NCBI RefSeq assembly: GCF_030145185.1
Contig: NZ_JAQYWB010000017.1
Span: 1 to 64,000, forward strand
Source of the DNA: Desulfoluna sp.
GTDB taxonomy: Bacteria > Desulfobacterota > Desulfobacteria > Desulfobacterales > Desulfolunaceae
Direction of reading: 5' to 3'
Length of the DNA stretch: 64,000 nucleotides
In this document: one piece after another, positions 1 to 64,000 of the stretch
Layout: each line of letters begins with the position of its first letter
How positions within the stretch are numbered: position 1 is the first letter of the stretch
Notes under the pieces: model-generated
What the model saw: only the letters and a program-made list of their open reading frames with translations
Database searches by the model: none
What the model was told of the DNA's origin: nothing
Program-made: the position numbers and the translations under genes

Positions 1-2
1 TG

Positions 3-179
3 CAGGCCCTATCCCACCCCCCCACCTTTCGAAAAATCGACCTCAATCCGACATTGGAAGACGAATGGATCGAGCGCACCCAGCCCGACTCACCGCGCAG
101 CCCGACACAGCGTTACCGGTTGACGCGCAAGGGCCACCGATGGCTGCGACGAGAGGGCAAACGGTTCAAGAAAAATTAA
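3..179 (+). CDS. C-terminal fragment of Fic/AlbA_2-type protein
   Basis: This is the end of a gene that begins before the window; only the last 58 residues are visible. The frame reads HPPTFRK, then EWIERTQPDSPRSPTQRYRL, then TRKG. This layout is typical of the winged-helix tail of Fic-family proteins and of AlbA_2/Schlafen-type putative DNA-binding (RecG-like) regulators. The substrate and the N-terminal catalytic domain cannot be seen, so the exact family stays open. It is separated from the next gene by about 140 bp that hold a promoter-like stretch. Confidence 0.6.
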   Translation, partial: QALSHPPTFRKIDLNPTLEDEWIERTQPDSPRSPTQRYRLTRKGHRWLRREGKRFKKN

Positions 180-253
180 GTCAAAGGCCCTTATTTCCCA
201 ATAAAAACACATCCACAGCGTCATCAATCTCGATACAATGTAACCGATTGGCC

Positions 254-287
254 TTGACATCGGGCCCAATAGTTAATTAGTTAACTA
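254..287 (+). promoter_or_regulatory. Putative promoter and MarR operator
   Basis: A perfect -35-like TTGACA lies at 254-259. The AT-rich stretch that follows contains the perfect 10-bp palindrome TAGTTAACTA at 278-287, embedded in further TTAATT/AATTAA repeats to 299. Such short AT palindromes beside a marR gene are the usual autoregulatory operators of that family. No convincing -10 hexamer is visible at standard spacing. Confidence 0.45.
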
Positions 288-320
288 TAAATCAATTAAC
301 TTTTCACCCGGAGCCCTGCC

Positions 321-785
321 ATGCACAAAAAACCTGACTATGACCTTGAAAATTCATTGGGAATGCTTCTCGACTGGGCCTCTCAGTTCATGCGGCTTGA
401 GCTCAACCGCAAATTTACAGCGGCAGGAATCGACGCGACCTCCGAACAGTGGAAGGTGATGATTATCCTCTGGTTTGAAGACGGGCTGACGCAGCAGCAG
501 CTGGCTGAAAAAACGCACAAGAGCAAGGTCTCCCTGGTCAAACTCGTGGACGGACTGGAACGCCGAGGCCTGGTAAATCGGCGGCCTGATCCGAACGATC
601 GCCGAAGCAACCACATTTTTCTCACACCAAAGGGCATGAGCATTCAGGAACAACTCATCGGATTGGCCAAAGACAATCTGGCACAGGCCACAGCGGATAT
701 TAATCCGCAAGAACTGGCCCTGTGCATCAACGTACTCAAGCAAGTCCTCGTCAACATGAAAGGATGCGACAGTGAAATCGACTGA
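321..785 (+). CDS. MarR family transcriptional regulator
   Basis: This 154-residue protein has the normal MarR length and a winged helix-turn-helix in its middle (around residues 50-110: LTQQQLAEKTHKSKVSLVKL followed by a wing with RRPDPNDRRSN). The DPNDRRS wing signature is classic for MarR regulators. It is probably a ligand-responsive repressor of the operon it heads: the MFS transporter gene starts 14 bp inside this gene, and DUF169 and ferredoxin genes follow. The palindrome at 278-287 is the likely operator. The ligand is unknown. Confidence 0.9.
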   Translation: MHKKPDYDLENSLGMLLDWASQFMRLELNRKFTAAGIDATSEQWKVMIILWFEDGLTQQQLAEKTHKSKVSLVKLVDGLERRGLVNRRPDPNDRRSNHIFLTPKGMSIQEQLIGLAKDNLAQATADINPQELALCINVLKQVLVNMKGCDSEID

Positions 786-1959
786 AGGGGTCGCCCCGGC
801 CATCCTCTCCGTGGCCCTGCTTACCGTCATGGCGGGCGCTGCCATCTCCCCGGCGGTGGCCACCATCGCGGACGCGTTTTCAAGTACTCGACCCGAGATC
901 ATCAAACTGGTCGTGACATTGCCCCCGCTGATGGTCATCCCCTTTGCACTGCTCGCAGGCAGGTTGACCGACGCCTTTGGCAAAAAAAAGGTCCTGCTGA
1001 CCGGATTGTGGCTGTATCTCATCGGGGGCATCGGGGGAGGATTTGCTTCAACCATTCACGTCCTGTTGTTTTGCCGTGCCCTGCTCGGTCTCTCCGTCGG
1101 GCTGATCATGCCCATCTCGACCGCCCTTGTTTCCGATTTTTTTGAAGGAGAGAAGGCCACACGCATGATGGGGTGGATCAGTGCCTCAAACCACCTGGGC
1201 GGCATGGCGGCACAGATCCTCTCCGGTGCCCTGGCCACCTTGTGCTGGCGTTATTCCTTCGGGGCCTATGGCCTGGCTTGCGTTGCCATTGCCATGGTTC
1301 TCTTCTATCTACCGGAGCCTGCCGGAAAAAAGAGACCCTGCACCAGCCCAAAGCCCAGGCTGTCGGTGCCTGTTTACCTCTGCGCGGGTGCCATATTTCT
1401 GCTGATGCTTGTGTTTTATACCGTGCCTGTCAACATCGCGCTGTTCATCGCAAAAACCGGCATGGGCGATGCCTCGTCATCGGGCATGGCGTGTGCCTTT
1501 ATCACGGGCGGGGGCTTTGTGATGGGGCTCTGTTTCCAACGGGTCTATACCGCGTTGAAGTATTTTTCGGTGGTGGTGGGAATCGCTCTCATGGCCTGTG
1601 GCCTGGGATTTCTTTCCGGTGCCGAGACCCTGCCCCCTGTGTTTTTCGGGGTCGCCCTCGTGGGCCTTGGGGAAGGCTATCTTCTGCCCTATATCTTCCA
1701 CTGCGTCAGGACGTCCGTGGATGTCGACCAGTCTGTCTCCGCCATGGCCCTGATCAGCAGCATGATGTACCTGGGTCAATTCTCATCCCCTCTTCTCATC
1801 GACAAAATCGGAAGCCACTGGATGGCCCAAACCACGGGAAGCCCTTTTCTTGTGGCTTGCTGGCTGAGTTCGGCGGCCGCTGCCCTTGTGCTCCTCCTTA
1901 TCGTACTCATCCATAAAAGCGACTCTCACCTCGCCAAGCCAAAGGAGACTCCATCATGA
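772..1959 (+). CDS. MFS family transporter
   Basis: This 395-residue major facilitator protein has about 12 hydrophobic segments and the family's cytoplasmic loop motif between helices 2 and 3 (GRLTDAFGKKKVLLTG, around residues 63-78). It starts with GTG at 772, overlapping the marR gene, so translation is probably coupled. Genetic linkage to a MarR regulator suggests efflux or uptake of a small organic compound under repressor control. The partner DUF169 protein overlaps its stop codon by 4 bp. The substrate cannot be read from the sequence. Confidence 0.85.
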   Translation: MKSTEGVAPAILSVALLTVMAGAAISPAVATIADAFSSTRPEIIKLVVTLPPLMVIPFALLAGRLTDAFGKKKVLLTGLWLYLIGGIGGGFASTIHVLLFCRALLGLSVGLIMPISTALVSDFFEGEKATRMMGWISASNHLGGMAAQILSGALATLCWRYSFGAYGLACVAIAMVLFYLPEPAGKKRPCTSPKPRLSVPVYLCAGAIFLLMLVFYTVPVNIALFIAKTGMGDASSSGMACAFITGGGFVMGLCFQRVYTALKYFSVVVGIALMACGLGFLSGAETLPPVFFGVALVGLGEGYLLPYIFHCVRTSVDVDQSVSAMALISSMMYLGQFSSPLLIDKIGSHWMAQTTGSPFLVACWLSSAAAALVLLLIVLIHKSDSHLAKPKETPS

Positions 1960-2762
1960 AAAGTCTAATCGTTGAAAAATTAAACCCTGCTCTAGAGACC
2001 GTGGTCCTCTTAAGGACCGATACAAAACCCGCCCAGGCCACCCAGGCCTCGGCAGGACGATACTATTGCGTCATGACCCTCTTTGCCCAGGCCGTCACGC
2101 GGGGAAAAACCGTGATCTTTGATCGTGAAACCTATGGGTGCCCGGGGGCCTGCGCCGGCCTGGGATTCGGCACGGCCTACGACAAGGCCCTGGGAGGCCT
2201 GGAGACTTTTTCAGCTTTTTTTTCCAAGGGACTGGAAGACGCGGTCGACAAAGAGGCTTACACGGCCATGGCGGACAAGGTGAATCCCCATGTCCGCAAA
2301 AAACTTATGGAAGGCGAGCGGCTCTATTGTTCCAAGGAGAGGGCTCTCACCTGGATCACCCAAGACCTTCCCGTGTATGATTTTCCGGAAAAGTACCGGG
2401 TCATTAAGCCCTTGAATGAGCTGGCGGAAGATGAAACCCCAGAGTCCGTGATTTTTACCGTCAACCCCATCCAGTTCAGCGCCCTCATGACCCTGGCCGG
2501 TTCCATTCGAACAGGAATCAACGAGACCGTCACCCCACAGGGCGGCGCCTGCCAAATGCTCGGCGCTTATGTGTTCAACGAAGCGGAATCGACCAATCCA
2601 AGGGCCGTCCTCGGCATGATCGACCTGGCCGCCCGAATCAATGTCAGAAAGATCCTCCCGGATGATGTGCTGACCTACGCCCTGCCCTGGGAATTGTTCC
2701 TGAAACTGGAAGAAGCGGCGGAGGAAGGAATTTTCAAATCTCCCCTGTGGACAGAGCTGTAA
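1956..2762 (+). CDS. DUF169 family protein
   Basis: This 268-residue protein matches the DUF169 pattern: an N-terminal stretch with GRYYCVMTLFAQA, a cysteine-containing GCPGACAGLGFG segment near residues 61-72, and a C-terminal region with TPQGGACQMLGAYVFNE. The conserved cysteines in GCPGAC and GGACQ are compatible with metal or cofactor binding, but the biochemical role of the family is not established. The ATGA overlap with the MFS gene and the ferredoxin gene 15 bp downstream suggest a redox or transport-linked role in one operon. Confidence 0.8.
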   Translation: MKSLIVEKLNPALETVVLLRTDTKPAQATQASAGRYYCVMTLFAQAVTRGKTVIFDRETYGCPGACAGLGFGTAYDKALGGLETFSAFFSKGLEDAVDKEAYTAMADKVNPHVRKKLMEGERLYCSKERALTWITQDLPVYDFPEKYRVIKPLNELAEDETPESVIFTVNPIQFSALMTLAGSIRTGINETVTPQGGACQMLGAYVFNEAESTNPRAVLGMIDLAARINVRKILPDDVLTYALPWELFLKLEEAAEEGIFKSPLWTEL

Positions 2763-2777
2763 TAAAAAGGGCCGATC

Positions 2778-3128
2778 ATGAAACATTGCCACACAGGACA
2801 CGGAGAACATAAACATCGTCACGAAATCGGAAAGCATCATCACCGCAATGCATACAGGGTTCTTTGCAGGGCAGGCGTCGGGGGAGTGGTCCAAAGCCCA
2901 TCGGTGCCACCCTCTCCTCCCGGACACCCACCCTTGGAAACAAGATCACAGAGACGTCAAGGCGTTCAGGTAGATACTGAAAAATGTGTCGGGTGCCACA
3001 TGTGTGAAAAAGTCTGTCCGACGGGTGCCATCACCGTGACGGATATTGCCGTGGTCCACAGGGACATCTGTCGGGGGTGCGGCCAATGTGTTGAAGCTTG
3101 CCCGCGAAAAGCCATCTCATTTCTTTAA
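2778..3128 (+). CDS. His-rich 2[4Fe-4S] ferredoxin-like protein
   Basis: This 116-residue protein has two parts. Residues 1-25 are extremely histidine-rich ([20 protein letters not shown]) and look like a metal-binding tail. Residues 68-116 hold two ferredoxin CxxCxxCxxxCP motifs ([12 protein letters not shown] and [12 protein letters not shown]), expected to bind two [4Fe-4S] clusters for low-potential electron transfer. The middle is proline-rich and low in complexity. It closes the MarR-MFS-DUF169 operon. Electron donor and acceptor are unknown. Confidence 0.8.
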
Positions 3129-3269
3129 CGAAAGAAAACCACAGACGACAGGAACATGATGCAAGGGCCATTGTTCCCGCAGAGGTGTTCCCTCTCTTAA
3201 AAAAAGACCGGAGAGGGTGCACGCACCCCTCTATATGAATCACATCATTCATGAGGCCGATAACACACC

Positions 3270-3944
3270 ATGCGCATATTACTGGTCGAAGACGACGAAA
3301 AAATCGCGGCGTTTATCGCCAAGGGCTTAAAGGAAGCCGGATACACCGTGGACCATGCCGCCAACGGCACCGACGGCCTCCACCTGGCCTTGACCGAAAC
3401 CTACGATGCCGGCATCTTCGATATCATGCTGCCGGAAATCGACGGCCTCCAGATCATCGAGACAATGCGCGGCAGCGACATCAACATGCCGCTGATCATC
3501 CTGAGCGCCCGGCATCGGGTAGACGACCGCATCAAGGGGTTGCAAACCGGAGCGGACGATTACCTGGTCAAGCCCTTCTCCTTTTCTGAGCTGCTGACCC
3601 GCGTGCAGGCCCTGATCCGCCGCTCCCGAGGCACCACCGACCCCACCAGCCTGAGCATGGCGGATCTCACCCTGAACCTGCTCACCCGGGAAATTGTCCG
3701 CGCGGGCCGAGACATTGAACTGCAGCCGCGGGAGTTTGCCCTCCTGCAGTTCCTGATGCAAAATGCCGGGAAAGCGATCTCGAAAACCGCGATCCTGGAG
3801 CACATCTGGGGATATAACTTTGACCCTCAGACCAACACCGTCGATGTTCTGGTCTGTCGCCTGCGAGCCAAAATCGACAAAGAGTTTCCCGAAAAACTGC
3901 TGCATACCTTACGGGGGGTCGGATATGTTCTCAAAGCGCCTTGA
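3270..3944 (+). CDS. OmpR-family response regulator
   Basis: This 224-residue protein has an N-terminal receiver domain (acidic pocket E7/D8/D9, phospho-acceptor D51 in FDIMLPEIDG, Lys in the VKPFSFSELL segment) and a C-terminal OmpR/PhoB winged helix (LQPREFALLQFLMQN to TLRGVGYVLKAP). It is most like CusR/CopR/QseB-type regulators. The kinase gene overlaps its 3' end by 20 bp, and the likely targets are the PepSY and polyferredoxin genes downstream. A direct repeat with 11-bp periodicity at 5607-5624 could be its binding site. Confidence 0.9.
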   Translation: MRILLVEDDEKIAAFIAKGLKEAGYTVDHAANGTDGLHLALTETYDAGIFDIMLPEIDGLQIIETMRGSDINMPLIILSARHRVDDRIKGLQTGADDYLVKPFSFSELLTRVQALIRRSRGTTDPTSLSMADLTLNLLTREIVRAGRDIELQPREFALLQFLMQNAGKAISKTAILEHIWGYNFDPQTNTVDVLVCRLRAKIDKEFPEKLLHTLRGVGYVLKAP

Positions 3945-5373
3945 GGGCCTCAAGCGCAACACAGGAGTCAAGCTGACTTTCTGGTATGCCCTGATTTTTA
4001 TCTTGAGCTGGCTGATTCTTTTTGCGGTTGGGTTCACCATCATCAACGCATCGATCCGCGCGAAAGACCATCAGATCATTACCCAGATGCTCGAAAAATA
4101 CCTGGTCATTTCCAAAACCCAAGGGGTGGATGCCCTGATGGCCTCTTTAAAGCAGGACCAGCTGTCCCACATCACCGGGAGTTTTTTTGTGATGGTCAAA
4201 GCGCCGGACGAATCCATCCTCTACCTGTCCCTCCCCTATGGATGGCGGGCGGTGCCCACAAAAGGCATTTGGAACCGCCTGCCATTTTCAGAGCGTGCCT
4301 GGGTCACGCAGAGAACGGACCAGGCCCTCCACACCGATGGTGATATCCGTGATGATTCATTGGAAATCCTGGGCAGAACATCTAAAAACGGCTTCAGACT
4401 GCAGGTGGGTTACTCGGCCCAGTCGCGGGAAGAGTTTCTGGAACATTTAAGGGACCTGTTTCTCTACATCATGGGGCCACTCATCGCCCTCAGCGTATTC
4501 ATTGGCTCCCTCCTCGCCCGACGCGCCCTCAAGCCGGTTCGGGACCTCACCGAGGCGGTGGCAGGGGTCCTGTCCGGCAGGATCGACACCCGAGTTCCCG
4601 TCCATGGGACCGAAAACGAACTGAAAATCCTGGCCGGGCAATTCAACACCATGCTCGACCGCATCGAAGCCCTGATCAACGGCATGCGCGAGGCCCTGGA
4701 CAATGCGGCCCACGACCTGCGCACCCCCCTCATGCGCATGCGAAGCGCCATCGAGACCAGCGTGGTCTCCGAAGACCCGGACACCCTTCGCGAAGCTCTT
4801 CTGGACTGTGCCGAAGAATCTGAACGCATCTCCACCATGCTCACAGCTCTCATGGATATCTCCGAGGCAGAAACCGGCGTGATGAAGCTCACCTGTTCCG
4901 AGTTCATCCTTGCCGATCTCCTGGAAGAAATCAGGGACCTCTTCTTCTACCCCGCCGAAGAAAAACACCATGGCCTGGACACCCACGTTCCGGCGGAACT
5001 CATCGTAAACGCCGATTACGCACGCCTCCGGCAGGTGCTCTGCAACCTGATGGATAACGCCATCAAATACACCCCCGAAAACGGCCACATCACCCTCTGC
5101 GCAACACAAAGCGAGGCACAGCTTACCCTCACGATCACAGACACCGGCATCGGAATTCCAGCCCATGACCTGCCCCGTATCTTCGACCGGCTCTACCGCA
5201 GCGACAAAAGCCGCTCACAAAAAGGGCTGGGCCTCGGCCTCTCCCTGGTGAAAGCCGTGGTCAACGCCCACAACGGCAGCATCGAAGTCAACAGCAGCCC
5301 CGATGAAGGCACCACCTTCAGGGTCAACCTGCCAAACACACCAAAAAACATGCCTCCGGCAGCAAGGGGATGA
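3925..5373 (+). CDS. Membrane sensor histidine kinase
   Basis: The protein has about 482 residues. I chose the ATG at 3925 because a GGGGGG ribosome site precedes it and the protein then starts directly with a basic segment and the first transmembrane helix (around residues 13-35). A periplasmic sensor loop follows, then a second helix near residue 175-195, a HAMP segment, the HisKA phospho-acceptor H263 in AAHDLRTPLMR, and an HATPase with N box (NLMDNAIKYTP), DTGIGIP and GLGLGLSLV. It pairs with the overlapping response regulator. The sensed signal is unknown; similar kinase-PepSY sets respond to metals or envelope stress. Confidence 0.88.
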   Translation: MFSKRLEGLKRNTGVKLTFWYALIFILSWLILFAVGFTIINASIRAKDHQIITQMLEKYLVISKTQGVDALMASLKQDQLSHITGSFFVMVKAPDESILYLSLPYGWRAVPTKGIWNRLPFSERAWVTQRTDQALHTDGDIRDDSLEILGRTSKNGFRLQVGYSAQSREEFLEHLRDLFLYIMGPLIALSVFIGSLLARRALKPVRDLTEAVAGVLSGRIDTRVPVHGTENELKILAGQFNTMLDRIEALINGMREALDNAAHDLRTPLMRMRSAIETSVVSEDPDTLREALLDCAEESERISTMLTALMDISEAETGVMKLTCSEFILADLLEEIRDLFFYPAEEKHHGLDTHVPAELIVNADYARLRQVLCNLMDNAIKYTPENGHITLCATQSEAQLTLTITDTGIGIPAHDLPRIFDRLYRSDKSRSQKGLGLGLSLVKAVVNAHNGSIEVNSSPDEGTTFRVNLPNTPKNMPPAARG

Positions 5374-5549
5374 TCCCAGGTTACGAAAGCTCCGAGCCCT
5401 CGTTCCTCGTGCACCTCACATTCGCTGACGGGCTTCGCAAAAGCTTATCGGCTGTACCGGCGTAGGGGCTGCCATGAAAATAAATCAGCGTCAAAACAGT
5501 AAGTTGTCAGAGACAATGAGGAACCGATACATTTTTAAAACCTGTTTAT

Positions 5550-5583
5550 CAAACTTTTCAAAAGTTTGGCCCCCGGCAGGGCC
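5550..5583 (+). terminator. Palindrome plus GC hairpin after the kinase gene
   Basis: In the 320-bp gap 5374-5693, a perfect 9+1+9 dyad (CAAACTTTT-C-AAAAGTTTG) spans 5550-5568. It is followed by a short GC hairpin GGCCC...GGGCC at 5568-5583 and a pyrimidine-rich tail. This may be a terminator of the regulator-kinase operon. The rest of the gap shows no gene. Confidence 0.4.
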
Positions 5584-5606
5584 GCCTTTCTTCCTTCCTT
5601 TCAAAA

Positions 5607-5624
5607 CTGTCATCCTCCTGTAAG
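5607..5624 (+). promoter_or_regulatory. Direct repeat, possible OmpR-type operator
   Basis: CTGTCAT at 5607-5613 and CTGTAAG at 5618-5624 are direct repeats with an 11-bp period, the arrangement bound by PhoB/OmpR-family dimers. They lie about 70 bp upstream of the PepSY gene and downstream of the matching two-component genes. The link to that regulator is inference. Confidence 0.35.
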
Positions 5625-5693
5625 CGTTCTGAAAGGCCCCTTCTGTGATGATGACCTCCAGCGAATACAAACAAATCTCAAATGGAGGTCCCC

Positions 5694-6290
5694 ATGAATA
5701 AAAAGTGCACCCTCATGACAGCCGGTTTTCTGGCCTTTCTGAGTTCTCTATCCCTTCTGGGCTCCGTGGCACTGGCCGACGACCACCCCAACGGTATGAA
5801 GGCCGCGATCGCTCGAGGACGGGCGAACGTTTCCCTGGAGGAGGTCATCGACAAGGTCGCCACCGATTCCAATGGGCGCGTGGTTGAGATCCATTTCGAA
5901 GAGATGGACTCTTTCTTCTCCTTCGGAGACGGCCCCCTCGTCTATGAGGTCGAGGCTGTTACCCCTGAAGGGGTAATGGAATACAGGGTGGATCCGAAAG
6001 ACGGCAACATCATTTCAAGCAACAGGGATCGCCTGGCCACCTTTCATTACCGGAACCTTCCAGAGGGCATGGAACTCACCCTGAAACAGGCCATTGCCAA
6101 AGCCGAAAAAACAAGGGTCGGAGTGGTCACCAGCGCAACACTTGAGGAAGAAGGGGGAAACTTTTTCTATCATCTGCGGATAAATGAGGCAGGCACCGAC
6201 CAAAGCCTTCTCATCGACCCCCTGAACGGAAACATCTATCCGGTCTCTTCTCATCATTCAGAGAAAGGGAACGACGACCATGAGTCATAA
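5694..6290 (+). CDS. Exported PepSY-domain protein
   Basis: I start this gene at the ATG at 5694 (about 198 residues), which follows GGAGGT by 4 bp. An N-terminal signal peptide (residues 1 to about 29, MNKKC..., cleavage after VALA) indicates export. Two PepSY-like repeats follow: SLEEVIDKVATDSNGRVVEI with YEVEAVTPEGVMEYRVDPKDG near residues 48-100, and LTLKQAIAKAEK to LRINEAGTDQSLLIDPLNG near 125-185. PepSY proteins are usually small periplasmic inhibitors or sensors. The gene lies directly after a two-component system and before a polyferredoxin. Confidence 0.82.
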   Translation: MNKKCTLMTAGFLAFLSSLSLLGSVALADDHPNGMKAAIARGRANVSLEEVIDKVATDSNGRVVEIHFEEMDSFFSFGDGPLVYEVEAVTPEGVMEYRVDPKDGNIISSNRDRLATFHYRNLPEGMELTLKQAIAKAEKTRVGVVTSATLEEEGGNFFYHLRINEAGTDQSLLIDPLNGNIYPVSSHHSEKGNDDHES

Positions 6291-6378
6291 AAGAAAACCC
6301 GTCTATCACCCCTCCATTTTCCTCCGGCGGCCGGGGTGGCAAAGCCTCTTCATCTAAAAGGCCAGAGCCCCCCAGGTT

Positions 6379-6421
6379 GCAAGTCATCTCACCCTTCGCG
6401 CGTCGGTGTGAGATGACTTGC
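6379..6421. repeat. 14-bp perfect inverted repeat
   Basis: Arms at 6379-6392 (GCAAGTCATCTCAC) and 6408-6421 pair perfectly around a 15-base loop. No T tract follows on either strand, so it is not a typical terminator. It lies between the PepSY stop and the polyferredoxin start and may act as an operator or an mRNA-stabilising hairpin. Confidence 0.6.
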
Positions 6422-6534
6422 GAAAATTATTACAAAACGCCGACCATACCCGTTTAAAAAATCTTGCACTTTATTTTTTGCTCGACAGAGCCGCACAAGG
6501 CCCTAACATCATCACGACAACAAGGAAAAAGACC

Positions 6535-7353
6535 ATGGCCCCCAAATCAACTGAAAAAAAATGGGACGGGATTCACCTGCTTCACCTGCGCGATTTCGTT
6601 CGCCTGATGACCGTCCTCCTCTTTCTCCCCTGGATTGCCTGGGTGCCAGAGACCCTATTTGGCACAGAGCTGGACGTTGAGATGGAGGTGATCGTCCTGC
6701 TGATGTTTGTCCTCTTCGGATCATTCTGGTGCGGTTGGATCTGCCCCTTCGGAAACGCCGACTACTTCATCAGCAAGATCGGGAAAAAAATGTTCCCAAG
6801 CCTTCAGAGAGACCTCCCGGAAAAAGTGGACAAGCCCCTGCGGTACCTGAAGTACCTCTTCCTCACCGGATTCGTCTTTGTCATCATCTCAGAAGGGATC
6901 GATTACTTCTGGGGGGATCACATGATCATGTATAAAGCCACGGCCTTCACCTGGGGGTATATCAAAGCCAAAAAAGTCTTCATTCTCCTGATTCCGCTTT
7001 TGATCCCCCGTTTTTTCTGCAAGTACATCTGCTTCCAGAAAGCAGGTTACAACCTCATCAATCGCTTTCTCCCGCTGACCGTCATCAAGCGGGAGGCCTC
7101 CGCCTGCCTCTCCTGCCGTCGCTGCGACCAGGTCTGCCCTGTTCAGATCAAGATATCGGAAAAAGCGACCATCGCAGGGGGCGACTGCCTGGGGTGCTAC
7201 AACTGCATCGACACGGGCGTGTGCCCGGAGAAAGCCGATGCCATTTATCTTTCGTTTCTCGGAACCCGGGTCAACCCGTGGGTCTTCTGTCTGGGTGCCC
7301 TTATTTTCTATTATCTCGTGACCTGGATGATCCACATCGCCCCCATTCACTGA
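6535..7353 (+). CDS. NapH/NosR-like membrane polyferredoxin
   Basis: I chose the ATG at 6535, preceded by AAGGAAA, over an upstream TTG at 6418 that lies inside the inverted repeat. The 272-residue product has about five membrane helices, the CGWICPFG motif typical of NapH/CcoG/RnfB-linked polyferredoxin membrane proteins (around residue 64), and two C-terminal cluster motifs: CLSCRRCDQVCP and CLGCYNCIDTGVCP. It should move electrons across or along the cytoplasmic membrane through two [4Fe-4S] clusters. Its neighbours suggest control by the OmpR-type system. The redox partner is unknown. Confidence 0.85.
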   Translation: MAPKSTEKKWDGIHLLHLRDFVRLMTVLLFLPWIAWVPETLFGTELDVEMEVIVLLMFVLFGSFWCGWICPFGNADYFISKIGKKMFPSLQRDLPEKVDKPLRYLKYLFLTGFVFVIISEGIDYFWGDHMIMYKATAFTWGYIKAKKVFILLIPLLIPRFFCKYICFQKAGYNLINRFLPLTVIKREASACLSCRRCDQVCPVQIKISEKATIAGGDCLGCYNCIDTGVCPEKADAIYLSFLGTRVNPWVFCLGALIFYYLVTWMIHIAPIH

Positions 7354-7420
7354 GTTTTCAGCCTTTTCTTCAGAGATTAAGGGCTCACGCAAAAAAGAAC
7401 GTCACGATGCCTATAAAAAT

Positions 7421-7464
7421 GCCGCAGCGATTTGACCCGAAAACGAGGGTTAAATCGCTGCGGC
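7421..7464. repeat. 18-bp inverted repeat in intergenic gap
   Basis: In the 372-bp gap between the polyferredoxin and the ATPase gene, arms 7421-7438 and 7447-7464 (GCCGCAGCGATTTGACCC and its complement with one G-T wobble) form an 18-bp stem with an 8-base loop. A T tract is lacking. It may be a factor-dependent terminator or a REP-like element. No gene is visible in the rest of the gap. Confidence 0.6.
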
Positions 7465-7725
7465 ACCACGCGTTCAAGATGATTTTTCCGTCAAGGGTGC
7501 CCCCCAATCCAAAAAACCAAATCTACTGGCCGCCATATGTACTTTTCTCCCGGTGTGTGTGAGAATAAGTCCACGTTTCTTTTTTATTCCTGCGGCGACG
7601 ATCTCTATCGGCCCCTCAACTCCTCTGTGACCCCAGCCACCTTAAACCAGCTTCCTTTCTAAAACCCTTCACCCGAGGCGTCTCTGTACGAAGTGCGTGA
7701 ATACCCACCCACACCAAGGGGAGAG

Positions 7726-9969
7726 ATGATGACTAACGAGTCTGATAAGGGGAATCCCCTTAAAGCGCACAAACATAAACGATTGGGGGACCTGCTGATC
7801 CAGGCCGGTATTCTTTCCCCGAACGACCTGCAAAAAGCCCTGAACGCCCAGAGAACCACCACGAAAAAAATCGGTCAGATTCTCATGGATATGGGCATCG
7901 TGGATGATATCCAGATAGCCAGGGCCTTATCCACCCAGTTAAACATCCCGCTCCTCCACCTGTCGGAGATCCATGTTTCATCCGAGGTAATCGCCCTGGT
8001 CCCGGCTGAAATGGCGGAGAGCTACCTGCTTTTACCGATCACAGAGGAAGAGGGAGAGCTGGTGGTCACCATGGCCAATCCCCTGGAATTTTATGCCCTG
8101 GATGATTTACGATTCATGACCCAGAGACCTATTAAAATAGCGGTCTCTCCCCAGAGTGAGGTCCTGGCCGCCATTGATAAATACTACCCCAAAAAGGGAA
8201 TCGGCCTCCAGGAGACACTTCAGGATGAGGCGGCGATAGAGTTGATTAAGTCGGTTGAGCCCCAGGAAAAAGAGGTGGATAAAAGCATGCTGACACGTAT
8301 CGTCGAAGACCCTCCGGTGGTGCGGTTTGCCAACAGCATCCTCGCGGACGCCGTGAAACTCAAAGCCAGTGATATTCATATTGAGCCGCGCCAGGCCTCG
8401 GTGATCATCCGCTACCGAATCGACGGCATCATGCGTGAGATTCTAAAAACCGACAAACTCATCCACGCCGCCCTGGTCTCCCGAATCAAGGTCTTCTCAG
8501 GAATGGATATCTCTATCCGTCGCAAGCCCCAGGATGGACGCGCCCAGGTCAAATACGGCGGCATTGCCTATGATTTACGCGTGTCTTCCTTTCCCACCTC
8601 CTACGGTGAAAAAATCACGATACGAATTCTCAACCCGGAATCTGCCAAAATGAGTTTTGAAAACCTCGGGCTGCAGGGGGCACACTATAAAAGCCTTGAA
8701 AACAGCATCCGCAGGCCCCAGGGTCTCATTTTGGTGACGGGGCCCACGGGCAGCGGAAAATCGACGACGCTCTATGCCTGCCTCAACCGGCTGAACTCTT
8801 CGGAGGTCAATATCATCACGGTGGAGGACCCCGTGGAGTACAAAATCGACGGAATCAACCAGGGCCAGATCAATCCCAAGGCCGGCATCACCTTTCCTTC
8901 GGCCCTGAGATCCATCCTGAGACAGGACCCGGACATTGTCATGATCGGTGAAATTCGAGACGGCGAAACAGCATCCATTGCCTGTCAGGCGTCACAAACG
9001 GGACACCTTGTGCTCTCAACCCTGCACACCAATGACACGCCGTCGGCCATCACTCGCCTGCTGGACCTCGGGGTCGATGCCTTTGTGGTGGCAGACTCGG
9101 TGGTGGCGTGCGTGGGGCAGCGACTGGTCCGACGCATCTGCGATCAATGCAAAACACCGGATGAGCTGTCAGCTCAGTTTCTCGATAAAATACCAACCGG
9201 CCACAGCGGCGGGGAACACGTCCAATACTACAAAGGAGAAGGCTGCGAAGCCTGTCGGTATTCCGGGTATGTCGGTCGCATCGGCATTTATGAGATTCTA
9301 CGGATCACCCCATCCGTCCAGTCCCTCATCAAAAAAGACGTGTCGGCGACCATGATTAAAAAGCAGGCCATGCAGGAGGGGTTCCAGCCCTTTTTCATGG
9401 ATGGGCTCCTGAAAGCCCGGCAAGGGTTGACCACCATCGGCGAGGTGCTCCGCGTGGCCTCTCCAGAGTCCCTGGATGACGAGGCCTCCGGCACGGCCCC
9501 CGGGCCTTCAACGCCTGATGAAGCCCTTCCCGAGACGGCTTGCAAACTCTATGAACCCATGCCCCGTGTCACGAGTGTGGGCCACCCCACCGTTCTGGTC
9601 GTCGATGACAAACAGATAGAACTCGAAATGATGTCCCACCTCTTAAAAACCCAGAATTATCGCATCATTAAGGCAACAAATGGCACAGAAGCCCTTAAAA
9701 TGGTGTACCAGGCCATGCCGGACCTCATCGTGACGGATTACATGATGCCAGAAATGGATGGCCTCACGCTGATCAAGAAACTCAAATCAGAAATCACGAC
9801 CCGGATGATTCCGGTCATCATGTTGACGGCGAATGAAGATCTTCAATCTGAAGTGGAGGTGCTGGGGGTGGGTGCCGATGATTATATGACAAAGCCCGTC
9901 AACTATGAACGGTTCATTGCCCGGGTCAACAGGCTGATTCAAAGGAGACTCGAAGCGGCGGAACGGTAA
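7726..9969 (+). CDS. PilB/GspE-like ATPase fused to a receiver domain
   Basis: The protein has about 747 residues. Start ATGs at 7726 and 7729 both follow AAGGGGAG; I list the first. An N-terminal MshEN/GspE-N domain (around residues 15-165; KRLGDLLIQAGILSPNDLQK) precedes the secretion ATPase: Walker A GPTGSGKSTT near residue 339, Asp box and Walker B (DPDIVMIGEIRD), and a zinc-binding CxxC...CxxC pair (CDQC, CEAC). A linker leads to a C-terminal CheY-like receiver (around 620-745) with acceptor Asp about 671 in VTDYMMPEMDG and Lys in TKPVNYE. Such ATPases drive type IV pilus or type II secretion assembly; the added receiver suggests phosphorylation control. A prepilin operon converges on it 12 bp away. 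Confidence 0.92.
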   Translation: MMTNESDKGNPLKAHKHKRLGDLLIQAGILSPNDLQKALNAQRTTTKKIGQILMDMGIVDDIQIARALSTQLNIPLLHLSEIHVSSEVIALVPAEMAESYLLLPITEEEGELVVTMANPLEFYALDDLRFMTQRPIKIAVSPQSEVLAAIDKYYPKKGIGLQETLQDEAAIELIKSVEPQEKEVDKSMLTRIVEDPPVVRFANSILADAVKLKASDIHIEPRQASVIIRYRIDGIMREILKTDKLIHAALVSRIKVFSGMDISIRRKPQDGRAQVKYGGIAYDLRVSSFPTSYGEKITIRILNPESAKMSFENLGLQGAHYKSLENSIRRPQGLILVTGPTGSGKSTTLYACLNRLNSSEVNIITVEDPVEYKIDGINQGQINPKAGITFPSALRSILRQDPDIVMIGEIRDGETASIACQASQTGHLVLSTLHTNDTPSAITRLLDLGVDAFVVADSVVACVGQRLVRRICDQCKTPDELSAQFLDKIPTGHSGGEHVQYYKGEGCEACRYSGYVGRIGIYEILRITPSVQSLIKKDVSATMIKKQAMQEGFQPFFMDGLLKARQGLTTIGEVLRVASPESLDDEASGTAPGPSTPDEALPETACKLYEPMPRVTSVGHPTVLVVDDKQIELEMMSHLLKTQNYRIIKATNGTEALKMVYQAMPDLIVTDYMMPEMDGLTLIKKLKSEITTRMIPVIMLTANEDLQSEVEVLGVGADDYMTKPVNYERFIARVNRLIQRRLEAAER

Positions 9970-9981
9970 ACCTTCCGGTGC

Positions 9982-10812
9982 CTACTCGAAGGCCTCCGTG
10001 GCAATGACCTGAACCTTGTCTATCAAGGCCCCCAGCCCGTTGCTCTGTCCGGGGATTTCAGACAATGAAAGGCGGATGGGCTGGCCTGTGCCGGTCACCC
10101 GAAGAGTATACTCTGTCCACTCCCGGGTCGGAGGTGAAAAGGTGCCTTTCGCTTCCCCGCCCCAACCGACAGAGAAATCTGAGGAGTTGGCTGTTCTGGC
10201 CCGTGCCATGATCTTCACCTCATAAATTCTTCCCGCTTCCGTTGCCACCTCCTGTGACATGGTATCGGTGGCCCGGCCCCCATCCAGCTCGACGATATAG
10301 CCCCCGTTTGGAGACTTGTAGCCAAGAAATCCATCTTTCCACATTTCAATGGCACCGGTATTTGAATCCCATCCTTTGATTTTGCTTGTGGAAACCGCCG
10401 CCCACGAGGAGATTGTTTGATCAACCAGATCGAAATCAAAATTTTGGATCAGATTTTCACCCGTGGGCACTTGGGGCTGAGGAGGGTGGGCAACCGAGGT
10501 ATGATGCAGCGAGCATTGCACCTGCCCATATCCCGGGACCTCAATGGAAGAGCTGCTCCACGTATAAACGCCCCCCCGTGGGCATTGCAATGAGGTGATA
10601 TATTCCGGCGTAAAAACATCGTTTTCGAAAAAATAGCCTTGGGTCCGTGTTTCGATATCCCTGCGAAGCAAGAGACAGTTGGCGGCATAGACTTTTTCCC
10701 GATAGTTCATGTACCTTGGAAGGGCAATAGAACTCAGCACCCCGACGATGGCGACGACCACCATAAGCTCGATAAGAGAAAAGCCTGCTTGGTTCTTCTT
10801 TGACTTTTTCAT
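9982..10812 (-). CDS. Type IV prepilin with lectin-like C-terminal domain
   Basis: I start at the ATG at 10812 (276 residues), which overlaps the upstream gene by 4 bp and puts the prepilin peptidase site close to the N terminus. Residues 2-8 are basic, then GFSLIELMVVVAIVGVLSS gives the G/F cleavage site, E5 and the hydrophobic helix. A short pilin body follows (cysteine-containing CLLRRDIETRTQGYFF). From about residue 135 there is a galactose-binding-like domain (NLIQNFDFDLV, GWDSNTGAIEMWKDGFLGY, YIVELDGG, SQEVATEAGRIYEVKIMARA) as in DUF642/CBM-type lectin modules. It looks like a minor or tip pilin that binds glycans. Carbohydrate binding is inferred. Confidence 0.82.
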   Translation of the reverse strand: MKKSKKNQAGFSLIELMVVVAIVGVLSSIALPRYMNYREKVYAANCLLLRRDIETRTQGYFFENDVFTPEYITSLQCPRGGVYTWSSSSIEVPGYGQVQCSLHHTSVAHPPQPQVPTGENLIQNFDFDLVDQTISSWAAVSTSKIKGWDSNTGAIEMWKDGFLGYKSPNGGYIVELDGGRATDTMSQEVATEAGRIYEVKIMARARTANSSDFSVGWGGEAKGTFSPPTREWTEYTLRVTGTGQPIRLSLSEIPGQSNGLGALIDKVQVIATEAFE

Positions 10813-11369
10813 GGAATAAGCTCGGGTATGGGTTTGTTTGTTGTGATGCGAAGATGGGAGAAGCCATGAAGTTCTGCATTGGGGCATTCCACGGAATAAC
10901 CATCATTTTCGAGTGTCAAAATGTAAGGTTTGTGGTTCAGCGGACACGCATAGTCACCGAGTTCCTTCTGATCCAACTGAAGCCTCTGAACTATTTTCCA
11001 CAGATTATCAATGCATGCGTCGGTTTGCCTGTCGGTCTCGGTCGTTCCAAGCCGATGCGGTTTGGCATTCTCTTTTTGAAGAGCGAATATCCGGGGCACC
11101 TGAAAGGCAATAATAACAACGCAGAGTCCCAGGATAAGGAAATAGATCACCCGATAGTCTTTTTTCTTTTTCTTTTCCTGCTGCTGTTTCTGCCGCGCTG
11201 TCTCTTCTTTGGAAAACTCAGCGATGGCTTTTTCGGCGATATCCAACTCTTTGTTTTCATCCATCATGACCGCGAAGCCCCTGTTGTTTGCTTTTCCACC
11301 GACGCACCCAGCCCACCCAAAGGCAGCCCCAATGGCAGCCATCACACACCAGGACCAGGGCACTTTCAT
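10809..11369 (-). CDS. Membrane protein upstream of the prepilin
   Basis: I do not recognise this 186-residue protein by family. It has a hydrophobic N terminus (residues 5-24), a charged linker very rich in K, Q and E (around residues 45-72), one clear membrane helix (VIYFLILGLCVVIIAFQV, around 73-90) and a C-terminal domain with CIDNLWKIVQRL, YACPLNHKPYILTLENDGYS and a third Cys. The cysteine/proline pattern (CP...PY...CP) resembles pseudopilin-like soluble domains. Its stop overlaps the prepilin start by 4 bp, so the two are translationally coupled and probably work together in a surface structure. Confidence 0.65.
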   Translation of the reverse strand: MKVPWSWCVMAAIGAAFGWAGCVGGKANNRGFAVMMDENKELDIAEKAIAEFSKEETARQKQQQEKKKKKDYRVIYFLILGLCVVIIAFQVPRIFALQKENAKPHRLGTTETDRQTDACIDNLWKIVQRLQLDQKELGDYACPLNHKPYILTLENDGYSVECPNAELHGFSHLRITTNKPIPELIP

Positions 11370-11566
11370 TTTTAAAGGAGGATGGTTAAGTATACAGGAA
11401 CACAGGTGTTTTTACAAAAAAATTAGGGACATAAAAAAAACCAGCCGACGAGACGCCCCAAATCGTCACCGGGAACCGGCCTGTCACAACGTCTCCATCT
11501 GTACATTTAAATCCGCGTATGAGAACATAGTCATACCTTACTTATTTATAACCTTGGGGAGAGCCT

Positions 11567-11992
11567 ATGCCCACAGCCCTGGTTGCCCTTTTGTTCTGCT
11601 CCGTTGTCGTCCTTGTGATTCTGCGGTTGATTTACAACCCGGATGACGAGATAACGATACCGGAAGAGGAGATGGCCCCTTTTCACGTCGTGATCACCCC
11701 GTATGAACTGGCCTGCGAGCACGCCATACGGAAACGTGAGGCGGTGCCCTGGGAGGAGATCCATGAAATCGTTCTCATCACGGCCTTCGAAGGCCCCATG
11801 ATCCCCTCGTTCTGGCTGATTTTTGTGGGAGAGGGAAAAGGGTGCTCCATCCCGACGGAGGCCAAGGGCTTTCAACAGCTCTGGGATCAGATCGAGACCC
11901 GATTCCCCGGATTTGATGTGCAGGCCGTGCTCAAACCGGAAACAGACAAAGCAAAAAAGAGTGTCTGGAGGCAGGCTGAGGTCACCCATTGA
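11567..11992 (+). CDS. Single-pass membrane protein of unknown function
   Basis: This 141-residue protein begins with one membrane helix (residues 3-22, ALVALLFCSVVVLVILRLIY). A soluble domain follows with PWEEIHEIVLITAFEGP, then PSFWLIFVGEGKGCSIPTEA and RFPGFDV. The pattern is compatible with a small beta-rich domain reminiscent of PH-like folds, but I cannot name a family. It is divergent from the pilin operon across about 200 bp and lies 38 bp before the DUF922 gene, so the two may be co-transcribed. Confidence 0.65.
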   Translation: MPTALVALLFCSVVVLVILRLIYNPDDEITIPEEEMAPFHVVITPYELACEHAIRKREAVPWEEIHEIVLITAFEGPMIPSFWLIFVGEGKGCSIPTEAKGFQQLWDQIETRFPGFDVQAVLKPETDKAKKSVWRQAEVTH

Positions 11993-12030
11993 CTCCGAGC
12001 CCCCCTCGCAAACACGTGACAATAAGGCAA

Positions 12031-12624
12031 ATGATGAAAAAAAGAATCCTGGTTTCCCTTGCGGCCCTCATCTTCTTTGCAGTCCTTACCCTCTTTGCGC
12101 CCACGGCCGGGGCCAGCCCCACGGTCACCGTCACCACCGAGACCTACGATATTTACGGGGCCACTGCCCAGGAGCTGAGAGACCAGATGGTTCTCTTCGG
12201 CGTCACATGGAAAGACGGGAAAAAATACGACGCCCTGACCACCTGGATCACCCGGTGGCACTACACCTGGGAGTCCGGCATCCATCACTGTGAGATCTCC
12301 GGCGTCGAAACCTCGGTGGAAGTGCTCTTCCGTCTCCCAAAGTGGGTGAACAAGGCTGAATCTCCCCCGGCCTTGAGGCATCGATGGGAGCGTTACATGA
12401 AAGCCCTCCAAATGCATGAAAATGGCCATAAGGATATCGGCATTGCAGCCGCTGCAGACATTGAGGCGGCCATCGCCCGGATGCCCGCCGAACGAACCTG
12501 CGAGGCCCTGGAGTTGGCTGCCAATGCCCTGGGGGAAAGTATTCTCGAGACATACAGAGCGCTTGAAACGGACTACGACCGACACACCGGCCACGGCCAA
12601 ACCCAGGGGGCGGTGTTTCCCTGA
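12031..12624 (+). CDS. DUF922 putative secreted zinc protease
   Basis: Start ATGs at 12031 and 12034 give about 197 residues with a signal peptide (KKRILVSLAALIFFAVLTLF, cleaved after GASP or nearby). The body has the DUF922 pattern, including YDIYGATAQELRDQM and, at residues 129-133, the metal-binding HENGH within MHENGHKDIG. DUF922 is annotated as a family of predicted zinc-dependent proteases; activity is not shown here. The last codons and the stop (12622-12624) lie inside the first unit of a 29-bp tandem repeat, so the repeat has replaced or set the C terminus. Confidence 0.8.
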   Translation: MMKKRILVSLAALIFFAVLTLFAPTAGASPTVTVTTETYDIYGATAQELRDQMVLFGVTWKDGKKYDALTTWITRWHYTWESGIHHCEISGVETSVEVLFRLPKWVNKAESPPALRHRWERYMKALQMHENGHKDIGIAAAADIEAAIARMPAERTCEALELAANALGESILETYRALETDYDRHTGHGQTQGAVFP

Positions 12625-12756
12625 CAACCCACCAGGGAACGGTGTTTCCCTGACAACCCACCAGGGAACGGTGTTTCCCTGACAACCCACCAGGGAACGG
12701 TGTTTCCCTGACAACCCACCAGGGAACGGTGTTTCCCTGACAACCCACCGGGGAAC
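12612..12756. repeat. Five tandem 29-bp repeats (VNTR)
   Basis: Five head-to-tail copies of a 29-bp unit start at 12612, 12641, 12670, 12699 and 12728. The first four are identical; the last has one change (CCGGGG for CCAGGG). Each unit can form a hairpin through GTTTCCCTG and CAGGGAAC. There are no spacers, so this is not a CRISPR array. The first copy contains the DUF922 stop codon. The identity between copies points to recent or ongoing copy-number change. Confidence 0.97.
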
Positions 12757-12812
12757 GACGAGTCCCCCAAGATCAGCAACACGGGGTTTCATCCCCGGGC
12801 AGGACGATACAG

Positions 12813-13292
12813 ATGAGAATTACGCAAGATGACAAAAAGATCCTCCGCGTCGAGGAGAAAAACAGGACCATTGTATTGATCGCCGGAATTATTATGTCCT
12901 TCGCCCTGGTCCGGACCGGCTTTCTCATTTACACCTTCGGGCTTGCCTACGAGTCCTATCTCCACTGGATTTTCCTGGCAGTGATAGCGGGCATAGCCGG
13001 CAACAGCTTCATCGAAGAGGTGGACTTCACCTTTCATCGCATCAAACAAGAGATCTTCTGGAGCCGAAAGAAATTGTTCCGAAAGGAAAAAGCGGGCCGA
13101 CTCTCTTTTTCCGACGTGGAGGACGTGAGGCTGGGGTATCGCGGGAAGGGAAAACTGGCCAAGTACCGCATCGAATTCATTGTAAAAGGCGAGTCCCTCC
13201 CCCTCTCGCCGGTCTACTTCCAGGGGGCACGGGCCAAAGAGAACTGCAACAGCATCGCCGGGCGCATCCTGGAAACGATCTCCAAGGGGTGA
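12813..13292 (+). CDS. Two-helix membrane protein of unknown function
   Basis: This 159-residue protein has two membrane helices in the N-terminal half (around residues 20-40 and 50-65; FALVRTGFLIYTFGLAY and HWIFLAVIAGIAGNSFI). A cytoplasmic domain follows (FTFHRIKQEIFWSRKKLF, then LSFSDVEDVRLGYRGKG, YRIEFIVKGESLPLSPVY). The layout resembles small PH-like (YcxB/DUF304-type) membrane proteins, but I do not assign a family. It lies just after the tandem repeat and ends before a strong bidirectional terminator. Confidence 0.65.
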   Translation: MRITQDDKKILRVEEKNRTIVLIAGIIMSFALVRTGFLIYTFGLAYESYLHWIFLAVIAGIAGNSFIEEVDFTFHRIKQEIFWSRKKLFRKEKAGRLSFSDVEDVRLGYRGKGKLAKYRIEFIVKGESLPLSPVYFQGARAKENCNSIAGRILETISKG

Positions 13293-13346
13293 TCCCCAAC
13301 GTTGAAGGTGCGGGCAAGTCCCCAAATTGATGAAAACACAAAAAAA

Positions 13347-13374
13347 GGGCCCCCCGGTTCAAACCGGGGGGCCC
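13347..13374. terminator. Bidirectional rho-independent terminator
   Basis: A perfect 12-bp GC-rich stem (13347-13358 with 13363-13374, GGGCCCCCCGGT) has a 4-base loop. An A run lies on the left and a T-rich tail on the right, so it can stop transcription from both sides. It separates the convergent membrane-protein gene and BCCT1 operon. Confidence 0.95.
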
Positions 13375-13406
13375 TTCTCTTTTCACTGACGTCGACAGAT
13401 CAGGCT

Positions 13407-15026
13407 TCAGGAAATAAATTCATCGCTTTTATCAACATAGTTTTTAGGCTGTCCCAGGAGAAACAGGCCCTCTTTGACCACAGAGACACACATAAAGAGG
13501 GTTAAAATCATCATGGGAAAACCGGCCAGGGAGAGCATCCCTCGAAGGGAGCTGACACCCCCTGAAGCCACAAGGAGATAGGCGATCGTTCCAGTGGTCA
13601 GACCCCAGATAATCTTAAGGCGGATGGGGGCCTCTTCTTCGACGCGCAACCCTTTGGTGGAGAGGGTGGCGAGCACGGAAGTCATGGGATCTGCCAGGGT
13701 GGCAAAAGAGATGGCCACGGTGATAACAAACACAACGATGAGCAATGTACTCATGGGAAACTGCTGAAAAATCGCATAAGCCGTGGATTCAAAGCCATTT
13801 TGCTGAACCGCGGCCCAGATATCGAAAACCCCTGACCATTGAAACTGAACCGCAGTGCCACCGAAGATGAACATCCAGACGTAACAGAATACGGTGGGGG
13901 GAAAGACGTTGACCAGAATAAACTGGCGAATGGTGCGCCCCCGTCCGAGGCGGGCCAGAAAAAGGCCCAGAAGCGGCGCATAGGTGAAAAAGGACGCCAT
14001 AAAGACGGGGATCCAGTTGGCAGGCCAGGGATCGTTGGGAACCATGGCGTTTAAAAGCATGCTGTTTCTGAAGAAGTTCCCCACAAAGTACCCGAAGGCT
14101 TCGGTGCCGACGGTCAGGATAAAAAGGGTCGGCCCGAAGAGGAGGGTAAAGAGCATAAAAACAAAGAAGATCCTCGTGCACTGAGCGGAGAGGAATTGCA
14201 TACCGCGCTTGATCCCGGTGGTGGAAGAGAAGGTGTACATGCCGATGACGCCAACGGCAAGGATGCCCCACATGACCTTGCCGAGGGTCACATTCAACAG
14301 GAACCCGACACCGCTGCCCAGCTGCATGAGACCGGCCCCTAAGCTGCAGGCCACCGCGCAGCAGAGAGAAAAAAGACAGGTTGCGTGGATAATGGAGGTC
14401 ATGGCAGGTCGCCATGAACGGGGAAACAGAGAGTAAACCCCAGCAGCTACCGATAAAGGATACCGCTTGTTGTAGGCCACGAGGGCGATGGCTACCCCGC
14501 AGATGGTATAAATACAGTACTGGGCCACGCTCCAGTGCAAGACAGCCTGGGAGATGGCAAAGATCCCTGCATCACGTGAGCCAGGAACGAGGGGGAGCCC
14601 TTGGGGGGGCTGCATCATGTGGAAAATAGGATCGCCCATCCCCCAGAAGAGAATACCGATGCCGATACATCCGCAAAGGGCCATGGAGAACCACTGCCAC
14701 AGGGTGTACTCGGGCGTGGCATCCTCTCCCCCGAGCCTGATATTCCCAATTTTTGAGAAGGCGATACAGAAGGTAAAGATCACGATGGCCATGGAGCTGA
14801 AAACGTTCAACCAGCCAAAGTGGGTGCTGAGCCACCCTTTGCAGGTGTCTATAAAAATCTTAAACGCCCCCTGGTTCAACAGTCCCAGTCCGATGAAAAG
14901 AATCAGAACAATGTAGCCCGGCCAGAAGGCAAAGGGGTTGATCTTTTGCCGCTCACTCGCGTTGGCTTCCGTTTCGGAAGTGACAGGTTCACCCAAACCC
15001 GTTTCGAGCACGGCTGTTTGATTCAT
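13407..15026 (-). CDS. BCCT family transporter 1
   Basis: I start at the ATG at 15026, preceded by a GGAG site, giving about 539 residues. Twelve or so membrane segments and the family landmarks are present: NPFAFWPGYIVLI, FWGMGDPIFHM, and APLLGLFLARLGRGRTIRQF. BCCT carriers import betaine, carnitine, choline or related zwitterions with Na+ or H+ or by exchange. The tryptophans that cage quaternary ammonium groups in the BetP helix 8 are replaced here (MASFFTYAP against WAWWISWSP), so the substrate may not be a classical betaine. It is the last gene of the dapA-like operon. Confidence 0.9.
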   Translation of the reverse strand: MNQTAVLETGLGEPVTSETEANASERQKINPFAFWPGYIVLILFIGLGLLNQGAFKIFIDTCKGWLSTHFGWLNVFSSMAIVIFTFCIAFSKIGNIRLGGEDATPEYTLWQWFSMALCGCIGIGILFWGMGDPIFHMMQPPQGLPLVPGSRDAGIFAISQAVLHWSVAQYCIYTICGVAIALVAYNKRYPLSVAAGVYSLFPRSWRPAMTSIIHATCLFSLCCAVACSLGAGLMQLGSGVGFLLNVTLGKVMWGILAVGVIGMYTFSSTTGIKRGMQFLSAQCTRIFFVFMLFTLLFGPTLFILTVGTEAFGYFVGNFFRNSMLLNAMVPNDPWPANWIPVFMASFFTYAPLLGLFLARLGRGRTIRQFILVNVFPPTVFCYVWMFIFGGTAVQFQWSGVFDIWAAVQQNGFESTAYAIFQQFPMSTLLIVVFVITVAISFATLADPMTSVLATLSTKGLRVEEEAPIRLKIIWGLTTGTIAYLLVASGGVSSLRGMLSLAGFPMMILTLFMCVSVVKEGLFLLGQPKNYVDKSDEFIS

Positions 15027-15087
15027 AATTTTTTCTCCGTTATTCGGTCCGCCCCATCCTGCCCATCCCTCCCCGCCGGGGTGAGTC

Positions 15088-15494
15088 TCACGAGAAAGGC
15101 GACAGATCGCCTTTGGCAGCAATGGACTCATCTGCCAGGCGCACGTTGACTCCGATGGCCTTGAAGGGTTCGGGCGGGCACCACCGCGGCGTGGTGGTCT
15201 TCTTCAGGTACCTCAGCTCTTCGCTGTTTTCGCCACAGGCCCACTCGGCCAGGTAGACCCCGAGCATGGAGCTGTGGTGGGTTAGGCCGGCGCCTTCGGC
15301 AGCGGCGTAAATGCGCTTGTTGACCTGGGTGAAGAGAGATTCCCCGTTAAGGGTCAGGGGAATCATCCCGCCGTAGACAGACTCGACGTTCACATGTTTC
15401 AATCAGGGAAAACGCGATTCAAAGAATCTACGCATCCGGTTGATCACATGATTGTGCAGCCTGAACCGCCGCCGGTGGTCACAAAGTCAAACGG
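15088..15494 (-). pseudogene. Decayed FAD-dependent (DAO-type) oxidoreductase
   Basis: The minus strand reads NRMRRFFESRFP, an in-frame TGA (15403-15405), then LKHVNVESVYGGMIPLTLNG and on to a GVNVRLADESIAAKG end. This is the pattern of the C-terminal FAD-binding part of DAO/PuuB-like amine or amino-acid oxidases (RMRRFFP...YGGMVPLTLN). About 375 residues expected upstream are missing. In a different frame 15447-15494 encodes PFDFVTTGGGSGCTIM, which may be a remnant of the N-terminal dinucleotide-binding motif. An internal deletion plus a stop explains both. It lies between ridA and BCCT1 and probably once oxidised the operon's amino-acid substrate. Confidence 0.7.
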
Positions 15495-15748
15495 GCCTTC
15501 AGATCATTGATATCGGCAGCTTTGTGTTCTTTGTGCCGTGACACATCAAACCAACCAAGATGTCCTGCCGCAACCGGAAAAATCTGTGCATCTCGCATGC
15601 CCCACCTTTAAAGGTTGATTTTCCATCGATCGAGAACTGAATCGTCATCAACGAGGCTCCAAAAAGAGACCGCGCCGTCGTTCCCACTCGAATTTTTGAC
15701 AAAAAGGCGGTTGACGCCCCCTTTACCACCCTGTCAACCGCCAAAATG

Positions 15749-16126
15749 TCACTCCACCACGGCGATGGCTTCGATTTCAATCATCATGTCCAGGACAAGA
15801 CGCGAGACCTCAACGCATGCCCTGGCGGGCTTATGACCGCCCATGACGTCGGCATAGACCTTATTCATGGCCCCCATCGCGTCCACATCGCTGATATAAA
15901 GGGTCACCTTGGCAAGGTTCTTCATGCCCATCTTATTGTGCTTTAAAAGCCCTTCAAGGTTGGCAAAAGCCTGCTTCGCCTGGGTGGTCATGTCGCTGCC
16001 CACCACCGCCCCGGTTTTCGGGTCAAGGGGCACCTGCCCGGAGATAAAGACCTGATTCCCCACGCGCATGGCCGGGCTGTAGAATGAGTCTTCAATATTA
16101 AAACCCGGAGTATACAAAGGCTCCAT
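15749..16126 (-). CDS. RidA family enamine/imine deaminase
   Basis: The 125-residue length is typical for RidA (YjgF/YER057c/UK114). It keeps the signature region: GNQVFISGQVPLDPKTG, the catalytic Arg in ARACVEVSRL near residue 104, and the Glu in MIEIEAIAV near 119. RidA hydrolyses reactive enamine or imine intermediates to keto acids and ammonia and protects PLP enzymes. In an operon with a dapA-like aldolase/deaminase and a decayed FAD oxidase it would handle imines from amino-acid oxidation. The gene sits 49 bp after the dapA-like gene. Confidence 0.92.
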   Translation of the reverse strand: MEPLYTPGFNIEDSFYSPAMRVGNQVFISGQVPLDPKTGAVVGSDMTTQAKQAFANLEGLLKHNKMGMKNLAKVTLYISDVDAMGAMNKVYADVMGGHKPARACVEVSRLVLDMMIEIEAIAVVE

Positions 16127-16175
16127 AGCGTCTCCTTCCTTTCACCAGCTCACGCCGGCCTGATCCTTACGTGCG

Positions 16176-17078
16176 TTAATAAAGCTCGATGGACTCAAGA
16201 ACCGCATCGATATTCTTCATCTCTTCCTCGGTCAGGGGAAGGCGGGGAGCCCTTACCTCGCCTCCGACGAGGCCCACCTTGCCCATGATGTACTTGGTGG
16301 TCTGGGTCACCTTTCCGGCGGTCTCCAGGTACCGGGCAAGGGGGGTGTAGATATCGGTCAGAGCCCTGGCCTTTACGATGTCACCGGACTCGGCGAGCTC
16401 AAAAATATCCCGGGTGAGTCCGGGAGCAAAGTTGGCTCCCATGCAGACCCAGCCCTTGGCACCGGCTAAGAAGGACTCATGATGCATGTCTTCCCAACCG
16501 CAGAAGGGTGTAAGTTTCCCCTTGAGCTCGGTGGAAATCCGGGTGATACGTTTGATGTCCCCTGACGCTTCCTTGATGGCATCGACGTTGGGAAAGTCTG
16601 CAATCTCTTTGATCACATCAAAATCCATGTCCATCCCCGCACTTCCGGGATTGTTGTAAAGCAGAACCGGAGTGGTGATGGCCGCGGTGACATCTTTATA
16701 GAAAGCGATGATCTCGTCTTCCATCAGACCGGTCCCAGGGGGGGGGAGAATCATAACCCCGGCGGCCCCGTGAGCCCCGGCATGGTTGGTCAGATCAATC
16801 ACGTCTTCTGTGCGGTGCGCGATGGTGCCCACCGTAAAGGGGATGCGCCCGTCGATCACTTTGGCGACATGCTCCACGAGAGCCTTGCGTTCGTCAAAGG
16901 TCATGGTGAGATACTCACCAAGGGCCCCGGCGACCATCACCCCATGGGCACCGACTTTGATGTAATGCTCGAGGTTTTTGGTCACCCCATCAAAATCGAT
17001 GGCCCCATCTTTAAGAAATGGCGTCGCCATCACAATATACACGCCTTTTAACTTGCCCAATGGACTCTCCTCATTCAT
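16176..17078 (-). CDS. DapA/NAL family lyase or deaminase
   Basis: This 300-residue class I aldolase-fold protein carries the family features: MATPFLKDGAIDFDG at the N terminus, VGTIAHRTEDVIDLTNHA, the proton-relay Tyr in LLYNNPGSAG, and the Schiff-base Lys in AIKEASGD near residue 168. The family includes dihydrodipicolinate synthase, N-acetylneuraminate lyase, 2-keto-3-deoxy aldolases and pyrroline-4-hydroxy-2-carboxylate deaminase. With ridA, a FAD-oxidase remnant, BCCT carriers and AcnX nearby, a hydroxyproline-type deaminase is an attractive guess. It is first in an operon behind a near-perfect sigma-54 promoter. Confidence 0.88.
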   Translation of the reverse strand: MNEESPLGKLKGVYIVMATPFLKDGAIDFDGVTKNLEHYIKVGAHGVMVAGALGEYLTMTFDERKALVEHVAKVIDGRIPFTVGTIAHRTEDVIDLTNHAGAHGAAGVMILPPPGTGLMEDEIIAFYKDVTAAITTPVLLYNNPGSAGMDMDFDVIKEIADFPNVDAIKEASGDIKRITRISTELKGKLTPFCGWEDMHHESFLAGAKGWVCMGANFAPGLTRDIFELAESGDIVKARALTDIYTPLARYLETAGKVTQTTKYIMGKVGLVGGEVRAPRLPLTEEEMKNIDAVLESIELY

Positions 17079-17234
17079 ATATTAGTTCACATTTTTCTCA
17101 ATAAGCGGGCATGCATCCCCACGCGTCTACGGGCGGACAAACACAGCCTGCCATCATGATTTTAAAGAAAACCTTCTAAAAAAAGACTTTCGTTCCAGCT
17201 TATTTTAAATCATTCATTTTCATGCATGCTTATA

Positions 17235-17250
17235 GGCAACCTTTGTGCCA
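17235..17250 (-). promoter_or_regulatory. Sigma-54 promoter of the dapA-ridA-BCCT1 operon
   Basis: On the minus strand the sequence is TGGCACAAAGGTTGCC, which matches the -24/-12 consensus (TGGCAC, 5-bp spacer, TTGC) exactly, with GG and GC correctly spaced by 10 bases. Transcription should start near 17223, leaving a leader of about 145 nt before the dapA-like gene. Confidence 0.85.
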
Positions 17251-17378
17251 AAACAATCAAATAGAGTATTAAAAAATCAAAATAAGACCATACACACTTA
17301 AAATAGGGGGAGTTACTACCGCCCAAGAAACTTGCCACAGGGTCCCTCTCCTCCCCAAAAATGTCGCCGCCCCCCTTC

Positions 17379-17395
17379 AGTCCCAATATAAGACA
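17379..17395. promoter_or_regulatory. 17-bp dyad, activator site U1
   Basis: Read on the minus strand this is TGTCTTATATTGGGACT. It matches the dyad TGT-N2-CAT-N-WTG-N2-ACA, shared by six sites in this window, in all but the last base and one inner base. It is about 130 bp upstream of the sigma-54 promoter at 17235. Confidence 0.6.
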
Positions 17396-17420
17396 GTTGT
17401 CTCTGCTGCCTTGACGCCAC

Positions 17421-17437
17421 TGTCCCATAATGATACA
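17421..17437. promoter_or_regulatory. 17-bp dyad, activator site U2
   Basis: TGTCCCATAATGATACA has perfectly matched TGT/ACA and CAT/ATG half-sites. It lies about 170 bp upstream of the sigma-54 promoter, a normal distance for an enhancer-type site. Confidence 0.7.
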
Positions 17438-17620
17438 GGTTTATTGAAAATACGCAGAATTTGCCTGGGTGCTCTCCCTGGGGTCTTAGTCATATTGGGT
17501 GTTCAGGCTTGATAGGCTCTCCCTTCCATGGCCCCAAGGCAGCTATCACAAAGGTATCCCAGACAACGATAAACCTGCGAAAGAGCCCACAAGGCGCAAA
17601 TAGATGAGCGCCCCTCTCGT

Positions 17621-17637
17621 TGTCCCATTTTGACACA
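17621..17637. promoter_or_regulatory. 17-bp dyad, activator site U3
   Basis: TGTCCCATTTTGACACA lies 30 bp before the start codon of the activator gene itself and may mediate autoregulation. The remaining 588-bp gap (17079-17666) contains AT-rich DNA and a degenerate half-site CATATTGGG at 17491-17499, but no gene. Confidence 0.65.
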
Positions 17638-17666
17638 TTCACCCGAAGCACCGCCTGGAGCAACGC

Positions 17667-19616
17667 ATGCATGACAGGATAGCCACACTCACCACCTGGA
17701 AAAAATTTATTGCCGGCCAGGAGATCGCCCCTGACGAGGTTTCTGACTATGTGCTCAAATCCTGGAAGACCTGCCGTCTCCAGGGCGTGGACCCCGAGGC
17801 CTCGCCTCCGGTGGAGGTGCTCACCGGCAAGGCCCTTGAGCGCGTGCTCAAAAATAACGCCGCCCTCATAGACGCGGCCCGGCCCATCCTGAACATGGCG
17901 GCCATCTCCAAACGGTCCACCAACTCCATTGCCCTTCTCTACTCGGTGGAGGGGGTGCTCCTTGCCGTGGAGGGGGACGAATCGGCGCTCTCTCTGGGAG
18001 AACGCGCCTTAAACAGACCAGGCTGCCTCTGCTCCCCGGAAAAAATGGGAGGACGGGCCATCACCCTCAGCCTTCAGGAGGGTCACCCCTTGAGCCTTTG
18101 CGGGGCCGAACACTACTGCAAAGAATTTCACCCCACTTCCTGCTACGCAGCGCCCATCTACAGCGAGAAGGGGGACACCGTGGGCTCCATCGGCATCTCT
18201 GGATGGACCCCCGAGTGGCATCCCCACACCCTGGCCCTGGTTACCTCGGCGGCTGAGGCCATCAGCACCCGATTGCGTGAAGCCGCCCTGGCCAAAAACC
18301 AGCACCGCCTCAACTCCATGCTCATTTCGGTCTACAACTCTCTTCCCGAAGCCATCCTGGGCCTGGACACCCAGGGCAGGATCACCCACGCCAACTCAAA
18401 CGCCGCCGCCCTCCTCACCATGGAGGCCCAAGGGCTTTTGGGGTTGCGGGTAGGGAGCCTGCTCCATGACGGCTGCAAGGAAGAGGTCCTGGACCTCATC
18501 ACCCAGGGCAAGGTCTCATCATGCGATATCCGATTTGCAGACAGCTTGGACACAACGCTTCACCACTGCCGCATCCAACCAACCCTGGTCTCCTCAGGCA
18601 AACCGGTGGGCATGACCTTGAGCATCACCACCCACAAACAGCTTGTAGACATGACCCAAAAGCTGGGCGGCAACTGCGCCATTCACGACTTTCACCACAT
18701 CAAAGGGGATTCCCAAGAACTGAAAAAATGCATGGCATTGGCCCGCAAGGTCGCCGCATCCCACTCCCGGGTGCTGATCACAGGGGAGAGCGGAACGGGC
18801 AAGGAGCTCTTTGCCCAAGCCATTCACAACAACAGCCCCGTCCGAAAAGGCCCCTTTGTCGCCATCTCCTGCGCCGCCATCCCCAACCAGTTGATGGAGG
18901 CGGAATTCTTTGGCTATGTGGGCGGGGCCTTTACCGGCGCCCGCAGACAGGGGGCCACAGGCAAATTCGAGATCGCCTCCGGCGGGACCCTTTTCCTTGA
19001 CGAGATCAACAGCCTCCCCCTGGATATGCAGGCCAAACTGCTGCGCGCCATTCAACAAGGTGAGATCGTGCGAGTGGGAGACACCGCCCCCACCCCGGTT
19101 CATGTGCGGATCATTGCGGCGACCAACCGGGACCTCATGCACGCGGTCCGTGACAAAAGCTTTCGGGAAGACCTCTACTACCGCTTAAACGTGGTGGAGT
19201 TAAAGCTCCCCCCCCTTCGCCTGAGGCCCTCTGACATCCCCATCCTGGCCCGACACATCATCGACACCATCAACAAAGACACAAAATGCCAGCCCTCAGA
19301 GATCACCGACGAGTTTCTCTCCGCCCTGACCTCCTACAGCTGGCCCGGCAATGTCCGAGAGCTCTACAACGCCTGTGAACGGGCCCTGGTCATGGCAGAC
19401 GGTGAAGCCCTTTGCGCCGTCCATATCTCAGACCGCATCGAATGCCCCACAGGCTCGCCCAAAGGCATGCCCATAATCCCCCTTGAAGAGAGCATAAAAG
19501 TCCATATTAAACAGGCCATCGCCTTCCATAACGGCAACATGACCAAAGTCGCAGCCTCCCTTGGCATGCCTCGGAGCACCCTCTACCGCAAGTTGGAAAG
19601 GTACAAAATCAAATAA
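17667..19616 (+). CDS. AcoR-like sigma-54-dependent activator
   Basis: This 649-residue protein has an N-terminal GAF-type sensory region (around 40-205; GGRAITLSLQ, GSIGISGWTPEW), a PAS domain (around 215-310; LNSMLISVYNSLPEAILGLD), a central AAA+ domain with Walker A GESGTGKE near 373, the sigma-54 contact motif GAFTGA near 420, and FLDEINSLP, then a C-terminal Fis-type helix-turn-helix (NMTKVAASLGMPRSTLYRKL, around 615-645). This architecture is that of AcoR/DhaR regulators, which bind a small ligand rather than being phosphorylated. It lies between two sigma-54 operons that share 17-bp dyads, its likely binding sites. Confidence 0.93.
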   Translation: MHDRIATLTTWKKFIAGQEIAPDEVSDYVLKSWKTCRLQGVDPEASPPVEVLTGKALERVLKNNAALIDAARPILNMAAISKRSTNSIALLYSVEGVLLAVEGDESALSLGERALNRPGCLCSPEKMGGRAITLSLQEGHPLSLCGAEHYCKEFHPTSCYAAPIYSEKGDTVGSIGISGWTPEWHPHTLALVTSAAEAISTRLREAALAKNQHRLNSMLISVYNSLPEAILGLDTQGRITHANSNAAALLTMEAQGLLGLRVGSLLHDGCKEEVLDLITQGKVSSCDIRFADSLDTTLHHCRIQPTLVSSGKPVGMTLSITTHKQLVDMTQKLGGNCAIHDFHHIKGDSQELKKCMALARKVAASHSRVLITGESGTGKELFAQAIHNNSPVRKGPFVAISCAAIPNQLMEAEFFGYVGGAFTGARRQGATGKFEIASGGTLFLDEINSLPLDMQAKLLRAIQQGEIVRVGDTAPTPVHVRIIAATNRDLMHAVRDKSFREDLYYRLNVVELKLPPLRLRPSDIPILARHIIDTINKDTKCQPSEITDEFLSALTSYSWPGNVRELYNACERALVMADGEALCAVHISDRIECPTGSPKGMPIIPLEESIKVHIKQAIAFHNGNMTKVAASLGMPRSTLYRKLERYKIK

Positions 19617-19729
19617 GAAAACTGTACAAAATATCTTAGCCCAAAGGCCAGACCTCCGAAGGCCATACGTTTACCTGTTTTGACGTTGGGCTTGGCAAAC
19701 AGGTTTAAAAAACGGATTGCCCGGCAACA

Positions 19730-19789
19730 AAAAAACCGCCTGAAACGAGAGCGACGGGGGTTCCCGGTCTCTTTTCAAGCGGTCAGTCT
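19730..19789 (-). terminator. Terminator of the AcnX operon (duplicated element)
   Basis: On the minus strand a long hairpin pairs the CCGCTTGAAAAGAGA side with TCTCGTTTCAGGCGG and is followed by a T run (A7 on the plus strand at 19731-19737). It is homologous to the terminator at 23932-23994, with paired changes that keep the stem. It now ends the BCCT2-AcnX transcript. Confidence 0.8.
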
Positions 19790-19905
19790 CAGGAAGTTGA
19801 TTGCTTAGACCCTTGGACAATGAGTCTTTTTTGAACCCCTCCCTGCCCAGACAAGCCACGCTGAGGAAATCGTTCAGGCACTCACGAGTGGTCCGCAATG
19901 CGTGG
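19790..19905 (-). pseudogene. 3' remnant of a second iron alcohol dehydrogenase gene
   Basis: The minus strand reads TRECLNDFLSVACLGREGFK, which aligns residue by residue with the C terminus of the intact alcohol dehydrogenase at 24026-25309 (TLENLKDFFHVAYLGKEELK). The match continues through the mutated stop position (AAG for TAA context) into the shared terminator. Only about 30 codons remain. The 303-bp gap 19617-19919 is thus mostly this relic, which is evidence of a duplication followed by deletion or insertion. Confidence 0.75.
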
Positions 19906-19919
19906 CTGCAGCTAAAAAT

Positions 19920-20339
19920 CTACTTATAGACATGAAGATAGTCTGAATCCTTGAACAATTCGATTTCTTTGCCCTCGGCCAGTTTGGCGTAGTCCTCTTC
20001 CGAAAGGTTAATGACGGAAAGTGTCTGGTCGTAAAAATGGTGACAAACCAGGGGCCCCGTCAGGATGACAGGATCGGTACGAATATTGATGATGGCCGCA
20101 GGTGCGGTACCGATGCGCAGCATCTCCATGAGAACAAGCCCGGCACCGCTGCTTCCTTTACCAAAGGGAAAGGCAAACACCTTGCCAGTAATATTCTGCT
20201 TGTAATTCGCGTGGCGATAGTCACTCACATCACCTGTCTGGATGTTCACACCGCCGACAAAGCTGATGGGATCATTGGAAAACACCAACTCCGCGCGAAG
20301 ATCTTCGGCAATGACTTTTTTGCACTCTAATTTGACCAT
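19920..20339 (-). CDS. AcnX small (swivelling, DUF126) subunit
   Basis: The 139-residue protein has the DUF126 layout of the aconitase-X small subunit, with the conserved phosphate/substrate loop FPFGKGSSGAGLVLMEM around residues 56-72 and GTAPAAIINIRTDPVILTG. In split AcnX enzymes this swivelling domain closes over the catalytic large subunit. Its start overlaps the large-subunit gene by 13 bp, so the two are made together. Known AcnX reactions are dehydrations, for example of cis-3-hydroxy-L-proline or, in archaea, of mevalonate 5-phosphate. Confidence 0.92.
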   Translation of the reverse strand: MVKLECKKVIAEDLRAELVFSNDPISFVGGVNIQTGDVSDYRHANYKQNITGKVFAFPFGKGSSGAGLVLMEMLRIGTAPAAIINIRTDPVILTGPLVCHHFYDQTLSVINLSEEDYAKLAEGKEIELFKDSDYLHVYK

Positions 20340-21589
20340 GGTTTTTTGCTCCTTATGACCTTGCCCGCCACAGCGGTTTCAACGCACTCGTTGATATTTC
20401 CAAACACAGGATGGATACCCACTTTGTTAAAGCAGTAGGTGGCAAATTTTCCTGAATTGGTCATGATGGACCGCGTACCCCATTTGTCGGTGGGGTATTC
20501 CATGATGCAACCGTCAACAAAAACATGAACGCCCAGGCGCTTGACGCGGTCCAGCAACCCGCTGTCTTGAACGGTATTGTAGGTACCACGACCGGTAAAG
20601 ATCCACATCTTGGTGTTCTCGCTGACCCGCCGTCCAGCAAAGGCATCTTCCAGATCCTGGAACTCGGCACAGGAAAAGTGGGGGCACCCCAGCGAAACAA
20701 GATCGATTGAACCGTCTCCATCAAAATTACACAGTTCGGCCTCGGCCTCACGAAGATGGGCCTGGGTGAGGGTAACCACCTCTGTCGGCTCTTTGTCGAA
20801 GGCCATCTCACGGGTCTGAGCCTCGGGGGTAACGCCGATCAGGTGAAACAAGGCAATGCCGCCTGATGACGCGGCCGTGGCACTGAACTGCTTCAGGTCG
20901 TCCATGGCAATCTGGGTGGGCATGCCGTCCAGTGCCCACACCCTGTCACCAACAATGCTGCCGTAGGCATAAGCAATAAAGTTATACAAGCTGCGATCCG
21001 CAAACATGTCTGGGGTGATGTCGTCACCTAAAACAACCAACCCTTCGGCTTTTCTGTTTTCAGGAACATGCAAGCCAAAGTACGGGACGCGCCCGGCGAT
21101 GCCGGCCAGCAATTCCAAGGGGCCGGCATAACGATTGGTGCGAGCCCCAAGGATGGAGTTCACGAAGGCGATGACGTTGGATTCCGCGCAGGCGACCTGC
21201 TGGCCGAAGGCGGGAGAAAACCCAGCCTGATAGGGAGCGCAGGTCCAGCTGGCGATGGCCCCCATCTTCAGGTGGGAGGCTTCGATGCGACGAGTGGCCG
21301 CCATCCAATCGCTTCCGTGACGCTGAATGTCCCACCGTTTCATATCCAAAGCCACCGCGTTGGTGGAGGTGGGGACTGCAAAGTGGGCTCCTAAGTCGGC
21401 GAGGTGCTCTGCAAAAGCGACCTGAGCCTCTCCAAAATAAACCGTACTGTCGTCATGGCATCCAACGATCTCAACGAAGCGATCAACGCCATAGTATACG
21501 CCAAGATCGTAGAGCACGTTCATGGCCATCTGACGAGCCTCTCCATGCTTTCCATCCAGCAACGCTTTTTCATAATCCGTTAATTGCAT
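20327..21589 (-). CDS. AcnX large (DUF521) dehydratase subunit
   Basis: This 420-residue catalytic subunit of the aconitase-X family shows the family pattern: TSTNAVALDMKRW, WTCAPYQAGFSPAFGQQVAC, ESNVIAFVNSILGARTNRY, LGCPHFSCAE, and VDGCIMEYPTDKWG. Cysteines in TCAP, GCPH and DGC are in the places used for iron-sulfur cluster binding in AcnX. With BCCT2 upstream and the small subunit downstream, a cis-3-hydroxyproline-type dehydratase giving a pyrroline carboxylate is the best functional guess. The exact substrate is not provable from sequence. Confidence 0.92.
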   Translation of the reverse strand: MQLTDYEKALLDGKHGEARQMAMNVLYDLGVYYGVDRFVEIVGCHDDSTVYFGEAQVAFAEHLADLGAHFAVPTSTNAVALDMKRWDIQRHGSDWMAATRRIEASHLKMGAIASWTCAPYQAGFSPAFGQQVACAESNVIAFVNSILGARTNRYAGPLELLAGIAGRVPYFGLHVPENRKAEGLVVLGDDITPDMFADRSLYNFIAYAYGSIVGDRVWALDGMPTQIAMDDLKQFSATAASSGGIALFHLIGVTPEAQTREMAFDKEPTEVVTLTQAHLREAEAELCNFDGDGSIDLVSLGCPHFSCAEFQDLEDAFAGRRVSENTKMWIFTGRGTYNTVQDSGLLDRVKRLGVHVFVDGCIMEYPTDKWGTRSIMTNSGKFATYCFNKVGIHPVFGNINECVETAVAGKVIRSKKPWSN

Positions 21590-21637
21590 GATGCTTCCTT
21601 ACTTTTTTTTATTTCTCACGATCAAACCGACCGTTCC

Positions 21638-21678
21638 ATTCACCGCACACACACCAAGACATCGTGTATGCGGTGAAT
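21638..21678. repeat. Intercistronic hairpin between BCCT2 and AcnX
   Basis: Arms 21638-21652 and 21664-21678 pair at 14 of 15 positions (ATTCACCGCA...). There is no adjacent T run on the minus strand, so it may tune relative expression or mRNA stability within the operon rather than end it. Confidence 0.6.
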
Positions 21679-21702
21679 CTTTCTTTTCAGGGAAAATGAC
21701 GC

Positions 21703-23298
21703 CTACTCTGCAGAGGAACCCAACCTACCCCTGGTACAGGAGCCCTCTACAGGGGTGACAACCGAATCCATGGCTGCCCCTTTTTCGAAGTATCTGGCCG
21801 CACTTATCACGGCAGAGACACAGATACCGATCAACAAAAACATTAAGGGGAACCCGATGAGAGTAAACATCCCGCGGATGCCATCAATGCCTCCGGTGGC
21901 GATGATGAGATAAGCAATGGTGCCAATGGTTCCGCCCCAAAGAAGCTTCAAAGTACGTGGAGGCTCTTGATCAATGTGCAGGCTCTTGCAGCTGAGGGTG
22001 GCCAGCACGCTGGTCATGGGGTCGGCATAGGTCACCAAAGAGGCAAAGATCGCAAAGAGAAAGACCGCGATAAACACTTTGGCCAGAGGGTACTGGTTGA
22101 AAATAGCGAACACCGTATTCTGCATGCCGTTGGCCTGAATGCTTGCCCACATGTCGAAGGAACCGGAAGACTGAAGATAGATAGCCGTGCCGCCAAAAAT
22201 GGAGATCCAGATGAAGCAAAAGGCGGAGGGCCCAAAAATGGTCATGGCGATAAACTGCCGAACCGTACGCCCCTTAGCGAGTCGGGCATAAAACAGGCCG
22301 ATCAGGGGAGCCACGACAATCATGGACGCCCAGTACTGAACGGTCCAGTTTTTGGCCCACTGGTCAGTGGTCAACGCGTTGGTGACGGTGGCTTTATCAA
22401 AAAAGGTGGAAAACATATCGCCAAGGGCGGCAACCCCAATGTCCGCAATAAAGTTCGTCGGCCCGAGGAGAAGCATCACCAGGGCAAGCCCCAGGAAAAT
22501 CTTGGTGTTCAGCGAGCTAAGAAAGCTCAAGCCCTTCTTCATACCGGTAATACTGGAGAAGGTGTAGGTCGCCGTAATCACAATGGCAATAACCAGCCAG
22601 AGGAGTTTGCCCTCAGAGACACCGAAGAGGTTGTTTAACCCACTACCAATCTGCAGCAACGCCGCCCCCATGGAACAGGAAACTGCACCACACAGGGCAA
22701 ACAGGCAGATGCCGTTGATAATATGCCCCACGGTACCCGCAGCTTTTTCACCAAGCAGACCACTCAGAGAAGCACTGACCGAGAAATTTGAGGCCTTGCC
22801 GTACGCCACTAAGGCTGCTCCAAGCGCGCCCATCGTGTACATGGAATACTGCATGATGGTCCAGTGGAAGGCCGCCTGGGAAATAGCGTTAACCCCTGCC
22901 TGGTGGCTGAAGGGGACAAGCCCGCTCGCCTGAGAGGGTTCCGCGTAAAAAAACATCGGCTCCCCCATGCCCCAAAACAGAATGCCGGTCCCGATACCGG
23001 AGCAAAGGCAGATGCTGAACCACTGCCACATAGTGAGATCAGGCTTGGCATCCTGACCGCCAATGCGTATATCTCCAAATTTGGAAAAACTGAAATAAAG
23101 TGAAAACACAACGCACGCCAACGCAACAAGCATGTAAAGCCAGCCAAACTTGGCCGACAGCACATCAAGGGCCCCGTTAAGAAAAGAACCAAGCGCATCG
23201 GTGTTCAAGATACCAACGGAAATAAACACAACCATGCAGATAAATGCCGGAAAAAATGCCATGGGCTGAATGGGCCACTTTGTCGAATTTCTATCCAC
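21703..23298 (-). CDS. BCCT family transporter 2
   Basis: This 531-residue carrier is related to BCCT1 and shares FWGMGEPMFFY, a helix-8 region YWASMIVVAPLIGLFYARLA and KGRTVRQFI. A good ribosome site (AGGAGG) precedes the start. As in BCCT1, the BetP tryptophan-box positions carry other residues (S, M and V). The transported molecule is therefore unlikely to be glycine betaine itself. It is the first gene of the BCCT2-AcnX operon behind a sigma-54 promoter, suggesting that it brings in the AcnX substrate or its precursor. Confidence 0.9.
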   Translation of the reverse strand: MDRNSTKWPIQPMAFFPAFICMVVFISVGILNTDALGSFLNGALDVLSAKFGWLYMLVALACVVFSLYFSFSKFGDIRIGGQDAKPDLTMWQWFSICLCSGIGTGILFWGMGEPMFFYAEPSQASGLVPFSHQAGVNAISQAAFHWTIMQYSMYTMGALGAALVAYGKASNFSVSASLSGLLGEKAAGTVGHIINGICLFALCGAVSCSMGAALLQIGSGLNNLFGVSEGKLLWLVIAIVITATYTFSSITGMKKGLSFLSSLNTKIFLGLALVMLLLGPTNFIADIGVAALGDMFSTFFDKATVTNALTTDQWAKNWTVQYWASMIVVAPLIGLFYARLAKGRTVRQFIAMTIFGPSAFCFIWISIFGGTAIYLQSSGSFDMWASIQANGMQNTVFAIFNQYPLAKVFIAVFLFAIFASLVTYADPMTSVLATLSCKSLHIDQEPPRTLKLLWGGTIGTIAYLIIATGGIDGIRGMFTLIGFPLMFLLIGICVSAVISAARYFEKGAAMDSVVTPVEGSCTRGRLGSSAE

Positions 23299-23418
23299 TA
23301 CGAATCCTCCTTTACATCTTGAATCATCAAAAAACCTCTATGCACGAATATTAAGACCAAGCCACCCTGATTCGCGATACGCATCCCCTTGTGAACAGGC
23401 AGCAACAATTCAGATAAA

Positions 23419-23434
23419 TGCACCTTCTATGCCA
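23419..23434 (-). promoter_or_regulatory. Sigma-54 promoter of the BCCT2-AcnX operon
   Basis: On the minus strand the sequence is TGGCATAGAAGGTGCA. It has 5/6 matches to the -24 box, 4/5 to the -12 box, and exact GG-N10-GC spacing. The predicted start near 23408 leaves a leader of about 110 nt. Three 17-bp dyads lie 130-310 bp upstream. Confidence 0.75.
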
Positions 23435-23563
23435 CCCTTCGTACTGAGTCATTTTTTGATCGGCACACCACCGCTAACGCCCCGAAATAAAAGCGCTTCT
23501 ATGGGCCATCTGCCTGGTTACATAATTAAAAATAAAATCATCTCCTCAAGAGAGCTGCGAAAT

Positions 23564-23580
23564 TGTAGCGAAATGGAACA
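23564..23580. promoter_or_regulatory. 17-bp dyad, activator site U4
   Basis: TGTAGCGAAATGGAACA keeps the TGT/ACA ends and the ATG half of the dyad. It is 130 bp upstream of the -24 box of the BCCT2 promoter. Confidence 0.6.
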
Positions 23581-23605
23581 CAAAAGAGATTTGCGCAGAG
23601 AGAAT

Positions 23606-23622
23606 TGTGCCATTTTAGGACA
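23606..23622. promoter_or_regulatory. 17-bp dyad, activator site U5
   Basis: TGTGCCATTTTAGGACA matches TGT, CAT and ACA of the shared dyad, with the centre WTG changed to TTA. Its centre is four helical turns (42 bp) from that of site U4. Confidence 0.6.
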
Positions 23623-23712
23623 GAAAGACCACCATTGCATTCAAGCAAAGAATGATAATCGAATATAACTCTTGTTTGACGCTCAATATTGAATGGACAC
23701 ACAGGCCAACAC

Positions 23713-23729
23713 TGTTTCATATTGGGACA
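23713..23729. promoter_or_regulatory. 17-bp dyad, activator site U6
   Basis: TGTTTCATATTGGGACA is one of the best copies of the dyad. Apart from the sites, the promoter and the terminator of the neighbouring dehydrogenase gene, the 727-bp gap 23299-24025 shows no coding sequence. Confidence 0.7.
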
Positions 23730-23931
23730 GAGGAGAGCCCTTCGACCCACGAAAATAGCTCTCTGCCCCCCTTATACCCTGAGTTCACGGAGAATTAACA
23801 CCCCTAACAGACTCGCCCCTCCCACAGGCCTTTCACGACGGCAACAGGACCTAAGTCGCCGCACCCCAGGGGATCTACTGAAACACCCGCGACCCGAAGC
23901 CGGACGGGTAAAAAAGAAGTCCTTGCGCGGC

Positions 23932-23994
23932 AAAAAAAAACCACCTGAAACGAGAGCATCAAGGGGAGGGGGATTCCCGGTCTCATTTCAGGTG
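23932..23994 (-). terminator. Terminator of the alcohol dehydrogenase gene
   Basis: On the minus strand a stem of CCACCTGAAATGAGA with TCTCGTTTCAGGTGG is followed by nine T residues. It sits about 30 bp after the dehydrogenase stop. A diverged copy occurs at 19730-19789. Confidence 0.88.
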
Positions 23995-24025
23995 GCCAGT
24001 TTTAGGACGTACGTTTAATGAACCC

Positions 24026-25309
24026 TTAGACAGCGAGTCGTTTCTTGAGTTCTTCCTTTCCCAGATAAGCCACGTGGAAAAAGTCTTTCAGGTTCTCAAG
24101 GGTGGCCTTGCGGGGATTGTACTGGCTCATGCAGTACATCTCTTCGGCCCTCTCCAGGATGTATTCCGCCATGGAGGGGATGTCTTCCTCTTTCATGCCG
24201 TAATCTTTAAGAGAGGTGGGCACATCCAGATCTTCCATCAGCTGGAATGTCTCCAAAATGGCTGCTTCTGCCGCTTCCTGGCGAGTCATATCCGTGGTAT
24301 CGATCCCCATGCTTTCGGCAATCATGGCCAGCTTCTTTTTGGCGTAATCGTCGGCCAGGTTGTACCAGTAGACATAGGGAAGCAACACACCGCAGGCATC
24401 GCCATGGGACATGTTCAGCATGGGGGAGATGCCTTCAGAGGCCGCATGGCCAAGGGTCGCGGGTCCCGCCACCCAACCAAAGCTGATCACCATGCCACCG
24501 ATCATAGCGGACATGGCCATGTTCCAGCGGGCTTCAGGGTTGTCCTCTCCGTGATGGTAAGCGGCCCTCAGGTTAGTGAAGACAAGCTGCACCGCTTCAA
24601 GGGAGAGGCAGTCAGAAAAGGAGTTGGCCTGCTTGGAGAGAATCCCTTCCGCGCAGTGGCTCAAGGCGTCAAGCCCCGTTGCAGCGGTCACCCTGGGGGG
24701 AAGATTCGCCATGAAGGTGGGGTCGAGAATGGCTGCATTGGCGAGAATGGCTTCGCCGGCCACCCACGTCTTCTGTGAACCCAGGGCGCAGCCCTCGGCA
24801 ATCACCACGGCAGTGTTTGAGGCCTCGCTGCCGGTGCCGGAAGTCGTGGGGATAAGAATTTTGGGAATCACCCCGTCCATGGGAACCGGCACCTCGTTGG
24901 GAGCCACATAGTCGGGAAGCTTTTCGGGCATGGAGGCAAAGGCAGAGGCGAGCTTGGCACGGTCCAGCGAGCTGCCACCGCCGAACCCGATGACGATACC
25001 GTAGCCCCCTTTACCTACCTTCTCACAGACCTCAATGACCTGGCTCATCACAGGCTCAATGGCGCCCTGGGCAAACACATCAACGGTAAAGCCGCTCTCT
25101 TCAAGGGACTTCACCACGGGTTCGGTGTAGCCCAGGTCGTCAATGGCATGATCGGTGATGATGATGGCTTTCTTGTTTTTGGCATACTTCAGGGCCACTT
25201 CACCGGTCTTCTTTACCGCGTCAAAACCGAACTTGATATCAGGGAGCAGACCATATTCGTCAACCCTGTTCATCAAATGACCATTGTGCTTTGCTAATGA
25301 CTGAAACAT
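24026..25309 (-). CDS. Iron-containing alcohol dehydrogenase (EutG-like)
   Basis: This 427-residue group III alcohol dehydrogenase has the nucleotide-binding FGGGSSLDRAKLAS, the PTTSGTGSEASNTAVV segment, and the metal-binding Asp/His residues in ATGLDALSHCAEG, GHAASEGISPMLNMSHGDAC. It would reduce acetaldehyde to ethanol with NADH, or oxidise an alcohol. Its place at the end of the eut gene run suggests the EutG role. A 482-bp gap separates it from eutQ, so it may also have its own promoter. A 3' fragment of a sister gene survives at 19790-19905. Confidence 0.88.
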   Translation of the reverse strand: MFQSLAKHNGHLMNRVDEYGLLPDIKFGFDAVKKTGEVALKYAKNKKAIIITDHAIDDLGYTEPVVKSLEESGFTVDVFAQGAIEPVMSQVIEVCEKVGKGGYGIVIGFGGGSSLDRAKLASAFASMPEKLPDYVAPNEVPVPMDGVIPKILIPTTSGTGSEASNTAVVIAEGCALGSQKTWVAGEAILANAAILDPTFMANLPPRVTAATGLDALSHCAEGILSKQANSFSDCLSLEAVQLVFTNLRAAYHHGEDNPEARWNMAMSAMIGGMVISFGWVAGPATLGHAASEGISPMLNMSHGDACGVLLPYVYWYNLADDYAKKKLAMIAESMGIDTTDMTRQEAAEAAILETFQLMEDLDVPTSLKDYGMKEEDIPSMAEYILERAEEMYCMSQYNPRKATLENLKDFFHVAYLGKEELKKRLAV

Positions 25310-25371
25310 CTTTTTCTCCAGGCAATTTTTTGTATAATTCGATCAAACAAGATGAGGTAAATTACGTATGA

Positions 25372-25413
25372 CCAACCCATGTTGGTTACTGAAAGCAGGT
25401 TACGTATCAAAAT
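25372..25413 (+). repeat. REP-like element, copy 1
   Basis: A short hairpin (CCAAC-CCAT-GTTGG) is followed by TGAAAGCAGGTTACGTAT. The tail is shared, with few changes, by elements at 25743-25790 and 38832-38873. It lies in the 482-bp gap 25310-25791, which holds no gene but also contains a GCGAATGCG/CGCATTCGC inverted repeat (25710-25718 with 25753-25761). Confidence 0.5.
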
Positions 25414-25742
25414 GCATGCCATCATCCATGGTGTATTCTTTTTGCTCAAGAAATGAGCATCTTAAATACCCGCCCGCCATCCATGGCAAAACCCGGCCCC
25501 TCCTGCCGGTCTCTGCCCACCACCTTTTACGCCACCCTTTGTAACGATCTGTTCAGTTTTTATGGATTCCTGCCCTTTCCAGGGGAACACCCAGCCGTAA
25601 GATAAAATAAGGCCTTCCATGGTTAATGCGGGTGAAAACAGCAGGGTTCTGACGACAAAGTATCCCCCCCGTTCTGTCTGCGATTATGACGCATACCGTC
25701 AAAAACTGCGCGAATGCGGACGCATTTCAGCCTGAGATGACG

Positions 25743-25790
25743 ATTTCCACAACGCATTCGCAAATCAGCTCTCAAGGTGGCTCACCTTGG
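25743..25790 (-). repeat. REP-like element, copy 2
   Basis: Read on the minus strand: the hairpin CAAGGTG-AGC-CACCTTG, then GAGAGCTGATTTGCGAATGC. It matches the element at 38832-38873 at roughly 36 of 42 positions with one inserted base. It directly follows the eutQ stop codon. Confidence 0.65.
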
Positions 25791-25791
25791 G

Positions 25792-26457
25792 CTACTGGTC
25801 GGCCCAGTCCGCGGGGTAGGTGCAGAACATGAACCGGGTGGCATCCGGGGTGCTGAAGGTGATGGCGCTGTTTCGGGGAATAAAGAGGATATCTCCCTTG
25901 GAGGCCGTCACCTTGCGCCCGTCGATGAGGATGTCAAGGGTGCCTTCGATGATGTAGTCCACCTCATCGTATTTAAGGGTCCAGTCAAAGGCGGCCCCCT
26001 CTTTCATCGCCATAATCCCAAAGCCCAGGCGTGGGCTCTCCGCAAGACTCACCACATCGGTGATATACACCTTGTCGCCTGGTTTCCCTGTGTCAAAGGG
26101 GGCCGGATTTACCGTCTCCGCCTTGACGCAGAGGACACCGCTTTGACTGTCCACGGTCTTTTGAAAACCCTTTGTGTTCCCTGCCAGATTCGCGGCCACG
26201 AGCTGACGGATCAAGGGTTCCAGCGCCGCTACGTCATGGGTGTCCATGACGCACTCACTGCAATCCATACACTCCGGCGCCCCGCGGGGAGCCTCCTTCG
26301 TTTCGGGATCCCGGGGCTTCACGCCCTCAATGATCTTCACCTTTTTATCCCGAAGAAGGTCCCGGGCCATGGGGGTTACAATCATCGCCTCATCAAGGTA
26401 GAAGACCCCCTCTTTTACTTCTGCCATGACGATATCGGCACCGATCAACCTCTTCAT
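25792..26457 (-). CDS. eutQ: EutQ-like cupin protein
   Basis: This 221-residue protein has a C-terminal cupin barrel (around 110-215; YDEVDYIIEGTLDILIDGRK, GDILFIPRNSAITFSTPDAT) typical of EutQ. Its N-terminal region carries an unusual cysteine cluster (ECMDCSECVMDTHD, around residues 62-75) that could bind metal. EutQ is needed for ethanolamine use under anaerobic conditions in Salmonella and has been reported to have acetate kinase activity. It follows eutE by about 90 bp, in which a hairpin at 26486-26527 lies. Confidence 0.88.
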   Translation of the reverse strand: MKRLIGADIVMAEVKEGVFYLDEAMIVTPMARDLLRDKKVKIIEGVKPRDPETKEAPRGAPECMDCSECVMDTHDVAALEPLIRQLVAANLAGNTKGFQKTVDSQSGVLCVKAETVNPAPFDTGKPGDKVYITDVVSLAESPRLGFGIMAMKEGAAFDWTLKYDEVDYIIEGTLDILIDGRKVTASKGDILFIPRNSAITFSTPDATRFMFCTYPADWADQ

Positions 26458-26549
26458 CTAAGCCTCACTCCTTTACGCCGTATCAAGTGGGAGCCCATGC
26501 CCCGTGAAGGGACATGGGGCTTCCCCCTACGTTTGCCATCATCAAAAAA

Positions 26550-27992
26550 CTACCGAACGGCGCTCATCTTTTTAAGCTGGTCCATGATCAGGGAGGTCAC
26601 CGCCTCCACGTCCAGGGTCCCCTCCCCTCCTGCTGCGGGTTTCGCGCAAGGGGCATCCAGGCCATAGGCCATTCGGCGAATGTTAAACAGGTGCTGAGGG
26701 CCCACGTTCTCCGAGGTGGCGCTTCCGCCCACCGTCCCGCATCCCAGGGTAAAAGAGGGCGGCAGGTGGGTGGTGATGCCCACGGCCCCTTGCGTGGTGG
26801 GGGTGTTGACCAGAAAACGGGAGACGGGTTTTTTCAGCGCGAACTCACGAATGACGGTCTCATTGTTTGAGTGAATGCCCATAGAGTGACCCAGCCCCCC
26901 ATTTTTAAGAAGCTTAAAGCAGATCTCACAGGCCTCCTGCCAGTCGTTGACTGTGTAAAAACCCAAAAGCGAGGTGAGCTTCTCCTTGGAGAAGGGGAAC
27001 TTGGGTCCGATCCCCTCTTCTTCGGCCACTAAAATGGTGGTCCCGGCGGGAATCTTAATCCCTGCGATCTTTGCCAGATCGGCGGGGCTCCGTCCTACAA
27101 CAGCGGGATTCATGGCGCCATTGGGGCGTTCCATCACGCGCTTCATCGCCTCAAGGGCGTCACCGGTTAAAAAATAGGCGCCCTGGGCGACCAGGCTCTT
27201 TTTAACCCTGTCGGCGATACAGGCTTCCGTCACAATGGACTGTTCGGAAGCGCAGACCGTGCCGTTGTCAAAGGTTTTTGAGGATAGGATCTTCTTCACC
27301 GCCACATCCACATCCGCGCTGCGTTCGATAAAGGCAGGCACATTGCCGGGCCCGACCCCCAGCGCCGGGGTCCCGGAGCTGTAAGCCGCCTTGACCATGG
27401 CCGCCCCGCCGGTTGCGATGATCATATCGGTAAGCTTCATAAGTTCTGCGGTCCCCTCAATGGTGGGGACACTGATAACTCCCACAAGCTCTTCGGGGAG
27501 CCCCTGGGCCTTGAGCACCCCTTTGACGAGGTTCACGGCGGCCGTGATGCACTTTACAGCGCCGGGATGGGGGCTGAAGACGATGGCGTTGCCACTCATC
27601 AAGGCGATGATGGCATTGTAGAGGGTGGTGGAGGTGGGGTTGGTGGAGGGAAGAAGCCCTGCAATCACCCCCATGGGAGTGGCGATCTCGACAATTTTCT
27701 TCTCCAGGTCATCCCTGATAATTCCGAGGGTCTTCATCCCTTTGTAGTACTCAACCAGTCGGACAGTGGCCTGAATATTCTTTTGTTTTTTATCCTTCCA
27801 TTTACCAAAGCCGGTCTCTTCGCTTGCCATGATGGCAAGTTCTTCAGCCTTTTCAGCCCCTGCCTTGGCAATGGCTTCAACAAGAGCATCGACAGACTCT
27901 TGACCGGCTTCCTGTAAAACAGGCTGGGCGGAACGTGCAGCACGCACCAGGGCACGGGCTTCCTGGATTGAGAGTAAATCCTTATCTACCAT
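26550..27992 (-). CDS. eutE: Acylating acetaldehyde dehydrogenase EutE
   Basis: I start at the ATG at 27992 (480 residues), preceded by AGAGGA; a longer frame upstream has no ribosome site. The protein is a CoA-acylating aldehyde dehydrogenase: TPMGVIAGLLPSTNPTSTTL, GPGNVPAFIE, and the catalytic Cys in FDNGTVCASEQS near residue 247. It converts acetaldehyde, CoA and NAD+ to acetyl-CoA. The N-terminal segment (LLSIQEARALVRAARSAQPV) resembles an amphipathic encapsulation helix that would target it to the microcompartment lumen. It lies in the eut operon after the shell genes. Confidence 0.93.
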   Translation of the reverse strand: MVDKDLLSIQEARALVRAARSAQPVLQEAGQESVDALVEAIAKAGAEKAEELAIMASEETGFGKWKDKKQKNIQATVRLVEYYKGMKTLGIIRDDLEKKIVEIATPMGVIAGLLPSTNPTSTTLYNAIIALMSGNAIVFSPHPGAVKCITAAVNLVKGVLKAQGLPEELVGVISVPTIEGTAELMKLTDMIIATGGAAMVKAAYSSGTPALGVGPGNVPAFIERSADVDVAVKKILSSKTFDNGTVCASEQSIVTEACIADRVKKSLVAQGAYFLTGDALEAMKRVMERPNGAMNPAVVGRSPADLAKIAGIKIPAGTTILVAEEEGIGPKFPFSKEKLTSLLGFYTVNDWQEACEICFKLLKNGGLGHSMGIHSNNETVIREFALKKPVSRFLVNTPTTQGAVGITTHLPPSFTLGCGTVGGSATSENVGPQHLFNIRRMAYGLDAPCAKPAAGGEGTLDVEAVTSLIMDQLKKMSAVR

Positions 27993-28072
27993 CTGTATCC
28001 TCTTCTTTTGTTTATTGATGGACAACGGGGACGTCGGACATTTCAAAAAATGCCCCCACATGCCCCCTTGCG

Positions 28073-28684
28073 TCATGCATCAGGTAATGATTTTATATAG
28101 GTTTCGAATGCTTCGAGAAGCTCCCTTTTCCTGGCGAACTTAATCCGGCCCCTTTCAATGGAGAAGGCGGGAATCTGACGGGCCAGTCCCCTGAGCCTTG
28201 AGACCTTGGTGCGTTTAAGCTCCGCTAAGTCAACGGCGATTGCCCCTGGGTCCTGTTTTTTTCCCCCGCGGCTCCAGGGGGCTGGCGTTAACGGGATAGC
28301 CCCCTGAACTGCGGGAGTTTGGGCCTCCCCACACTCTGAGGGGCAGGGCAGGCCACCTTCGGCCTCTTCTTCTACCTTCGAGCTCGAGATCACACGGACC
28401 AATCGTCTCTCTTCGTCCATAAGAATCTCGTCAAGGCCATCGGCCTTCCGGGCGATGACCGTGACGGCACGCACCGTCCCCAGCTTTGCCGCCGCCGTAC
28501 GGCCTGCATCCACAGAAGCCTTGACGGCAGAGACATCCCCAGCCATCAAGACAGAGACAAGGCCTGCCCCCACCCGTTGCAGGCCGATGATGGAGACATC
28601 GGCGGTCTTCACCGCCACATCTCCGGCTTCCACTGCGGGAACAAGTCCTACCGTTTCAATGATTCCAAGCGCCTTGCCCTTCAT
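28073..28684 (-). CDS. EutK-like BMC shell protein with C-terminal extension
   Basis: The 203-residue protein has an N-terminal BMC-H domain (residues 1-85: ALGIIETVGLVPAVEAGDVA, LQRVGAGLVSVLMAGDVSAV), a disordered acidic/proline-rich linker (around 100-150), and a basic C-terminal domain (LKRTKVSRLRGLARQIPAFS, IKFARKRELLEAFETYIKSL). The layout is that of EutK, whose C-terminal domain is a helix-turn-helix-like module thought to bind nucleic acid. It would be a minor facet tile. It follows eutL by 13 bp. Confidence 0.85.
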   Translation of the reverse strand: MKGKALGIIETVGLVPAVEAGDVAVKTADVSIIGLQRVGAGLVSVLMAGDVSAVKASVDAGRTAAAKLGTVRAVTVIARKADGLDEILMDEERRLVRVISSSKVEEEAEGGLPCPSECGEAQTPAVQGAIPLTPAPWSRGGKKQDPGAIAVDLAELKRTKVSRLRGLARQIPAFSIERGRIKFARKRELLEAFETYIKSLPDA

Positions 28685-28697
28685 GGGCGTCTCCCGT

Positions 28698-29351
28698 CTA
28701 ATATTTTAAAGGGTGGTCGGCCACATGCTGAACCGCTTCGCCAAAGGCATCGCACGCGGCCTTGCAGGCGGACTGGCTTCCTGTAAGCAGAGCCCCACCG
28801 AAGTTGGTTTCAGACGGAGGGCCATAAAAGACCGCCATCTTTACATCCGCCGCCTTAAGGGCCGCATCCACTGCGTACACCGCTTCGATGGGAGGGGCGA
28901 TGAGGTACGCCATGGCCTCGCCTTCAGGAATTTTCGCCTCTCCGGAGAGAAACGAGCCACTTCGCGAGATACAATGGGCGTAGTAACAGATCGAGTCATC
29001 CTCGTTGCAGCTGTAAAAACAGGCGTCTTTTTCAATGAAATCGATGGCGGCGTTGAGTCCGCTTTTCACCTCTGCGGGGTTGGGGCCAGAAAGGATGGCG
29101 ATAAACTCTCCGGCAAGCCGTGTATTCGCATTCACGGCACCGCCATAACAACTCTTGGCGTAGACCACCCGCACATCGGCTTTCTTCGTGGCTTCATCCA
29201 CAGCCGTATACCCCACGTCGTCTATATCGCAGGTGAGCATTCCCAGGCTGCGGTGCTCAGGCGGCAGGGTGAGTTCCCCGACCATCGCCTGATCCACGTT
29301 GGGTATCATCTTCACGCTCAACACTTTGGATTTAAGTGCATCCCCTTTCAT
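28698..29351 (-). CDS. eutL: Microcompartment shell protein EutL
   Basis: Starting at the ATG at 29351, behind AGGAAAG, gives 217 residues, which matches EutL (about 219). Two BMC repeats form the trimeric BMC-T tile: SVKMIPNVDQAMVGELTLPP, VRVVYAKSCYGGAVNANT and AGEFIAILSGPNPAEVKSGL in the first; CYYAHCISRSGSFLS, AMAYLIAPPIEAVYAVDAAL and GGALLTGSQSACKAACDAFG in the second. EutL forms gated pores for larger metabolites and cofactors. It follows eutA and precedes the eutK-like gene. Confidence 0.92.
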   Translation of the reverse strand: MKGDALKSKVLSVKMIPNVDQAMVGELTLPPEHRSLGMLTCDIDDVGYTAVDEATKKADVRVVYAKSCYGGAVNANTRLAGEFIAILSGPNPAEVKSGLNAAIDFIEKDACFYSCNEDDSICYYAHCISRSGSFLSGEAKIPEGEAMAYLIAPPIEAVYAVDAALKAADVKMAVFYGPPSETNFGGALLTGSQSACKAACDAFGEAVQHVADHPLKY

Positions 29352-29487
29352 ATCTTTCCTCCTTGAAGGCTCATCCCCAGGTTCACGAATGCTCCCGTAC
29401 ACAACGGTATGGGTTGCTCACGTTCTTTCAAGCTCTTCATGGTTAAAAACATATCTATGAAGAGATATTACAATCTGCCATCATTAT

Positions 29488-31005
29488 TCAGGCCTGGCGG
29501 GTCTCAAACACCAGGGTCTTGATCACCACCGGTACCACGGTCCCTCCGGCGATGGACCGACCGATGTCGATATAATCCCCTTCGTTGACCTCTATCTGAT
29601 CCACACAGATCACCTGGGCCGAGGGATTTAAGACCCGAAGGCTCTGCCCCAGCACCTTCCCGCTGTCGTGCTCCATCACCACCACCACCGGGTGCCCCGC
29701 CCGAATCAGAGGTTCGACGCCCTCAAGAATACCTTTCGCAAGGGACTGGACACGGGCATAGGAGAGGTAACCATTGCCCTGAATGCCGATGGCCAGGGGC
29801 TCAAGGGCCCCGGCCTCGTATAGGTTTGAAAGACTCTGCCCAATGGCCTCAGCGATGGCCCCGGGGGTCCCGGGAATCTCCCGGCCAAAGGGAATCACCA
29901 CCGGAACGTTCTTCATGGGCAGGCGTTCATCACTCACCACGATGGTGCTGCCGCTGACATCCACGGTCTGTGCCCCTGCCCCGATCACGGTGGCGCGAAT
30001 GGTCTCAGTTGGCCGAATGAGTTCCACCCCGTCCCCCGTAAAAACCTGGCGCACCTGCCTTCCCAGCATGGGGCCGATGTCCCCGTAACGTGCGATCTCC
30101 CCAATGGTGTCGCACGGCGAGGTGGTGTAGGCGTGGTCGGCCACACCCCCTGAGATCATCACCGCGTCCACCTTGTAATCGAGGCGCAGAGGATCGGTCA
30201 TCATCAAGGCGGCTTCGAGGCCACTGGGAGGGGTCTCTTTCAAGGCGTTTAAAACCACCGTCGCCATACGGCGACAGATGATCTCAAGGGTCATCGGGTC
30301 TACGGAGGTCCCCTCGGCCAATGAGAATCCCAGGTCCTCAAGCACCCACGTCATGGGCTCGGTGACCTGAACCACCCGGCCCGTTTCCCCGTCGACCCGG
30401 AGCAGCCGGCCCCCGACGTTAAGGCAACAGCTGTCGATGGCCTTTCCGCTTTTAAAAACCCCAATATTGGCCGTGCCACCGCCGATGTCGATATTGGCCA
30501 CGGTGAGAAAGTGCCTGCGAGAATAATCCGCTGCCCCAGAGCCCCGACCGGCGATGACCGACTCCAATTTCCCCCCGGCGGTAGCCACCACAAAGTCCCC
30601 TGCGTAACCGGCCAGTTCACCTGAAATGCTTCGGGCGTTCTCTTTTTTGGCGGTCTCCCCCGTAATAATCACAGCCCCGGTATCGATGCGCGTGGGCTGG
30701 ACCCCCGCCTTTCTGAACTCCCCGTTAATGAGGCCAAAGACCGCCTCGGTGTCCACGAGGTTCGCCCCTGTGATGGGGGTGAAATGGATATCGCTTCGGT
30801 AGACCACCTCCTTATCCGTGATCTCCATGCGGGGCACCAGGGTCCCGGGGGCGGTATTTTTCACCGTAAGCCGGCTGATCACGCACTGGGTGGTGGTGGT
30901 GCCGATGTCGATGCCCACGCTGATCACCACCTCTCCGGCCCCCGCCCCTTCCGGAGGGGTGATGTGGGCGGCATCATGTGTTGAAATTTTGGATCCGTCT
31001 GCCAT
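29488..31005 (-). CDS. eutA: Ethanolamine ammonia-lyase reactivating factor EutA
   Basis: This 505-residue ASKHA-fold ATPase has VGIDIGTTTTQCVIS near the N terminus, VANIDIGGGTANIGVFKSG in the middle and AVMISGGVADHAY. EutA exchanges damaged cobalamin from EutBC in an ATP-dependent way. It is somewhat longer than enterobacterial EutA (467). It is 18 bp downstream of eutC. Confidence 0.92.
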   Translation of the reverse strand: MADGSKISTHDAAHITPPEGAGAGEVVISVGIDIGTTTTQCVISRLTVKNTAPGTLVPRMEITDKEVVYRSDIHFTPITGANLVDTEAVFGLINGEFRKAGVQPTRIDTGAVIITGETAKKENARSISGELAGYAGDFVVATAGGKLESVIAGRGSGAADYSRRHFLTVANIDIGGGTANIGVFKSGKAIDSCCLNVGGRLLRVDGETGRVVQVTEPMTWVLEDLGFSLAEGTSVDPMTLEIICRRMATVVLNALKETPPSGLEAALMMTDPLRLDYKVDAVMISGGVADHAYTTSPCDTIGEIARYGDIGPMLGRQVRQVFTGDGVELIRPTETIRATVIGAGAQTVDVSGSTIVVSDERLPMKNVPVVIPFGREIPGTPGAIAEAIGQSLSNLYEAGALEPLAIGIQGNGYLSYARVQSLAKGILEGVEPLIRAGHPVVVVMEHDSGKVLGQSLRVLNPSAQVICVDQIEVNEGDYIDIGRSIAGGTVVPVVIKTLVFETRQA

Positions 31006-31023
31006 CGTCTTTTCCCTGGGTTC

Positions 31024-31920
31024 TTAGCCTTTCATCGCCTTGGAAAGGGCGACACCGCTTGCCTTGAAATCCATCATCTGCTTGACAACCGTCGCCATAT
31101 GGGCGCCTGCCTCAGCAGGGGGGGTTCCGCCTTTATGGATATTTGAGATAATGGTGCGATCGGCCTCCATGGTGCCGCGATGTGGCTTGTAAACCATATA
31201 GGCACTCATGGACTCGGCGGTGATAAGCCCGGGGCGTTCACCGATGAGCTCCACCACCACGTCGGGATTCAAAAGTTCCCCCACCTCGTCCATAACGCCC
31301 ACACGGCCGTAACGGATAAAGAACGGAGCACCCACGCCGATACCCTCGGCCTTGAGGCCCTGGACCAGAGCAGGGACGGTGTCGGCAATGTTCGCTTCAA
31401 TGGCCGTCGAGCTCAATCCGTCCACCACGATGATCTGCACCTGAACGCCCCGGGTGCATTTTTCAAGGAGGGTCTTCTGGGACTCATCGCTGATCTGCTT
31501 GCCACGTTCCGGATTCATGAGGTACTCATCTTTGTCCCGGACCACGGTCTGAACGTCAAAGAGCCCGTTCTCCTCAAGGCACTTGCCGGAGACATCAAGA
31601 AAAACGGCATCCACAGCGGCGGCGTGGTCCGCCTGGAAATGAAGAAAAGAGTGAGTCCTCTGACGCGCCCCGCAACGCCCCATGAAAATACGGGCCGGGG
31701 TGCTCTTGCGCATGGCCTCAAGGGCCGCCATGTTCTTCGGGTTGTCCACCTTCACCTCATCAATGGGCGATAAGGTGACGGGATCAAGGTCGCATCCCTC
31801 GGCAACACGGGAGCAGGCAGGGGCAGACGAGGCCACAACCCCGGTGTTCCCGCCACCCTTGATAACGCCTTGCGCCACCAGCTTGCCGATGACGCTTTGA
31901 ATCAGTTCCTGTTCATTCAT
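31024..31920 (-). CDS. eutC: Ethanolamine ammonia-lyase small subunit EutC
   Basis: I start at the ATG at 31920 (298 residues; MNEQELIQSVIGKLVAQGV), the family's normal N terminus; AAGGAG lies 11 bp upstream. Family segments are ARIFMGRCGARQRTHSFLHF, VQIIVVDGLSSTAIEANI and ERPGLITAESMSAYMVYKPH. EutC binds adenosylcobalamin together with EutB. The enzyme splits ethanolamine into acetaldehyde and ammonia. The N-terminal helix is the known lumen-targeting part in the family. Confidence 0.94.
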   Translation of the reverse strand: MNEQELIQSVIGKLVAQGVIKGGGNTGVVASSAPACSRVAEGCDLDPVTLSPIDEVKVDNPKNMAALEAMRKSTPARIFMGRCGARQRTHSFLHFQADHAAAVDAVFLDVSGKCLEENGLFDVQTVVRDKDEYLMNPERGKQISDESQKTLLEKCTRGVQVQIIVVDGLSSTAIEANIADTVPALVQGLKAEGIGVGAPFFIRYGRVGVMDEVGELLNPDVVVELIGERPGLITAESMSAYMVYKPHRGTMEADRTIISNIHKGGTPPAEAGAHMATVVKQMMDFKASGVALSKAMKG

Positions 31921-31939
31921 GTGATTTAACGCTCCTTGC

Positions 31940-33301
31940 CTATTGATCAAAAATTGAGGCGTCACCCGCAGCCTCGGTGAGGCACCCATCTTCCATGAGA
32001 CCCAGCGTCTCCATCCACCGCTCAAACTCAGGCGCTGGCCTTAACCCCAAGATCTCACGGGTCGCGGCATCGTCATGAAAACTGCAGTCCTGGTAGTTGA
32101 GCATGCAGTCGTCCCCCCCGGTAATCCCCATAAAAAAGTTGGACCCGGCCATGGCGCAGAGCATGGTGGCCAGTTCCTGGTCGTCCTGATCCGCCTTCAT
32201 ATGGTTGGTGTAACAGGGGGCCGTCCCCATGGCGATGCCGTGCATCTTGCCCATAAAGAGGTCTTCCAGGTCGGCCCGGACCAGCTCCTTGCCGGTGTAG
32301 ATCGTCTCCGGTCCAATGAAACCGGAGACGTTGTTGAGCATAAAGGGATTGTAGCGCTTTGCCAGGCCGTAACAGCGAGATTCAAGGGTCATCTCATCGA
32401 CGCCATGGTGGCAGCCAAGGGAAATCTCCGAACCCTGCCCCGTTTCAAAATACATGACGTTGGGTCCGGTGGAGGTGCCAAGGCGAAGGGCCATATCCCG
32501 GGCTTCGCTGAGCATGTCGGCAGAGATACCAAAGGCGTCATTGGCCTTCTGGGTGCCCGCGAGGCTCTGGAACATCAAGTCCACCGGAGCCCCCTGACTG
32601 AGGGCCTGCATCTGGGTGGTGACATGGGCCAAAACCACACACTGGGTGGGGACGGCATATTTATCTCTGAAATCAGAGATGGCCGTCATCACGCGTTTGT
32701 ACCCTTCCACGTTGTCTTCCACGGGATTGACACCAATACAGGCGTCACCGGCACCAAAAGAGAGACCCTCTTTCAGGGAGGTAAGAATTCCTTCGATGGA
32801 ATCGGTGGGGTGGTTGGGCTGAATTCGATAGGAAAGGGTCCCGGGAAGGCCGATGGTGGTATTGCAGTGGGCCGATACCTTGATCTTCCGACTGGCGTAC
32901 ACCAGGTCCATGGCGGACATGAGTTTTCCCACCGCTGCAACCATCTCGCTGGTAAGACCCCGAGCGGTGTTTAAAAGCTGCTCCTGGCTTCGGCTCTTGA
33001 GGATGTATTCCCTGAGCTCCGCCACGCTCCAGTTTTTAACTTTTTCATAGAGGGTGGTGTTGAGGTCGTCATAAATCACCCGCGTCACCTCATCGTCTTC
33101 GTAGGCGATGACGGGATGTTCATAAATGTCCTTCAACTGCAGGTTGGCCAGACAAAGCTTGGCTGCCACACGCTCCGTGGCAGACTCTGCAGCGATGCCG
33201 GCCAGGGCATCACCGGACTTCTCGTTGTTGGCTTTGGCCAGGACCTCACAAACCGATTGAAAGGTAAAGACCTTATCGCCGATCTTGCTACTCAGATTCA
33301 C
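31940..33301 (-). CDS. eutB: Ethanolamine ammonia-lyase large subunit EutB
   Basis: At 453 residues it equals the enterobacterial EutB length. Conserved parts include SAHCNTTIGLPGTLSYRIQP, FGAGDACIGVNPVEDN, YFETGQGSEISLGCHHGVDE, NNVSGFIGPETIYTG and FFMGITGGDDCMLNYQ. EutB forms the TIM-barrel active site that binds ethanolamine; catalysis uses adenosylcobalamin. It is the first structural gene of the eut run, followed 19 bp later by eutC. No cobalamin riboswitch is visible upstream. Confidence 0.96.
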   Translation of the reverse strand: MNLSSKIGDKVFTFQSVCEVLAKANNEKSGDALAGIAAESATERVAAKLCLANLQLKDIYEHPVIAYEDDEVTRVIYDDLNTTLYEKVKNWSVAELREYILKSRSQEQLLNTARGLTSEMVAAVGKLMSAMDLVYASRKIKVSAHCNTTIGLPGTLSYRIQPNHPTDSIEGILTSLKEGLSFGAGDACIGVNPVEDNVEGYKRVMTAISDFRDKYAVPTQCVVLAHVTTQMQALSQGAPVDLMFQSLAGTQKANDAFGISADMLSEARDMALRLGTSTGPNVMYFETGQGSEISLGCHHGVDEMTLESRCYGLAKRYNPFMLNNVSGFIGPETIYTGKELVRADLEDLFMGKMHGIAMGTAPCYTNHMKADQDDQELATMLCAMAGSNFFMGITGGDDCMLNYQDCSFHDDAATREILGLRPAPEFERWMETLGLMEDGCLTEAAGDASIFDQ

Positions 33302-33671
33302 GTGCGCTTCTCCTTCTCGTGTTAAAACCAGCCTCCGGCAAGAGGGAGGTGCCTGAGTCAGTAATCAAAATACGTACCAACGGAGGAAGGCAATATTTAA
33401 AGAAGGAATTAAGGCGAGTTATAAACCACAGGGAGAGAGGAAGGCAGAACAGGAGATAAAGACGTCCGGTTATAGAAGGTTTGTATCCACTTTTATTGAA
33501 CTCTTGTCCGAAAAGGGATGATCGGCCTTGATCATCTTTCGGCCAAGGACATGGTTTCCGCCTTAACGGGGAACATGAGAAGGGAAGAGAAGAGACAGAC
33601 GGAGATAAATCGCAGCACGGGTTTCTGGCTGCGCCATATTCCGATGCGGCGAGGGAACAACGAACTAAAAA
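33302..33671. other. Gap upstream of eutB: dyad, no gene seen
   Basis: This stretch holds no convincing gene. A 7-bp dyad GATGATC...GATCATC (33517-33523 with 33530-33536) may be an operator or hairpin in the eutB leader or promoter region. A GG-N10-GC pair on the minus strand at 33413-33428 fits sigma-54 spacing, but its boxes are poor. Confidence 0.4.
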
Positions 33672-33689
33672 GCCGCACCGGAGTGCGGC
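33672..33689. terminator. Bidirectional terminator after the eut response regulator
   Basis: GCCGCAC (33672-33678) pairs with GTGCGGC (33683-33689) around a 4-base loop. Five A residues on the left and a T-rich tail on the right let it act on both strands. It lies about 80 bp beyond the stop of the response regulator gene, separating the regulatory genes from eutB. Confidence 0.75.
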
Positions 33690-33769
33690 GATTCTTTTCA
33701 GCCCGTCTTTTTCAGGTTTTTTTCAAGATCACAGCCGAAACGATGACCAAATTGCGCCATGTTAATAAA

Positions 33770-35263
33770 TCAGGACACATTCCACCCCATACGGTCCACC
33801 GCATGTTTTTTAAGCAGGGTATAAAGCCGGGTGCGTCCGAGCCCCGACAGGGAGCAGGCCGCTTTGATGTTGCCATGGGTGGATCGCATCAGCTTTTGAA
33901 GGTAGAGCTTCTCCGCCTTGTTGACCACCGCCTCCCGGTAAACTTTGTAAGAAGGAAGAGGCTCCCCGGTGGCCTCTCCGGCAGCCATGGAGGGCACCGG
34001 AACATCCCCCCCCCGGAGCTCACCTGGAACCGAGGCCAACCTGATGGGGGCCTCTTTTTTCAGACCTGTTTCAAACACAGACGAGGCCGCCTGGCGGGCC
34101 ATGGAGATCCGAATCCTTTCAGGAACATGTTTCGAAAAGAGCTCCGGTTCGTAGAGAGCCTCACTGATGGAGGCTTCCATGGTATTCACCAGCTCCCGGA
34201 CATTGCCCGGCCAGTGGTAACTGCTCAAGGCGGAGATAAAATCCTGGGAGATGAGCTTGGGCTTGATCCCCAAAGATTGATAGACCTTGCTGCTGAGCTG
34301 TTTCACAAGAGAGGGCAGATCCTCTAAGCGCTCCCGCAGCGGAGGCAGGGAAAGAGAGATGGTATTTAATCGATAGAGAAGATCTTCCCGGAACAGCCCC
34401 TGCTTCACCATCTCAGGAAGATTTCGGTTGGTAGCGGCGACCAGGCGGAAATCACTGTCCACCTCTTTTTTGCCCCCCACAGGCCGAAACCGCCGTTCCT
34501 GAAGAACCCGTAAAAAAACCTTCTGAAGATTCGGACTCATCTCCCCGACCTCATCCAGAAGGAGGGTCCCCCCGTTAGCCAGAATCACCAGGCCTTCGGA
34601 GGCTTTATCCGCCCCGGTGAAAGAGCCCTTTTCATGTCCGAAAAGAGCGCTCTCCACCAGGTTTTCAGGCAGGGCCGCGCAATCCACCACCACAAACCGA
34701 TGGCGCGAGCGAGGGCTGTTGACATGAATGGCGCGGGCAATGAGCTCTTTACCGGTCCCTGTCTCGCCGGTGATCAAAACATTCGAAAGACTCTTTGAGG
34801 CCTTGGAAACAGCGTTGAGGCACTCCTGAATTTGATGGCTCTCTCCCACAATCCCCGAACGTTTAAGGCCGGCAGCTGGGCGATTGACGCCTCGCATGTT
34901 GTCGCGGTATTGAAGCACACGGTTTAAGGGCTGAATAATCTTTTTGGGAGACAGAGGTTTTTGAATGTAGTCCCAGGCCCCATTGCGTATGGCCTTCTCG
35001 GCTCCGTCTGAGTCCCCCATCCCCGTCATCACGATGATCTCCGGGGGAAAATCGATCTCAAGGATCTCTTTCATCACCTCAAGACCGTTGCCGTCGGGCA
35101 TCCTCACATCGAGAAAGACCACGTCATAACGCCCGGAGAGGGCCATGGGCAACCCCTTCGACAGGGTCTGCACATGGGTCGCCTCATGATCCACATGGAG
35201 AACGAGATCATGCAGCATGGTGCACATCTCAAGATCATCATCAATGATCAATACATTGGCCAT
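33770..35263 (-). CDS. NtrC-type sigma-54 response regulator
   Basis: I start at the ATG at 35263 (497 residues), preceded by GAAGGGG. Domains: receiver (acceptor D52 in FLDVRMPDGNG), AAA+ (Walker A GETGTGKE, sigma-54 loop GSFTGA, LLLDEVGEMSP) and Fis-type helix-turn-helix (NIKAACSLSGLGRTRLYTLL). The usual GAFTGA loop reads GSFTGA here, a variant that may alter sigma-54 contact but also occurs naturally. It is paired with the hybrid kinase 74 bp upstream and is the likely activator of the sigma-54 promoter before the BMC shell gene at 38747. Confidence 0.92.
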   Translation of the reverse strand: MANVLIIDDDLEMCTMLHDLVLHVDHEATHVQTLSKGLPMALSGRYDVVFLDVRMPDGNGLEVMKEILEIDFPPEIIVMTGMGDSDGAEKAIRNGAWDYIQKPLSPKKIIQPLNRVLQYRDNMRGVNRPAAGLKRSGIVGESHQIQECLNAVSKASKSLSNVLITGETGTGKELIARAIHVNSPRSRHRFVVVDCAALPENLVESALFGHEKGSFTGADKASEGLVILANGGTLLLDEVGEMSPNLQKVFLRVLQERRFRPVGGKKEVDSDFRLVAATNRNLPEMVKQGLFREDLLYRLNTISLSLPPLRERLEDLPSLVKQLSSKVYQSLGIKPKLISQDFISALSSYHWPGNVRELVNTMEASISEALYEPELFSKHVPERIRISMARQAASSVFETGLKKEAPIRLASVPGELRGGDVPVPSMAAGEATGEPLPSYKVYREAVVNKAEKLYLQKLMRSTHGNIKAACSLSGLGRTRLYTLLKKHAVDRMGWNVS

Positions 35264-35336
35264 CGTCTTTACCCCTTCACCTGATGACTCCGTAAAATCC
35301 AAGTCCCGGACAGATTAAAAACCATAGATCGGGACC

Positions 35337-37931
35337 TTACGTCCAGTCGCAGGGCCTTGCCTGCACACGATTCATTATTCGACTCACAAGGTCGGCCAAC
35401 TGACGAGCCCCGATGGGCTTTTTCATAAAGCATCGTATTCCAGACCTCAGTGCCTCTTCCTCAAGTGTTGACGAGCTGAACCCGGTGCAGAGCACCACGG
35501 GAAGATCGGGCCTGAGGACCAGCATCTCCCGGGCCAAATCGTAACCGGTCATCTCCGGCATGGTCTGATCTGTGATCACCAGATCAAATGCCTCCGGCGC
35601 CTCCATAAAAAGGCGGTGAGCGCGAAGGCTGCTGGTCTCTGCGACCACATCGTAGCCCAGCTGCCTTAAAATCTCCGAGCTAAAGTTCACCAGCTCCTCT
35701 TCATCATCGACAAAGAGAATCTTTCCGTTGCCCCGTGAGACAACGGCACGCGTCTCCTCTTCCTCTTCGGAGCGGCCCTCTTCAGCTGCGGGTATCAGCA
35801 CACTAAAGACGGTCCCCTCACCGGGAGCCGACTGAACGGTGACGGTCCCGTTAAAGTTCTTCACCACGCCGTGCACCACGGCAAGTCCCATACCGGTGCC
35901 GTCCCCGGTCTTCTTGGTGGTAAAAAAGGGATCGAAGATGCGACCGATCACCTCCGGATCCATCCCCGGCCCGGTGTCCGTCACCGTTAACCTCACATGG
36001 GGACCGGGCAAAATACCCGAAAGCTGCCGGGCCTCTGCAATCTCGACGTGGATATCGTCAAGACAGACAGACAGGGTCCCCCCCTCCTTGCTCATGGCAT
36101 AAGAGGCATTGGTACAAAGATTCATGAGCACCTGATGAACCTGGGTCGCGTTGGCCAGCACCACATCGTTGGGGCAGTCGATCTCCTCTTTGATGGCAAT
36201 GGTCGAGGGGATGGAGGCGCGAAGGAAGTTGAGGCTCTCTTTCAAAAGAGGAGACAGCCTGATGACGCTCTTCTCTTGCTCACCATGGCGGCTGAAGGTC
36301 AGGATCTGTTCCACCAGCTCCCGGGCCCGGTACGCGCCTTTGAGAATATGTCCAATGCGGACAGCCACCCGCTCGTCTTCCTCGACATCAAACATCTCGA
36401 TCATCTCGGCATATCCGATAATGGCCCCAAGAATATTGTTAAAGTCATGGGCAATGCCACCGGCCAGGGTGCCGATGGACTCCATCTTCTGGGACTGCTG
36501 AAGCCGGGTCTCCAGGGTCTTCTGGTTGGTCAGATCTCGCTCGTTGACCAAGACCCCGCTCACCTTGTTCTCTGCGTCAAAGCTGGGGTAGAAGGTCGAA
36601 TCGATGAACTTCAGGCCCCGGTTGGCAAACCGAACCCAGTCCCTGTGCCGAACGGTCTTCCCCTTGAGACAGCCCTCAAGATGGGGTTTGACATTGGCTT
36701 CATAAAAGTCCACGCCCATGACATCCACCACGGGCCGGCCAATGAGTTCAGCACGTTCCCGGCCGTTGGCCGTAAGGTAAGCCTCGTTCACGGCCTGGAT
36801 AGTCAGGCTCTCATTGGTGAGCCACATGCAATCGCTGGAGGCGGCCACCATCTGTTCATATTTTTTAAGGTCCTCCTGCGTACGCTTACGCCAGGTAATA
36901 TCCCGAGCAATACCCATGGTGCCCATGGGGGCCTCATCCACCCCTTCCTGAAGGGTAATGTTTAACTCCATAAAGATCAGGGTGCCATCGTTTTTCACCA
37001 ACTGAATTTCATGGAGGTTGGTCCGTTCGGCAAGCCCCCCCTGTTTCAGCAGCTCAAAAGAGGCCCTTGTGTAGCCGGAAGCGAGCAGATCAAAGAAGGG
37101 CTTTCCCAAAAAGTCGGAGACATGAAACCCCGTCTTCTTCTCGAAGTTCTGATTCATGTAGATGAGGCTGCCGTCCAAGGTGGTGCGAAAGATGATGTCC
37201 GTGGTGCCTTCAACAAGGTTCCTGTAATTGGTTTCACTCTCCCTGATTTGGCTGTCCCTTAAGGCCACCTGCGCCACCATGGTGTTAAATTCCTCAGCGA
37301 TGCCCGAGAGCTCGTTGTTCCTGCTTAAGCTCACCCTTCGCGAGTAGTCCCCGGCTGAGATCTGATGAAAAGCCATCTCCATGACCCCCAGCGGTTTTAA
37401 AATCCGACGGTTCAGCAAAAGCCAGGTGGTCCCCACCACCGCAAACAGAGCCGAAAACATAATGATCAAATCCGAGAAGATCATCTGCTGGGTGAGGGTC
37501 CAGACATCTCGATTGGTAAAGGTCATGGCGATACGGCCGATCTCCTTGCCATTCAGGCGAACCGGACGCTCCAGTTCCCATTTCATACTGGCCTTGAAGA
37601 GCTTCTGACTGTCCCGGTCATGGGTGACCAGCGCCTTTCCCTGCTCGTCATAGACGGCAATATGAATCAGACTGCGATCGCTGGCAAGGATGTCCGCAAA
37701 TTTTCGCACAAAGGCCACGTCGGAAGACCCGATGGGTTGCACCAGCGTCTCGACCGCCTGTTCGATGGTGGTCTCCGCTTTTTTCTCCAGCATGCGGGTG
37801 TTACGCACATAGACCATATAACAATCGATCATGGTGACAATATTACAGGTAACCGCCAGCACGATAAAAAGGGCGTAGGTGAATTCTGTCCTGAGAGAAT
37901 TTTGCTTTCTCCTGTGACCTGGGTGTTCCAT
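35337..37931 (-). CDS. Hybrid sensor histidine kinase with PAS domains
   Basis: I start at the ATG at 37931 (864 residues), which follows AGGGAGAGGG. An N-terminal membrane helix (FTYALFIVLAVTCNIVTMID), a periplasmic sensor loop and a second helix (IIMFSALFAVVGTTWLLL) lead to a HAMP, two PAS domains (YRNLVEGTTDIIFRTTLDGS and YEQMVAASSDCMWLTNESLT), HisKA with His near 494 in GGIAHDFNNILGAI, HATPase (DTGPGMDP, GTGMGLAVVHG) and a C-terminal receiver (acceptor Asp near 785 in VITDQTMPEM). It probably feeds the NtrC-type regulator. Its start overlaps a decayed solute-binding-protein gene. Confidence 0.92.
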   Translation of the reverse strand: MEHPGHRRKQNSLRTEFTYALFIVLAVTCNIVTMIDCYMVYVRNTRMLEKKAETTIEQAVETLVQPIGSSDVAFVRKFADILASDRSLIHIAVYDEQGKALVTHDRDSQKLFKASMKWELERPVRLNGKEIGRIAMTFTNRDVWTLTQQMIFSDLIIMFSALFAVVGTTWLLLNRRILKPLGVMEMAFHQISAGDYSRRVSLSRNNELSGIAEEFNTMVAQVALRDSQIRESETNYRNLVEGTTDIIFRTTLDGSLIYMNQNFEKKTGFHVSDFLGKPFFDLLASGYTRASFELLKQGGLAERTNLHEIQLVKNDGTLIFMELNITLQEGVDEAPMGTMGIARDITWRKRTQEDLKKYEQMVAASSDCMWLTNESLTIQAVNEAYLTANGRERAELIGRPVVDVMGVDFYEANVKPHLEGCLKGKTVRHRDWVRFANRGLKFIDSTFYPSFDAENKVSGVLVNERDLTNQKTLETRLQQSQKMESIGTLAGGIAHDFNNILGAIIGYAEMIEMFDVEEDERVAVRIGHILKGAYRARELVEQILTFSRHGEQEKSVIRLSPLLKESLNFLRASIPSTIAIKEEIDCPNDVVLANATQVHQVLMNLCTNASYAMSKEGGTLSVCLDDIHVEIAEARQLSGILPGPHVRLTVTDTGPGMDPEVIGRIFDPFFTTKKTGDGTGMGLAVVHGVVKNFNGTVTVQSAPGEGTVFSVLIPAAEEGRSEEEEETRAVVSRGNGKILFVDDEEELVNFSSEILRQLGYDVVAETSSLRAHRLFMEAPEAFDLVITDQTMPEMTGYDLAREMLVLRPDLPVVLCTGFSSSTLEEEALRSGIRCFMKKPIGARQLADLVSRIMNRVQARPCDWT

Positions 37932-38296
37932 CAGTGGCCCTCTCCCTGGCTGGCCTCTGGCCTGGCCTTGATCGCTTCTTCCCACAAAAATTTAAAGGCG
38001 TTGCGGTCTCTGGTGTTTAAGATTTTAAAGGTGATTTTACTCTCCAGAAGACGCCTGAGCCTCTCCCCTTAAGGGGTGTCTTCAACGGCATGAAGAAACC
38101 GTTCTACCCCTTTTTCGGTTACAGGAGACCTTGCCTTCATCCACTTGATAAAGACGTCCTGTACCTCTCTCGGCGCATACCCATCCCAGGTCAAAAGCCG
38201 CACGGTAAGAGGCGTTGCTTGTGTCTCACCGGCAAAACCTGCTGACTTGACCCCTCCCATCATATCACTCGTCCCTACCCATATCCGGCCCAACAA
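37931..38296 (-). pseudogene. Decayed periplasmic solute-binding protein gene
   Basis: The minus strand reads PLTVRLLTWDGYAPREVQDV, typical of the mature N terminus of spermidine/putrescine-type or related solute-binding proteins (LRLLTWEGYAPPEVV). It continues to HAVEDTP, an in-frame TAA, then GERLRRLLESKITFKILNTR and FLWEEAIKARPEASQGEGH, ending in a TGATG overlap with the kinase start. The whole is about 120 codons against over 300 expected, so an internal deletion is likely as well. The intact gene may have supplied a ligand-sensing partner for the kinase. Confidence 0.6.
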
Positions 38297-38444
38297 GGCG
38301 AAGCATCAGACTGTAAACCTGCTTAAGCCCTTTATAAAAAAACAAACCCGTTCACTATCCTCTATCTGGGATCATTTCTCCAGATTTAAAGAGGAGCCCC
38401 CTGCCCCGAAGCGTTCGTTAGTTTAAGCACGAAAGCTCCCCGCG

Positions 38445-38687
38445 TCAGGGAACAACGTGGATACTGGTCAGCAACTCACCCACACGATCAGCCGCGGCTG
38501 AACCGGCATCAATGGCGGTCTTGACAGCCTCCACATCACCGCGGACCATCAGAACAACAAAATCTGCACCCATCTGACTGCGGCTGACCAGGGTGACGTT
38601 GGCAACCTTACCTATGGCAGCGGCAGCCTCCTCAGCCCCCATAACACCACTTGTCTGAATCATTCCGAGCGCGTTTTGCGAACTCAT
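38445..38687 (-). CDS. Short BMC-H microcompartment shell protein
   Basis: This 80-residue single BMC domain protein (ALGMIQTSGVMGAEEAAAAI, SQMGADFVVLMVRGDVEAVK, GELLTSIHVVP) has the hexamer-forming fold of EutM/PduA, including the inter-subunit Lys in the AIGKVANV segment. It lacks the roughly 15-residue C-terminal tail of EutM. The pore loop reads QMGAD where EutM has QIGGG, so pore selectivity should differ. It stands upstream of the kinase/regulator genes with its own sigma-54 promoter, about 5 kb before eutB. Confidence 0.9.
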   Translation of the reverse strand: MSSQNALGMIQTSGVMGAEEAAAAIGKVANVTLVSRSQMGADFVVLMVRGDVEAVKTAIDAGSAAADRVGELLTSIHVVP

Positions 38688-38746
38688 CTGTCTCTCCTTA
38701 CGTGGGATACGATCCAGCTATTCGATATGAAACCTGGACCCTTTAC

Positions 38747-38762
38747 AGCAAGTTGCTTGCCA
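38747..38762 (-). promoter_or_regulatory. Sigma-54 promoter of the BMC-H gene
   Basis: On the minus strand the sequence is TGGCAAGCAACTTGCT. It differs from the extended consensus TGGCACG-N4-TTGCW at one base and has the right GG-N10-GC spacing. The predicted start near 38735 leaves a leader of about 48 nt before the shell gene. Confidence 0.8.
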
Positions 38763-38831
38763 ACCCCACCCTCGAACCCAAAAAACAAAGACCAAAGGGA
38801 ACGATTCAGCGCCCCAAAAAGCCTTCGGCGG

Positions 38832-38873
38832 CAAGGTGTGCCACCTTGAAAGCAGGTTGCGAATGCACTTTGC
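38832..38873 (+). repeat. REP-like element, copy 3
   Basis: A hairpin CAAGGTG-TGC-CACCTTG is followed by AAAGCAGGTTGCGAATGC. It is the relative of the elements at 25743-25790 and 25372-25413. It lies upstream of the sigma-54 promoter of the shell gene, in the 401-bp gap 38688-39088, which contains no gene. Confidence 0.65.
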
Positions 38874-39012
38874 CCCGCGCTTGGGGACAGGCCCCATAAG
38901 CAGATGTTATTTACTGACGATTCGTCCACAAAAAGTGGACAGCTATCTTGTATAGGTGAAGAGACGGCTGAGACCCATGATCCGAGACGCACCCTGATCT
39001 TTTTGTCCCAAC

Positions 39013-39053
39013 AAAAAACCCCGCCCTTTTTTAAAAAAAGGCGGGGTTTTTTT
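39013..39053. terminator. Strong terminator after dnaK
   Basis: Stem AAAAAACCCCGCC (39013-39025) pairs with GGCGGGGTTTTTTT (39040-39053), with A and T runs on both sides. It closes the grpE-dnaK transcript and insulates the shell gene from it. Confidence 0.93.
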
Positions 39054-39088
39054 ATTCTGTCACAGGCCTGCCGGAGCAGGCCCTGATC

Positions 39089-40996
39089 TTACTTCTGTTC
39101 TTTGACCTCTTCGAAGTCGGCGTCCACGACATCGTCGTCGGCGGGTGCGGCTCCGGGGGCTGCGCCCTCGGCTCCGGCCTGGCCTTCTTCAGCAGCCTTC
39201 TTGTAGGCGGCTTCGGCGATCTTGTGAGAGGCCTGGGTCAGCTCTTCGGTGAGTTTGGTGATCTCCTCAGCGCTGTCCCCTTCCATGGCTTTTCTCAGTT
39301 TTTCGATGATCTCAACAACACCGGCTTTGGTGGCTTCATCCGCACCTTCACCCACTTCCTTAACCGCCTTCTCTGTCTGATAAATCAGGGCATCGGCGTT
39401 GTTGCGGGCTTCAACGAGGGCCTTCTTCTGCTTGTCCTCATCCGCGTGGAGCTCAGCGTCTTTAACCATCTGCTGAATATCCTCTTCAGAGAGACCGCTG
39501 TCGCTGGTGATCTTAATGGACTGCTCTTTACCGGTGGCCTTGTCCTTGGCGGACACAGAGACGATCCCGTTGGAGTCGATGTCGAAGGTCACCTCAATCT
39601 GGGGCACACCGCGCGGTGCGGGGGGAATGTCCGAAAGGTCGAAACGGCCCAGAGTCTTGTTGGTTTCTGCCATCTCGCGCTCACCCTGGAGCACGTGGAT
39701 GGAAACGGCGGGCTGGCTGTCGGCTGCCGTGGAGAAGACCTGGCTCTTACGGGTCGGGATGGTGGTGTTCTTTTCGATCAGCTTGGTCATCACGCCGCCC
39801 AAGGTCTCGATCCCCAGGGAGAGAGGCGTCACGTCCAGAAGAAGCACGTCATCCACATCGCCTTTGAGAACACCGCCCTGAATGGCAGCACCCAGAGCAA
39901 CCACTTCATCGGGGTTTACACCCTTGTGGGGCTCTTTACCAAAAATAGCTTTCACACGCTCCTGCACGGCGGGCATACGGATCATGCCACCCACGAGAAT
40001 CACCTCGTTGATATCGCTGGCAGAAAGACCGGCATCCTTCAAGGCGGTGACGCAGGGCTTGGAAAGGTTGTCAAGAAGATCGGCAACCAAGGATTCGAGC
40101 TTGGCACGGGAGAGCTTCACGTTCAAATGCTTGGGACCGGAAGCGTCAGCGGTGATGAAAGGCAGGTTGATATCGGTCTCCATGGCGGTGGAGAGCTCCA
40201 TCTTGGCCTTTTCAGCCGCTTCTTTCAGGCGCTGAAGGGCCATCTTGTCGGAGCGAATGTCGATCCCCTGCTCACGTTTGAACTCGTCGGCCAGAAAATC
40301 GATGATACGAAGGTCAAAGTCTTCGCCGCCCAGGTGGGTGTCGCCGTTGGTGGATTTTACCTCGAAAACCCCATCACCGATCTCAAGAACGGAAACGTCG
40401 AAGGTACCGCCGCCCAGGTCGAAGACAACGATCTTCTCTTCGGTCTTCTTATCAAGGCCATAGGCCAGGGATGCGGCGGTGGGCTCGTTGATGATACGAA
40501 GCACATTCAGGCCCGCAATGCGGCCGGCATCTTTGGTGGCCTGACGCTGGCTGTCATTGAAATAAGCGGGGACGGTGATCACGGCATCGGTCACCTCTTC
40601 ACCCAGGTACTCCTCTGCGGTCTTCTTGATGTTGGCAAGAATAAAAGAAGAGATCTCAGCGGGGCTGTGCAGGTTGCCTCGCAGATCGATGCGCACGTCC
40701 CCGTTGTCTGCTTTTTTCAGCTCATAGGGAAGAATTTTTGCGTCTCGCTGTACTTCGGGGGACTCAAATTTACGCCCCACAAGGCGCTTTACGCCGAAAA
40801 CGGTATTTTCAGGGTTGGTGATGGCCTGACGCTTTGCGATCTGACCCACGAGACGCTCACCATTTTCAGCCACGGCAACGGTAGACGGGGTGGTACGCCC
40901 CCCTTCAGTGTTGGTGATGACTTGGGCGTCTCCACCTTCCATGATCGCGACACACGAGTTGGTTGTTCCCAGATCGATACCAATAACTTTGCCCAT
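39089..40996 (-). CDS. dnaK: Chaperone DnaK (Hsp70)
   Basis: I start at the ATG at 40996 ([10 protein letters not shown]) because GGAGG lies directly upstream and covers an earlier in-frame ATG; this gives 635 residues. All DnaK marks are visible: [42 protein letters not shown], the linker [17 protein letters not shown], the substrate-binding beta domain, and a C-terminal lid ending in [11 protein letters not shown]. It refolds proteins with GrpE and a J protein. grpE is 90 bp upstream; no dnaJ or hrcA is adjacent. Confidence 0.98.
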
Positions 40997-41086
40997 TTTT
41001 TCCTCCATGCCTGTGCATCCGAGAGCAGGCTTCCAAATAAGTCTTTTCTGAATAACTGTTCTGATGTGTATAGCCCGGGACGTCGT

Positions 41087-41746
41087 CTATTCAGCCTCGG
41101 CCTTTTCATTTTCACCTGCATTTTCTGCAGCCGCCTTAGAGACGACCACCATGGCCGGGCGAATAAGCCTGTCATGGAGCAGGTACCCTTTTTGCATCTC
41201 TTTCACCACGGTATTCTCGGGAACCTCGTTGGTCTCCTCTTGAATCACCGCCTGATGAAAATTAGGATCAAAGGGTTTGCCTTCAGACTCCAGTGGCTTG
41301 AGGTGAAACTTATCAAACACTTTAACTATTTCAGACAGGGTCATTTTGACCCCCTCAATCACGCTCTGTCGGGACTCATCGACCCCGTCATCAATGGACT
41401 CTACAGCCCTTTCGAGGTTATCCACGACGGGAAGAAGCTGTTTAATAAACGCCTCATTGGCGTACTTCTTCGACTCCTGAAACTCCCGAGCGGAACGCTT
41501 CTTGTAATTATCAAATTCGGCGGTGGACCGAAGCAGGCGATCATAATTCTCCGTCGCCTTGGCCTCAGCCGCCTTCACCTTCTCTTCCAGAAGCTCTTCG
41601 GGACTTTTCACCACCGGCTCGGCTTCCACCCCTTCAGCTTCCACCTCTTCGACGACCGTTTCCCCAACCTCTTCCGTCGGTATAACAGTCTCTTCTCCAG
41701 GCTCCACACTCTTTTCTTCTGTATCGTTCTGACGCTTCTTGGCCAA
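41087..41746 (-). CDS. grpE: Nucleotide exchange factor GrpE
   Basis: This 219-residue protein has an acidic, disordered N-terminal 60 residues (EEVGETVVEEVEAEGVEAEP), a long coiled coil (LRSTAEFDNYKKRSAREFQE) and the C-terminal beta domain signature (FDPNFHQAVIQEETNEVPEN, GYLLHDRLIRPAMVVVSK). GrpE releases ADP from DnaK, whose gene follows. Expected heat-shock control is not proven by sequence: no CIRCE element is present, but an unrelated dyad lies upstream at 41823-41850. Confidence 0.96.
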   Translation of the reverse strand: MAKKRQNDTEEKSVEPGEETVIPTEEVGETVVEEVEAEGVEAEPVVKSPEELLEEKVKAAEAKATENYDRLLRSTAEFDNYKKRSAREFQESKKYANEAFIKQLLPVVDNLERAVESIDDGVDESRQSVIEGVKMTLSEIVKVFDKFHLKPLESEGKPFDPNFHQAVIQEETNEVPENTVVKEMQKGYLLHDRLIRPAMVVVSKAAAENAGENEKAEAE

Positions 41747-41822
41747 TGTTCACTCCTGATTCTCTCAAGCCCAAAAAACTCCGCCGCACGCTGTGAAACC
41801 ACCTGAAAGGGTTCATTCGATT

Positions 41823-41850
41823 AACCATCCTATTGTCTTTACGGATGGTT
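41823..41850. promoter_or_regulatory. Dyad upstream of grpE
   Basis: AACCATCC (41823-41830) and GGATGGTT (41843-41850) form a perfect 8-bp inverted repeat with a 12-base spacer, about 75 bp before grpE. It is in the place where CIRCE would be but does not match it. The remainder of the gap up to the SRP RNA holds no gene. Confidence 0.4.
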
Positions 41851-42135
41851 GCGTTTCACAAGCAGCCAGTTCACACTCCCATGAATATGAAGATTCGGGG
41901 CCACGCAGTTTGGACCGGGTCAACCACCCGGATATCATTGAAGGACAAACAGTCGGACTTTTTTGCCGAAACCATTCACGAATCACATGATTCTTGCGAT
42001 TCGAAAAAAAAATAATACGTATTAATCAGTTGTCAATGGGGTGTTTAAGCAAAAGATGGGAGAATAAAGAGCCAGAGGGGCGTTCACAGGGGCAAGGAAG
42101 GAAAGTGAGACTAAAAAAAAACCTGACCGCATCCG

Positions 42136-42235
42136 CCGACCGGGATCGATCCACGACACAGACCACATCCCTAAGTGCTGCTTCCTTCCGGATCTGACAC
42201 GGTTCAAGCGGGGCTGTTGCATGGCGGCCGGTCGG
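42136..42235 (-). ncRNA. ffs: Small bacterial SRP RNA (4.5S)
   Basis: The minus strand contains the invariant SRP domain IV core GTCAGATCCGGAAGGAAGCAGC. The ends CCGACCGG and CCGGTCGG (42228-42235 with 42136-42143) pair to close the long hairpin. A T run (A9 at 42113-42121 on the plus strand) lies 15 bp after the 3' end and is the terminator. The RNA binds Ffh and targets membrane proteins to the translocon. Exact mature ends are estimated. The remaining 42236-42592 shows nothing else. Confidence 0.93.
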
Positions 42236-42592
42236 CAAGACACGGCCAGGAGGTTTACATATACGTTGAACGAAGGACCTTTTCAACCCCCTTTTTATTC
42301 AAAAGTGAGGTCCAAGGGAATCAATGGAGGCAAAGGCAACCTTTAACACCCCGCATCCATTGTTTTATATCCCCTTTATATCCAATCTTGTATACCCACC
42401 GCGCACGGCCAGCATCGACCTGCCTCCCCCATCCCCGGTTGACACCGGCCGGGGGGTATTCTACCCTCATTCATGTGGATGACAAAAGCAAACGGCACCC
42501 CATCCCCTGTCATCCACACGCTCCGCGACGGCACCCGAAACTCTGGTCTGCACCCGGCAGCCCCTAACCAAAGAACAGGCAACGCCCTTTTC

Positions 42593-44059
42593 ATGACCCG
42601 ACACCCACAGACAACCCTGGTCCACAAAGTCCACGCCACCCTGAGAGATCACGCCATGTGCGCCCCAGGTGACCATCTCCTGGTGGCCCTTTCGGGGGGC
42701 GCCGACTCCATGGCCCTATTGCACAGCCTCCATGAGCTGGCCCCCAGGCTGGGCCTCACCCTCTCCGTGGCCCACCTGAATCACAGCATCCGGGGCGAGG
42801 CCGCAGACCGGGACCAGCTCTTTTCAAGCCAGGCCGCCCGGGCTCTGTCGCTTCCGTATTATACCGACACCGTCAACGTCCCTGCCCTGGCCCATAACAC
42901 CCAAATCGGCCTGGAGGAGGCTGCCAGGCAAGCCCGGCATGCCTTTCTCCATGAAGTGGCCTCCTCCTGCGGAGCCCGGCGCATTGCCGTGGGCCACCAC
43001 AAAGGGGACATGGCCGAACAACTGCTGCTCAACCTGCTGCGCGGTTCCGGCCTCAAGGGCCTTGGAGCCATGGAACCGGTGACGGCCAGCGGCATCATCC
43101 GCCCCCTGATCACTCTTTCCCGGGAAGAGATCACCGCCTGGCTCACCGCCCGCGACCTCACCCATGTCACCGACCAGACCAACAGCGACACAACCTACAC
43201 CCGAAACCGGGTCCGTCACCGGCTGATTCCCTTCATGGAAAGCGCCTTCAACCCTTCCACCGTCGACACCCTGGCACGAACCGCCGCCCTTTTAAGAGAT
43301 GACGAGGCCTGGCTCCAGGAGATGACCGAAACGCTCTACACCGACTGCCTCCTCTGCCACGAGGCACCGCACCTTGAGCTCTCAGCCCCAAAACTCCTCA
43401 CACTCCATCCCGCCGCTCGAAACCGGGTATTGAGACATTCTGTGGCCACGCTTTGCGGGTCCACCCGGACCCTCACCACGGCCCACATAGAAAATCTTTC
43501 GCTCCTCCTGAAGCAGGGCCGCGCCGGCCGCTCTATCGACCTCACCCGCGGACTTCGCGGTGTCCTGACCCGGGGAAGCCTTCACCTCCAGCTTGAAACA
43601 GAAAACCTGCGAAAGCGACGCCCCGCCCTTCTTGCGGAAACGCCTCCCTTCGCCTACACCATAGACCGCCCCACCCCAACACGCCCTCTCAACCTGACCA
43701 TCACCGAGACCGGGGATCAGCTGCTGTTTCGCTGTACCCGTACCCCGGCCGCCCTCTCATTAAGCCGGGACGTCCAACGTGTCTTCCTCGCACCCGAAGC
43801 CGCGGCCTTTCCTATAACTGTACGCAATACCCGCCCCGGAGATCGCTTTCGGCCCGAGGGAGGCCAGGGCAGTCGCAAGATCGGTCGCTTTTTGGCCGAT
43901 TGCCAGGTAGAAGGCCCCATGCGGTCACAAATTCCTCTGGTGGTATCCAAAGAGGACATCCTGTGGGTCGCGGGATACAGACTGGATGCGGCTGCAACCG
44001 CTCCACCACCGGGGTACCCCGCCCTTGAAATCGTACTTCAAAAATATAAAAAAGGATAA
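42593..44059 (+). CDS. tilS: tRNA(Ile)-lysidine synthase TilS
   Basis: I start at the ATG at 42593 (488 residues); the frame is open 40 codons further upstream but without family similarity. The PP-loop ATPase motif SGGADS is at residues 34-39, followed by HLNHSIRGEAADRD, and GHHKGDMAEQLLLNLLRGSG. The C-terminal substrate-binding domains end in RPGDRFRPEGGQGSRKIGRF. TilS modifies C34 of tRNA-Ile(CAU) to lysidine so that it reads AUA. Its ribosome site is weak. The ftsH gene follows in the same direction. Confidence 0.94.
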   Translation: MTRHPQTTLVHKVHATLRDHAMCAPGDHLLVALSGGADSMALLHSLHELAPRLGLTLSVAHLNHSIRGEAADRDQLFSSQAARALSLPYYTDTVNVPALAHNTQIGLEEAARQARHAFLHEVASSCGARRIAVGHHKGDMAEQLLLNLLRGSGLKGLGAMEPVTASGIIRPLITLSREEITAWLTARDLTHVTDQTNSDTTYTRNRVRHRLIPFMESAFNPSTVDTLARTAALLRDDEAWLQEMTETLYTDCLLCHEAPHLELSAPKLLTLHPAARNRVLRHSVATLCGSTRTLTTAHIENLSLLLKQGRAGRSIDLTRGLRGVLTRGSLHLQLETENLRKRRPALLAETPPFAYTIDRPTPTRPLNLTITETGDQLLFRCTRTPAALSLSRDVQRVFLAPEAAAFPITVRNTRPGDRFRPEGGQGSRKIGRFLADCQVEGPMRSQIPLVVSKEDILWVAGYRLDAAATAPPPGYPALEIVLQKYKKG

Positions 44060-44178
44060 ATCCCCCCCCATACGCTGGATTATGCCTTGCCTAAATTGCA
44101 ATGATGATTAATATGATGGTAACCCTGCGCTGAATTCAGGGATGAACCGATGACGAAAGATCATGGAGGACCCATTTC

Positions 44179-46074
44179 TTGAACCCATTTTATAAAAATC
44201 TCTCTCTCTGGCTGGTAATCATTCTGATGATGATCATGTTGTACAACATCTTCAATCAGAATCAGCCCGGAGGCCAGACCGTCCCGTACTCTGAATTTAT
44301 TGCCCAGGTCGAGGGCGGGAACGTGACCCGAGTCACCATTCAAAATCAAGACCTTTTGGTCACAGCGAGCAACAACACCTCCTACAAGGTGTTTGCTCCC
44401 GACGACCTCCAGCTCATCCCCACCCTGCGGGACAAGGGCGTCATGATTGAAGCCAAACCACCGGCGGAAGCACACTGGCTGGTCTCGATTGTCGCCTCCT
44501 GGCTGCCCATGATCATTCTCATCGGAATCTGGATCTTCTTTATGAAGCAGATGCAGGGCGGAGCCGGCGGCAAAGCCATGAGCTTCGGCAAAAGCAAAGC
44601 CCGCCTCCTCTCCGAAGACCGTGAGCGGATCACCTTCCGTGACGTGGCCGGCATTGAAGAAGCCAAAGAGGAACTGACCGAGGTGGTTGATTTCCTCCGC
44701 AACCCCAAAAAATTCACCCGACTCGGGGGTCGAATCCCCAAGGGTGTTCTCCTTGTGGGCCCTCCGGGTACCGGTAAAACCCTTCTGGCCCGTTCCGTGG
44801 CCGGAGAAGCAGAGGTCCCCTTCTTCACCATCAGCGGCTCTGACTTTGTGGAGATGTTCGTAGGTGTCGGGGCCTCCAGGGTTCGAGATCTCTTCGCCCA
44901 GGCCAAAAAAAATGCGCCCTGCATCATCTTTATCGATGAGATCGACGCCGTGGGCCGCCAGCGCGGTGCCGGCCTCGGCGGGGGACACGACGAGCGGGAA
45001 CAGACCTTAAACCAGCTCCTCGTGGAGATGGACGGCTTTGAAAGCAACGAAGGGGTCATCCTCATCTCCGCCACCAACCGCCCCGACGTCCTTGACCCGG
45101 CCCTTCTGAGGCCGGGCCGTTTTGACCGCCAGGTGGTCGTGGATCTGCCCGACATCAACGGTCGAAAACAGATTCTCGAAGTCCATATGCGAAAAACCCC
45201 TCTGGATGACGATGTCCATGCCCTGAACCTGGCCAAAGGGACCCCCGGCTTTTCCGGTGCGGACCTTGAAAACATGGTCAACGAAGCGGCCCTGCTGGCC
45301 GCCAAACGCGATCAGGAGAAACTGCGTATGGTGGACTTTGAAGACGCCAAAGACAAGGTGTACATGGGCCTTGAACGCAAATCCAAGGTGATCAGGGAAG
45401 AGGACCGAAAAACCACGGCCTACCACGAAGCGGGCCATGCCCTGGTGGCGCGGCTCCTCCCCGGTACCGACGCGGTAAACAAGGTCACCATCATCCCCAG
45501 AGGCCGAGCCGCCGGGGTGACCTGGTTCCTCCCGGAAGAGCGGGACTTCAAATACAAAGACCAGCTCGTCAGCGAACTCTCTGTGGCCTACGGTGGGCGT
45601 GTGGCGGAAGAGCTCATCTTCAACCGCATCAGCACCGGTGCCTCCAACGACATCAAACAGGCCACCGGCCTGGCCAACAAAATGGTCCGCGACTGGGGCA
45701 TGAGTGATATGGGACCCCTCTCTTATTCAAACACGGAGGATCACGTCTTCCTCGGTCGAGAGATTGCCCAGCACAAAGACTACTCCGAGCATACCGCCCG
45801 GCGCATAGATGAAGAGGTCACAAATTTCATCACCTCCAGCTATGCCAAGGCCAAAGAGGTTCTGACTGAAAATCTCGATGTGCTCCACGCCCTCTCCGAA
45901 CTGCTCCTGGACAAAGAGACCATCATGGGCAAAGAGCTCGATGATCTCATCTACACCATGCGTCCCGGAATCGTTCTCCTCTCCAACCGCCTCGACACCG
46001 GCGACGAGTCCGAGACCCCCGAAGAGGTGATCCTGGAGTCTGACACCAAAGACGAACCTGAAGAGACGGTTTAG
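44179..46074 (+). CDS. ftsH: ATP-dependent zinc metalloprotease FtsH
   Basis: This 631-residue membrane protease starts at a TTG (44179), 8 bp after GGAGGA; this is the only start giving the first membrane helix. Features: helices near 8-25 and 105-122, Walker A GPPGTGKT near 194, Walker [16 protein letters not shown], the second region of homology ([20 protein letters not shown]), and the zinc site HEAGH at 416-420. FtsH degrades misfolded membrane proteins and short-lived regulators. It sits between tilS and folP, a common order. Confidence 0.97.
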
Positions 46075-46091
46075 TTCGATGCTTATTCCAC

Positions 46092-46118
46092 GTCACGGGG
46101 CGCCTTTCGCCCCGTGAC
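46092..46118. terminator. GC-rich hairpin between ftsH and folP
   Basis: GTCACGGGGCG (46092-46102) pairs perfectly with 46108-46118 around a 5-base loop. There is no T run, so it may only attenuate read-through from ftsH into folP. Confidence 0.5.
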
Positions 46119-46168
46119 ACCCCCTGCCCTGTACTTCCCCCCCCACGGGGCGAAAGGACCCTCCGCGT

Positions 46169-47029
46169 ATGACTTCCTTCGACATCTCCTGGAAAAATCA
46201 CCACCTCACCCTCGGCCACCGTACCTGTATCATGGGTATCCTGAACGTCACCCCGGACTCCTTTTCTGACGGCGGAAAATTCTTTAACGCACAGCACGCC
46301 ATCAACCGAGCCCGCCAAATGGTGGAAGAGGGGGCCGACATCATCGACATCGGGGGGGAGTCCTCACGCCCCAATGCCAAATCGGTCAGCGTTGAAGAAG
46401 AGATCAGGCGCGTGGTGCCCGTGGTCAAAGAGCTCGTGAAACACATCAACGTGCCCATCAGCGTGGACACCGTCAAATCCGAGGTGGCAAGACTCGCCCT
46501 TGAAGCCGGTGCGGCCATCATCAACGACATCACAGCCCTGACCGGAGACCCGGAGATGGCCAAAGTCGTCGCCGATTTCGATGTGCCCGTGGTTCTCATG
46601 CACATGAAGGGCGCTCCCAGCACCATGCAGGCCAACCCTTCTTACGAAGACCCCGTCGGGGAGGTCACCGCCTACCTGATCGAATCCATCAAGAACGCTG
46701 AGGCCGCAGGCATTGCCCGGGAAAAAATCATCGTGGATCCAGGCATCGGTTTCGGTAAAACCGTCGGTCACAATTACACCCTGATGAAACACCTGAAGAA
46801 TCTGGAAGGGCTTGGGGTCCCCATTCTCATGGGAACCTCACGAAAATCCTTCATTCGCAAAATCCTTGAGGAGGGAGGTCACGCGGCCACCCTGGAGGAG
46901 CTTGAGCTCGGCACACAGGCCACGGTCTCCGCGTCCATCCTGGGTGGCGCCCACATTGTCCGTGTCCATGACGTCAAATCGACGGCCACCACCGTCCGCA
47001 TCATGGACGCCATCGTAACGGCTCGATAG
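46169..47029 (+). CDS. folP: Dihydropteroate synthase FolP
   Basis: This 286-residue TIM-barrel enzyme shows the two FolP signatures: MGILNVTPDSFSDGGKFF near residue 22 and GADIIDIGGESSRPNAKSV near 55. Further conserved parts are ISVDTVKSEVARLALEAGA, DPGIGFGKTVGHN and GTSRKSFI. It joins p-aminobenzoate with dihydropterin pyrophosphate to make dihydropteroate for folate synthesis. It is 95 bp after ftsH. Confidence 0.96.
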   Translation: MTSFDISWKNHHLTLGHRTCIMGILNVTPDSFSDGGKFFNAQHAINRARQMVEEGADIIDIGGESSRPNAKSVSVEEEIRRVVPVVKELVKHINVPISVDTVKSEVARLALEAGAAIINDITALTGDPEMAKVVADFDVPVVLMHMKGAPSTMQANPSYEDPVGEVTAYLIESIKNAEAAGIAREKIIVDPGIGFGKTVGHNYTLMKHLKNLEGLGVPILMGTSRKSFIRKILEEGGHAATLEELELGTQATVSASILGGAHIVRVHDVKSTATTVRIMDAIVTAR

Positions 47030-47103
47030 CCCCACAGCGGGTCCGTCCTCTCTTTATGGCAGCCCCGCTTCATCTCGAGACCATCGCACGCACCCGCTGA
47101 TCC

Positions 47104-48048
47104 ATGGAGTCAATGGTGACACCTGAGGAAAAAAATGAACGGAGATATCTGCCCCGGCTCGTCCTGGGGGGCCTTGCCCTTCTTGCCCTGGTTTTCCTTG
47201 GGACCCTCGTCCTGCCACAGCTCCGGAGAATCGAACAGACTCTGGTCTCCCCCATTGAGGTGACCGGGGTCCCCGAAGGCTATGTGGTGGTCAGGCAATC
47301 CAAAACCCAGGCCAAAATACGCCTCACCGGTTCTCCCGCCGACCTCAACCGTTCCGACCTGTTCAGGCTCCAGGTGAATCTGCCCGAACACCCCGACATG
47401 GATGGAGCCTACCCACTCGTCGCAAGCCTTTCGAGCCCCTCTGCCATTCAAATCCTCGAGATCACCCCACCCAACATTGAGATCCACCTTGCGAAGATGG
47501 CCAGGCGAAATGTCCCGGTCCGGGTCCGGCTGGAAGGAGAGCCCGCCCCTGGATTCCGCCTGGGAGCCATCACGGTGGTTCCCGCTTTGACCCTAGTCTC
47601 CGGCCCCTTAGAGACCGTTCAAAAAATAAAGGTCATCGAGACCACGCCCCTGTCGGTCACCGGGGCCACCGCGCCAATCAAACGGGTGGTCTCCGCTGAA
47701 AAACCCAACCAAACCTCTCTCACCTATGCCCCAGAGCTGTTTACCGTGCTCATTCAGGTGGAAGAGATCCCCACCACCCTCCGCCTCAAAGGGGTCCCCG
47801 TAACCCCCGGCCTCAACGAACCACGAGAGGTGTCTGTCATCCCCGAGACGGTAGACATTGATGTTACGGGTCCTTCCCGACTGGTCGAGGCCCTGCGAAC
47901 GGGCCAGGGCGTCACCGCCGTCATCGACACCCAGAGCCTTAAAACCGGCATTTTTGTCCGCCGGGCCGCCATCACCCTCCCCGAAGGGGTGAACCTCATC
48001 GGAGCCACCCCCGAACTCTTCACCGTGACCATTCCCCCAAGCTCCTGA
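47104..48048 (+). CDS. YbbR-domain (CdaR-like) protein
   Basis: This 314-residue protein has one N-terminal membrane helix (LVLGGLALLALVFLGTLVL, around 17-36) and about three extracytoplasmic YbbR-like repeats (PIEVTGVPEGYVVVRQSKTQ, RNVPVRVRLEGEPAPGFRLG, PTTLRLKGVPVTPGLNE). YbbR/CdaR proteins normally regulate the diadenylate cyclase CdaA, whose gene usually lies directly upstream. Here only 74 bp separate it from folP and cdaA is absent. A second helix is not seen, so it should be anchored at its N terminus. Confidence 0.85.
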   Translation: MESMVTPEEKNERRYLPRLVLGGLALLALVFLGTLVLPQLRRIEQTLVSPIEVTGVPEGYVVVRQSKTQAKIRLTGSPADLNRSDLFRLQVNLPEHPDMDGAYPLVASLSSPSAIQILEITPPNIEIHLAKMARRNVPVRVRLEGEPAPGFRLGAITVVPALTLVSGPLETVQKIKVIETTPLSVTGATAPIKRVVSAEKPNQTSLTYAPELFTVLIQVEEIPTTLRLKGVPVTPGLNEPREVSVIPETVDIDVTGPSRLVEALRTGQGVTAVIDTQSLKTGIFVRRAAITLPEGVNLIGATPELFTVTIPPSS

Positions 48049-48105
48049 CCTTCCTCTTCTCCCGGCTCAGAACTGTTGCCCAGCCCTGTAAAATGAAGTA
48101 GGATG

Positions 48106-48126
48106 GCCGGGTTTTATAAACCCGGC
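48106..48126. repeat. Hairpin between ybbR and coaX genes
   Basis: GCCGGGTTT (48106-48114) and AAACCCGGC (48118-48126) form a perfect 9-bp stem with a 3-base loop. No T tract follows, so it is a weak terminator candidate at best. Confidence 0.5.
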
Positions 48127-48221
48127 AGGCAGGCCTCTTCACCTTCAATGACATGAAGCAGGTGGGGGAACAACCGGCAGCATGCCCCAAGGGGCCATCA
48201 GGCCACACAGATGAGGAGATT

Positions 48222-48989
48222 ATGGTACTGGTTATCGATGTGGGAAACACCAACACGGTGATGGGACTTTTCAAGGGAAAAAAACTGATCCATGACTGGC
48301 GGATCCGGTCCCAGAAAAATATGACGGAAGATGAATTCAACCTGCTGGTGAATGGTCTCTTCAAAGAACGGGAGATCGACCCAAAAAGCATCAAAAAAAC
48401 AGTCATCTCCAGCGTCGTCCCTCGCGTAAAAAACATCCTGCAGACCTTCTGCACCAAGTACCTTGGCCATGCCCCCATCTGGGTGGACGCTGAAACCACC
48501 AAAGACCTGATGCCGGTGCTCTATCGCAACCCGGCCGAGGTGGGTGCCGACCGCATCGTCAACGCCATCGCCGCCTATGAAAAATATGGCTGCGCCATCA
48601 TCGCCATCGACTTCGGCACGGCCACGACCTTTGATATCATCTCGGCAAAGGGAGAATATCTGGGCGGGGCCATCGCCCCTGGCGTGATGATCGCCTCTGA
48701 AGCCCTTTTCGCCAACGCCTCCAAACTCCCCCGCGTAGAGATCTGCTCTCCACCGGAACGGGTCATCGGCCTCGACACCGCCGAAAGCATGAAATCCGGC
48801 ATTATTTTCGGGTACGCAGGGCTCGTGGACGGCATGGTTGCCCGCATCAAGTCCGAGATGGGATGCAAACCCAAAGTCATCGCCACCGGCGGACTCGCCA
48901 CCCTGATCAGCCACGTCTCCTCTACCATCGAGTCCGTGGAACCCGAGCTGACACTGGAAGGCCTTCAGATCATCAGCGAAAGGCTCTGA
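48222..48989 (+). CDS. coaX: Type III pantothenate kinase CoaX
   Basis: I start at the ATG at 48222 because GAGGAG precedes it and the protein then begins with the family's VLVIDVGNTNTVMGLF; length is 255 residues. Other marks are GADRIVNAIAAYEKYG, AIDFGTATTFDIIS and GAIAPGVMIASEALF. It phosphorylates pantothenate in the first step of coenzyme A synthesis and is an ASKHA-fold kinase. It lies downstream of the ybbR gene, where glmM is more usual. Confidence 0.95.
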   Translation: MVLVIDVGNTNTVMGLFKGKKLIHDWRIRSQKNMTEDEFNLLVNGLFKEREIDPKSIKKTVISSVVPRVKNILQTFCTKYLGHAPIWVDAETTKDLMPVLYRNPAEVGADRIVNAIAAYEKYGCAIIAIDFGTATTFDIISAKGEYLGGAIAPGVMIASEALFANASKLPRVEICSPPERVIGLDTAESMKSGIIFGYAGLVDGMVARIKSEMGCKPKVIATGGLATLISHVSSTIESVEPELTLEGLQIISERL

Positions 48990-49073
48990 GGCGCATAAAA
49001 AAGGCCTCTGGCAATCCCGCCGGGGGCTTCCCTTTTAAAGGATTTCACAACCACAGCCCCTCCAGACAAAAAA

Positions 49074-49110
49074 AAGCCGCCCCTAAAGATTTCTCTTTAA
49101 GGAGCGGCTT
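49074..49110. terminator. Terminator between coaX and the convergent small gene
   Basis: AAGCCGC (49074-49080) pairs with GCGGCTT (49104-49110), and the inner CCTAAAGA/TCTTTAAGG extends the stem. Seven A residues on the left favour termination of the minus-strand small-protein operon; the right side is pyrimidine-rich and could serve coaX. Confidence 0.8.
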
Positions 49111-49149
49111 CTGCTTCTCTACGTTTCACCGAGGAGACCCGACAGGGCC

Positions 49150-49317
49150 TCAATCCATCCCCATCGCCTTCTCCAACTCAGCAATCTCTTTTTCGATCAC
49201 CGTCTTTTCTTCAGAGGTAAGGCTCCCCTGTGCCAGATGCTTCCTCAGGCCCAAAAGCACCATCTCTTCACGATAATCACCACAGGTATAAGGCGTTCCC
49301 GGTTTTCGTGTTGCCAT
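49150..49317 (-). CDS. 55-residue conserved-looking small protein
   Basis: A short frame encodes 55 residues: it begins MATRKPGTPYTCGDYREEMV and ends in a helical, charged segment (SLTSEEKTVIEKEIAELEKA, then MGMD). Its stop is followed by a strong terminator at 49074-49110, and its start is 4 bp downstream of the stop of the zinc-ribbon/receiver gene, so it would be the last gene of that operon. The composition is protein-like rather than random. I cannot name a function; the C-terminal half should be a coiled-coil-like helix pair. Confidence 0.75.
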   Translation of the reverse strand: MATRKPGTPYTCGDYREEMVLLGLRKHLAQGSLTSEEKTVIEKEIAELEKAMGMD

Positions 49318-49321
49318 ATCC

Positions 49322-49990
49322 CTACCTCACGTACTCATTGTAAATCCTGTAAAAAAGAACATTTTCACGCGTCCCTCTTTGAAGAATCGTGTCAATTTTA
49401 TCAATATCCTTGTTGTTAACGACAATATTCACGCTCTTATGAAAGGCCACCATCTCGTCTCGGGTCCGATGCGTCTCCGACATCAAAAATACCGTCATTT
49501 TTCTTCGGATCACCATGGGCTGACGGTTCAGGTAAATCAACACCCCATTGACCTCTGGATTTTTGGTATCAAACATCATGTCAAGGACCACCACATCGTA
49601 GCTGTGGTACCTCATATTTTTCAAGGCGTCCCGTGTGTCCTTTACCTGGGTCACGCTGTACTCCAACAAATCCAGAGCGATGCGTACCTTCTCGCGCCTT
49701 CCGGCATCTGTCACGCAGATGATGGCCGTGAGGCCCTCCTCCTCGATAAAATCAAAGGGACGCTCATCGTCGTTGTAATTGTCGGTCTCTTTTTCATCAA
49801 AACTGATGGAGGGTTTCCGGTCGTCGTCTTCTTCAAAGCCCATGCTGGTACTAATCGAAGCCCCACCGCGAGGCCCCACCGAGAGCTTATTCCCACAGCG
49901 GGGACAGCTGAGGGACAAGGTGCAATCTTCCGGCACTTTCTCATCGGGAAAGTTAAATTTTCCGCTGCAGTTTTCACACGTGATGTTCAT
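49322..49990 (-). CDS. Zinc-ribbon plus receiver-like protein
   Basis: This 222-residue protein has an MJ0042-type N-terminal zinc ribbon (CENCSGKF...LSCPRCGNKL, residues 5-36). An acidic linker (around 45-85) leads to a receiver-like domain (LTAIICVTDAGRREKVRIAL, SYDVVVLDMMFDTKNPEV, KMTVFLMSETHRTRDEMVAF). The acceptor-like Asp in VVLDMMF is kept, but the usual acidic pair after the first strand is not clear. It precedes the small gene and follows the pilT-like genes, so a role in pilus or motility control is plausible. Confidence 0.75.
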   Translation of the reverse strand: MNITCENCSGKFNFPDEKVPEDCTLSLSCPRCGNKLSVGPRGGASISTSMGFEEDDDRKPSISFDEKETDNYNDDERPFDFIEEEGLTAIICVTDAGRREKVRIALDLLEYSVTQVKDTRDALKNMRYHSYDVVVLDMMFDTKNPEVNGVLIYLNRQPMVIRRKMTVFLMSETHRTRDEMVAFHKSVNIVVNNKDIDKIDTILQRGTRENVLFYRIYNEYVR

Positions 49991-50009
49991 AATCGCCTCC
50001 CGAAACGCC

Positions 50010-51179
50010 TCACTTCATTTTATCTTTGTACCCATGATCAATCTCAAGGGAGTCGATGTCAGTGGTTTTCTCACCCCGGGCGCTCTTCACGGAGTCAATG
50101 CCCCGTCCCACCACCGCCTTATGGCTGGAGAAAACCATGGCCGTTTCCTGGGTAATGAGCCCCTGTTCATAAAGTTGGACGATATAATTGTCGAAGGTGG
50201 ACATCCCAAAATGCTTGCCCTGCTCCATGACGTCATCGTAGGTCTTCCCATCGGACTCTCCGTGGAGGATCATATCCTTGACGCGAAGACTGGTCCCTAA
50301 CATCTCAAAGGCCGCCACACGTCCCCCGCCCACCTTGGGCAGCAAACGCTGGCAGATAATCCATCGCACAGAATCGGCAAGGCGAAGGCGCAGCTGCCTC
50401 TCTTCATCCGATTCAAACATCCCTAGGATACGGTTGATGGTCGCTCCGGCGCTGTTGGTGTGCAGGGTGGTGAGAACAAGGTGCCCCGTTTCCGCAGCCC
50501 TTAGCCCGATCTCCACCGTCTCTTTGTCTCGCATCTCCCCGACGAGGACCACCTTGGGGGCCTGGCGCAACGCAGCGCGAAGACCGCTGGCAAAGTTCTC
50601 GAAGTCGCTGCCCAGCTCCCTCTGGTTGAAGGTGGCCATTTTATGGGCGTGCTGATATTCGATGGGGTCTTCGAGGGTGATGACGTGGACGGGACGCGTG
50701 GCGTTGATCTCTGAAAGAACCGCAGCCAGAGAGGTCGTTTTACCGGTCCCGGTGGCGCCTGTAACAAAGACGATGCCGTTTAACAGCTTGGGAACCTCGT
50801 AGAAGGCCTTGGGAAGATTCAGCTCTTTGATAGACGGAACCGTTGTTTCCAAACGCCTTAAAACAATCGAATAGTTGCCGGACTGAGAAAAAATATTAAT
50901 TCTGAAACGAGCCTTGCCCGGAAGGCTGTAAGAGAGGTCACAGGAACCGGTTCGAATAAGCGCCTCGCTCAGACGACGATCCTGGCCAATGAGATTCATG
51001 GCGATCTGTTCCGTCTGAAAAGGGGTAAGCTCCTTGATATCGGGCTCCACATCCACCTTGAGCAACTTGCCCGAACTCTCCACCTGGAGGGGGCGCCCCA
51101 CGGTCAGATTGAGATCCGACACGTTGTTGTGAGAATCAAGCATCCGTGAGAGGAAGTAATCCAACTCCTGTTTTCTCAT
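50010..51179 (-). CDS. PilT/PilU-family retraction ATPase
   Basis: This 389-residue protein is a type IV pilus twitching ATPase: Walker A GATGTGKTTS, Asp box ITLEDPIEYQH, Walker B-like KVVLVGEMRDKETVEIGLRA and the His box GHLVLTTLHTNSA. The C terminus (GYKDKMK) is longer than in PilT, as in PilU. It lies 10 bp after a second PilT-like gene; paired pilT-pilU genes act together in pilus retraction. Start at 51179 with MRKQELDYFLSRMLDSHNNV. Confidence 0.92.
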   Translation of the reverse strand: MRKQELDYFLSRMLDSHNNVSDLNLTVGRPLQVESSGKLLKVDVEPDIKELTPFQTEQIAMNLIGQDRRLSEALIRTGSCDLSYSLPGKARFRINIFSQSGNYSIVLRRLETTVPSIKELNLPKAFYEVPKLLNGIVFVTGATGTGKTTSLAAVLSEINATRPVHVITLEDPIEYQHAHKMATFNQRELGSDFENFASGLRAALRQAPKVVLVGEMRDKETVEIGLRAAETGHLVLTTLHTNSAGATINRILGMFESDEERQLRLRLADSVRWIICQRLLPKVGGGRVAAFEMLGTSLRVKDMILHGESDGKTYDDVMEQGKHFGMSTFDNYIVQLYEQGLITQETAMVFSSHKAVVGRGIDSVKSARGEKTTDIDSLEIDHGYKDKMK

Positions 51180-51189
51180 ATTCTACCCT

Positions 51190-52272
51190 TTACGCATCCG
51201 TGAAATCATCCGGCGTTCCTGAAAGAAGCGGCCTGAACCTCTGCTTGTCATACGCCTTGCTGTAGGCCTCTTCGGGACTGACCATCCCTTTATTATAAAG
51301 TTCCATGATGGAATCGTCCAACAAAAGCATTCCATATTTCTGCCCCACCTGAATGGCCGAAGGAATCTGATGGGTCTTGCCCTCCCGAATCAGGTTCCGT
51401 ATGGCTGGCGTGGCGATCATAATCTCTAAGGCCGCACAACGGCCTTTGCGGTCAATGCGTTTAAAAAGCGTCTGGGCGACCACCGCCCGAATACTGTCGG
51501 ACAAAGTGGAACGCACCTGCGCCTGCTGGTTGGCGGGGAAGACCTCCACCAAACGATCCACGGTTTTCGGCGCGCTGGAGGTGTGAAGGGTGCCCAGGAC
51601 AAGGTGACCCGTGGAGGCCGCTTCGATGGCAAGGCTGATGGTTTCCAGGTCCCTTAATTCGCCCACGAGGATAATATCGGGGTCTTCCCTCAAGGCGCCC
51701 CGCAAGGCGGCACTGAAACTCTGGGTATGGTTCCCCACCTCACGGTGGTTCACAAGACAGCCTTTGCTCTGATGAACAAATTCAATGGGATCTTCGATGG
51801 TGATAATGTGGTCCTGCCGCATGCGGTTGGCCACATCAATGATGGCGGCCAGAGTCGTGGACTTGCCGCTGCCCGTCGGACCGGTCACCAGCACCAGCCC
51901 CCGGGGGAGGGTGGCCAGGCGGGAAATCACCTGCGGAAGCCCCAACTGCTCGGCACTCATGATCTGGCTGGGAATCTCCCGGAAAACGGCGCCGACCCCA
52001 TTTCTCTGCATGAAAAAGTTGGCCCTGTACCTTGCCAGGCCTGGAATTTCATAACCGAAATCTATGTCGCCCGTCTCTTCAAACACCTTGATTTTACCCT
52101 CGGGTGCGATCTCATAGATCATCCCCTTCAGGGTGTTGTTGTCCAGCACTTTGTATTTGACCCGCTCAATTTCGCCGTTAATTCGAAGGACGGGAGGCTG
52201 ACCGGCCGCAAGGTGCAAGTCGGAAGCCCCCTGGTCGTGCATCAGCTTAAAGAACGCATCGATCTTTGCCAT
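51190..52272 (-). CDS. pilT: Twitching motility ATPase PilT
   Basis: This 360-residue ATPase matches PilT closely: FFKLMHDQGASDLHLAAGQP at the N terminus, Walker A GPTGSGKSTT, ITIEDPIEFVHQSKGC, DPDIILVGELRDLETISLAI, and the retraction motif region (RCAALEIMIATPAIRNLIRE, SIMELYNKGMVSPEEAYSKA). It powers pilus retraction. It is the first gene of the minus-strand pilT-pilU-zinc-ribbon-small-protein run. Confidence 0.94.
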   Translation of the reverse strand: MAKIDAFFKLMHDQGASDLHLAAGQPPVLRINGEIERVKYKVLDNNTLKGMIYEIAPEGKIKVFEETGDIDFGYEIPGLARYRANFFMQRNGVGAVFREIPSQIMSAEQLGLPQVISRLATLPRGLVLVTGPTGSGKSTTLAAIIDVANRMRQDHIITIEDPIEFVHQSKGCLVNHREVGNHTQSFSAALRGALREDPDIILVGELRDLETISLAIEAASTGHLVLGTLHTSSAPKTVDRLVEVFPANQQAQVRSTLSDSIRAVVAQTLFKRIDRKGRCAALEIMIATPAIRNLIREGKTHQIPSAIQVGQKYGMLLLDDSIMELYNKGMVSPEEAYSKAYDKQRFRPLLSGTPDDFTDA

Positions 52273-52358
52273 GGATAATTACTCCTGATCGTTTCAGATC
52301 CGCATCATACCGAAAGGGGCACCGTCTTGGCAGGCGGCCCCAAGGTGACATGGGTTCA

Positions 52359-52655
52359 CTACATCATCGTTCGTGCAATGTGATAAAGGGAATCCACCAC
52401 AAAAATTTTCAAAAAATAGACCGCCGCGATCACTGCCAGAGGAGAGAGATCGATGCCGCCCATATAAGGAATTTTTGAACGTACGCGATACAGCACCGGC
52501 TCGGTTGCATTATGGATAAAACGGACAATGGGATTGTAAGGATCCGGGCTGACCCATGACAGAACGGCACGGGCAATCACGACGATCAGATAAAGGCTCA
52601 GGGCCATGTCAAGGACCACGGCCATCGCTTTGATAAAGTTAGCTAATATAAACAT
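52359..52655 (-). CDS. YggT family membrane protein
   Basis: This 98-residue protein has two membrane helices (LYLIVVIARAVLSWV and the C-terminal LSPLAVIAAVYFLKIFVVDS) with the family motif SWVSPDPYNPIVRFIHNATE. YggT proteins are small integral membrane proteins, often near proC and division or osmotic-stress genes. Here proC is divergent, 231 bp away. The function is not firmly known. Confidence 0.88.
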   Translation of the reverse strand: MFILANFIKAMAVVLDMALSLYLIVVIARAVLSWVSPDPYNPIVRFIHNATEPVLYRVRSKIPYMGGIDLSPLAVIAAVYFLKIFVVDSLYHIARTMM

Positions 52656-52886
52656 TTCTAATTAAAAATACCTTTCCAAAAAGCCTCAAACAAGAGAAGA
52701 CCCCTCAAGGGGGCCACGCGAATAGATATTCTGATAAAAATATGTTATATACCGGCGATAAGTCAAGATATTTTGTCCGAAAATACCGAGCTTCACCGCT
52801 GCATTGCGCCCCATGAAGCACCGGTTTTTCCTTGGGATTCTCATCCATCCCCCACCCAAAAGTCCCCTCTTTTAAGGAGCCGTTCC

Positions 52887-53750
52887 ATGAGCGCATCAGA
52901 TATCCGCATTGGCTTTATCGGAGCAGGAAACATGGCCGAGGCCATGGCGGGAGCCCTGATCTCCTCTGGAAAAGTACAGAGCAGGCAGCTCACCCTCTGC
53001 GATATCCGAAAAGACCGACTCACCTATCTCGAAACCCAATACAACGTCCACACCGCAGACTCAGCCGCTGAAACCTTTGAGAAAGCCACCACCGTCATCC
53101 TGGCTGTCAAGCCCCAGGGCATGGCCCCCCTCTTGAAAGAACTGAGCGAAAAAGGCCTCAACAACACCCAGGAACGCAAACAGATCATCACCATTGCCGC
53201 AGGACTTCCCCTCTCCTTTTACGAAGAGATCCTCTATGCGGGAATCACCGACCAGTGCGCCGCACGCCTGCCGATCCTACGCGTCATGCCCAACACCCCC
53301 GCCCTCGTCCTTGCCGGGATGTCGGGACTCTGCGGCAACCGGCACACAACACCGGACGACATGGATCTCGCCGAAGCCATCCTCTCTTCCATGGGAGAGG
53401 TCCTGCGGGTTGCCGAAGGCCAGATGGATGCCGTCACCGCCGTCTCCGGGTCCGGGCCCGCCTACTTCTTCTACGTGGTGGAGGCCATGGTCAACACGGC
53501 CAAAGAGATGGGATTTGAAAACGATGACGCCAAACAGCTCGCCCTTGCGACCATCCACGGAGCCGCCAAGTTGCTTCTTTCCAGCAACGAAGAGCCTGAA
53601 GCCCTCCGTCGAAAGGTCACCTCACCGGGAGGCACCACCGAAGCGGCCATCAACGAGATGATCGCCCAAAACGTGGCCGAAGGGATCCGGGAAGGCATGC
53701 TCGCAGCGGCCCGCCGATCCCGAGAGCTGAAAGATGCCCTCGTAAAGTAA
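52887..53750 (+). CDS. proC: Pyrroline-5-carboxylate reductase ProC
   Basis: I start at the ATG at 52887, 7 bp after AAGGAG; the frame is open further upstream without similarity. The 287-residue enzyme has the Rossmann motif IGFIGAGNMAEAMAGAL, AVKPQGMAPLL, RVMPNTPALV and the C-terminal GSGPAYFFYVVEAMVNTAKE, KVTSPGGTTEAAINEM. It reduces pyrroline-5-carboxylate to proline with NAD(P)H. It is not near the hydroxyproline-type regulon, so a link is only metabolic. Confidence 0.96.
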   Translation: MSASDIRIGFIGAGNMAEAMAGALISSGKVQSRQLTLCDIRKDRLTYLETQYNVHTADSAAETFEKATTVILAVKPQGMAPLLKELSEKGLNNTQERKQIITIAAGLPLSFYEEILYAGITDQCAARLPILRVMPNTPALVLAGMSGLCGNRHTTPDDMDLAEAILSSMGEVLRVAEGQMDAVTAVSGSGPAYFFYVVEAMVNTAKEMGFENDDAKQLALATIHGAAKLLLSSNEEPEALRRKVTSPGGTTEAAINEMIAQNVAEGIREGMLAAARRSRELKDALVK

Positions 53751-54052
53751 AGGACGGAGCCCCCCCTACTCTATAAAGCTCTTTTCATCCATCGTACCGA
53801 GGCATCCTCCGGTCTAAGCCGGGGAGGCCTCGGCGGTGCCTTCTCCCATCCCTTAAAACCAAAAACACCGCCCAGAGAGAACCCGGCGAGACGCGATTCA
53901 CCCCGCATCACCAAGCCTCTCCTTGATTTTCCACAGGGATAACGCGGCTCTTTGTTGCCAAATCGTCCCGCACTCTATATGATCCCCGGACCAAATCAAA
54001 CCTGTTCACACGCCTTTCTTATTGTTTTAAAAGGAACTCCGGGAGATCGAGC
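53751..54052. other. Gap without gene between proC and symporter gene
   Basis: About 300 bp with no open frame that looks like protein and no strong hairpin. It presumably holds the terminator of proC and the promoter of the symporter gene, but I cannot point to either. Confidence 0.5.
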
Positions 54053-55486
54053 ATGGGATTCAAAGTGGCTGTCATCGCCGTTTATGCCGCCGTCATCGCC
54101 TTTGTCGGCATCATCAACCTCAAAAGAAGCAGCTCCTTCGGGGACTTTTTCCTCGGCGGACGGGCCATCGGCCCGTGGATGAGCGCCTTTACCTATGCCA
54201 CCTCTTACTTCTCCGCCGTGCTCTTCATCGGCTTTGCCGGAAAAATTGGGTGGGGCTTTGGCTACTCCGGACTCTGGATCGCCTTGGGAAACGCCTTTAT
54301 CGGGGTTCTGGCGGTCTGGTATTTTATGGGAAGCCGCATCCGCAGCATGACCGAAGAACTGTGCGTCCACACCATGCCCGAATTTTTCGAAGTGCGCTAC
54401 CAGAGCCCAGCCTTCAAGCTCCTCTCCTCCTGCGCCGTCTTCGTCTTTTTCATCCCTTACACCTCGGCGGTGTTTATGGGCTTGAGTTACCTTTTTCAGT
54501 CTAACTTTGGCCTGCCCTACACCCTGGCCCTGACGCTCATGGGTGGATTTACCGCCCTTTACATGAGCATGGGCGGGTACCGGGCCATGGCCTCCCTGGA
54601 CGTGCTTTTCGGGATCATAATGATCGCCGGGGTCTTGACCCTTCTCGTGTTCACCCTCAAGGCCGGTGGCGGCTTCTCACACCTCACCGCCTCCCTGACC
54701 GCTGTGGACCCCAAGCTCACCGCACCGGTGGGGCCTCCGGGCGCCTGGCCCCTCTTCTGCCTGATTTTTTTAACCAGCGCGGCCCCTTTCTGCATGCCCC
54801 AGCTGGTACAGAAATTCTACGCCATCCGGGATGATCGCGCCATCAAGGTGGGCATGGTTGCCTCGACCTTTTTCGCACTTCTGATCGGTGGGATCGCCTA
54901 CTTCACCGGCGCCACGGCCCGCGTCTTCCTCACCCCGGGAAACACCCCTGGAGCCTTTCATAACGGAAAACCTCTCTTCGATGCCCTGATGCCCGAGCTC
55001 CTGGCCAACGTGATCCCGGACTCCCTGTCGGTTCTCATGCTGCTGCTCGTCCTCTCCGCCTCCATGAGCACCCTGGCGGCCCTGGTGCTGATCTCAAGCT
55101 CCTCCCTGGTCAAAGACATCTATCAAGGCTTCATTAACAAAGACGCCTCCGAAAAAAGCCTTACCCGATTCATGCGCGGCGCCAGCATCTTCTTTGTGGT
55201 CATCTCGGTGGCCCTGGCCTGGATGCGCCCCGCCACCATCGTGGCTATCCTCGGCATCTCATGGGGCGCCATCGGCTCGCTCTTCCTCGGCCCCTTCGTC
55301 TGGGGGCTCTTTGTTAAGGGGCACCCCGTCCACGGTAGAGGCGCCATGGCCTCGGCCCTTTTATCCCTTACCCTCTGTCTCGGCCTCTACGCCACCGGCA
55401 CCCCCTCACCGGAAGCCGGAACGATTGGCATGCTCTGCTCCCTGGCCTCCACCCCCCTGATGGGCATGATTCTCCCTGAAAAATAA
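54053..55486 (+). CDS. Sodium:solute symporter family protein
   Basis: This 477-residue transporter has about 13 membrane segments and the SSS layout: SSSFGDFFLGGRAIGPWMSA, TYATSYFSAVLFIGFAGKIG, GFTALYMSMGGYRAMASLDV and PQLVQKFYAIRDDRAIKVGM, which resembles the family's RxxAA-like region. SSS carriers import proline, pantothenate, sugars or other solutes with Na+. The substrate is undetermined; proC lies upstream but separated by a gap. A terminator follows. Confidence 0.88.
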   Translation: MGFKVAVIAVYAAVIAFVGIINLKRSSSFGDFFLGGRAIGPWMSAFTYATSYFSAVLFIGFAGKIGWGFGYSGLWIALGNAFIGVLAVWYFMGSRIRSMTEELCVHTMPEFFEVRYQSPAFKLLSSCAVFVFFIPYTSAVFMGLSYLFQSNFGLPYTLALTLMGGFTALYMSMGGYRAMASLDVLFGIIMIAGVLTLLVFTLKAGGGFSHLTASLTAVDPKLTAPVGPPGAWPLFCLIFLTSAAPFCMPQLVQKFYAIRDDRAIKVGMVASTFFALLIGGIAYFTGATARVFLTPGNTPGAFHNGKPLFDALMPELLANVIPDSLSVLMLLLVLSASMSTLAALVLISSSSLVKDIYQGFINKDASEKSLTRFMRGASIFFVVISVALAWMRPATIVAILGISWGAIGSLFLGPFVWGLFVKGHPVHGRGAMASALLSLTLCLGLYATGTPSPEAGTIGMLCSLASTPLMGMILPEK

Positions 55487-55495
55487 TAAAAGCGT

Positions 55496-55519
55496 GCCTC
55501 CGGCAAACCCGCCGGAGGC
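55496..55519 (+). terminator. Hairpin terminator after the symporter gene
   Basis: GCCTCCGGC (55496-55504) pairs with GCCGGAGGC (55511-55519) around AAACCC, followed by CGCATTTCTC. The U tract is short but position and stem strength fit a terminator. Confidence 0.65.
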
Positions 55520-55641
55520 CGCATTTCTCATCCCCATTCCTTCTTTACCTCCCCCCGCACGCATGGTATGACGGACAATAACCCTTCTCAAGCGGACCCT
55601 CAATCCCCCATGATCCTTCACTTTTCACCTCAGGAGGCGCC

Positions 55642-56568
55642 ATGATCGAGACCTTCTCCCCCTTTGCCGTCAAAGACGACACCCTTTTTCTCACTCACTG
55701 GTACCCGGAAGACAAACCGCTCGCCGCCACCGTGGTCATCGCCCATGGTATGGCAGAACACACGGGCCGATACAGGGAATTTGCCGAGCGCCTGACAGAA
55801 AATGGCTTTTCCGTCTTCGCCACCGACCACAGAGGCCACGGGCGAAGCGTTCCCGAAGGAGGGACCTTCGGCCATTTCAGTGACAAAGGAGGATGGGACC
55901 TGGCCGTCGCCGACCTGGGCGCCGTGGTCTCCCATGCCGCAGCATCCCATCCGGGTCTGCCCATTTTTATCTATGGACACTCCATGGGTTCCTTTCTGGC
56001 CAGAGATCTCATCGCGAACCCCACACCGCCCCTTGCCGGGGCAGTGATCAGCGGCACCGCAACCCTGCCCGCCTTTGTGGCGGCCACGGGAAAACTTCTG
56101 GCCGGTCTCCACGCAAAAATTTCAGGCCCCCGTGCCCCGAGCCTGTTCATGGACCACTTCAGCTTCGGCGCCTACAACCTCTGCTTTTTTCCCGCACGGA
56201 CCCCCTTTGACTGGCTCTGCAGCGCCCCGGAACGTGTGGACAGCTACATAGAGGACCCGCTCTGCGGTTACATCTCGACAGCCGCCCTTTTCAGAGACAT
56301 GAACGAAGCCCTCCTCCGCATCGGGCAGAGGTCTCACATCGAAAAAGCCCCCGCGGACCTGCCGATCCTGCTTCTGGCAGGTAGAAAAGACCCCGTCGGC
56401 ATGATGGGACGTTCGGCCTCAAGCCTTGCCGCCCGATACCTTGCCGCGGGCATCCGGGATGTCGAAGCCATCCTGTACGAGGGCGCCCGCCACGAACTCT
56501 TCGGTGAACCCGTAAAAGAGACCGTCTACACCGACATCATTGACTGGATGAAGCACAGGCTCTCCTGA
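55642..56568 (+). CDS. Alpha/beta hydrolase, monoglyceride-lipase-like
   Basis: This 308-residue serine hydrolase has VVIAHGMAEHTGRYREFAER, FATDHRGHGRSVP and the nucleophile elbow GHSMGS (Ser near 114). Late in the chain lie an Asp-containing LLAGRKDPVGMMG and a His in YEGARHELFGEPVK. The pattern is that of lysophospholipase/monoacylglycerol lipase (PldB-like, Hydrolase_4). It should cleave lipid-type esters in the cytoplasm. A GGAGG-like site precedes the start, and a second hydrolase gene follows 39 bp later, probably in one operon. Confidence 0.88.
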   Translation: MIETFSPFAVKDDTLFLTHWYPEDKPLAATVVIAHGMAEHTGRYREFAERLTENGFSVFATDHRGHGRSVPEGGTFGHFSDKGGWDLAVADLGAVVSHAAASHPGLPIFIYGHSMGSFLARDLIANPTPPLAGAVISGTATLPAFVAATGKLLAGLHAKISGPRAPSLFMDHFSFGAYNLCFFPARTPFDWLCSAPERVDSYIEDPLCGYISTAALFRDMNEALLRIGQRSHIEKAPADLPILLLAGRKDPVGMMGRSASSLAARYLAAGIRDVEAILYEGARHELFGEPVKETVYTDIIDWMKHRLS

Positions 56569-56607
56569 GAACCCTTCGTCCCTCCCCCCCCACAAAAAGG
56601 AGTCGCC

Positions 56608-57363
56608 ATGATCACATCACGCATCAACGGGTTTGGTTTTCTTGCCGGCCAGGCGCAGCCCGACCCAAAACAAAAAAATCTTCTCTTCATCCATGGCGCC
56701 GGCCAAAACAGCCATTTCTGGAGCCATCAGGTGAAGGGCCTGGCCCCCCACGTCAACACCTTTGCCCTGGACCTTCCCGGCCACCATCGAAGTGATGGCC
56801 CCCTGCACACAACGGTCCCCGACATGGCCCAAGCCGTCCTTAACTTCATGGATGCCGCCGGGCTCCCCTCCGTCATCCCCTGCGGCCTCAGCATGGGAGG
56901 AGCCATCGTCCTTCAATTGCTCCTGGATCACCCAACCCGGTTTCCCGAAGCCATCCTTGCCAATACCGGGGCGCGACTGAGGGTCCTGCCTGACATTCTC
57001 GAGGCCGTTCAAACGAACTACCCGGCCTATCTCAAAGCCATGTTTCACTTTGCCATCCCCCCGGCCAAGCGAACACCGAGGGTCGAAGACATCCTTTCTG
57101 CCGCCACAGAAAAAAACAATGATCCGGCCCTCGCCGACTTGAAAGCCTGTGATATCTTTGATGTCATGCCTCGTCTTTCCGAAATTCAAAGCCGGGTCCT
57201 TGTCATAACAGCAGAAAAAGATATCTCAACACCTCTAAAGTACGGACGCCTTTTAAGCGATAAGATAGTCAACGCTTCTCTAATTATGATTCAAGGGTGT
57301 GGCCACTTCTCTCCCATTGAATCACCCGAAGAGTTTAACGAAAAAATAGTGGCTTTTTTTTGA
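56608..57363 (+). CDS. Alpha/beta hydrolase
   Basis: This 251-residue alpha/beta hydrolase has LLFIHGAGQNSHFWSHQVKG, FALDLPGHHRSDG, the nucleophile elbow GLSMGGAI with Ser near 95, Asp in VITAEKDISTP and His in GCGHFSPIESPEEF. The catalytic triad is complete. The substrate is unknown; the gene probably shares a transcript with the upstream lipase-like gene. It is unrelated in detail to that neighbour, so this is not a simple duplication. Confidence 0.88.
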   Translation: MITSRINGFGFLAGQAQPDPKQKNLLFIHGAGQNSHFWSHQVKGLAPHVNTFALDLPGHHRSDGPLHTTVPDMAQAVLNFMDAAGLPSVIPCGLSMGGAIVLQLLLDHPTRFPEAILANTGARLRVLPDILEAVQTNYPAYLKAMFHFAIPPAKRTPRVEDILSAATEKNNDPALADLKACDIFDVMPRLSEIQSRVLVITAEKDISTPLKYGRLLSDKIVNASLIMIQGCGHFSPIESPEEFNEKIVAFF

Positions 57364-57503
57364 TGGCAACCTAAAAGGCAGGCCAGACAGCCTGGCAAGC
57401 GATTGTGCTGCCCCACCGCCCCCCAGTTATGGGGGACAAAAGTGGGGACCTCGAGCCTTTTCGACGTCATCATTTTTTTGATCAGTTTGGAGTGTTCGAG
57501 TCA

Positions 57504-58499
57504 ATGAAAGTCACATGCAGCGGATGCGGTAAAAGCTATAACGTGGATGATTCAAAAATCCCCGAAGGGCGTCGAATCGAAACCCCCTGCCCGGGATGCA
57601 AGACCCCCATCGTGGTGGAAAAGGGTGCGACAGCAGCCCCCAGCGGTCTGCCCATGCAAGGGGATGCCCTGCTTAAAAAAATCGTTAAAGAATCGAAGGC
57701 CCTGCCTCCCATGCCTGAAGTCATGGGGCGCGCCATCGCCGTCTTAAGCGACGAGACCTGCGGTTTCAATGAAATAGGCGAGGTGATCAAAACCGACCAG
57801 GCCCTGGCCACCCGCGTCCTGAAAATTGCGAACTCCGCTTACTACAGTCTAAGCGTTCCTGTCTCTACGGTGAAGCAGGCTGCCGCCATTATGGGCTGCC
57901 AGGCCATCGCCGATCTGATCACCGTGGTCAGCACCTCGAAAATGCTGGGAAAAAATCTGACCGGTTACCGGCTCTCCTCACACGATATATGGGGACACAG
58001 CCTCGCCTGTGCCTACACCTCACGCCTCATCGCCGAGGCGAAGGCCCCCACCCTTGCCAATGACGCCTTCAACGCCGGGTTGATTCACGACTCTGGCCTC
58101 CTCATGCTCGACCCCTTTATCAGCATGATCAAGCCGGCCTTTAACGAAGCGATGAAGGAGAGCAGCGCCACCTTCTGTGACGCCGAAAAAAAACTCTTCG
58201 GCTTCACCCACGCGGAAGTCGCAGGTCTCTTCTTCCAAAAATGGAACCTACCCAGGATCCAGACCGAAGCGATCCGCCTCCAGCACACCCCCGAGGAGGG
58301 CAACAGCCCCCTGGCCCACATCATTCATGTGGCGGACATCATCGCCATGCGGATCATGGGAAGCCCCGACCCCACAGGCGCCCACAGCCGCATCAACCCC
58401 CACGCGGTTCAGGAACTCAGCCTCACCCCCGAAGAAATGGAAGAGATCGGCGCCAAAGCCAAGCTGGCGGTGGACTCCGTCACCCAATCGCTGTCCTGA
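57504..58499 (+). CDS. Zinc-ribbon HDOD-domain signalling protein
   Basis: I start at the ATG at 57504 (331 residues), 11 bp after GGAG, because the MJ0042 zinc ribbon begins there (CSGCGKSYN...TPCPGCKTPI, residues 4-34). An HDOD domain follows (around 65-270): ALPPMPEVMGRAIAVLSDET, DQALATRVLKIANSAYYSLS, FNAGLIHDSGLLMLDPFI. HDOD proteins are non-catalytic HD relatives in bacterial signalling and cell-cycle control. The zinc ribbon is like that of the receiver protein at 49322-49990. A tRNA gene follows. Confidence 0.88.
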   Translation: MKVTCSGCGKSYNVDDSKIPEGRRIETPCPGCKTPIVVEKGATAAPSGLPMQGDALLKKIVKESKALPPMPEVMGRAIAVLSDETCGFNEIGEVIKTDQALATRVLKIANSAYYSLSVPVSTVKQAAAIMGCQAIADLITVVSTSKMLGKNLTGYRLSSHDIWGHSLACAYTSRLIAEAKAPTLANDAFNAGLIHDSGLLMLDPFISMIKPAFNEAMKESSATFCDAEKKLFGFTHAEVAGLFFQKWNLPRIQTEAIRLQHTPEEGNSPLAHIIHVADIIAMRIMGSPDPTGAHSRINPHAVQELSLTPEEMEEIGAKAKLAVDSVTQSLS

Positions 58500-58745
58500 T
58501 CGCCGATTCCTCGCCGATGGAAAAAACAGCCGTCCCATGAAAAAAAATACATCTCGCTCTCCTGCCGCCCAACCTGCCGGGAGAGCGAGAGATTTGACCG
58601 GCCCTCTCTTTTGCGCCAGGGCAAAGGATGCGTCCTTTGAAAATTTCCAATTGACAGACCCACCCCGTTTTCCTTATGTAAGGGCCACGGAACGCAACAC
58701 AGCTTGTGATCCCATCCCACGAAGGTTTTTCCTTCATCCGATTTT

Positions 58746-58821
58746 GGGGCTGTAGCTCAGCTGGGAGAGCGCATGACTGGCAGTCATGAGGTCAGGGGTT
58801 CGATCCCCCTCAGCTCCACCA
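58746..58821 (+). tRNA. tRNA-Ala (anticodon GGC)
   Basis: A 76-nt cloverleaf with acceptor stem GGGGCTG/CAGCTCC, D arm GCTCAGCTGGGAGAGC, anticodon loop CTGGCAG (anticodon GGC) and T arm AGGGGTTCGATCCCCCT. The 3' CCA is encoded (58819-58821). It reads GCC and GCU codons. Confidence 0.97.
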
Positions 58822-58830
58822 CAATTAAAA

Positions 58831-58860
58831 AACCCGACTGATTTATCAGTCGGGTTTTTT
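58831..58860. terminator. Bidirectional terminator after tRNA-Ala
   Basis: AACCCGACTGAT (58831-58842) pairs with ATCAGTCGGGTT (58845-58856), with A residues before and six T residues after. It serves both the tRNA and the convergent ABC-permease operon. Confidence 0.93.
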
Positions 58861-58886
58861 ATTTTATCCCCTTCGGTCGCTTCTTA

Positions 58887-60053
58887 TCAGGAGGTTTCCA
58901 TCTCTTCAGACTGTCCATTCTTATAAAAAATCAACGTCGCCAACACAAAATAGACCAGGCACAACCCAGCCAGAACCTGCACATCCAGCAAAACATCCCC
59001 CAGGGTGGATCCCATCGTGGCGATGCGCATAAAGCCATCAATCCCGGCGGTTCCGGGAATCGCCAGAGAGAGGACCCGCAGCAGGGAAGGGATGGACTCC
59101 ACCGGCCAGGAAATCCCGGAGAGGAAGACCATCGGAAGCGAGGTAAAGAGCAGCATGAACAGGCTGTTCTCTCTGTGCTGGAAACAGGCAGACAGGGCCA
59201 ACGCCAAAAGAATCACCGCGGTCAAAAACACCCCCATGAAAATCATCATGTCAAAGACCGCCCCCCGTTCGACAAAGTCGTAGAAACGGTGCAGGACGCC
59301 AAAATAGAACAGGGCGTGAATGCTGTAGAGCAGCAGATACGCGGCGACCTTGGCAGAGACCATGGACACGGCACCTGACAGCCCCGGGGAAGCCACAAAC
59401 CAGGATCGATCCCCGGCCTCCCGTCGTCCTCCGGCCACCATGCCCACGCCGAGAAAAAGGGTCTGATGGAGAATCAGGATAAAGACCATGGGGACGATAT
59501 AGGTTCCATAGCCGCCCGAGGGGTTAAAAAGCTGGGTCACCTGCAACGGCAGGGGGTCCATGGCCGCCATGGCCGCCCCCTCGCTCATGCCTTTTGCGCG
59601 GAACCGCTTGATCTCGATCCCGGCGGCCAGGGTCCTCACCGTGGTAAGAAGCCCGGTGGTCACCTGACGGTAGGTAAAAAAGCAGGTGGCATCAATCCAC
59701 ACGGAAAGCTCCACCTTCCCCCCCTTCAGCACCCTTTTCTCAAAATCGCCGGGGATAAGCAGAATCGCCTGCACCTCCCCCTTCTCGCAAAGGCTTTTCG
59801 CCTCATCAAAGGAGAGGGCCCGCCGGGTCACCCGGGACCGATCCCCGGCATCCACCATGCGAATCAGCTGGCGGGAGAGGCTGGTCTGATCCTGATCCAC
59901 CACGACCACCGGCACATTGTTCTGCACCTCCGGAGAGTACGGGTAAGGGTAAAAAAAAGCATAAATAAACACAGAACCAAACAAAACCAGCCGGCAGCTG
60001 GTATCCCCCAGAGCCAGTCTCAGCTCCTGGGCAATCAATCGAAACCAGTTCAT
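58887..60053 (-). CDS. ABC-2 type permease 1
   Basis: I start at the ATG at 60053, behind GGAGGGG and overlapping the upstream stop by 4 bp, giving 388 residues. The layout is that of ABC-2/YhbR-like exporters: an N-terminal helix (VLFGSVFIYAFFYPYPYSPE), a large periplasmic domain (VPVVVVDQDQTSLSRQLIRM, CFFTYRQVTTGLLTTVR), then about five membrane helices (MFVFLILHQ-type region TYIVPMVFILILHQ; MVFLSGISWPVESIP). It should work as a heterodimer with permease 2 to export a drug, lipid or polymer. Confidence 0.88.
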   Translation of the reverse strand: MNWFRLIAQELRLALGDTSCRLVLFGSVFIYAFFYPYPYSPEVQNNVPVVVVDQDQTSLSRQLIRMVDAGDRSRVTRRALSFDEAKSLCEKGEVQAILLIPGDFEKRVLKGGKVELSVWIDATCFFTYRQVTTGLLTTVRTLAAGIEIKRFRAKGMSEGAAMAAMDPLPLQVTQLFNPSGGYGTYIVPMVFILILHQTLFLGVGMVAGGRREAGDRSWFVASPGLSGAVSMVSAKVAAYLLLYSIHALFYFGVLHRFYDFVERGAVFDMMIFMGVFLTAVILLALALSACFQHRENSLFMLLFTSLPMVFLSGISWPVESIPSLLRVLSLAIPGTAGIDGFMRIATMGSTLGDVLLDVQVLAGLCLVYFVLATLIFYKNGQSEEMETS

Positions 60054-61240
60054 GCCACCCCTCCTGCCGTGGTCAATGCCACATTCTTCGCAGACAACCG
60101 GAAGGTAAGCCGGCACCAGGCCACACCGCCGCAGAGAACCACAATCCAGACAAGCGCCCCCAAGGTGCCCAGGGACTGTGCGGGAGCAAGCCCCCTCACC
60201 GTCTGTTCATTAATCAGCCGCACCACATACGTCAGGGGCAGCACATCGTGCCAGAGGCGAGCCGCCAGGGGCATGGCCGCGCTGGGAAAGGTCACCCCGG
60301 CAAAGACAAAGGAGGAGCTGGCATAAAAACTCGTAAAGCTGGCCGCCTGGGCCATCTCCCCGGTAAAGGCCACAAAAAGAAGAGCCACCGACTGACACGC
60401 CATGACATAAAGCGGCATACCGACCATCAGCGCCCTTGGGTCCTGGGGCTTCGGCAAATCCATCGAGCCGAAAAAGAGCACCAGAATGCCCCACCCCATC
60501 AGGGTAAACCAGAGGGTATGGGGCAGCAGCTTGCCCAGAAGCGCTAGGTGAATGTTCCCCCCCGCTGCCTCAAGCCAGGAGTCCACGCGCTGCCGTTTAA
60601 TCTCCCCCCCCACGGCCCAGACCGTGGCACACATGATAAATATTTTCATCAGAAACGGGCAGAGGGATGAATGAAGAAACCAGCGATAATCGAGGTGGGG
60701 GTTAAACAGAACCTTGCGGTTGATGTGAATGCCGCTCGTCCGCTCCCGGGATCGGGTTTCGGGCACGCCCTGGGCCTGTGTCACCCGAAGCTTCATGCCC
60801 GTCGACGCCGCGGAATAGACCTCACTCATGGACCGCGTCAACAGCCCTGCGGCGAGCATCAGCTGGTTGTTGAGATAAAACCGTGAGGCCGGAGCCCCAC
60901 CGGCCAGAAGGGTCCGCTCCATGTGTTCGGGAAGAACGAGAAGCCCGTAAGCGGTTCCGGATAAAATCGCCTGCCGGCCAGCGGCAAGATCCGGCACCGG
61001 CATCACCGACATATCCGGGGTGGCCTCCACCATCCGAACGATGGAGCGAGAAAGCCCAGACCGGTCCATATCGCACACAGCCACCGGAAGATTTTCCGGG
61101 CTCCCCTGATAAAAAAGGGCGGTAAACAGCCCGATGCCAATGAGAGGAATAAACAAAAGCATCAGGCGCATCAGCCTTCCGGAGACCATGGCGGAGACTT
61201 CGCGCGCCATCACCCGTAATAAACTCTTCGCACCATCCAT
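60050..61240 (-). CDS. ABC-2 type permease 2
   Basis: This 396-residue paralogue of permease 1 shares the layout: first helix (LMLLFIPLIGIGLFTALFYQ), periplasmic domain with NLPVAVCDMDRSGLSRSIVR, and C-terminal helices (WFTLMGWGILVLFFG; SSFVFAGVTFPSAAMP). The motif VAVCDMDRSGLSR mirrors VVVVDQDQTSLSR of permease 1. It starts 1 bp after the HlyD stop, so it is tightly coupled to the periplasmic adaptor. Confidence 0.88.
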   Translation of the reverse strand: MDGAKSLLRVMAREVSAMVSGRLMRLMLLFIPLIGIGLFTALFYQGSPENLPVAVCDMDRSGLSRSIVRMVEATPDMSVMPVPDLAAGRQAILSGTAYGLLVLPEHMERTLLAGGAPASRFYLNNQLMLAAGLLTRSMSEVYSAASTGMKLRVTQAQGVPETRSRERTSGIHINRKVLFNPHLDYRWFLHSSLCPFLMKIFIMCATVWAVGGEIKRQRVDSWLEAAGGNIHLALLGKLLPHTLWFTLMGWGILVLFFGSMDLPKPQDPRALMVGMPLYVMACQSVALLFVAFTGEMAQAASFTSFYASSSFVFAGVTFPSAAMPLAARLWHDVLPLTYVVRLINEQTVRGLAPAQSLGTLGALVWIVVLCGGVAWCRLTFRLSAKNVALTTAGGVA

Positions 61241-61241
61241 G

Positions 61242-62228
61242 TCAGCTTCCCATATCCCAGCGTACCACGGCGCTCATGCCGGGACGCAGTCCATCCACCC
61301 CCCCTTCAGGCACGGCGCGCACCTCGAAGGTCTTCATGTCAAAATCCCCCGTGGCCTTGGTGGAGTGCCAGGTGGCAAAGGCCCCCAGGGCGGCGATGTG
61401 ATTCACCGTCAACGCCACCTCCCGGTCTCCTAAGGCTGGAATCCGTGCATGCAGGGTGCTTCCCATCCGAATCTTTGCCAGAAGATCCTCACGTAAATTA
61501 AAGGTCACCCAGACATCGGAGAGATCCACCAGCGTCACCACGGGGCATCCGGTGGCGGCCAACTCACCGGGATCCACCACGATGTCCGACACCTCGGCAG
61601 CACGAGGGGCCTGAAGGCGGGTCTCACTTTCAAAGGCCTCCACCTCGGCAAGGGCTCCTGCGGCCTTATTCATAAGGGCTTGTGCCGTCTCCTTGTCCTC
61701 TTGGCGCGCCCCTTTTTCTGCCATCTCATACGCGGCACGGGCCGCCTCGGCGGTCTGACGGGCCACCTCCATGCGGGCCACCGCCTCATCAAGTTTCTGA
61801 GCAGGAAGGACTCCATCCGCATTCAATGTTTCCACGCGAGCGTGGGTCTTGCGGGCCAGCTCCAGCCCCGCCTCTGCTTTGTTCCAAAGGTTTCGCGATG
61901 CCCGAACCTCCTCGACCCGCGCGCCGAAATTGGCCTTGTCCCGCTGGGCCGTCGCCCCTTTAACCGCCGCTTCGGCCTGGCTGAGCTTGGCCCGAATCTC
62001 AGGGCTGTCAATCACAAACAGGGGCTGGCCCTTGACCACCTGCTCTCCCCGGGTGACCAGCACCTCGGAGACCCGGCCGGGCAACTTGGAGGCCACATCA
62101 ATCCGAGTGGCGTCCACTTCCCCCTGGACCACCAGAGGCGCTGGCTTCATAGCCAGAAGAGACGCCGCAGAGCCGACAATACCAAGCCCCACCAAAACCA
62201 TCATTACCGTTGTGTATTTTTTCTTCAT
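61242..62228 (-). CDS. HlyD-family membrane fusion protein
   Basis: The 328-residue protein has an N-terminal membrane anchor (TVMMVLVGLGIVGSAASLLA), a lipoyl-like domain (VVQGEVDATRIDVASKLPGR and DIVVDPGELAATGCPVVTLV), a coiled-coil hairpin rich in A, E and K (around 80-190) and a beta-barrel domain (VWVTFNLREDLLAKIRMGST). It bridges the inner-membrane ABC permeases and the TolC channel. Its start overlaps the tolC-like stop (TGATG). Confidence 0.93.
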   Translation of the reverse strand: MKKKYTTVMMVLVGLGIVGSAASLLAMKPAPLVVQGEVDATRIDVASKLPGRVSEVLVTRGEQVVKGQPLFVIDSPEIRAKLSQAEAAVKGATAQRDKANFGARVEEVRASRNLWNKAEAGLELARKTHARVETLNADGVLPAQKLDEAVARMEVARQTAEAARAAYEMAEKGARQEDKETAQALMNKAAGALAEVEAFESETRLQAPRAAEVSDIVVDPGELAATGCPVVTLVDLSDVWVTFNLREDLLAKIRMGSTLHARIPALGDREVALTVNHIAALGAFATWHSTKATGDFDMKTFEVRAVPEGGVDGLRPGMSAVVRWDMGS

Positions 62229-63661
62229 CAGAAGGTCACCTCCTGTTCCTTGTCGTTGCGATAGGTATTAAATTCCGTGGCCAACCCGGCCGTCTCCAAA
62301 AGACGGGCAAGGGCCACGTCATAGCCGTAGGCAGCCATCAGCTGCTTAATCTCCACCCCGGAGAGGGTGAGCCGTGCGTCCACCACATCAAGCGATGTGG
62401 CGTAGCCCTCTTCAAAGGCACGGGTCTGCACCCGCACCGCCTCCTCGGCCAGGGCGCGGGAGGTCTTCAAAGCATCGTGCTGCTCCACCTGCCCCACCAC
62501 CTCGTGGTAGAGCTTCTCCGTTAAGGTCGCGATATCTTTTTTCGCCTGGGTGGAAAGATGATCCACCCGAGACCTCTGCATGCGGGCCGACCGAAGCCGG
62601 TTCACCGAGGAGAACCCCTCGAACAGATTCATCTCCATGCCCACGCCGGCCGCCCACTCGGGTTCCAGCATGGTGAGATCGTCGGTCACCAGCTCCTGGC
62701 TGGCAAAAAGATAGACCTTGGGAAGAAAGGCTCCCTTCTCCGCTTTCACACCGGCCCGGGCCTGCACGCCCTTTTCATCAATGCGCCGCAGCACCGGGTT
62801 CAAGCGAAGGGCTGCCGAGATAAAATAGTCCATGGGCTCAAGCTCCCGCGTCAGAAAAAGTGGGGAAACCGGGGTGATCGCTTCGTGATCCCCCTCCTCC
62901 ACCGCCAACAGGTTGGCCAGAGCCGTCTCGGCGATGGCCTGATCCCGCACGGCCCGTTTCAACAGACGATGGGCCTCAGCCCGGGCCACCTCGGCATGCA
63001 GGCTCTCCGAACGGGAGATCATCCCCTGGGTCTCCAGCTGCCGGGCCTCAGACACATGCTGCTCCATCCCCTGAAAATAAGAGGTGCGAACCTCCACCAC
63101 CTTTTTAGCAAAGCGAAGGCCGTAGTAGCGCGTCACCATGTCCCGCATCAACTGATTGCCCGTCTCCCGAAGCTGAGCCCCCGCTTCCTGGACCCTGGAG
63201 GCTGCTGCCTCATTGGCCGCCTGAATCCGCCCGCCGGCATACAGGGGCAGGGAGGCGGTGACGCGGCCCTTGACGAAGGTGTCGTCCTGGACCTCCATGG
63301 TGAACTCGGGCAAATACGCCAGTCGAGGGTCTCCAGGACTGCCCGAGATGGGATTGGGCCCGTGGAGAAAGCCCATGGCGTCCTTGATACTCGACAAGTC
63401 GATCTCAATGGGCTCATCGATGCGCGTCCAGCGCATGGAGGCCTCCACCTTGGGCAGGTGAAGCCCGAAGGCCGCCTCTTTCTCATACTCTGTGGCCGCT
63501 TTGGCCTCCCGGGCCGCGGCCAGGGTGTCGTTACCCGCTTCCATGCGGGCAAGCGCAGCATCTAAAGTAAGCTCTCTGGCCAGGGCGACCCCGCCGCCCA
63601 GGCTCATCATGAGACAAAGCGCTGCGGCAACGCCTAAATATCGATTGATTCTTTTTTTCAT
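62228..63661 (-). CDS. TolC-family outer-membrane efflux channel
   Basis: This 477-residue protein has a signal peptide (RYLGVAAALCLMMSLGGGVA, cleaved after ALA) and two OEP repeats rich in coiled coil, with ELTLDAALARMEAGNDTLAA, LPLYAGGRIQAANEAAASRV, and VGMEMNLFEGFSSVNRLRSA. The family forms trimeric beta-barrel/alpha-tunnel channels. Its start overlaps the TetR stop by 1 bp (TAATG), placing the regulator first in the operon. Confidence 0.93.
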   Translation of the reverse strand: MKKRINRYLGVAAALCLMMSLGGGVALARELTLDAALARMEAGNDTLAAAREAKAATEYEKEAAFGLHLPKVEASMRWTRIDEPIEIDLSSIKDAMGFLHGPNPISGSPGDPRLAYLPEFTMEVQDDTFVKGRVTASLPLYAGGRIQAANEAAASRVQEAGAQLRETGNQLMRDMVTRYYGLRFAKKVVEVRTSYFQGMEQHVSEARQLETQGMISRSESLHAEVARAEAHRLLKRAVRDQAIAETALANLLAVEEGDHEAITPVSPLFLTRELEPMDYFISAALRLNPVLRRIDEKGVQARAGVKAEKGAFLPKVYLFASQELVTDDLTMLEPEWAAGVGMEMNLFEGFSSVNRLRSARMQRSRVDHLSTQAKKDIATLTEKLYHEVVGQVEQHDALKTSRALAEEAVRVQTRAFEEGYATSLDVVDARLTLSGVEIKQLMAAYGYDVALARLLETAGLATEFNTYRNDKEQEVTF

Positions 63662-64000
63662 TACACCAGCACTCCCCGTCGAATCATCGCCTTAATGTGG
63701 GTCCTGAGGGCGGCCCCGTCCACGGCGAGGGTCCCCATGACCTGGCCGTAAAGAGATTTCCGGATGCCCCCCAAAATGAAATCACAGGTGACATTGGCCG
63801 GAATATGGGGATTAAACACTCCGGTGGCCTGTCCCTCTTCTATGATGGCGGAAAAGGCCCCCAGAAACTCATGGTAATAAAGGGAAAAGCTGACCTCTTT
63901 GTTTTTCATGAAATTATTGAATTCGTTAACAAAAACAATAATGAGGTTGCGGTCCCCGGTCAAGACGTCAAAGACCAGATCGATGGCTCCTTCCAGCTTT
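63661..64000 (-). CDS. TetR-family regulator, C-terminal part
   Basis: The gene runs past the window edge, so the N-terminal DNA-binding domain is not seen. The visible 112 residues (KLEGAIDLVFDVLTGDRNLI, FYSLYYHEFLGAFSAIIEEG-like region, IPANVTCDFILGGIRKSLYG) have the all-helical ligand/dimerisation pattern of TetR regulators. As the first gene of the efflux operon it is probably its local repressor. Confidence 0.7.
   Translation of the reverse strand, partial: KLEGAIDLVFDVLTGDRNLIIVFVNEFNNFMKNKEVSFSLYYHEFLGAFSAIIEEGQATGVFNPHIPANVTCDFILGGIRKSLYGQVMGTLAVDGAALRTHIKAMIRRGVLV

Follow-up and report, generated by a model that had tools for sequence, protein, structure and literature searches.

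The locus analysed here encodes a putative sigma-54 activator between two operons, and raises the question of which DNA sites this activator recognizes and which genes it serves. Our analysis of the window (the whole 64,000-nucleotide stretch) points to six 17-bp dyads, three upstream of each operon: we propose, with a probability of about 0.8, that the dyads are enhancers of the activator encoded at 17667-19616, which would switch on dapA-ridA and BCCT2-acnX in response to a hydroxyproline-type signal. This would assign to an uncharacterised activator its DNA-binding site, a pair of target operons and a probable class of substrate.

Each operon is faced by a candidate sigma-54 promoter. P1 (TGGCACAAAGGTTGC, 17250-17236, minus strand) faces dapA-ridA, in agreement with the earlier note, which had predicted a -24/-12 promoter facing the dapA-like gene; P2 (TGGCATAGAAGGTGC, 23420-23434, minus strand), absent from that note, faces BCCT2-acnX. 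Both contain a GG-N10-GC core and resemble TGGCAC(G)-N4-TTGC, and the genome carries rpoN, the gene for sigma-54 (PF04552). As -24/-12-like sites with at most two mismatches are not commoner in the window than by chance (60, vs. 65.7 in shuffles), the case for P1 and P2 is built on position, pairing and conservation, and not on the hexamers alone. P1 shares the intergenic region 17079-17666, between the dapA-like gene (minus strand) and the activator gene (plus strand), with the dyads at 17379, 17421 and 17621; P2 shares the intergenic region upstream of BCCT2 with the dyads at 23564, 23606 and 23713.

The six dyads have a consensus, stronger half first, of about TGTCCCAWWWTGNNACA. The P1 region contains a promoter-proximal copy (17379-17395), a distal copy (17421-17437) and a third copy (17621-17637), which lies 29 bp ahead of the start codon of the activator gene and is perhaps autoregulatory; the P2 region contains a promoter-proximal copy (23564-23580), a distal copy (23606-23622) and a third, far copy (23713-23729). 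The dyads at 17421, 17621 and 23713 have no mismatch, and those at 23564 and 23606 have one each; the dyad at 17379 has two mismatches on the minus strand and three on the plus strand. Thus, all three dyads previously placed near the activator gene are present, although that at 17379 is a degenerate copy, and the three recurrences before the second operon are borne out.

The six dyads are all the sites with at most two mismatches in the two upstream regions; shuffled versions of these regions contained 0.13 such sites on average and two at most, and six were reached in none of 2000 first-order Markov shuffles. In the window as a whole, the loose dyad (at most two mismatches) has 17 matches; shuffles averaged 6.6, with 15 as the maximum, and 17 was reached in 0 of 100. 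Because the dyad pattern was derived from these very sites, independent tests, namely a matrix made without the window and the loci of relatives, count more. The matrix was made from 22 TGT-N11-ACA sites beside relatives of at least 35.5% identity, with sites present in 15 of 22 loci and the window left out; it takes in three sites from L149, which turned out to be a dapA-type locus. Scored with this matrix, the six dyads take ranks 1 to 6 among 63,984 positions of the window (in the order 23713, 17421, 17621, 23564, 23606 and 17379), with scores of 22.0 to 13.2 and a next-best score of 10.6; with the inner 11 columns alone they rank 7th to 153rd of 63,984. The matrix and the relatives' loci described below support the proposal of the earlier note that the dyads are the site of this activator.

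The arrangement of the sites is the same at both promoters: two dyads lie exactly 42 bp apart, a pairing not listed in the earlier note, and the distance from the first base of the proximal dyad to the first base of the -24 element is 145 bp at P1 and 146 bp at P2. Pairs at 42 bp, with at most two mismatches, occur at only these two loci in the 5.79-Mb assembly, and at none in a reversed control. The tight motif TGTCCCAWWWTGNNACA has four matches in the genome with zero or one mismatch, all in the P1 and P2 regions from which the consensus was drawn; the tight motif is not common genome-wide, whereas its being common at random positions had been named as one of two outcomes that would count against it. 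With up to three mismatches it is no commoner than a reversed control (463 vs. 561). The looser dyad of the earlier note is about twice as common as its reversed control (491 vs. 256), and its count alone would not settle whether the motif is specific. Among 30 genome-wide dyad loci outside the window (16 with one mismatch to the loose dyad and 14 with two to the tight motif; the window's own locus, L241, is uncounted), an open frame of at least 80 codons covers the dyad in 26, the other four being L004, L021, L230 and L237, and a partner dyad at 42 bp was found in none. At L230 (contig 11, 129779-129795), a second dyad-like site lies 34 bp off. A sequence that closely resembles a sigma-54 site (TGGCACAGCGGTTGC) is found 81 bp from the dyad, and another activator gene a few kilobases away; the dyad is possibly a site of that neighbouring activator.

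The activator (649 aa, plus strand) has, as judged from domain profiles, the order GAF-PAS-AAA+-Fis HTH. Its AAA+ domain scores 229 bits with PF00158 (cut-off 20.2) and contains GAFTGA in the translation, as expected of an enhancer-binding protein, and its C-terminal Fis-type HTH scores 42.6 bits with PF02954 (cut-off 22). It reached the cut-off of none of the listed NCBIfam equivalogs; for the two best of these, identity with PrdR (NF041552, 378 bits vs. a cut-off of 795) and with DhaR (NF008485, 362 bits vs. 551) was rejected. The N-terminal 340 aa served better than the full length as a query for finding relatives; the scan with the whole activator covers the best 80 of 360 relatives, which align mostly over the AAA+ domain, with identities of 33-52%. 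When the flanking DNA of 47 relatives of the activator is scanned for TGT-Nk-ACA, counts peak at k=11 (38, vs. 16 for the next best k and about 7.7 for the summed means of first-order Markov shuffles); for the 10 relatives of at least 39% identity alone, k=11 gives a count of 7, and the highest count among 200 shuffles is as large.

Genus-mates of the window's genome contain no match to its dapA (0 of 5 at E<=1e-45) and only weak, N-terminal matches to its activator (25-26%, in 3 of 5), so that the support from conservation comes from another family. Within the order, dapA relatives occur in 6 of 389 genomes, own included; the five other loci had no match to RidA, BCCT or the activator in the stretch examined and are therefore not taken as orthologous. 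When 288 genomes of another family were searched with the N-terminal portion of the activator from L149, eight had matches. Uninterrupted activators with 44-49% full-length identity to that of the window, closer than any acetoin-linked one compared, are encoded at L262, L263, L264 and L265. All four loci contain a dapA-family gene (its product 40-42% identical to the window DapA in L262, L263 and L264, and 34% in L265) and a gene for a DAO-family oxidoreductase, which in L265 is the first gene of a divergent operon next to the activator, with dapA about 3 kb further. A pyridine-nucleotide/BFD-type oxidoreductase is also encoded in three of the four (the contig of L264 breaks off); L262 has, besides, genes for a proline-racemase-family protein and an aldehyde dehydrogenase, and L263 one for a 2Fe-2S protein. 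By family and context, these genes would encode D-hydroxyproline dehydrogenase, hydroxyproline epimerase and ketoglutarate-semialdehyde dehydrogenase.

The architecture of the window recurs at these loci with varying fidelity: dyads are paired at 42 bp in L264, 41 bp in L263, 41 bp in L262 (one copy degenerate) and 40 bp in L265 (both degenerate, and the promoter weak), and the proximal dyad lies 145, 147, 103 and 115 bp, respectively, from the -24 element. Of these four, L263 and L264 alone show both members of the pair in clear form. An extra dyad lies 25 bp from the pair in L263, and another is located downstream of the promoter in L262. As the window does at 17621, L149, L263 and L264 carry dyads shortly upstream of the activator gene. 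The motif is thus not absent from orthologous loci, as the earlier note had allowed that it might be, but is found with this architecture in four other genomes, in two of them in degenerate form.

A further set of loci, those of the other four of the eight genomes, from four species of one genus (L149, L259, L260 and L261), has an in-frame TGA in the PAS-AAA+ linker of the activator gene (L149:8500-8600), with both sides conserved; by eye, no in-frame ATG, GTG or TTG follows within about 28 codons of the TGA in L149 and L261. Both a split regulator and read-through are possible. The same dapA and oxidoreductase genes are present at three of the four, and L261 has none within the 12 kb examined; in L149, L259 and L260, a single full dyad lies upstream of dapA, about 120 bp ahead of a sigma-54-like site. 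In three genus-mates of the window's genome (L154, L156 and L157), three dyad-like sites, including two at a distance of 17 bp from each other, lie upstream of a more distantly related activator (33%); the sites are near the activator gene in L154 and L156, and 270-360 bp upstream in L157.

The spacing of the pairs differs between the hydroxyproline-type loci and those of acetoin-linked relatives. In a scan of 53 spacings, with weights set by hand after the sites had been seen and with hand-picked regions, 42 bp stands out in seven hydroxyproline-type regions (4.6 sd) and 19 bp in 11 acetoin regions (5.9 sd). A pair at 40-42 bp is the best or second-best in six of the seven, which include both window promoters, the original source of the value 42, along with L262, L263 (where 41 bp comes just behind the 25-bp pair), L264 and L265; a pair at 18 or 19 bp is the best in nine of the 11. 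The exceptions are L149, without a pair at 40-42 bp, and L150 and L226, without one at 18-19 bp. It is tempting to see here a geometric enhancer code, in which pair spacing, instead of half-site sequence, helps to separate the regulons of two sister groups of one phylum with nearly the same dyad, and we put this forward only as a tentative idea. If true, the difference could show how paralogous enhancer-binding proteins escape cross-talk.

All 11 relatives from other families with 38-43% full-length identity have acoA and acoB in the locus and the same type of dyad there, and a tree made without the closer relatives placed the window activator and that of L149 among acetoin-linked activators, in a clade of 13 rows (100/99); both observations would suit a plain acetoin regulator (AcoR), with the two operons serving acetoin or a related ketone. 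However, no match to acoA, acoB, acoC or lipA is present in contig positions 1-82000, the dyads are paired at 42 bp and not at 18-19 bp, and, when the closer relatives are added, a tree of 30 activators groups the window activator with dapA-linked ones, apart from the aco group (100/100), with a single change of the dapA-linked label in 100% of 200 bootstrap trees. Assignment to AcoR by clade is thereby rejected, and an acetoin regulator appears quite unlikely; the description "AcoR-like" in the earlier note holds as a statement of kinship, but not of group. The activator is best read, from sequence, as a member of a clade beside AcoR with a hydroxyproline-type regulon. The dyads might instead serve one or more of the other sigma-54 activators that the genome encodes: it contains 49 sequences that match the activator, of which the 48 besides itself all lack at least its first 184 residues, and TGT/ACA motifs with spacers of 9, 11 and 12 bp are common to several activators of Desulfovibrio vulgaris in the available part of PMC4641369. 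Such ownership is unlikely, given that the activator gene sits between the two operons, that sites of this type and spacing accompany its clade in four other genomes, and that k=11 does not stand out (count of 3) at seven loci of other activators in the same genome.

Two further explanations, both highly improbable in our judgement, take the dyads out of sigma-54 activation or deny that their recurrence carries weight. A 17-bp palindrome is also typical of repressor operators, and one dyad lies just before the activator gene, so that the dyads could be operators of an unrelated repressor, with the activator using other sites; yet in five genomes, own included, pairs lie 103-147 bp upstream of a -24 element beside this activator clade, and a dyad with at most two mismatches is present in 10 of 11 acetoin-type loci, scanned as whole loci. 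Chance or duplication, with the second promoter region copied from the first, could draw on the paralogy of BCCT1 and BCCT2 (47% identical), but P1 stands before dapA and not before BCCT1, and the same architecture is found in L263 and L264. Moreover, the P1 and P2 regions, compared in register, agree at 31 of 128 positions between promoter and sites, 6 of 25 between the sites and 43 of 183 beyond them (about 24% identity outside the dyads); since the DNA around the dyads is this dissimilar, recent duplication does not explain the match, and we reject P2 as a copy of P1, unless a duplication took place so long ago that its traces are gone.

Dyads of TGT and ACA half-sites 9-12 bp apart form an established class of sigma-54 enhancers, as described in the available parts of PMC4641369 and PMC6615313. 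The same half-sites and spacer class as in the window are reported there for Clostridiales activators (PrdR, AdhR and others; TGT-N10-12-ACA; PMC6615313), where the clostridial AcoR motif is listed as distinct, and for Desulfovibrio vulgaris (TGT-N9/11/12-ACA; PMC4641369); neither source, as far as its available text goes, links such sites to hydroxyproline genes. In Clostridium beijerinckii, disrupting any of three predicted TGT/ACA sites impaired AdhR-dependent promoters (PMC7017808, from the part of the article available). The AcoR-type activators compared here, which lie beside acetoin dehydrogenase operons, resemble the window in having TGT-N11-ACA dyads near sigma-54-like promoters, and differ from it in target genes, tree group and best pair spacing. 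The sigma-54 promoter before the proline racemase gene of Bacillus thuringiensis HD73_1024-1025, in another phylum, is presented in the available text of PMC4428206 with its activator given as unknown and with no dyad pair described; HypR of Streptomyces coelicolor serves the same kind of pathway, hydroxyproline utilisation, and belongs, by the title of PMC6608401, to another regulator family (GntR type). We found no paper in the open-access literature naming a sigma-54 activator of hydroxyproline genes, and the regulon and the spacing difference appear to be new.

The transcript from P1 is probably shorter than first proposed. It would begin with a DHDPS/DapA-family enzyme (16176-17078, minus strand), for which a role in lysine biosynthesis was rejected (TIGR00674, 174.4 bits vs. 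a cut-off of 206.15), and continue with a RidA-family imine/enamine deaminase identified by family profiles (15749-16126, minus strand). After ridA lies a likely intrinsic terminator (15701-15742, minus strand), absent from the earlier note, with a 10-bp stem, a 17-nt loop and a T-run; the 61-nt stretch has a folding energy of -23.9 kcal/mol (z -3.4) and is not listed by a simple scan, which takes loops of 3-8 nt only. Because of this terminator and a 617-bp gap (15132-15748) that holds no dyad with at most two mismatches, BCCT1 (13407-15131, minus strand), which the earlier note had made the third gene of the operon, probably lies outside the dapA-ridA transcript. Between ridA and BCCT1, an ORF at 15088-15402 (minus strand) has the look of a gene remnant, but it fits none of the Pfam or NCBIfam families and has no convincing counterpart in the loci compared, and a weak -24/-12-like sequence (GGGCATGCGAGATGC, 15602-15588) precedes BCCT1.

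P2 faces BCCT2 (21703-23298, minus strand), followed by genes that sequence matches identify as the large (20327-21589, minus strand) and small, swivel (19920-20339, minus strand) subunits of aconitase X. Both transporters belong to the BCCT family (PF02028), and a glycine betaine carrier was rejected for both (NF047988, 329 and 350 bits vs. a cut-off of 650). A Trp-rich stretch in TM8 is a mark of quaternary-amine BCCT carriers; the stretch reads WAWWIAWSP in the closest solved relative, WASMIVVAP in BCCT2 and MASFFTYAP in BCCT1, neither of which has the Trp-rich pattern, and the two are perhaps from a BCCT branch for another substrate. Among structure matches, aconitase X is favoured by 7d2r (209 bits) over 7cnr, a DUF521 protein (172 bits). 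The two subunits score 316 (large) and 87 bits (small) against an AcnX equivalog cut-off of 700, in a model of one chain where here there are two genes; in the available text of the sources, two-subunit bacterial forms of aconitase X are reported (PMC8184944), and the single-chain gene is often found in hydroxyproline clusters (PMC5144071).

Relatives of AcnX are present in 32 of 395 genomes, own included, with one close locus, L199 of genome G286, where AcnX is 48-49% identical; L200, L201, L207, L208 and L209 were also looked at. L199 combines AcnX with dapA, proline-racemase-family, MTTB and ABC transporter genes; its proline-racemase-family protein passes the cut-off for 4-hydroxyproline epimerase, and another protein that for pyrroline-5-carboxylate reductase. 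No match to the activator was found at L199, which is a possible hydroxyproline-betaine locus. L208 (contig 87 of the window's own genome) encodes a second aconitase X, 27-28% identical, about 3.5 kb from another sigma-54 activator, and has no dyad with at most one mismatch. In the examined parts of the window's own genome, no gene for D-hydroxyproline dehydrogenase turned up. A hydroxyproline-type substrate is our best guess because of the reported forms and gene clusters of aconitase X, because P1 faces RidA and a DapA that is below the lysine cut-off, and because the AcnX of G286 is near genes of epimerase and reductase type.

From the sites, their pairing, their conservation and the clade of the activator, all evident in the sequence, we infer binding, activation, ligand and chemistry as follows. 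The GAF/PAS domains would sense a metabolite, most likely a hydroxyproline or a breakdown product of one; the Fis-type HTH would bind the two dyads, whose separation of 42 bp, or four helical turns, would place them on the same face of the DNA; and the activator, as a one-component regulator, would loop to sigma-54 polymerase waiting at the -24/-12 elements, where the AAA+ ring, through its GAFTGA loop, would open the promoter. In this manner, dapA-ridA would be turned on from P1 and BCCT2-acnX from P2, and the activator may control itself through the dyad before its own start codon. The probable role of the activator is thus to induce the utilisation of hydroxyproline-like compounds; if so, sigma-54 control would extend to hydroxyproline-type catabolism in this phylum.

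Elsewhere in the window, positions 24026-37985 hold an ethanolamine cluster that encodes EutB, EutC, EutA, two shell proteins, an aldehyde dehydrogenase and an Fe-alcohol dehydrogenase; next to it are genes for a sensor kinase and for a sigma-54 activator of the response-regulator type, and a -24/-12-like sequence (TGGCAAGCAACTTGC) lies at 38762-38748 on the minus strand.
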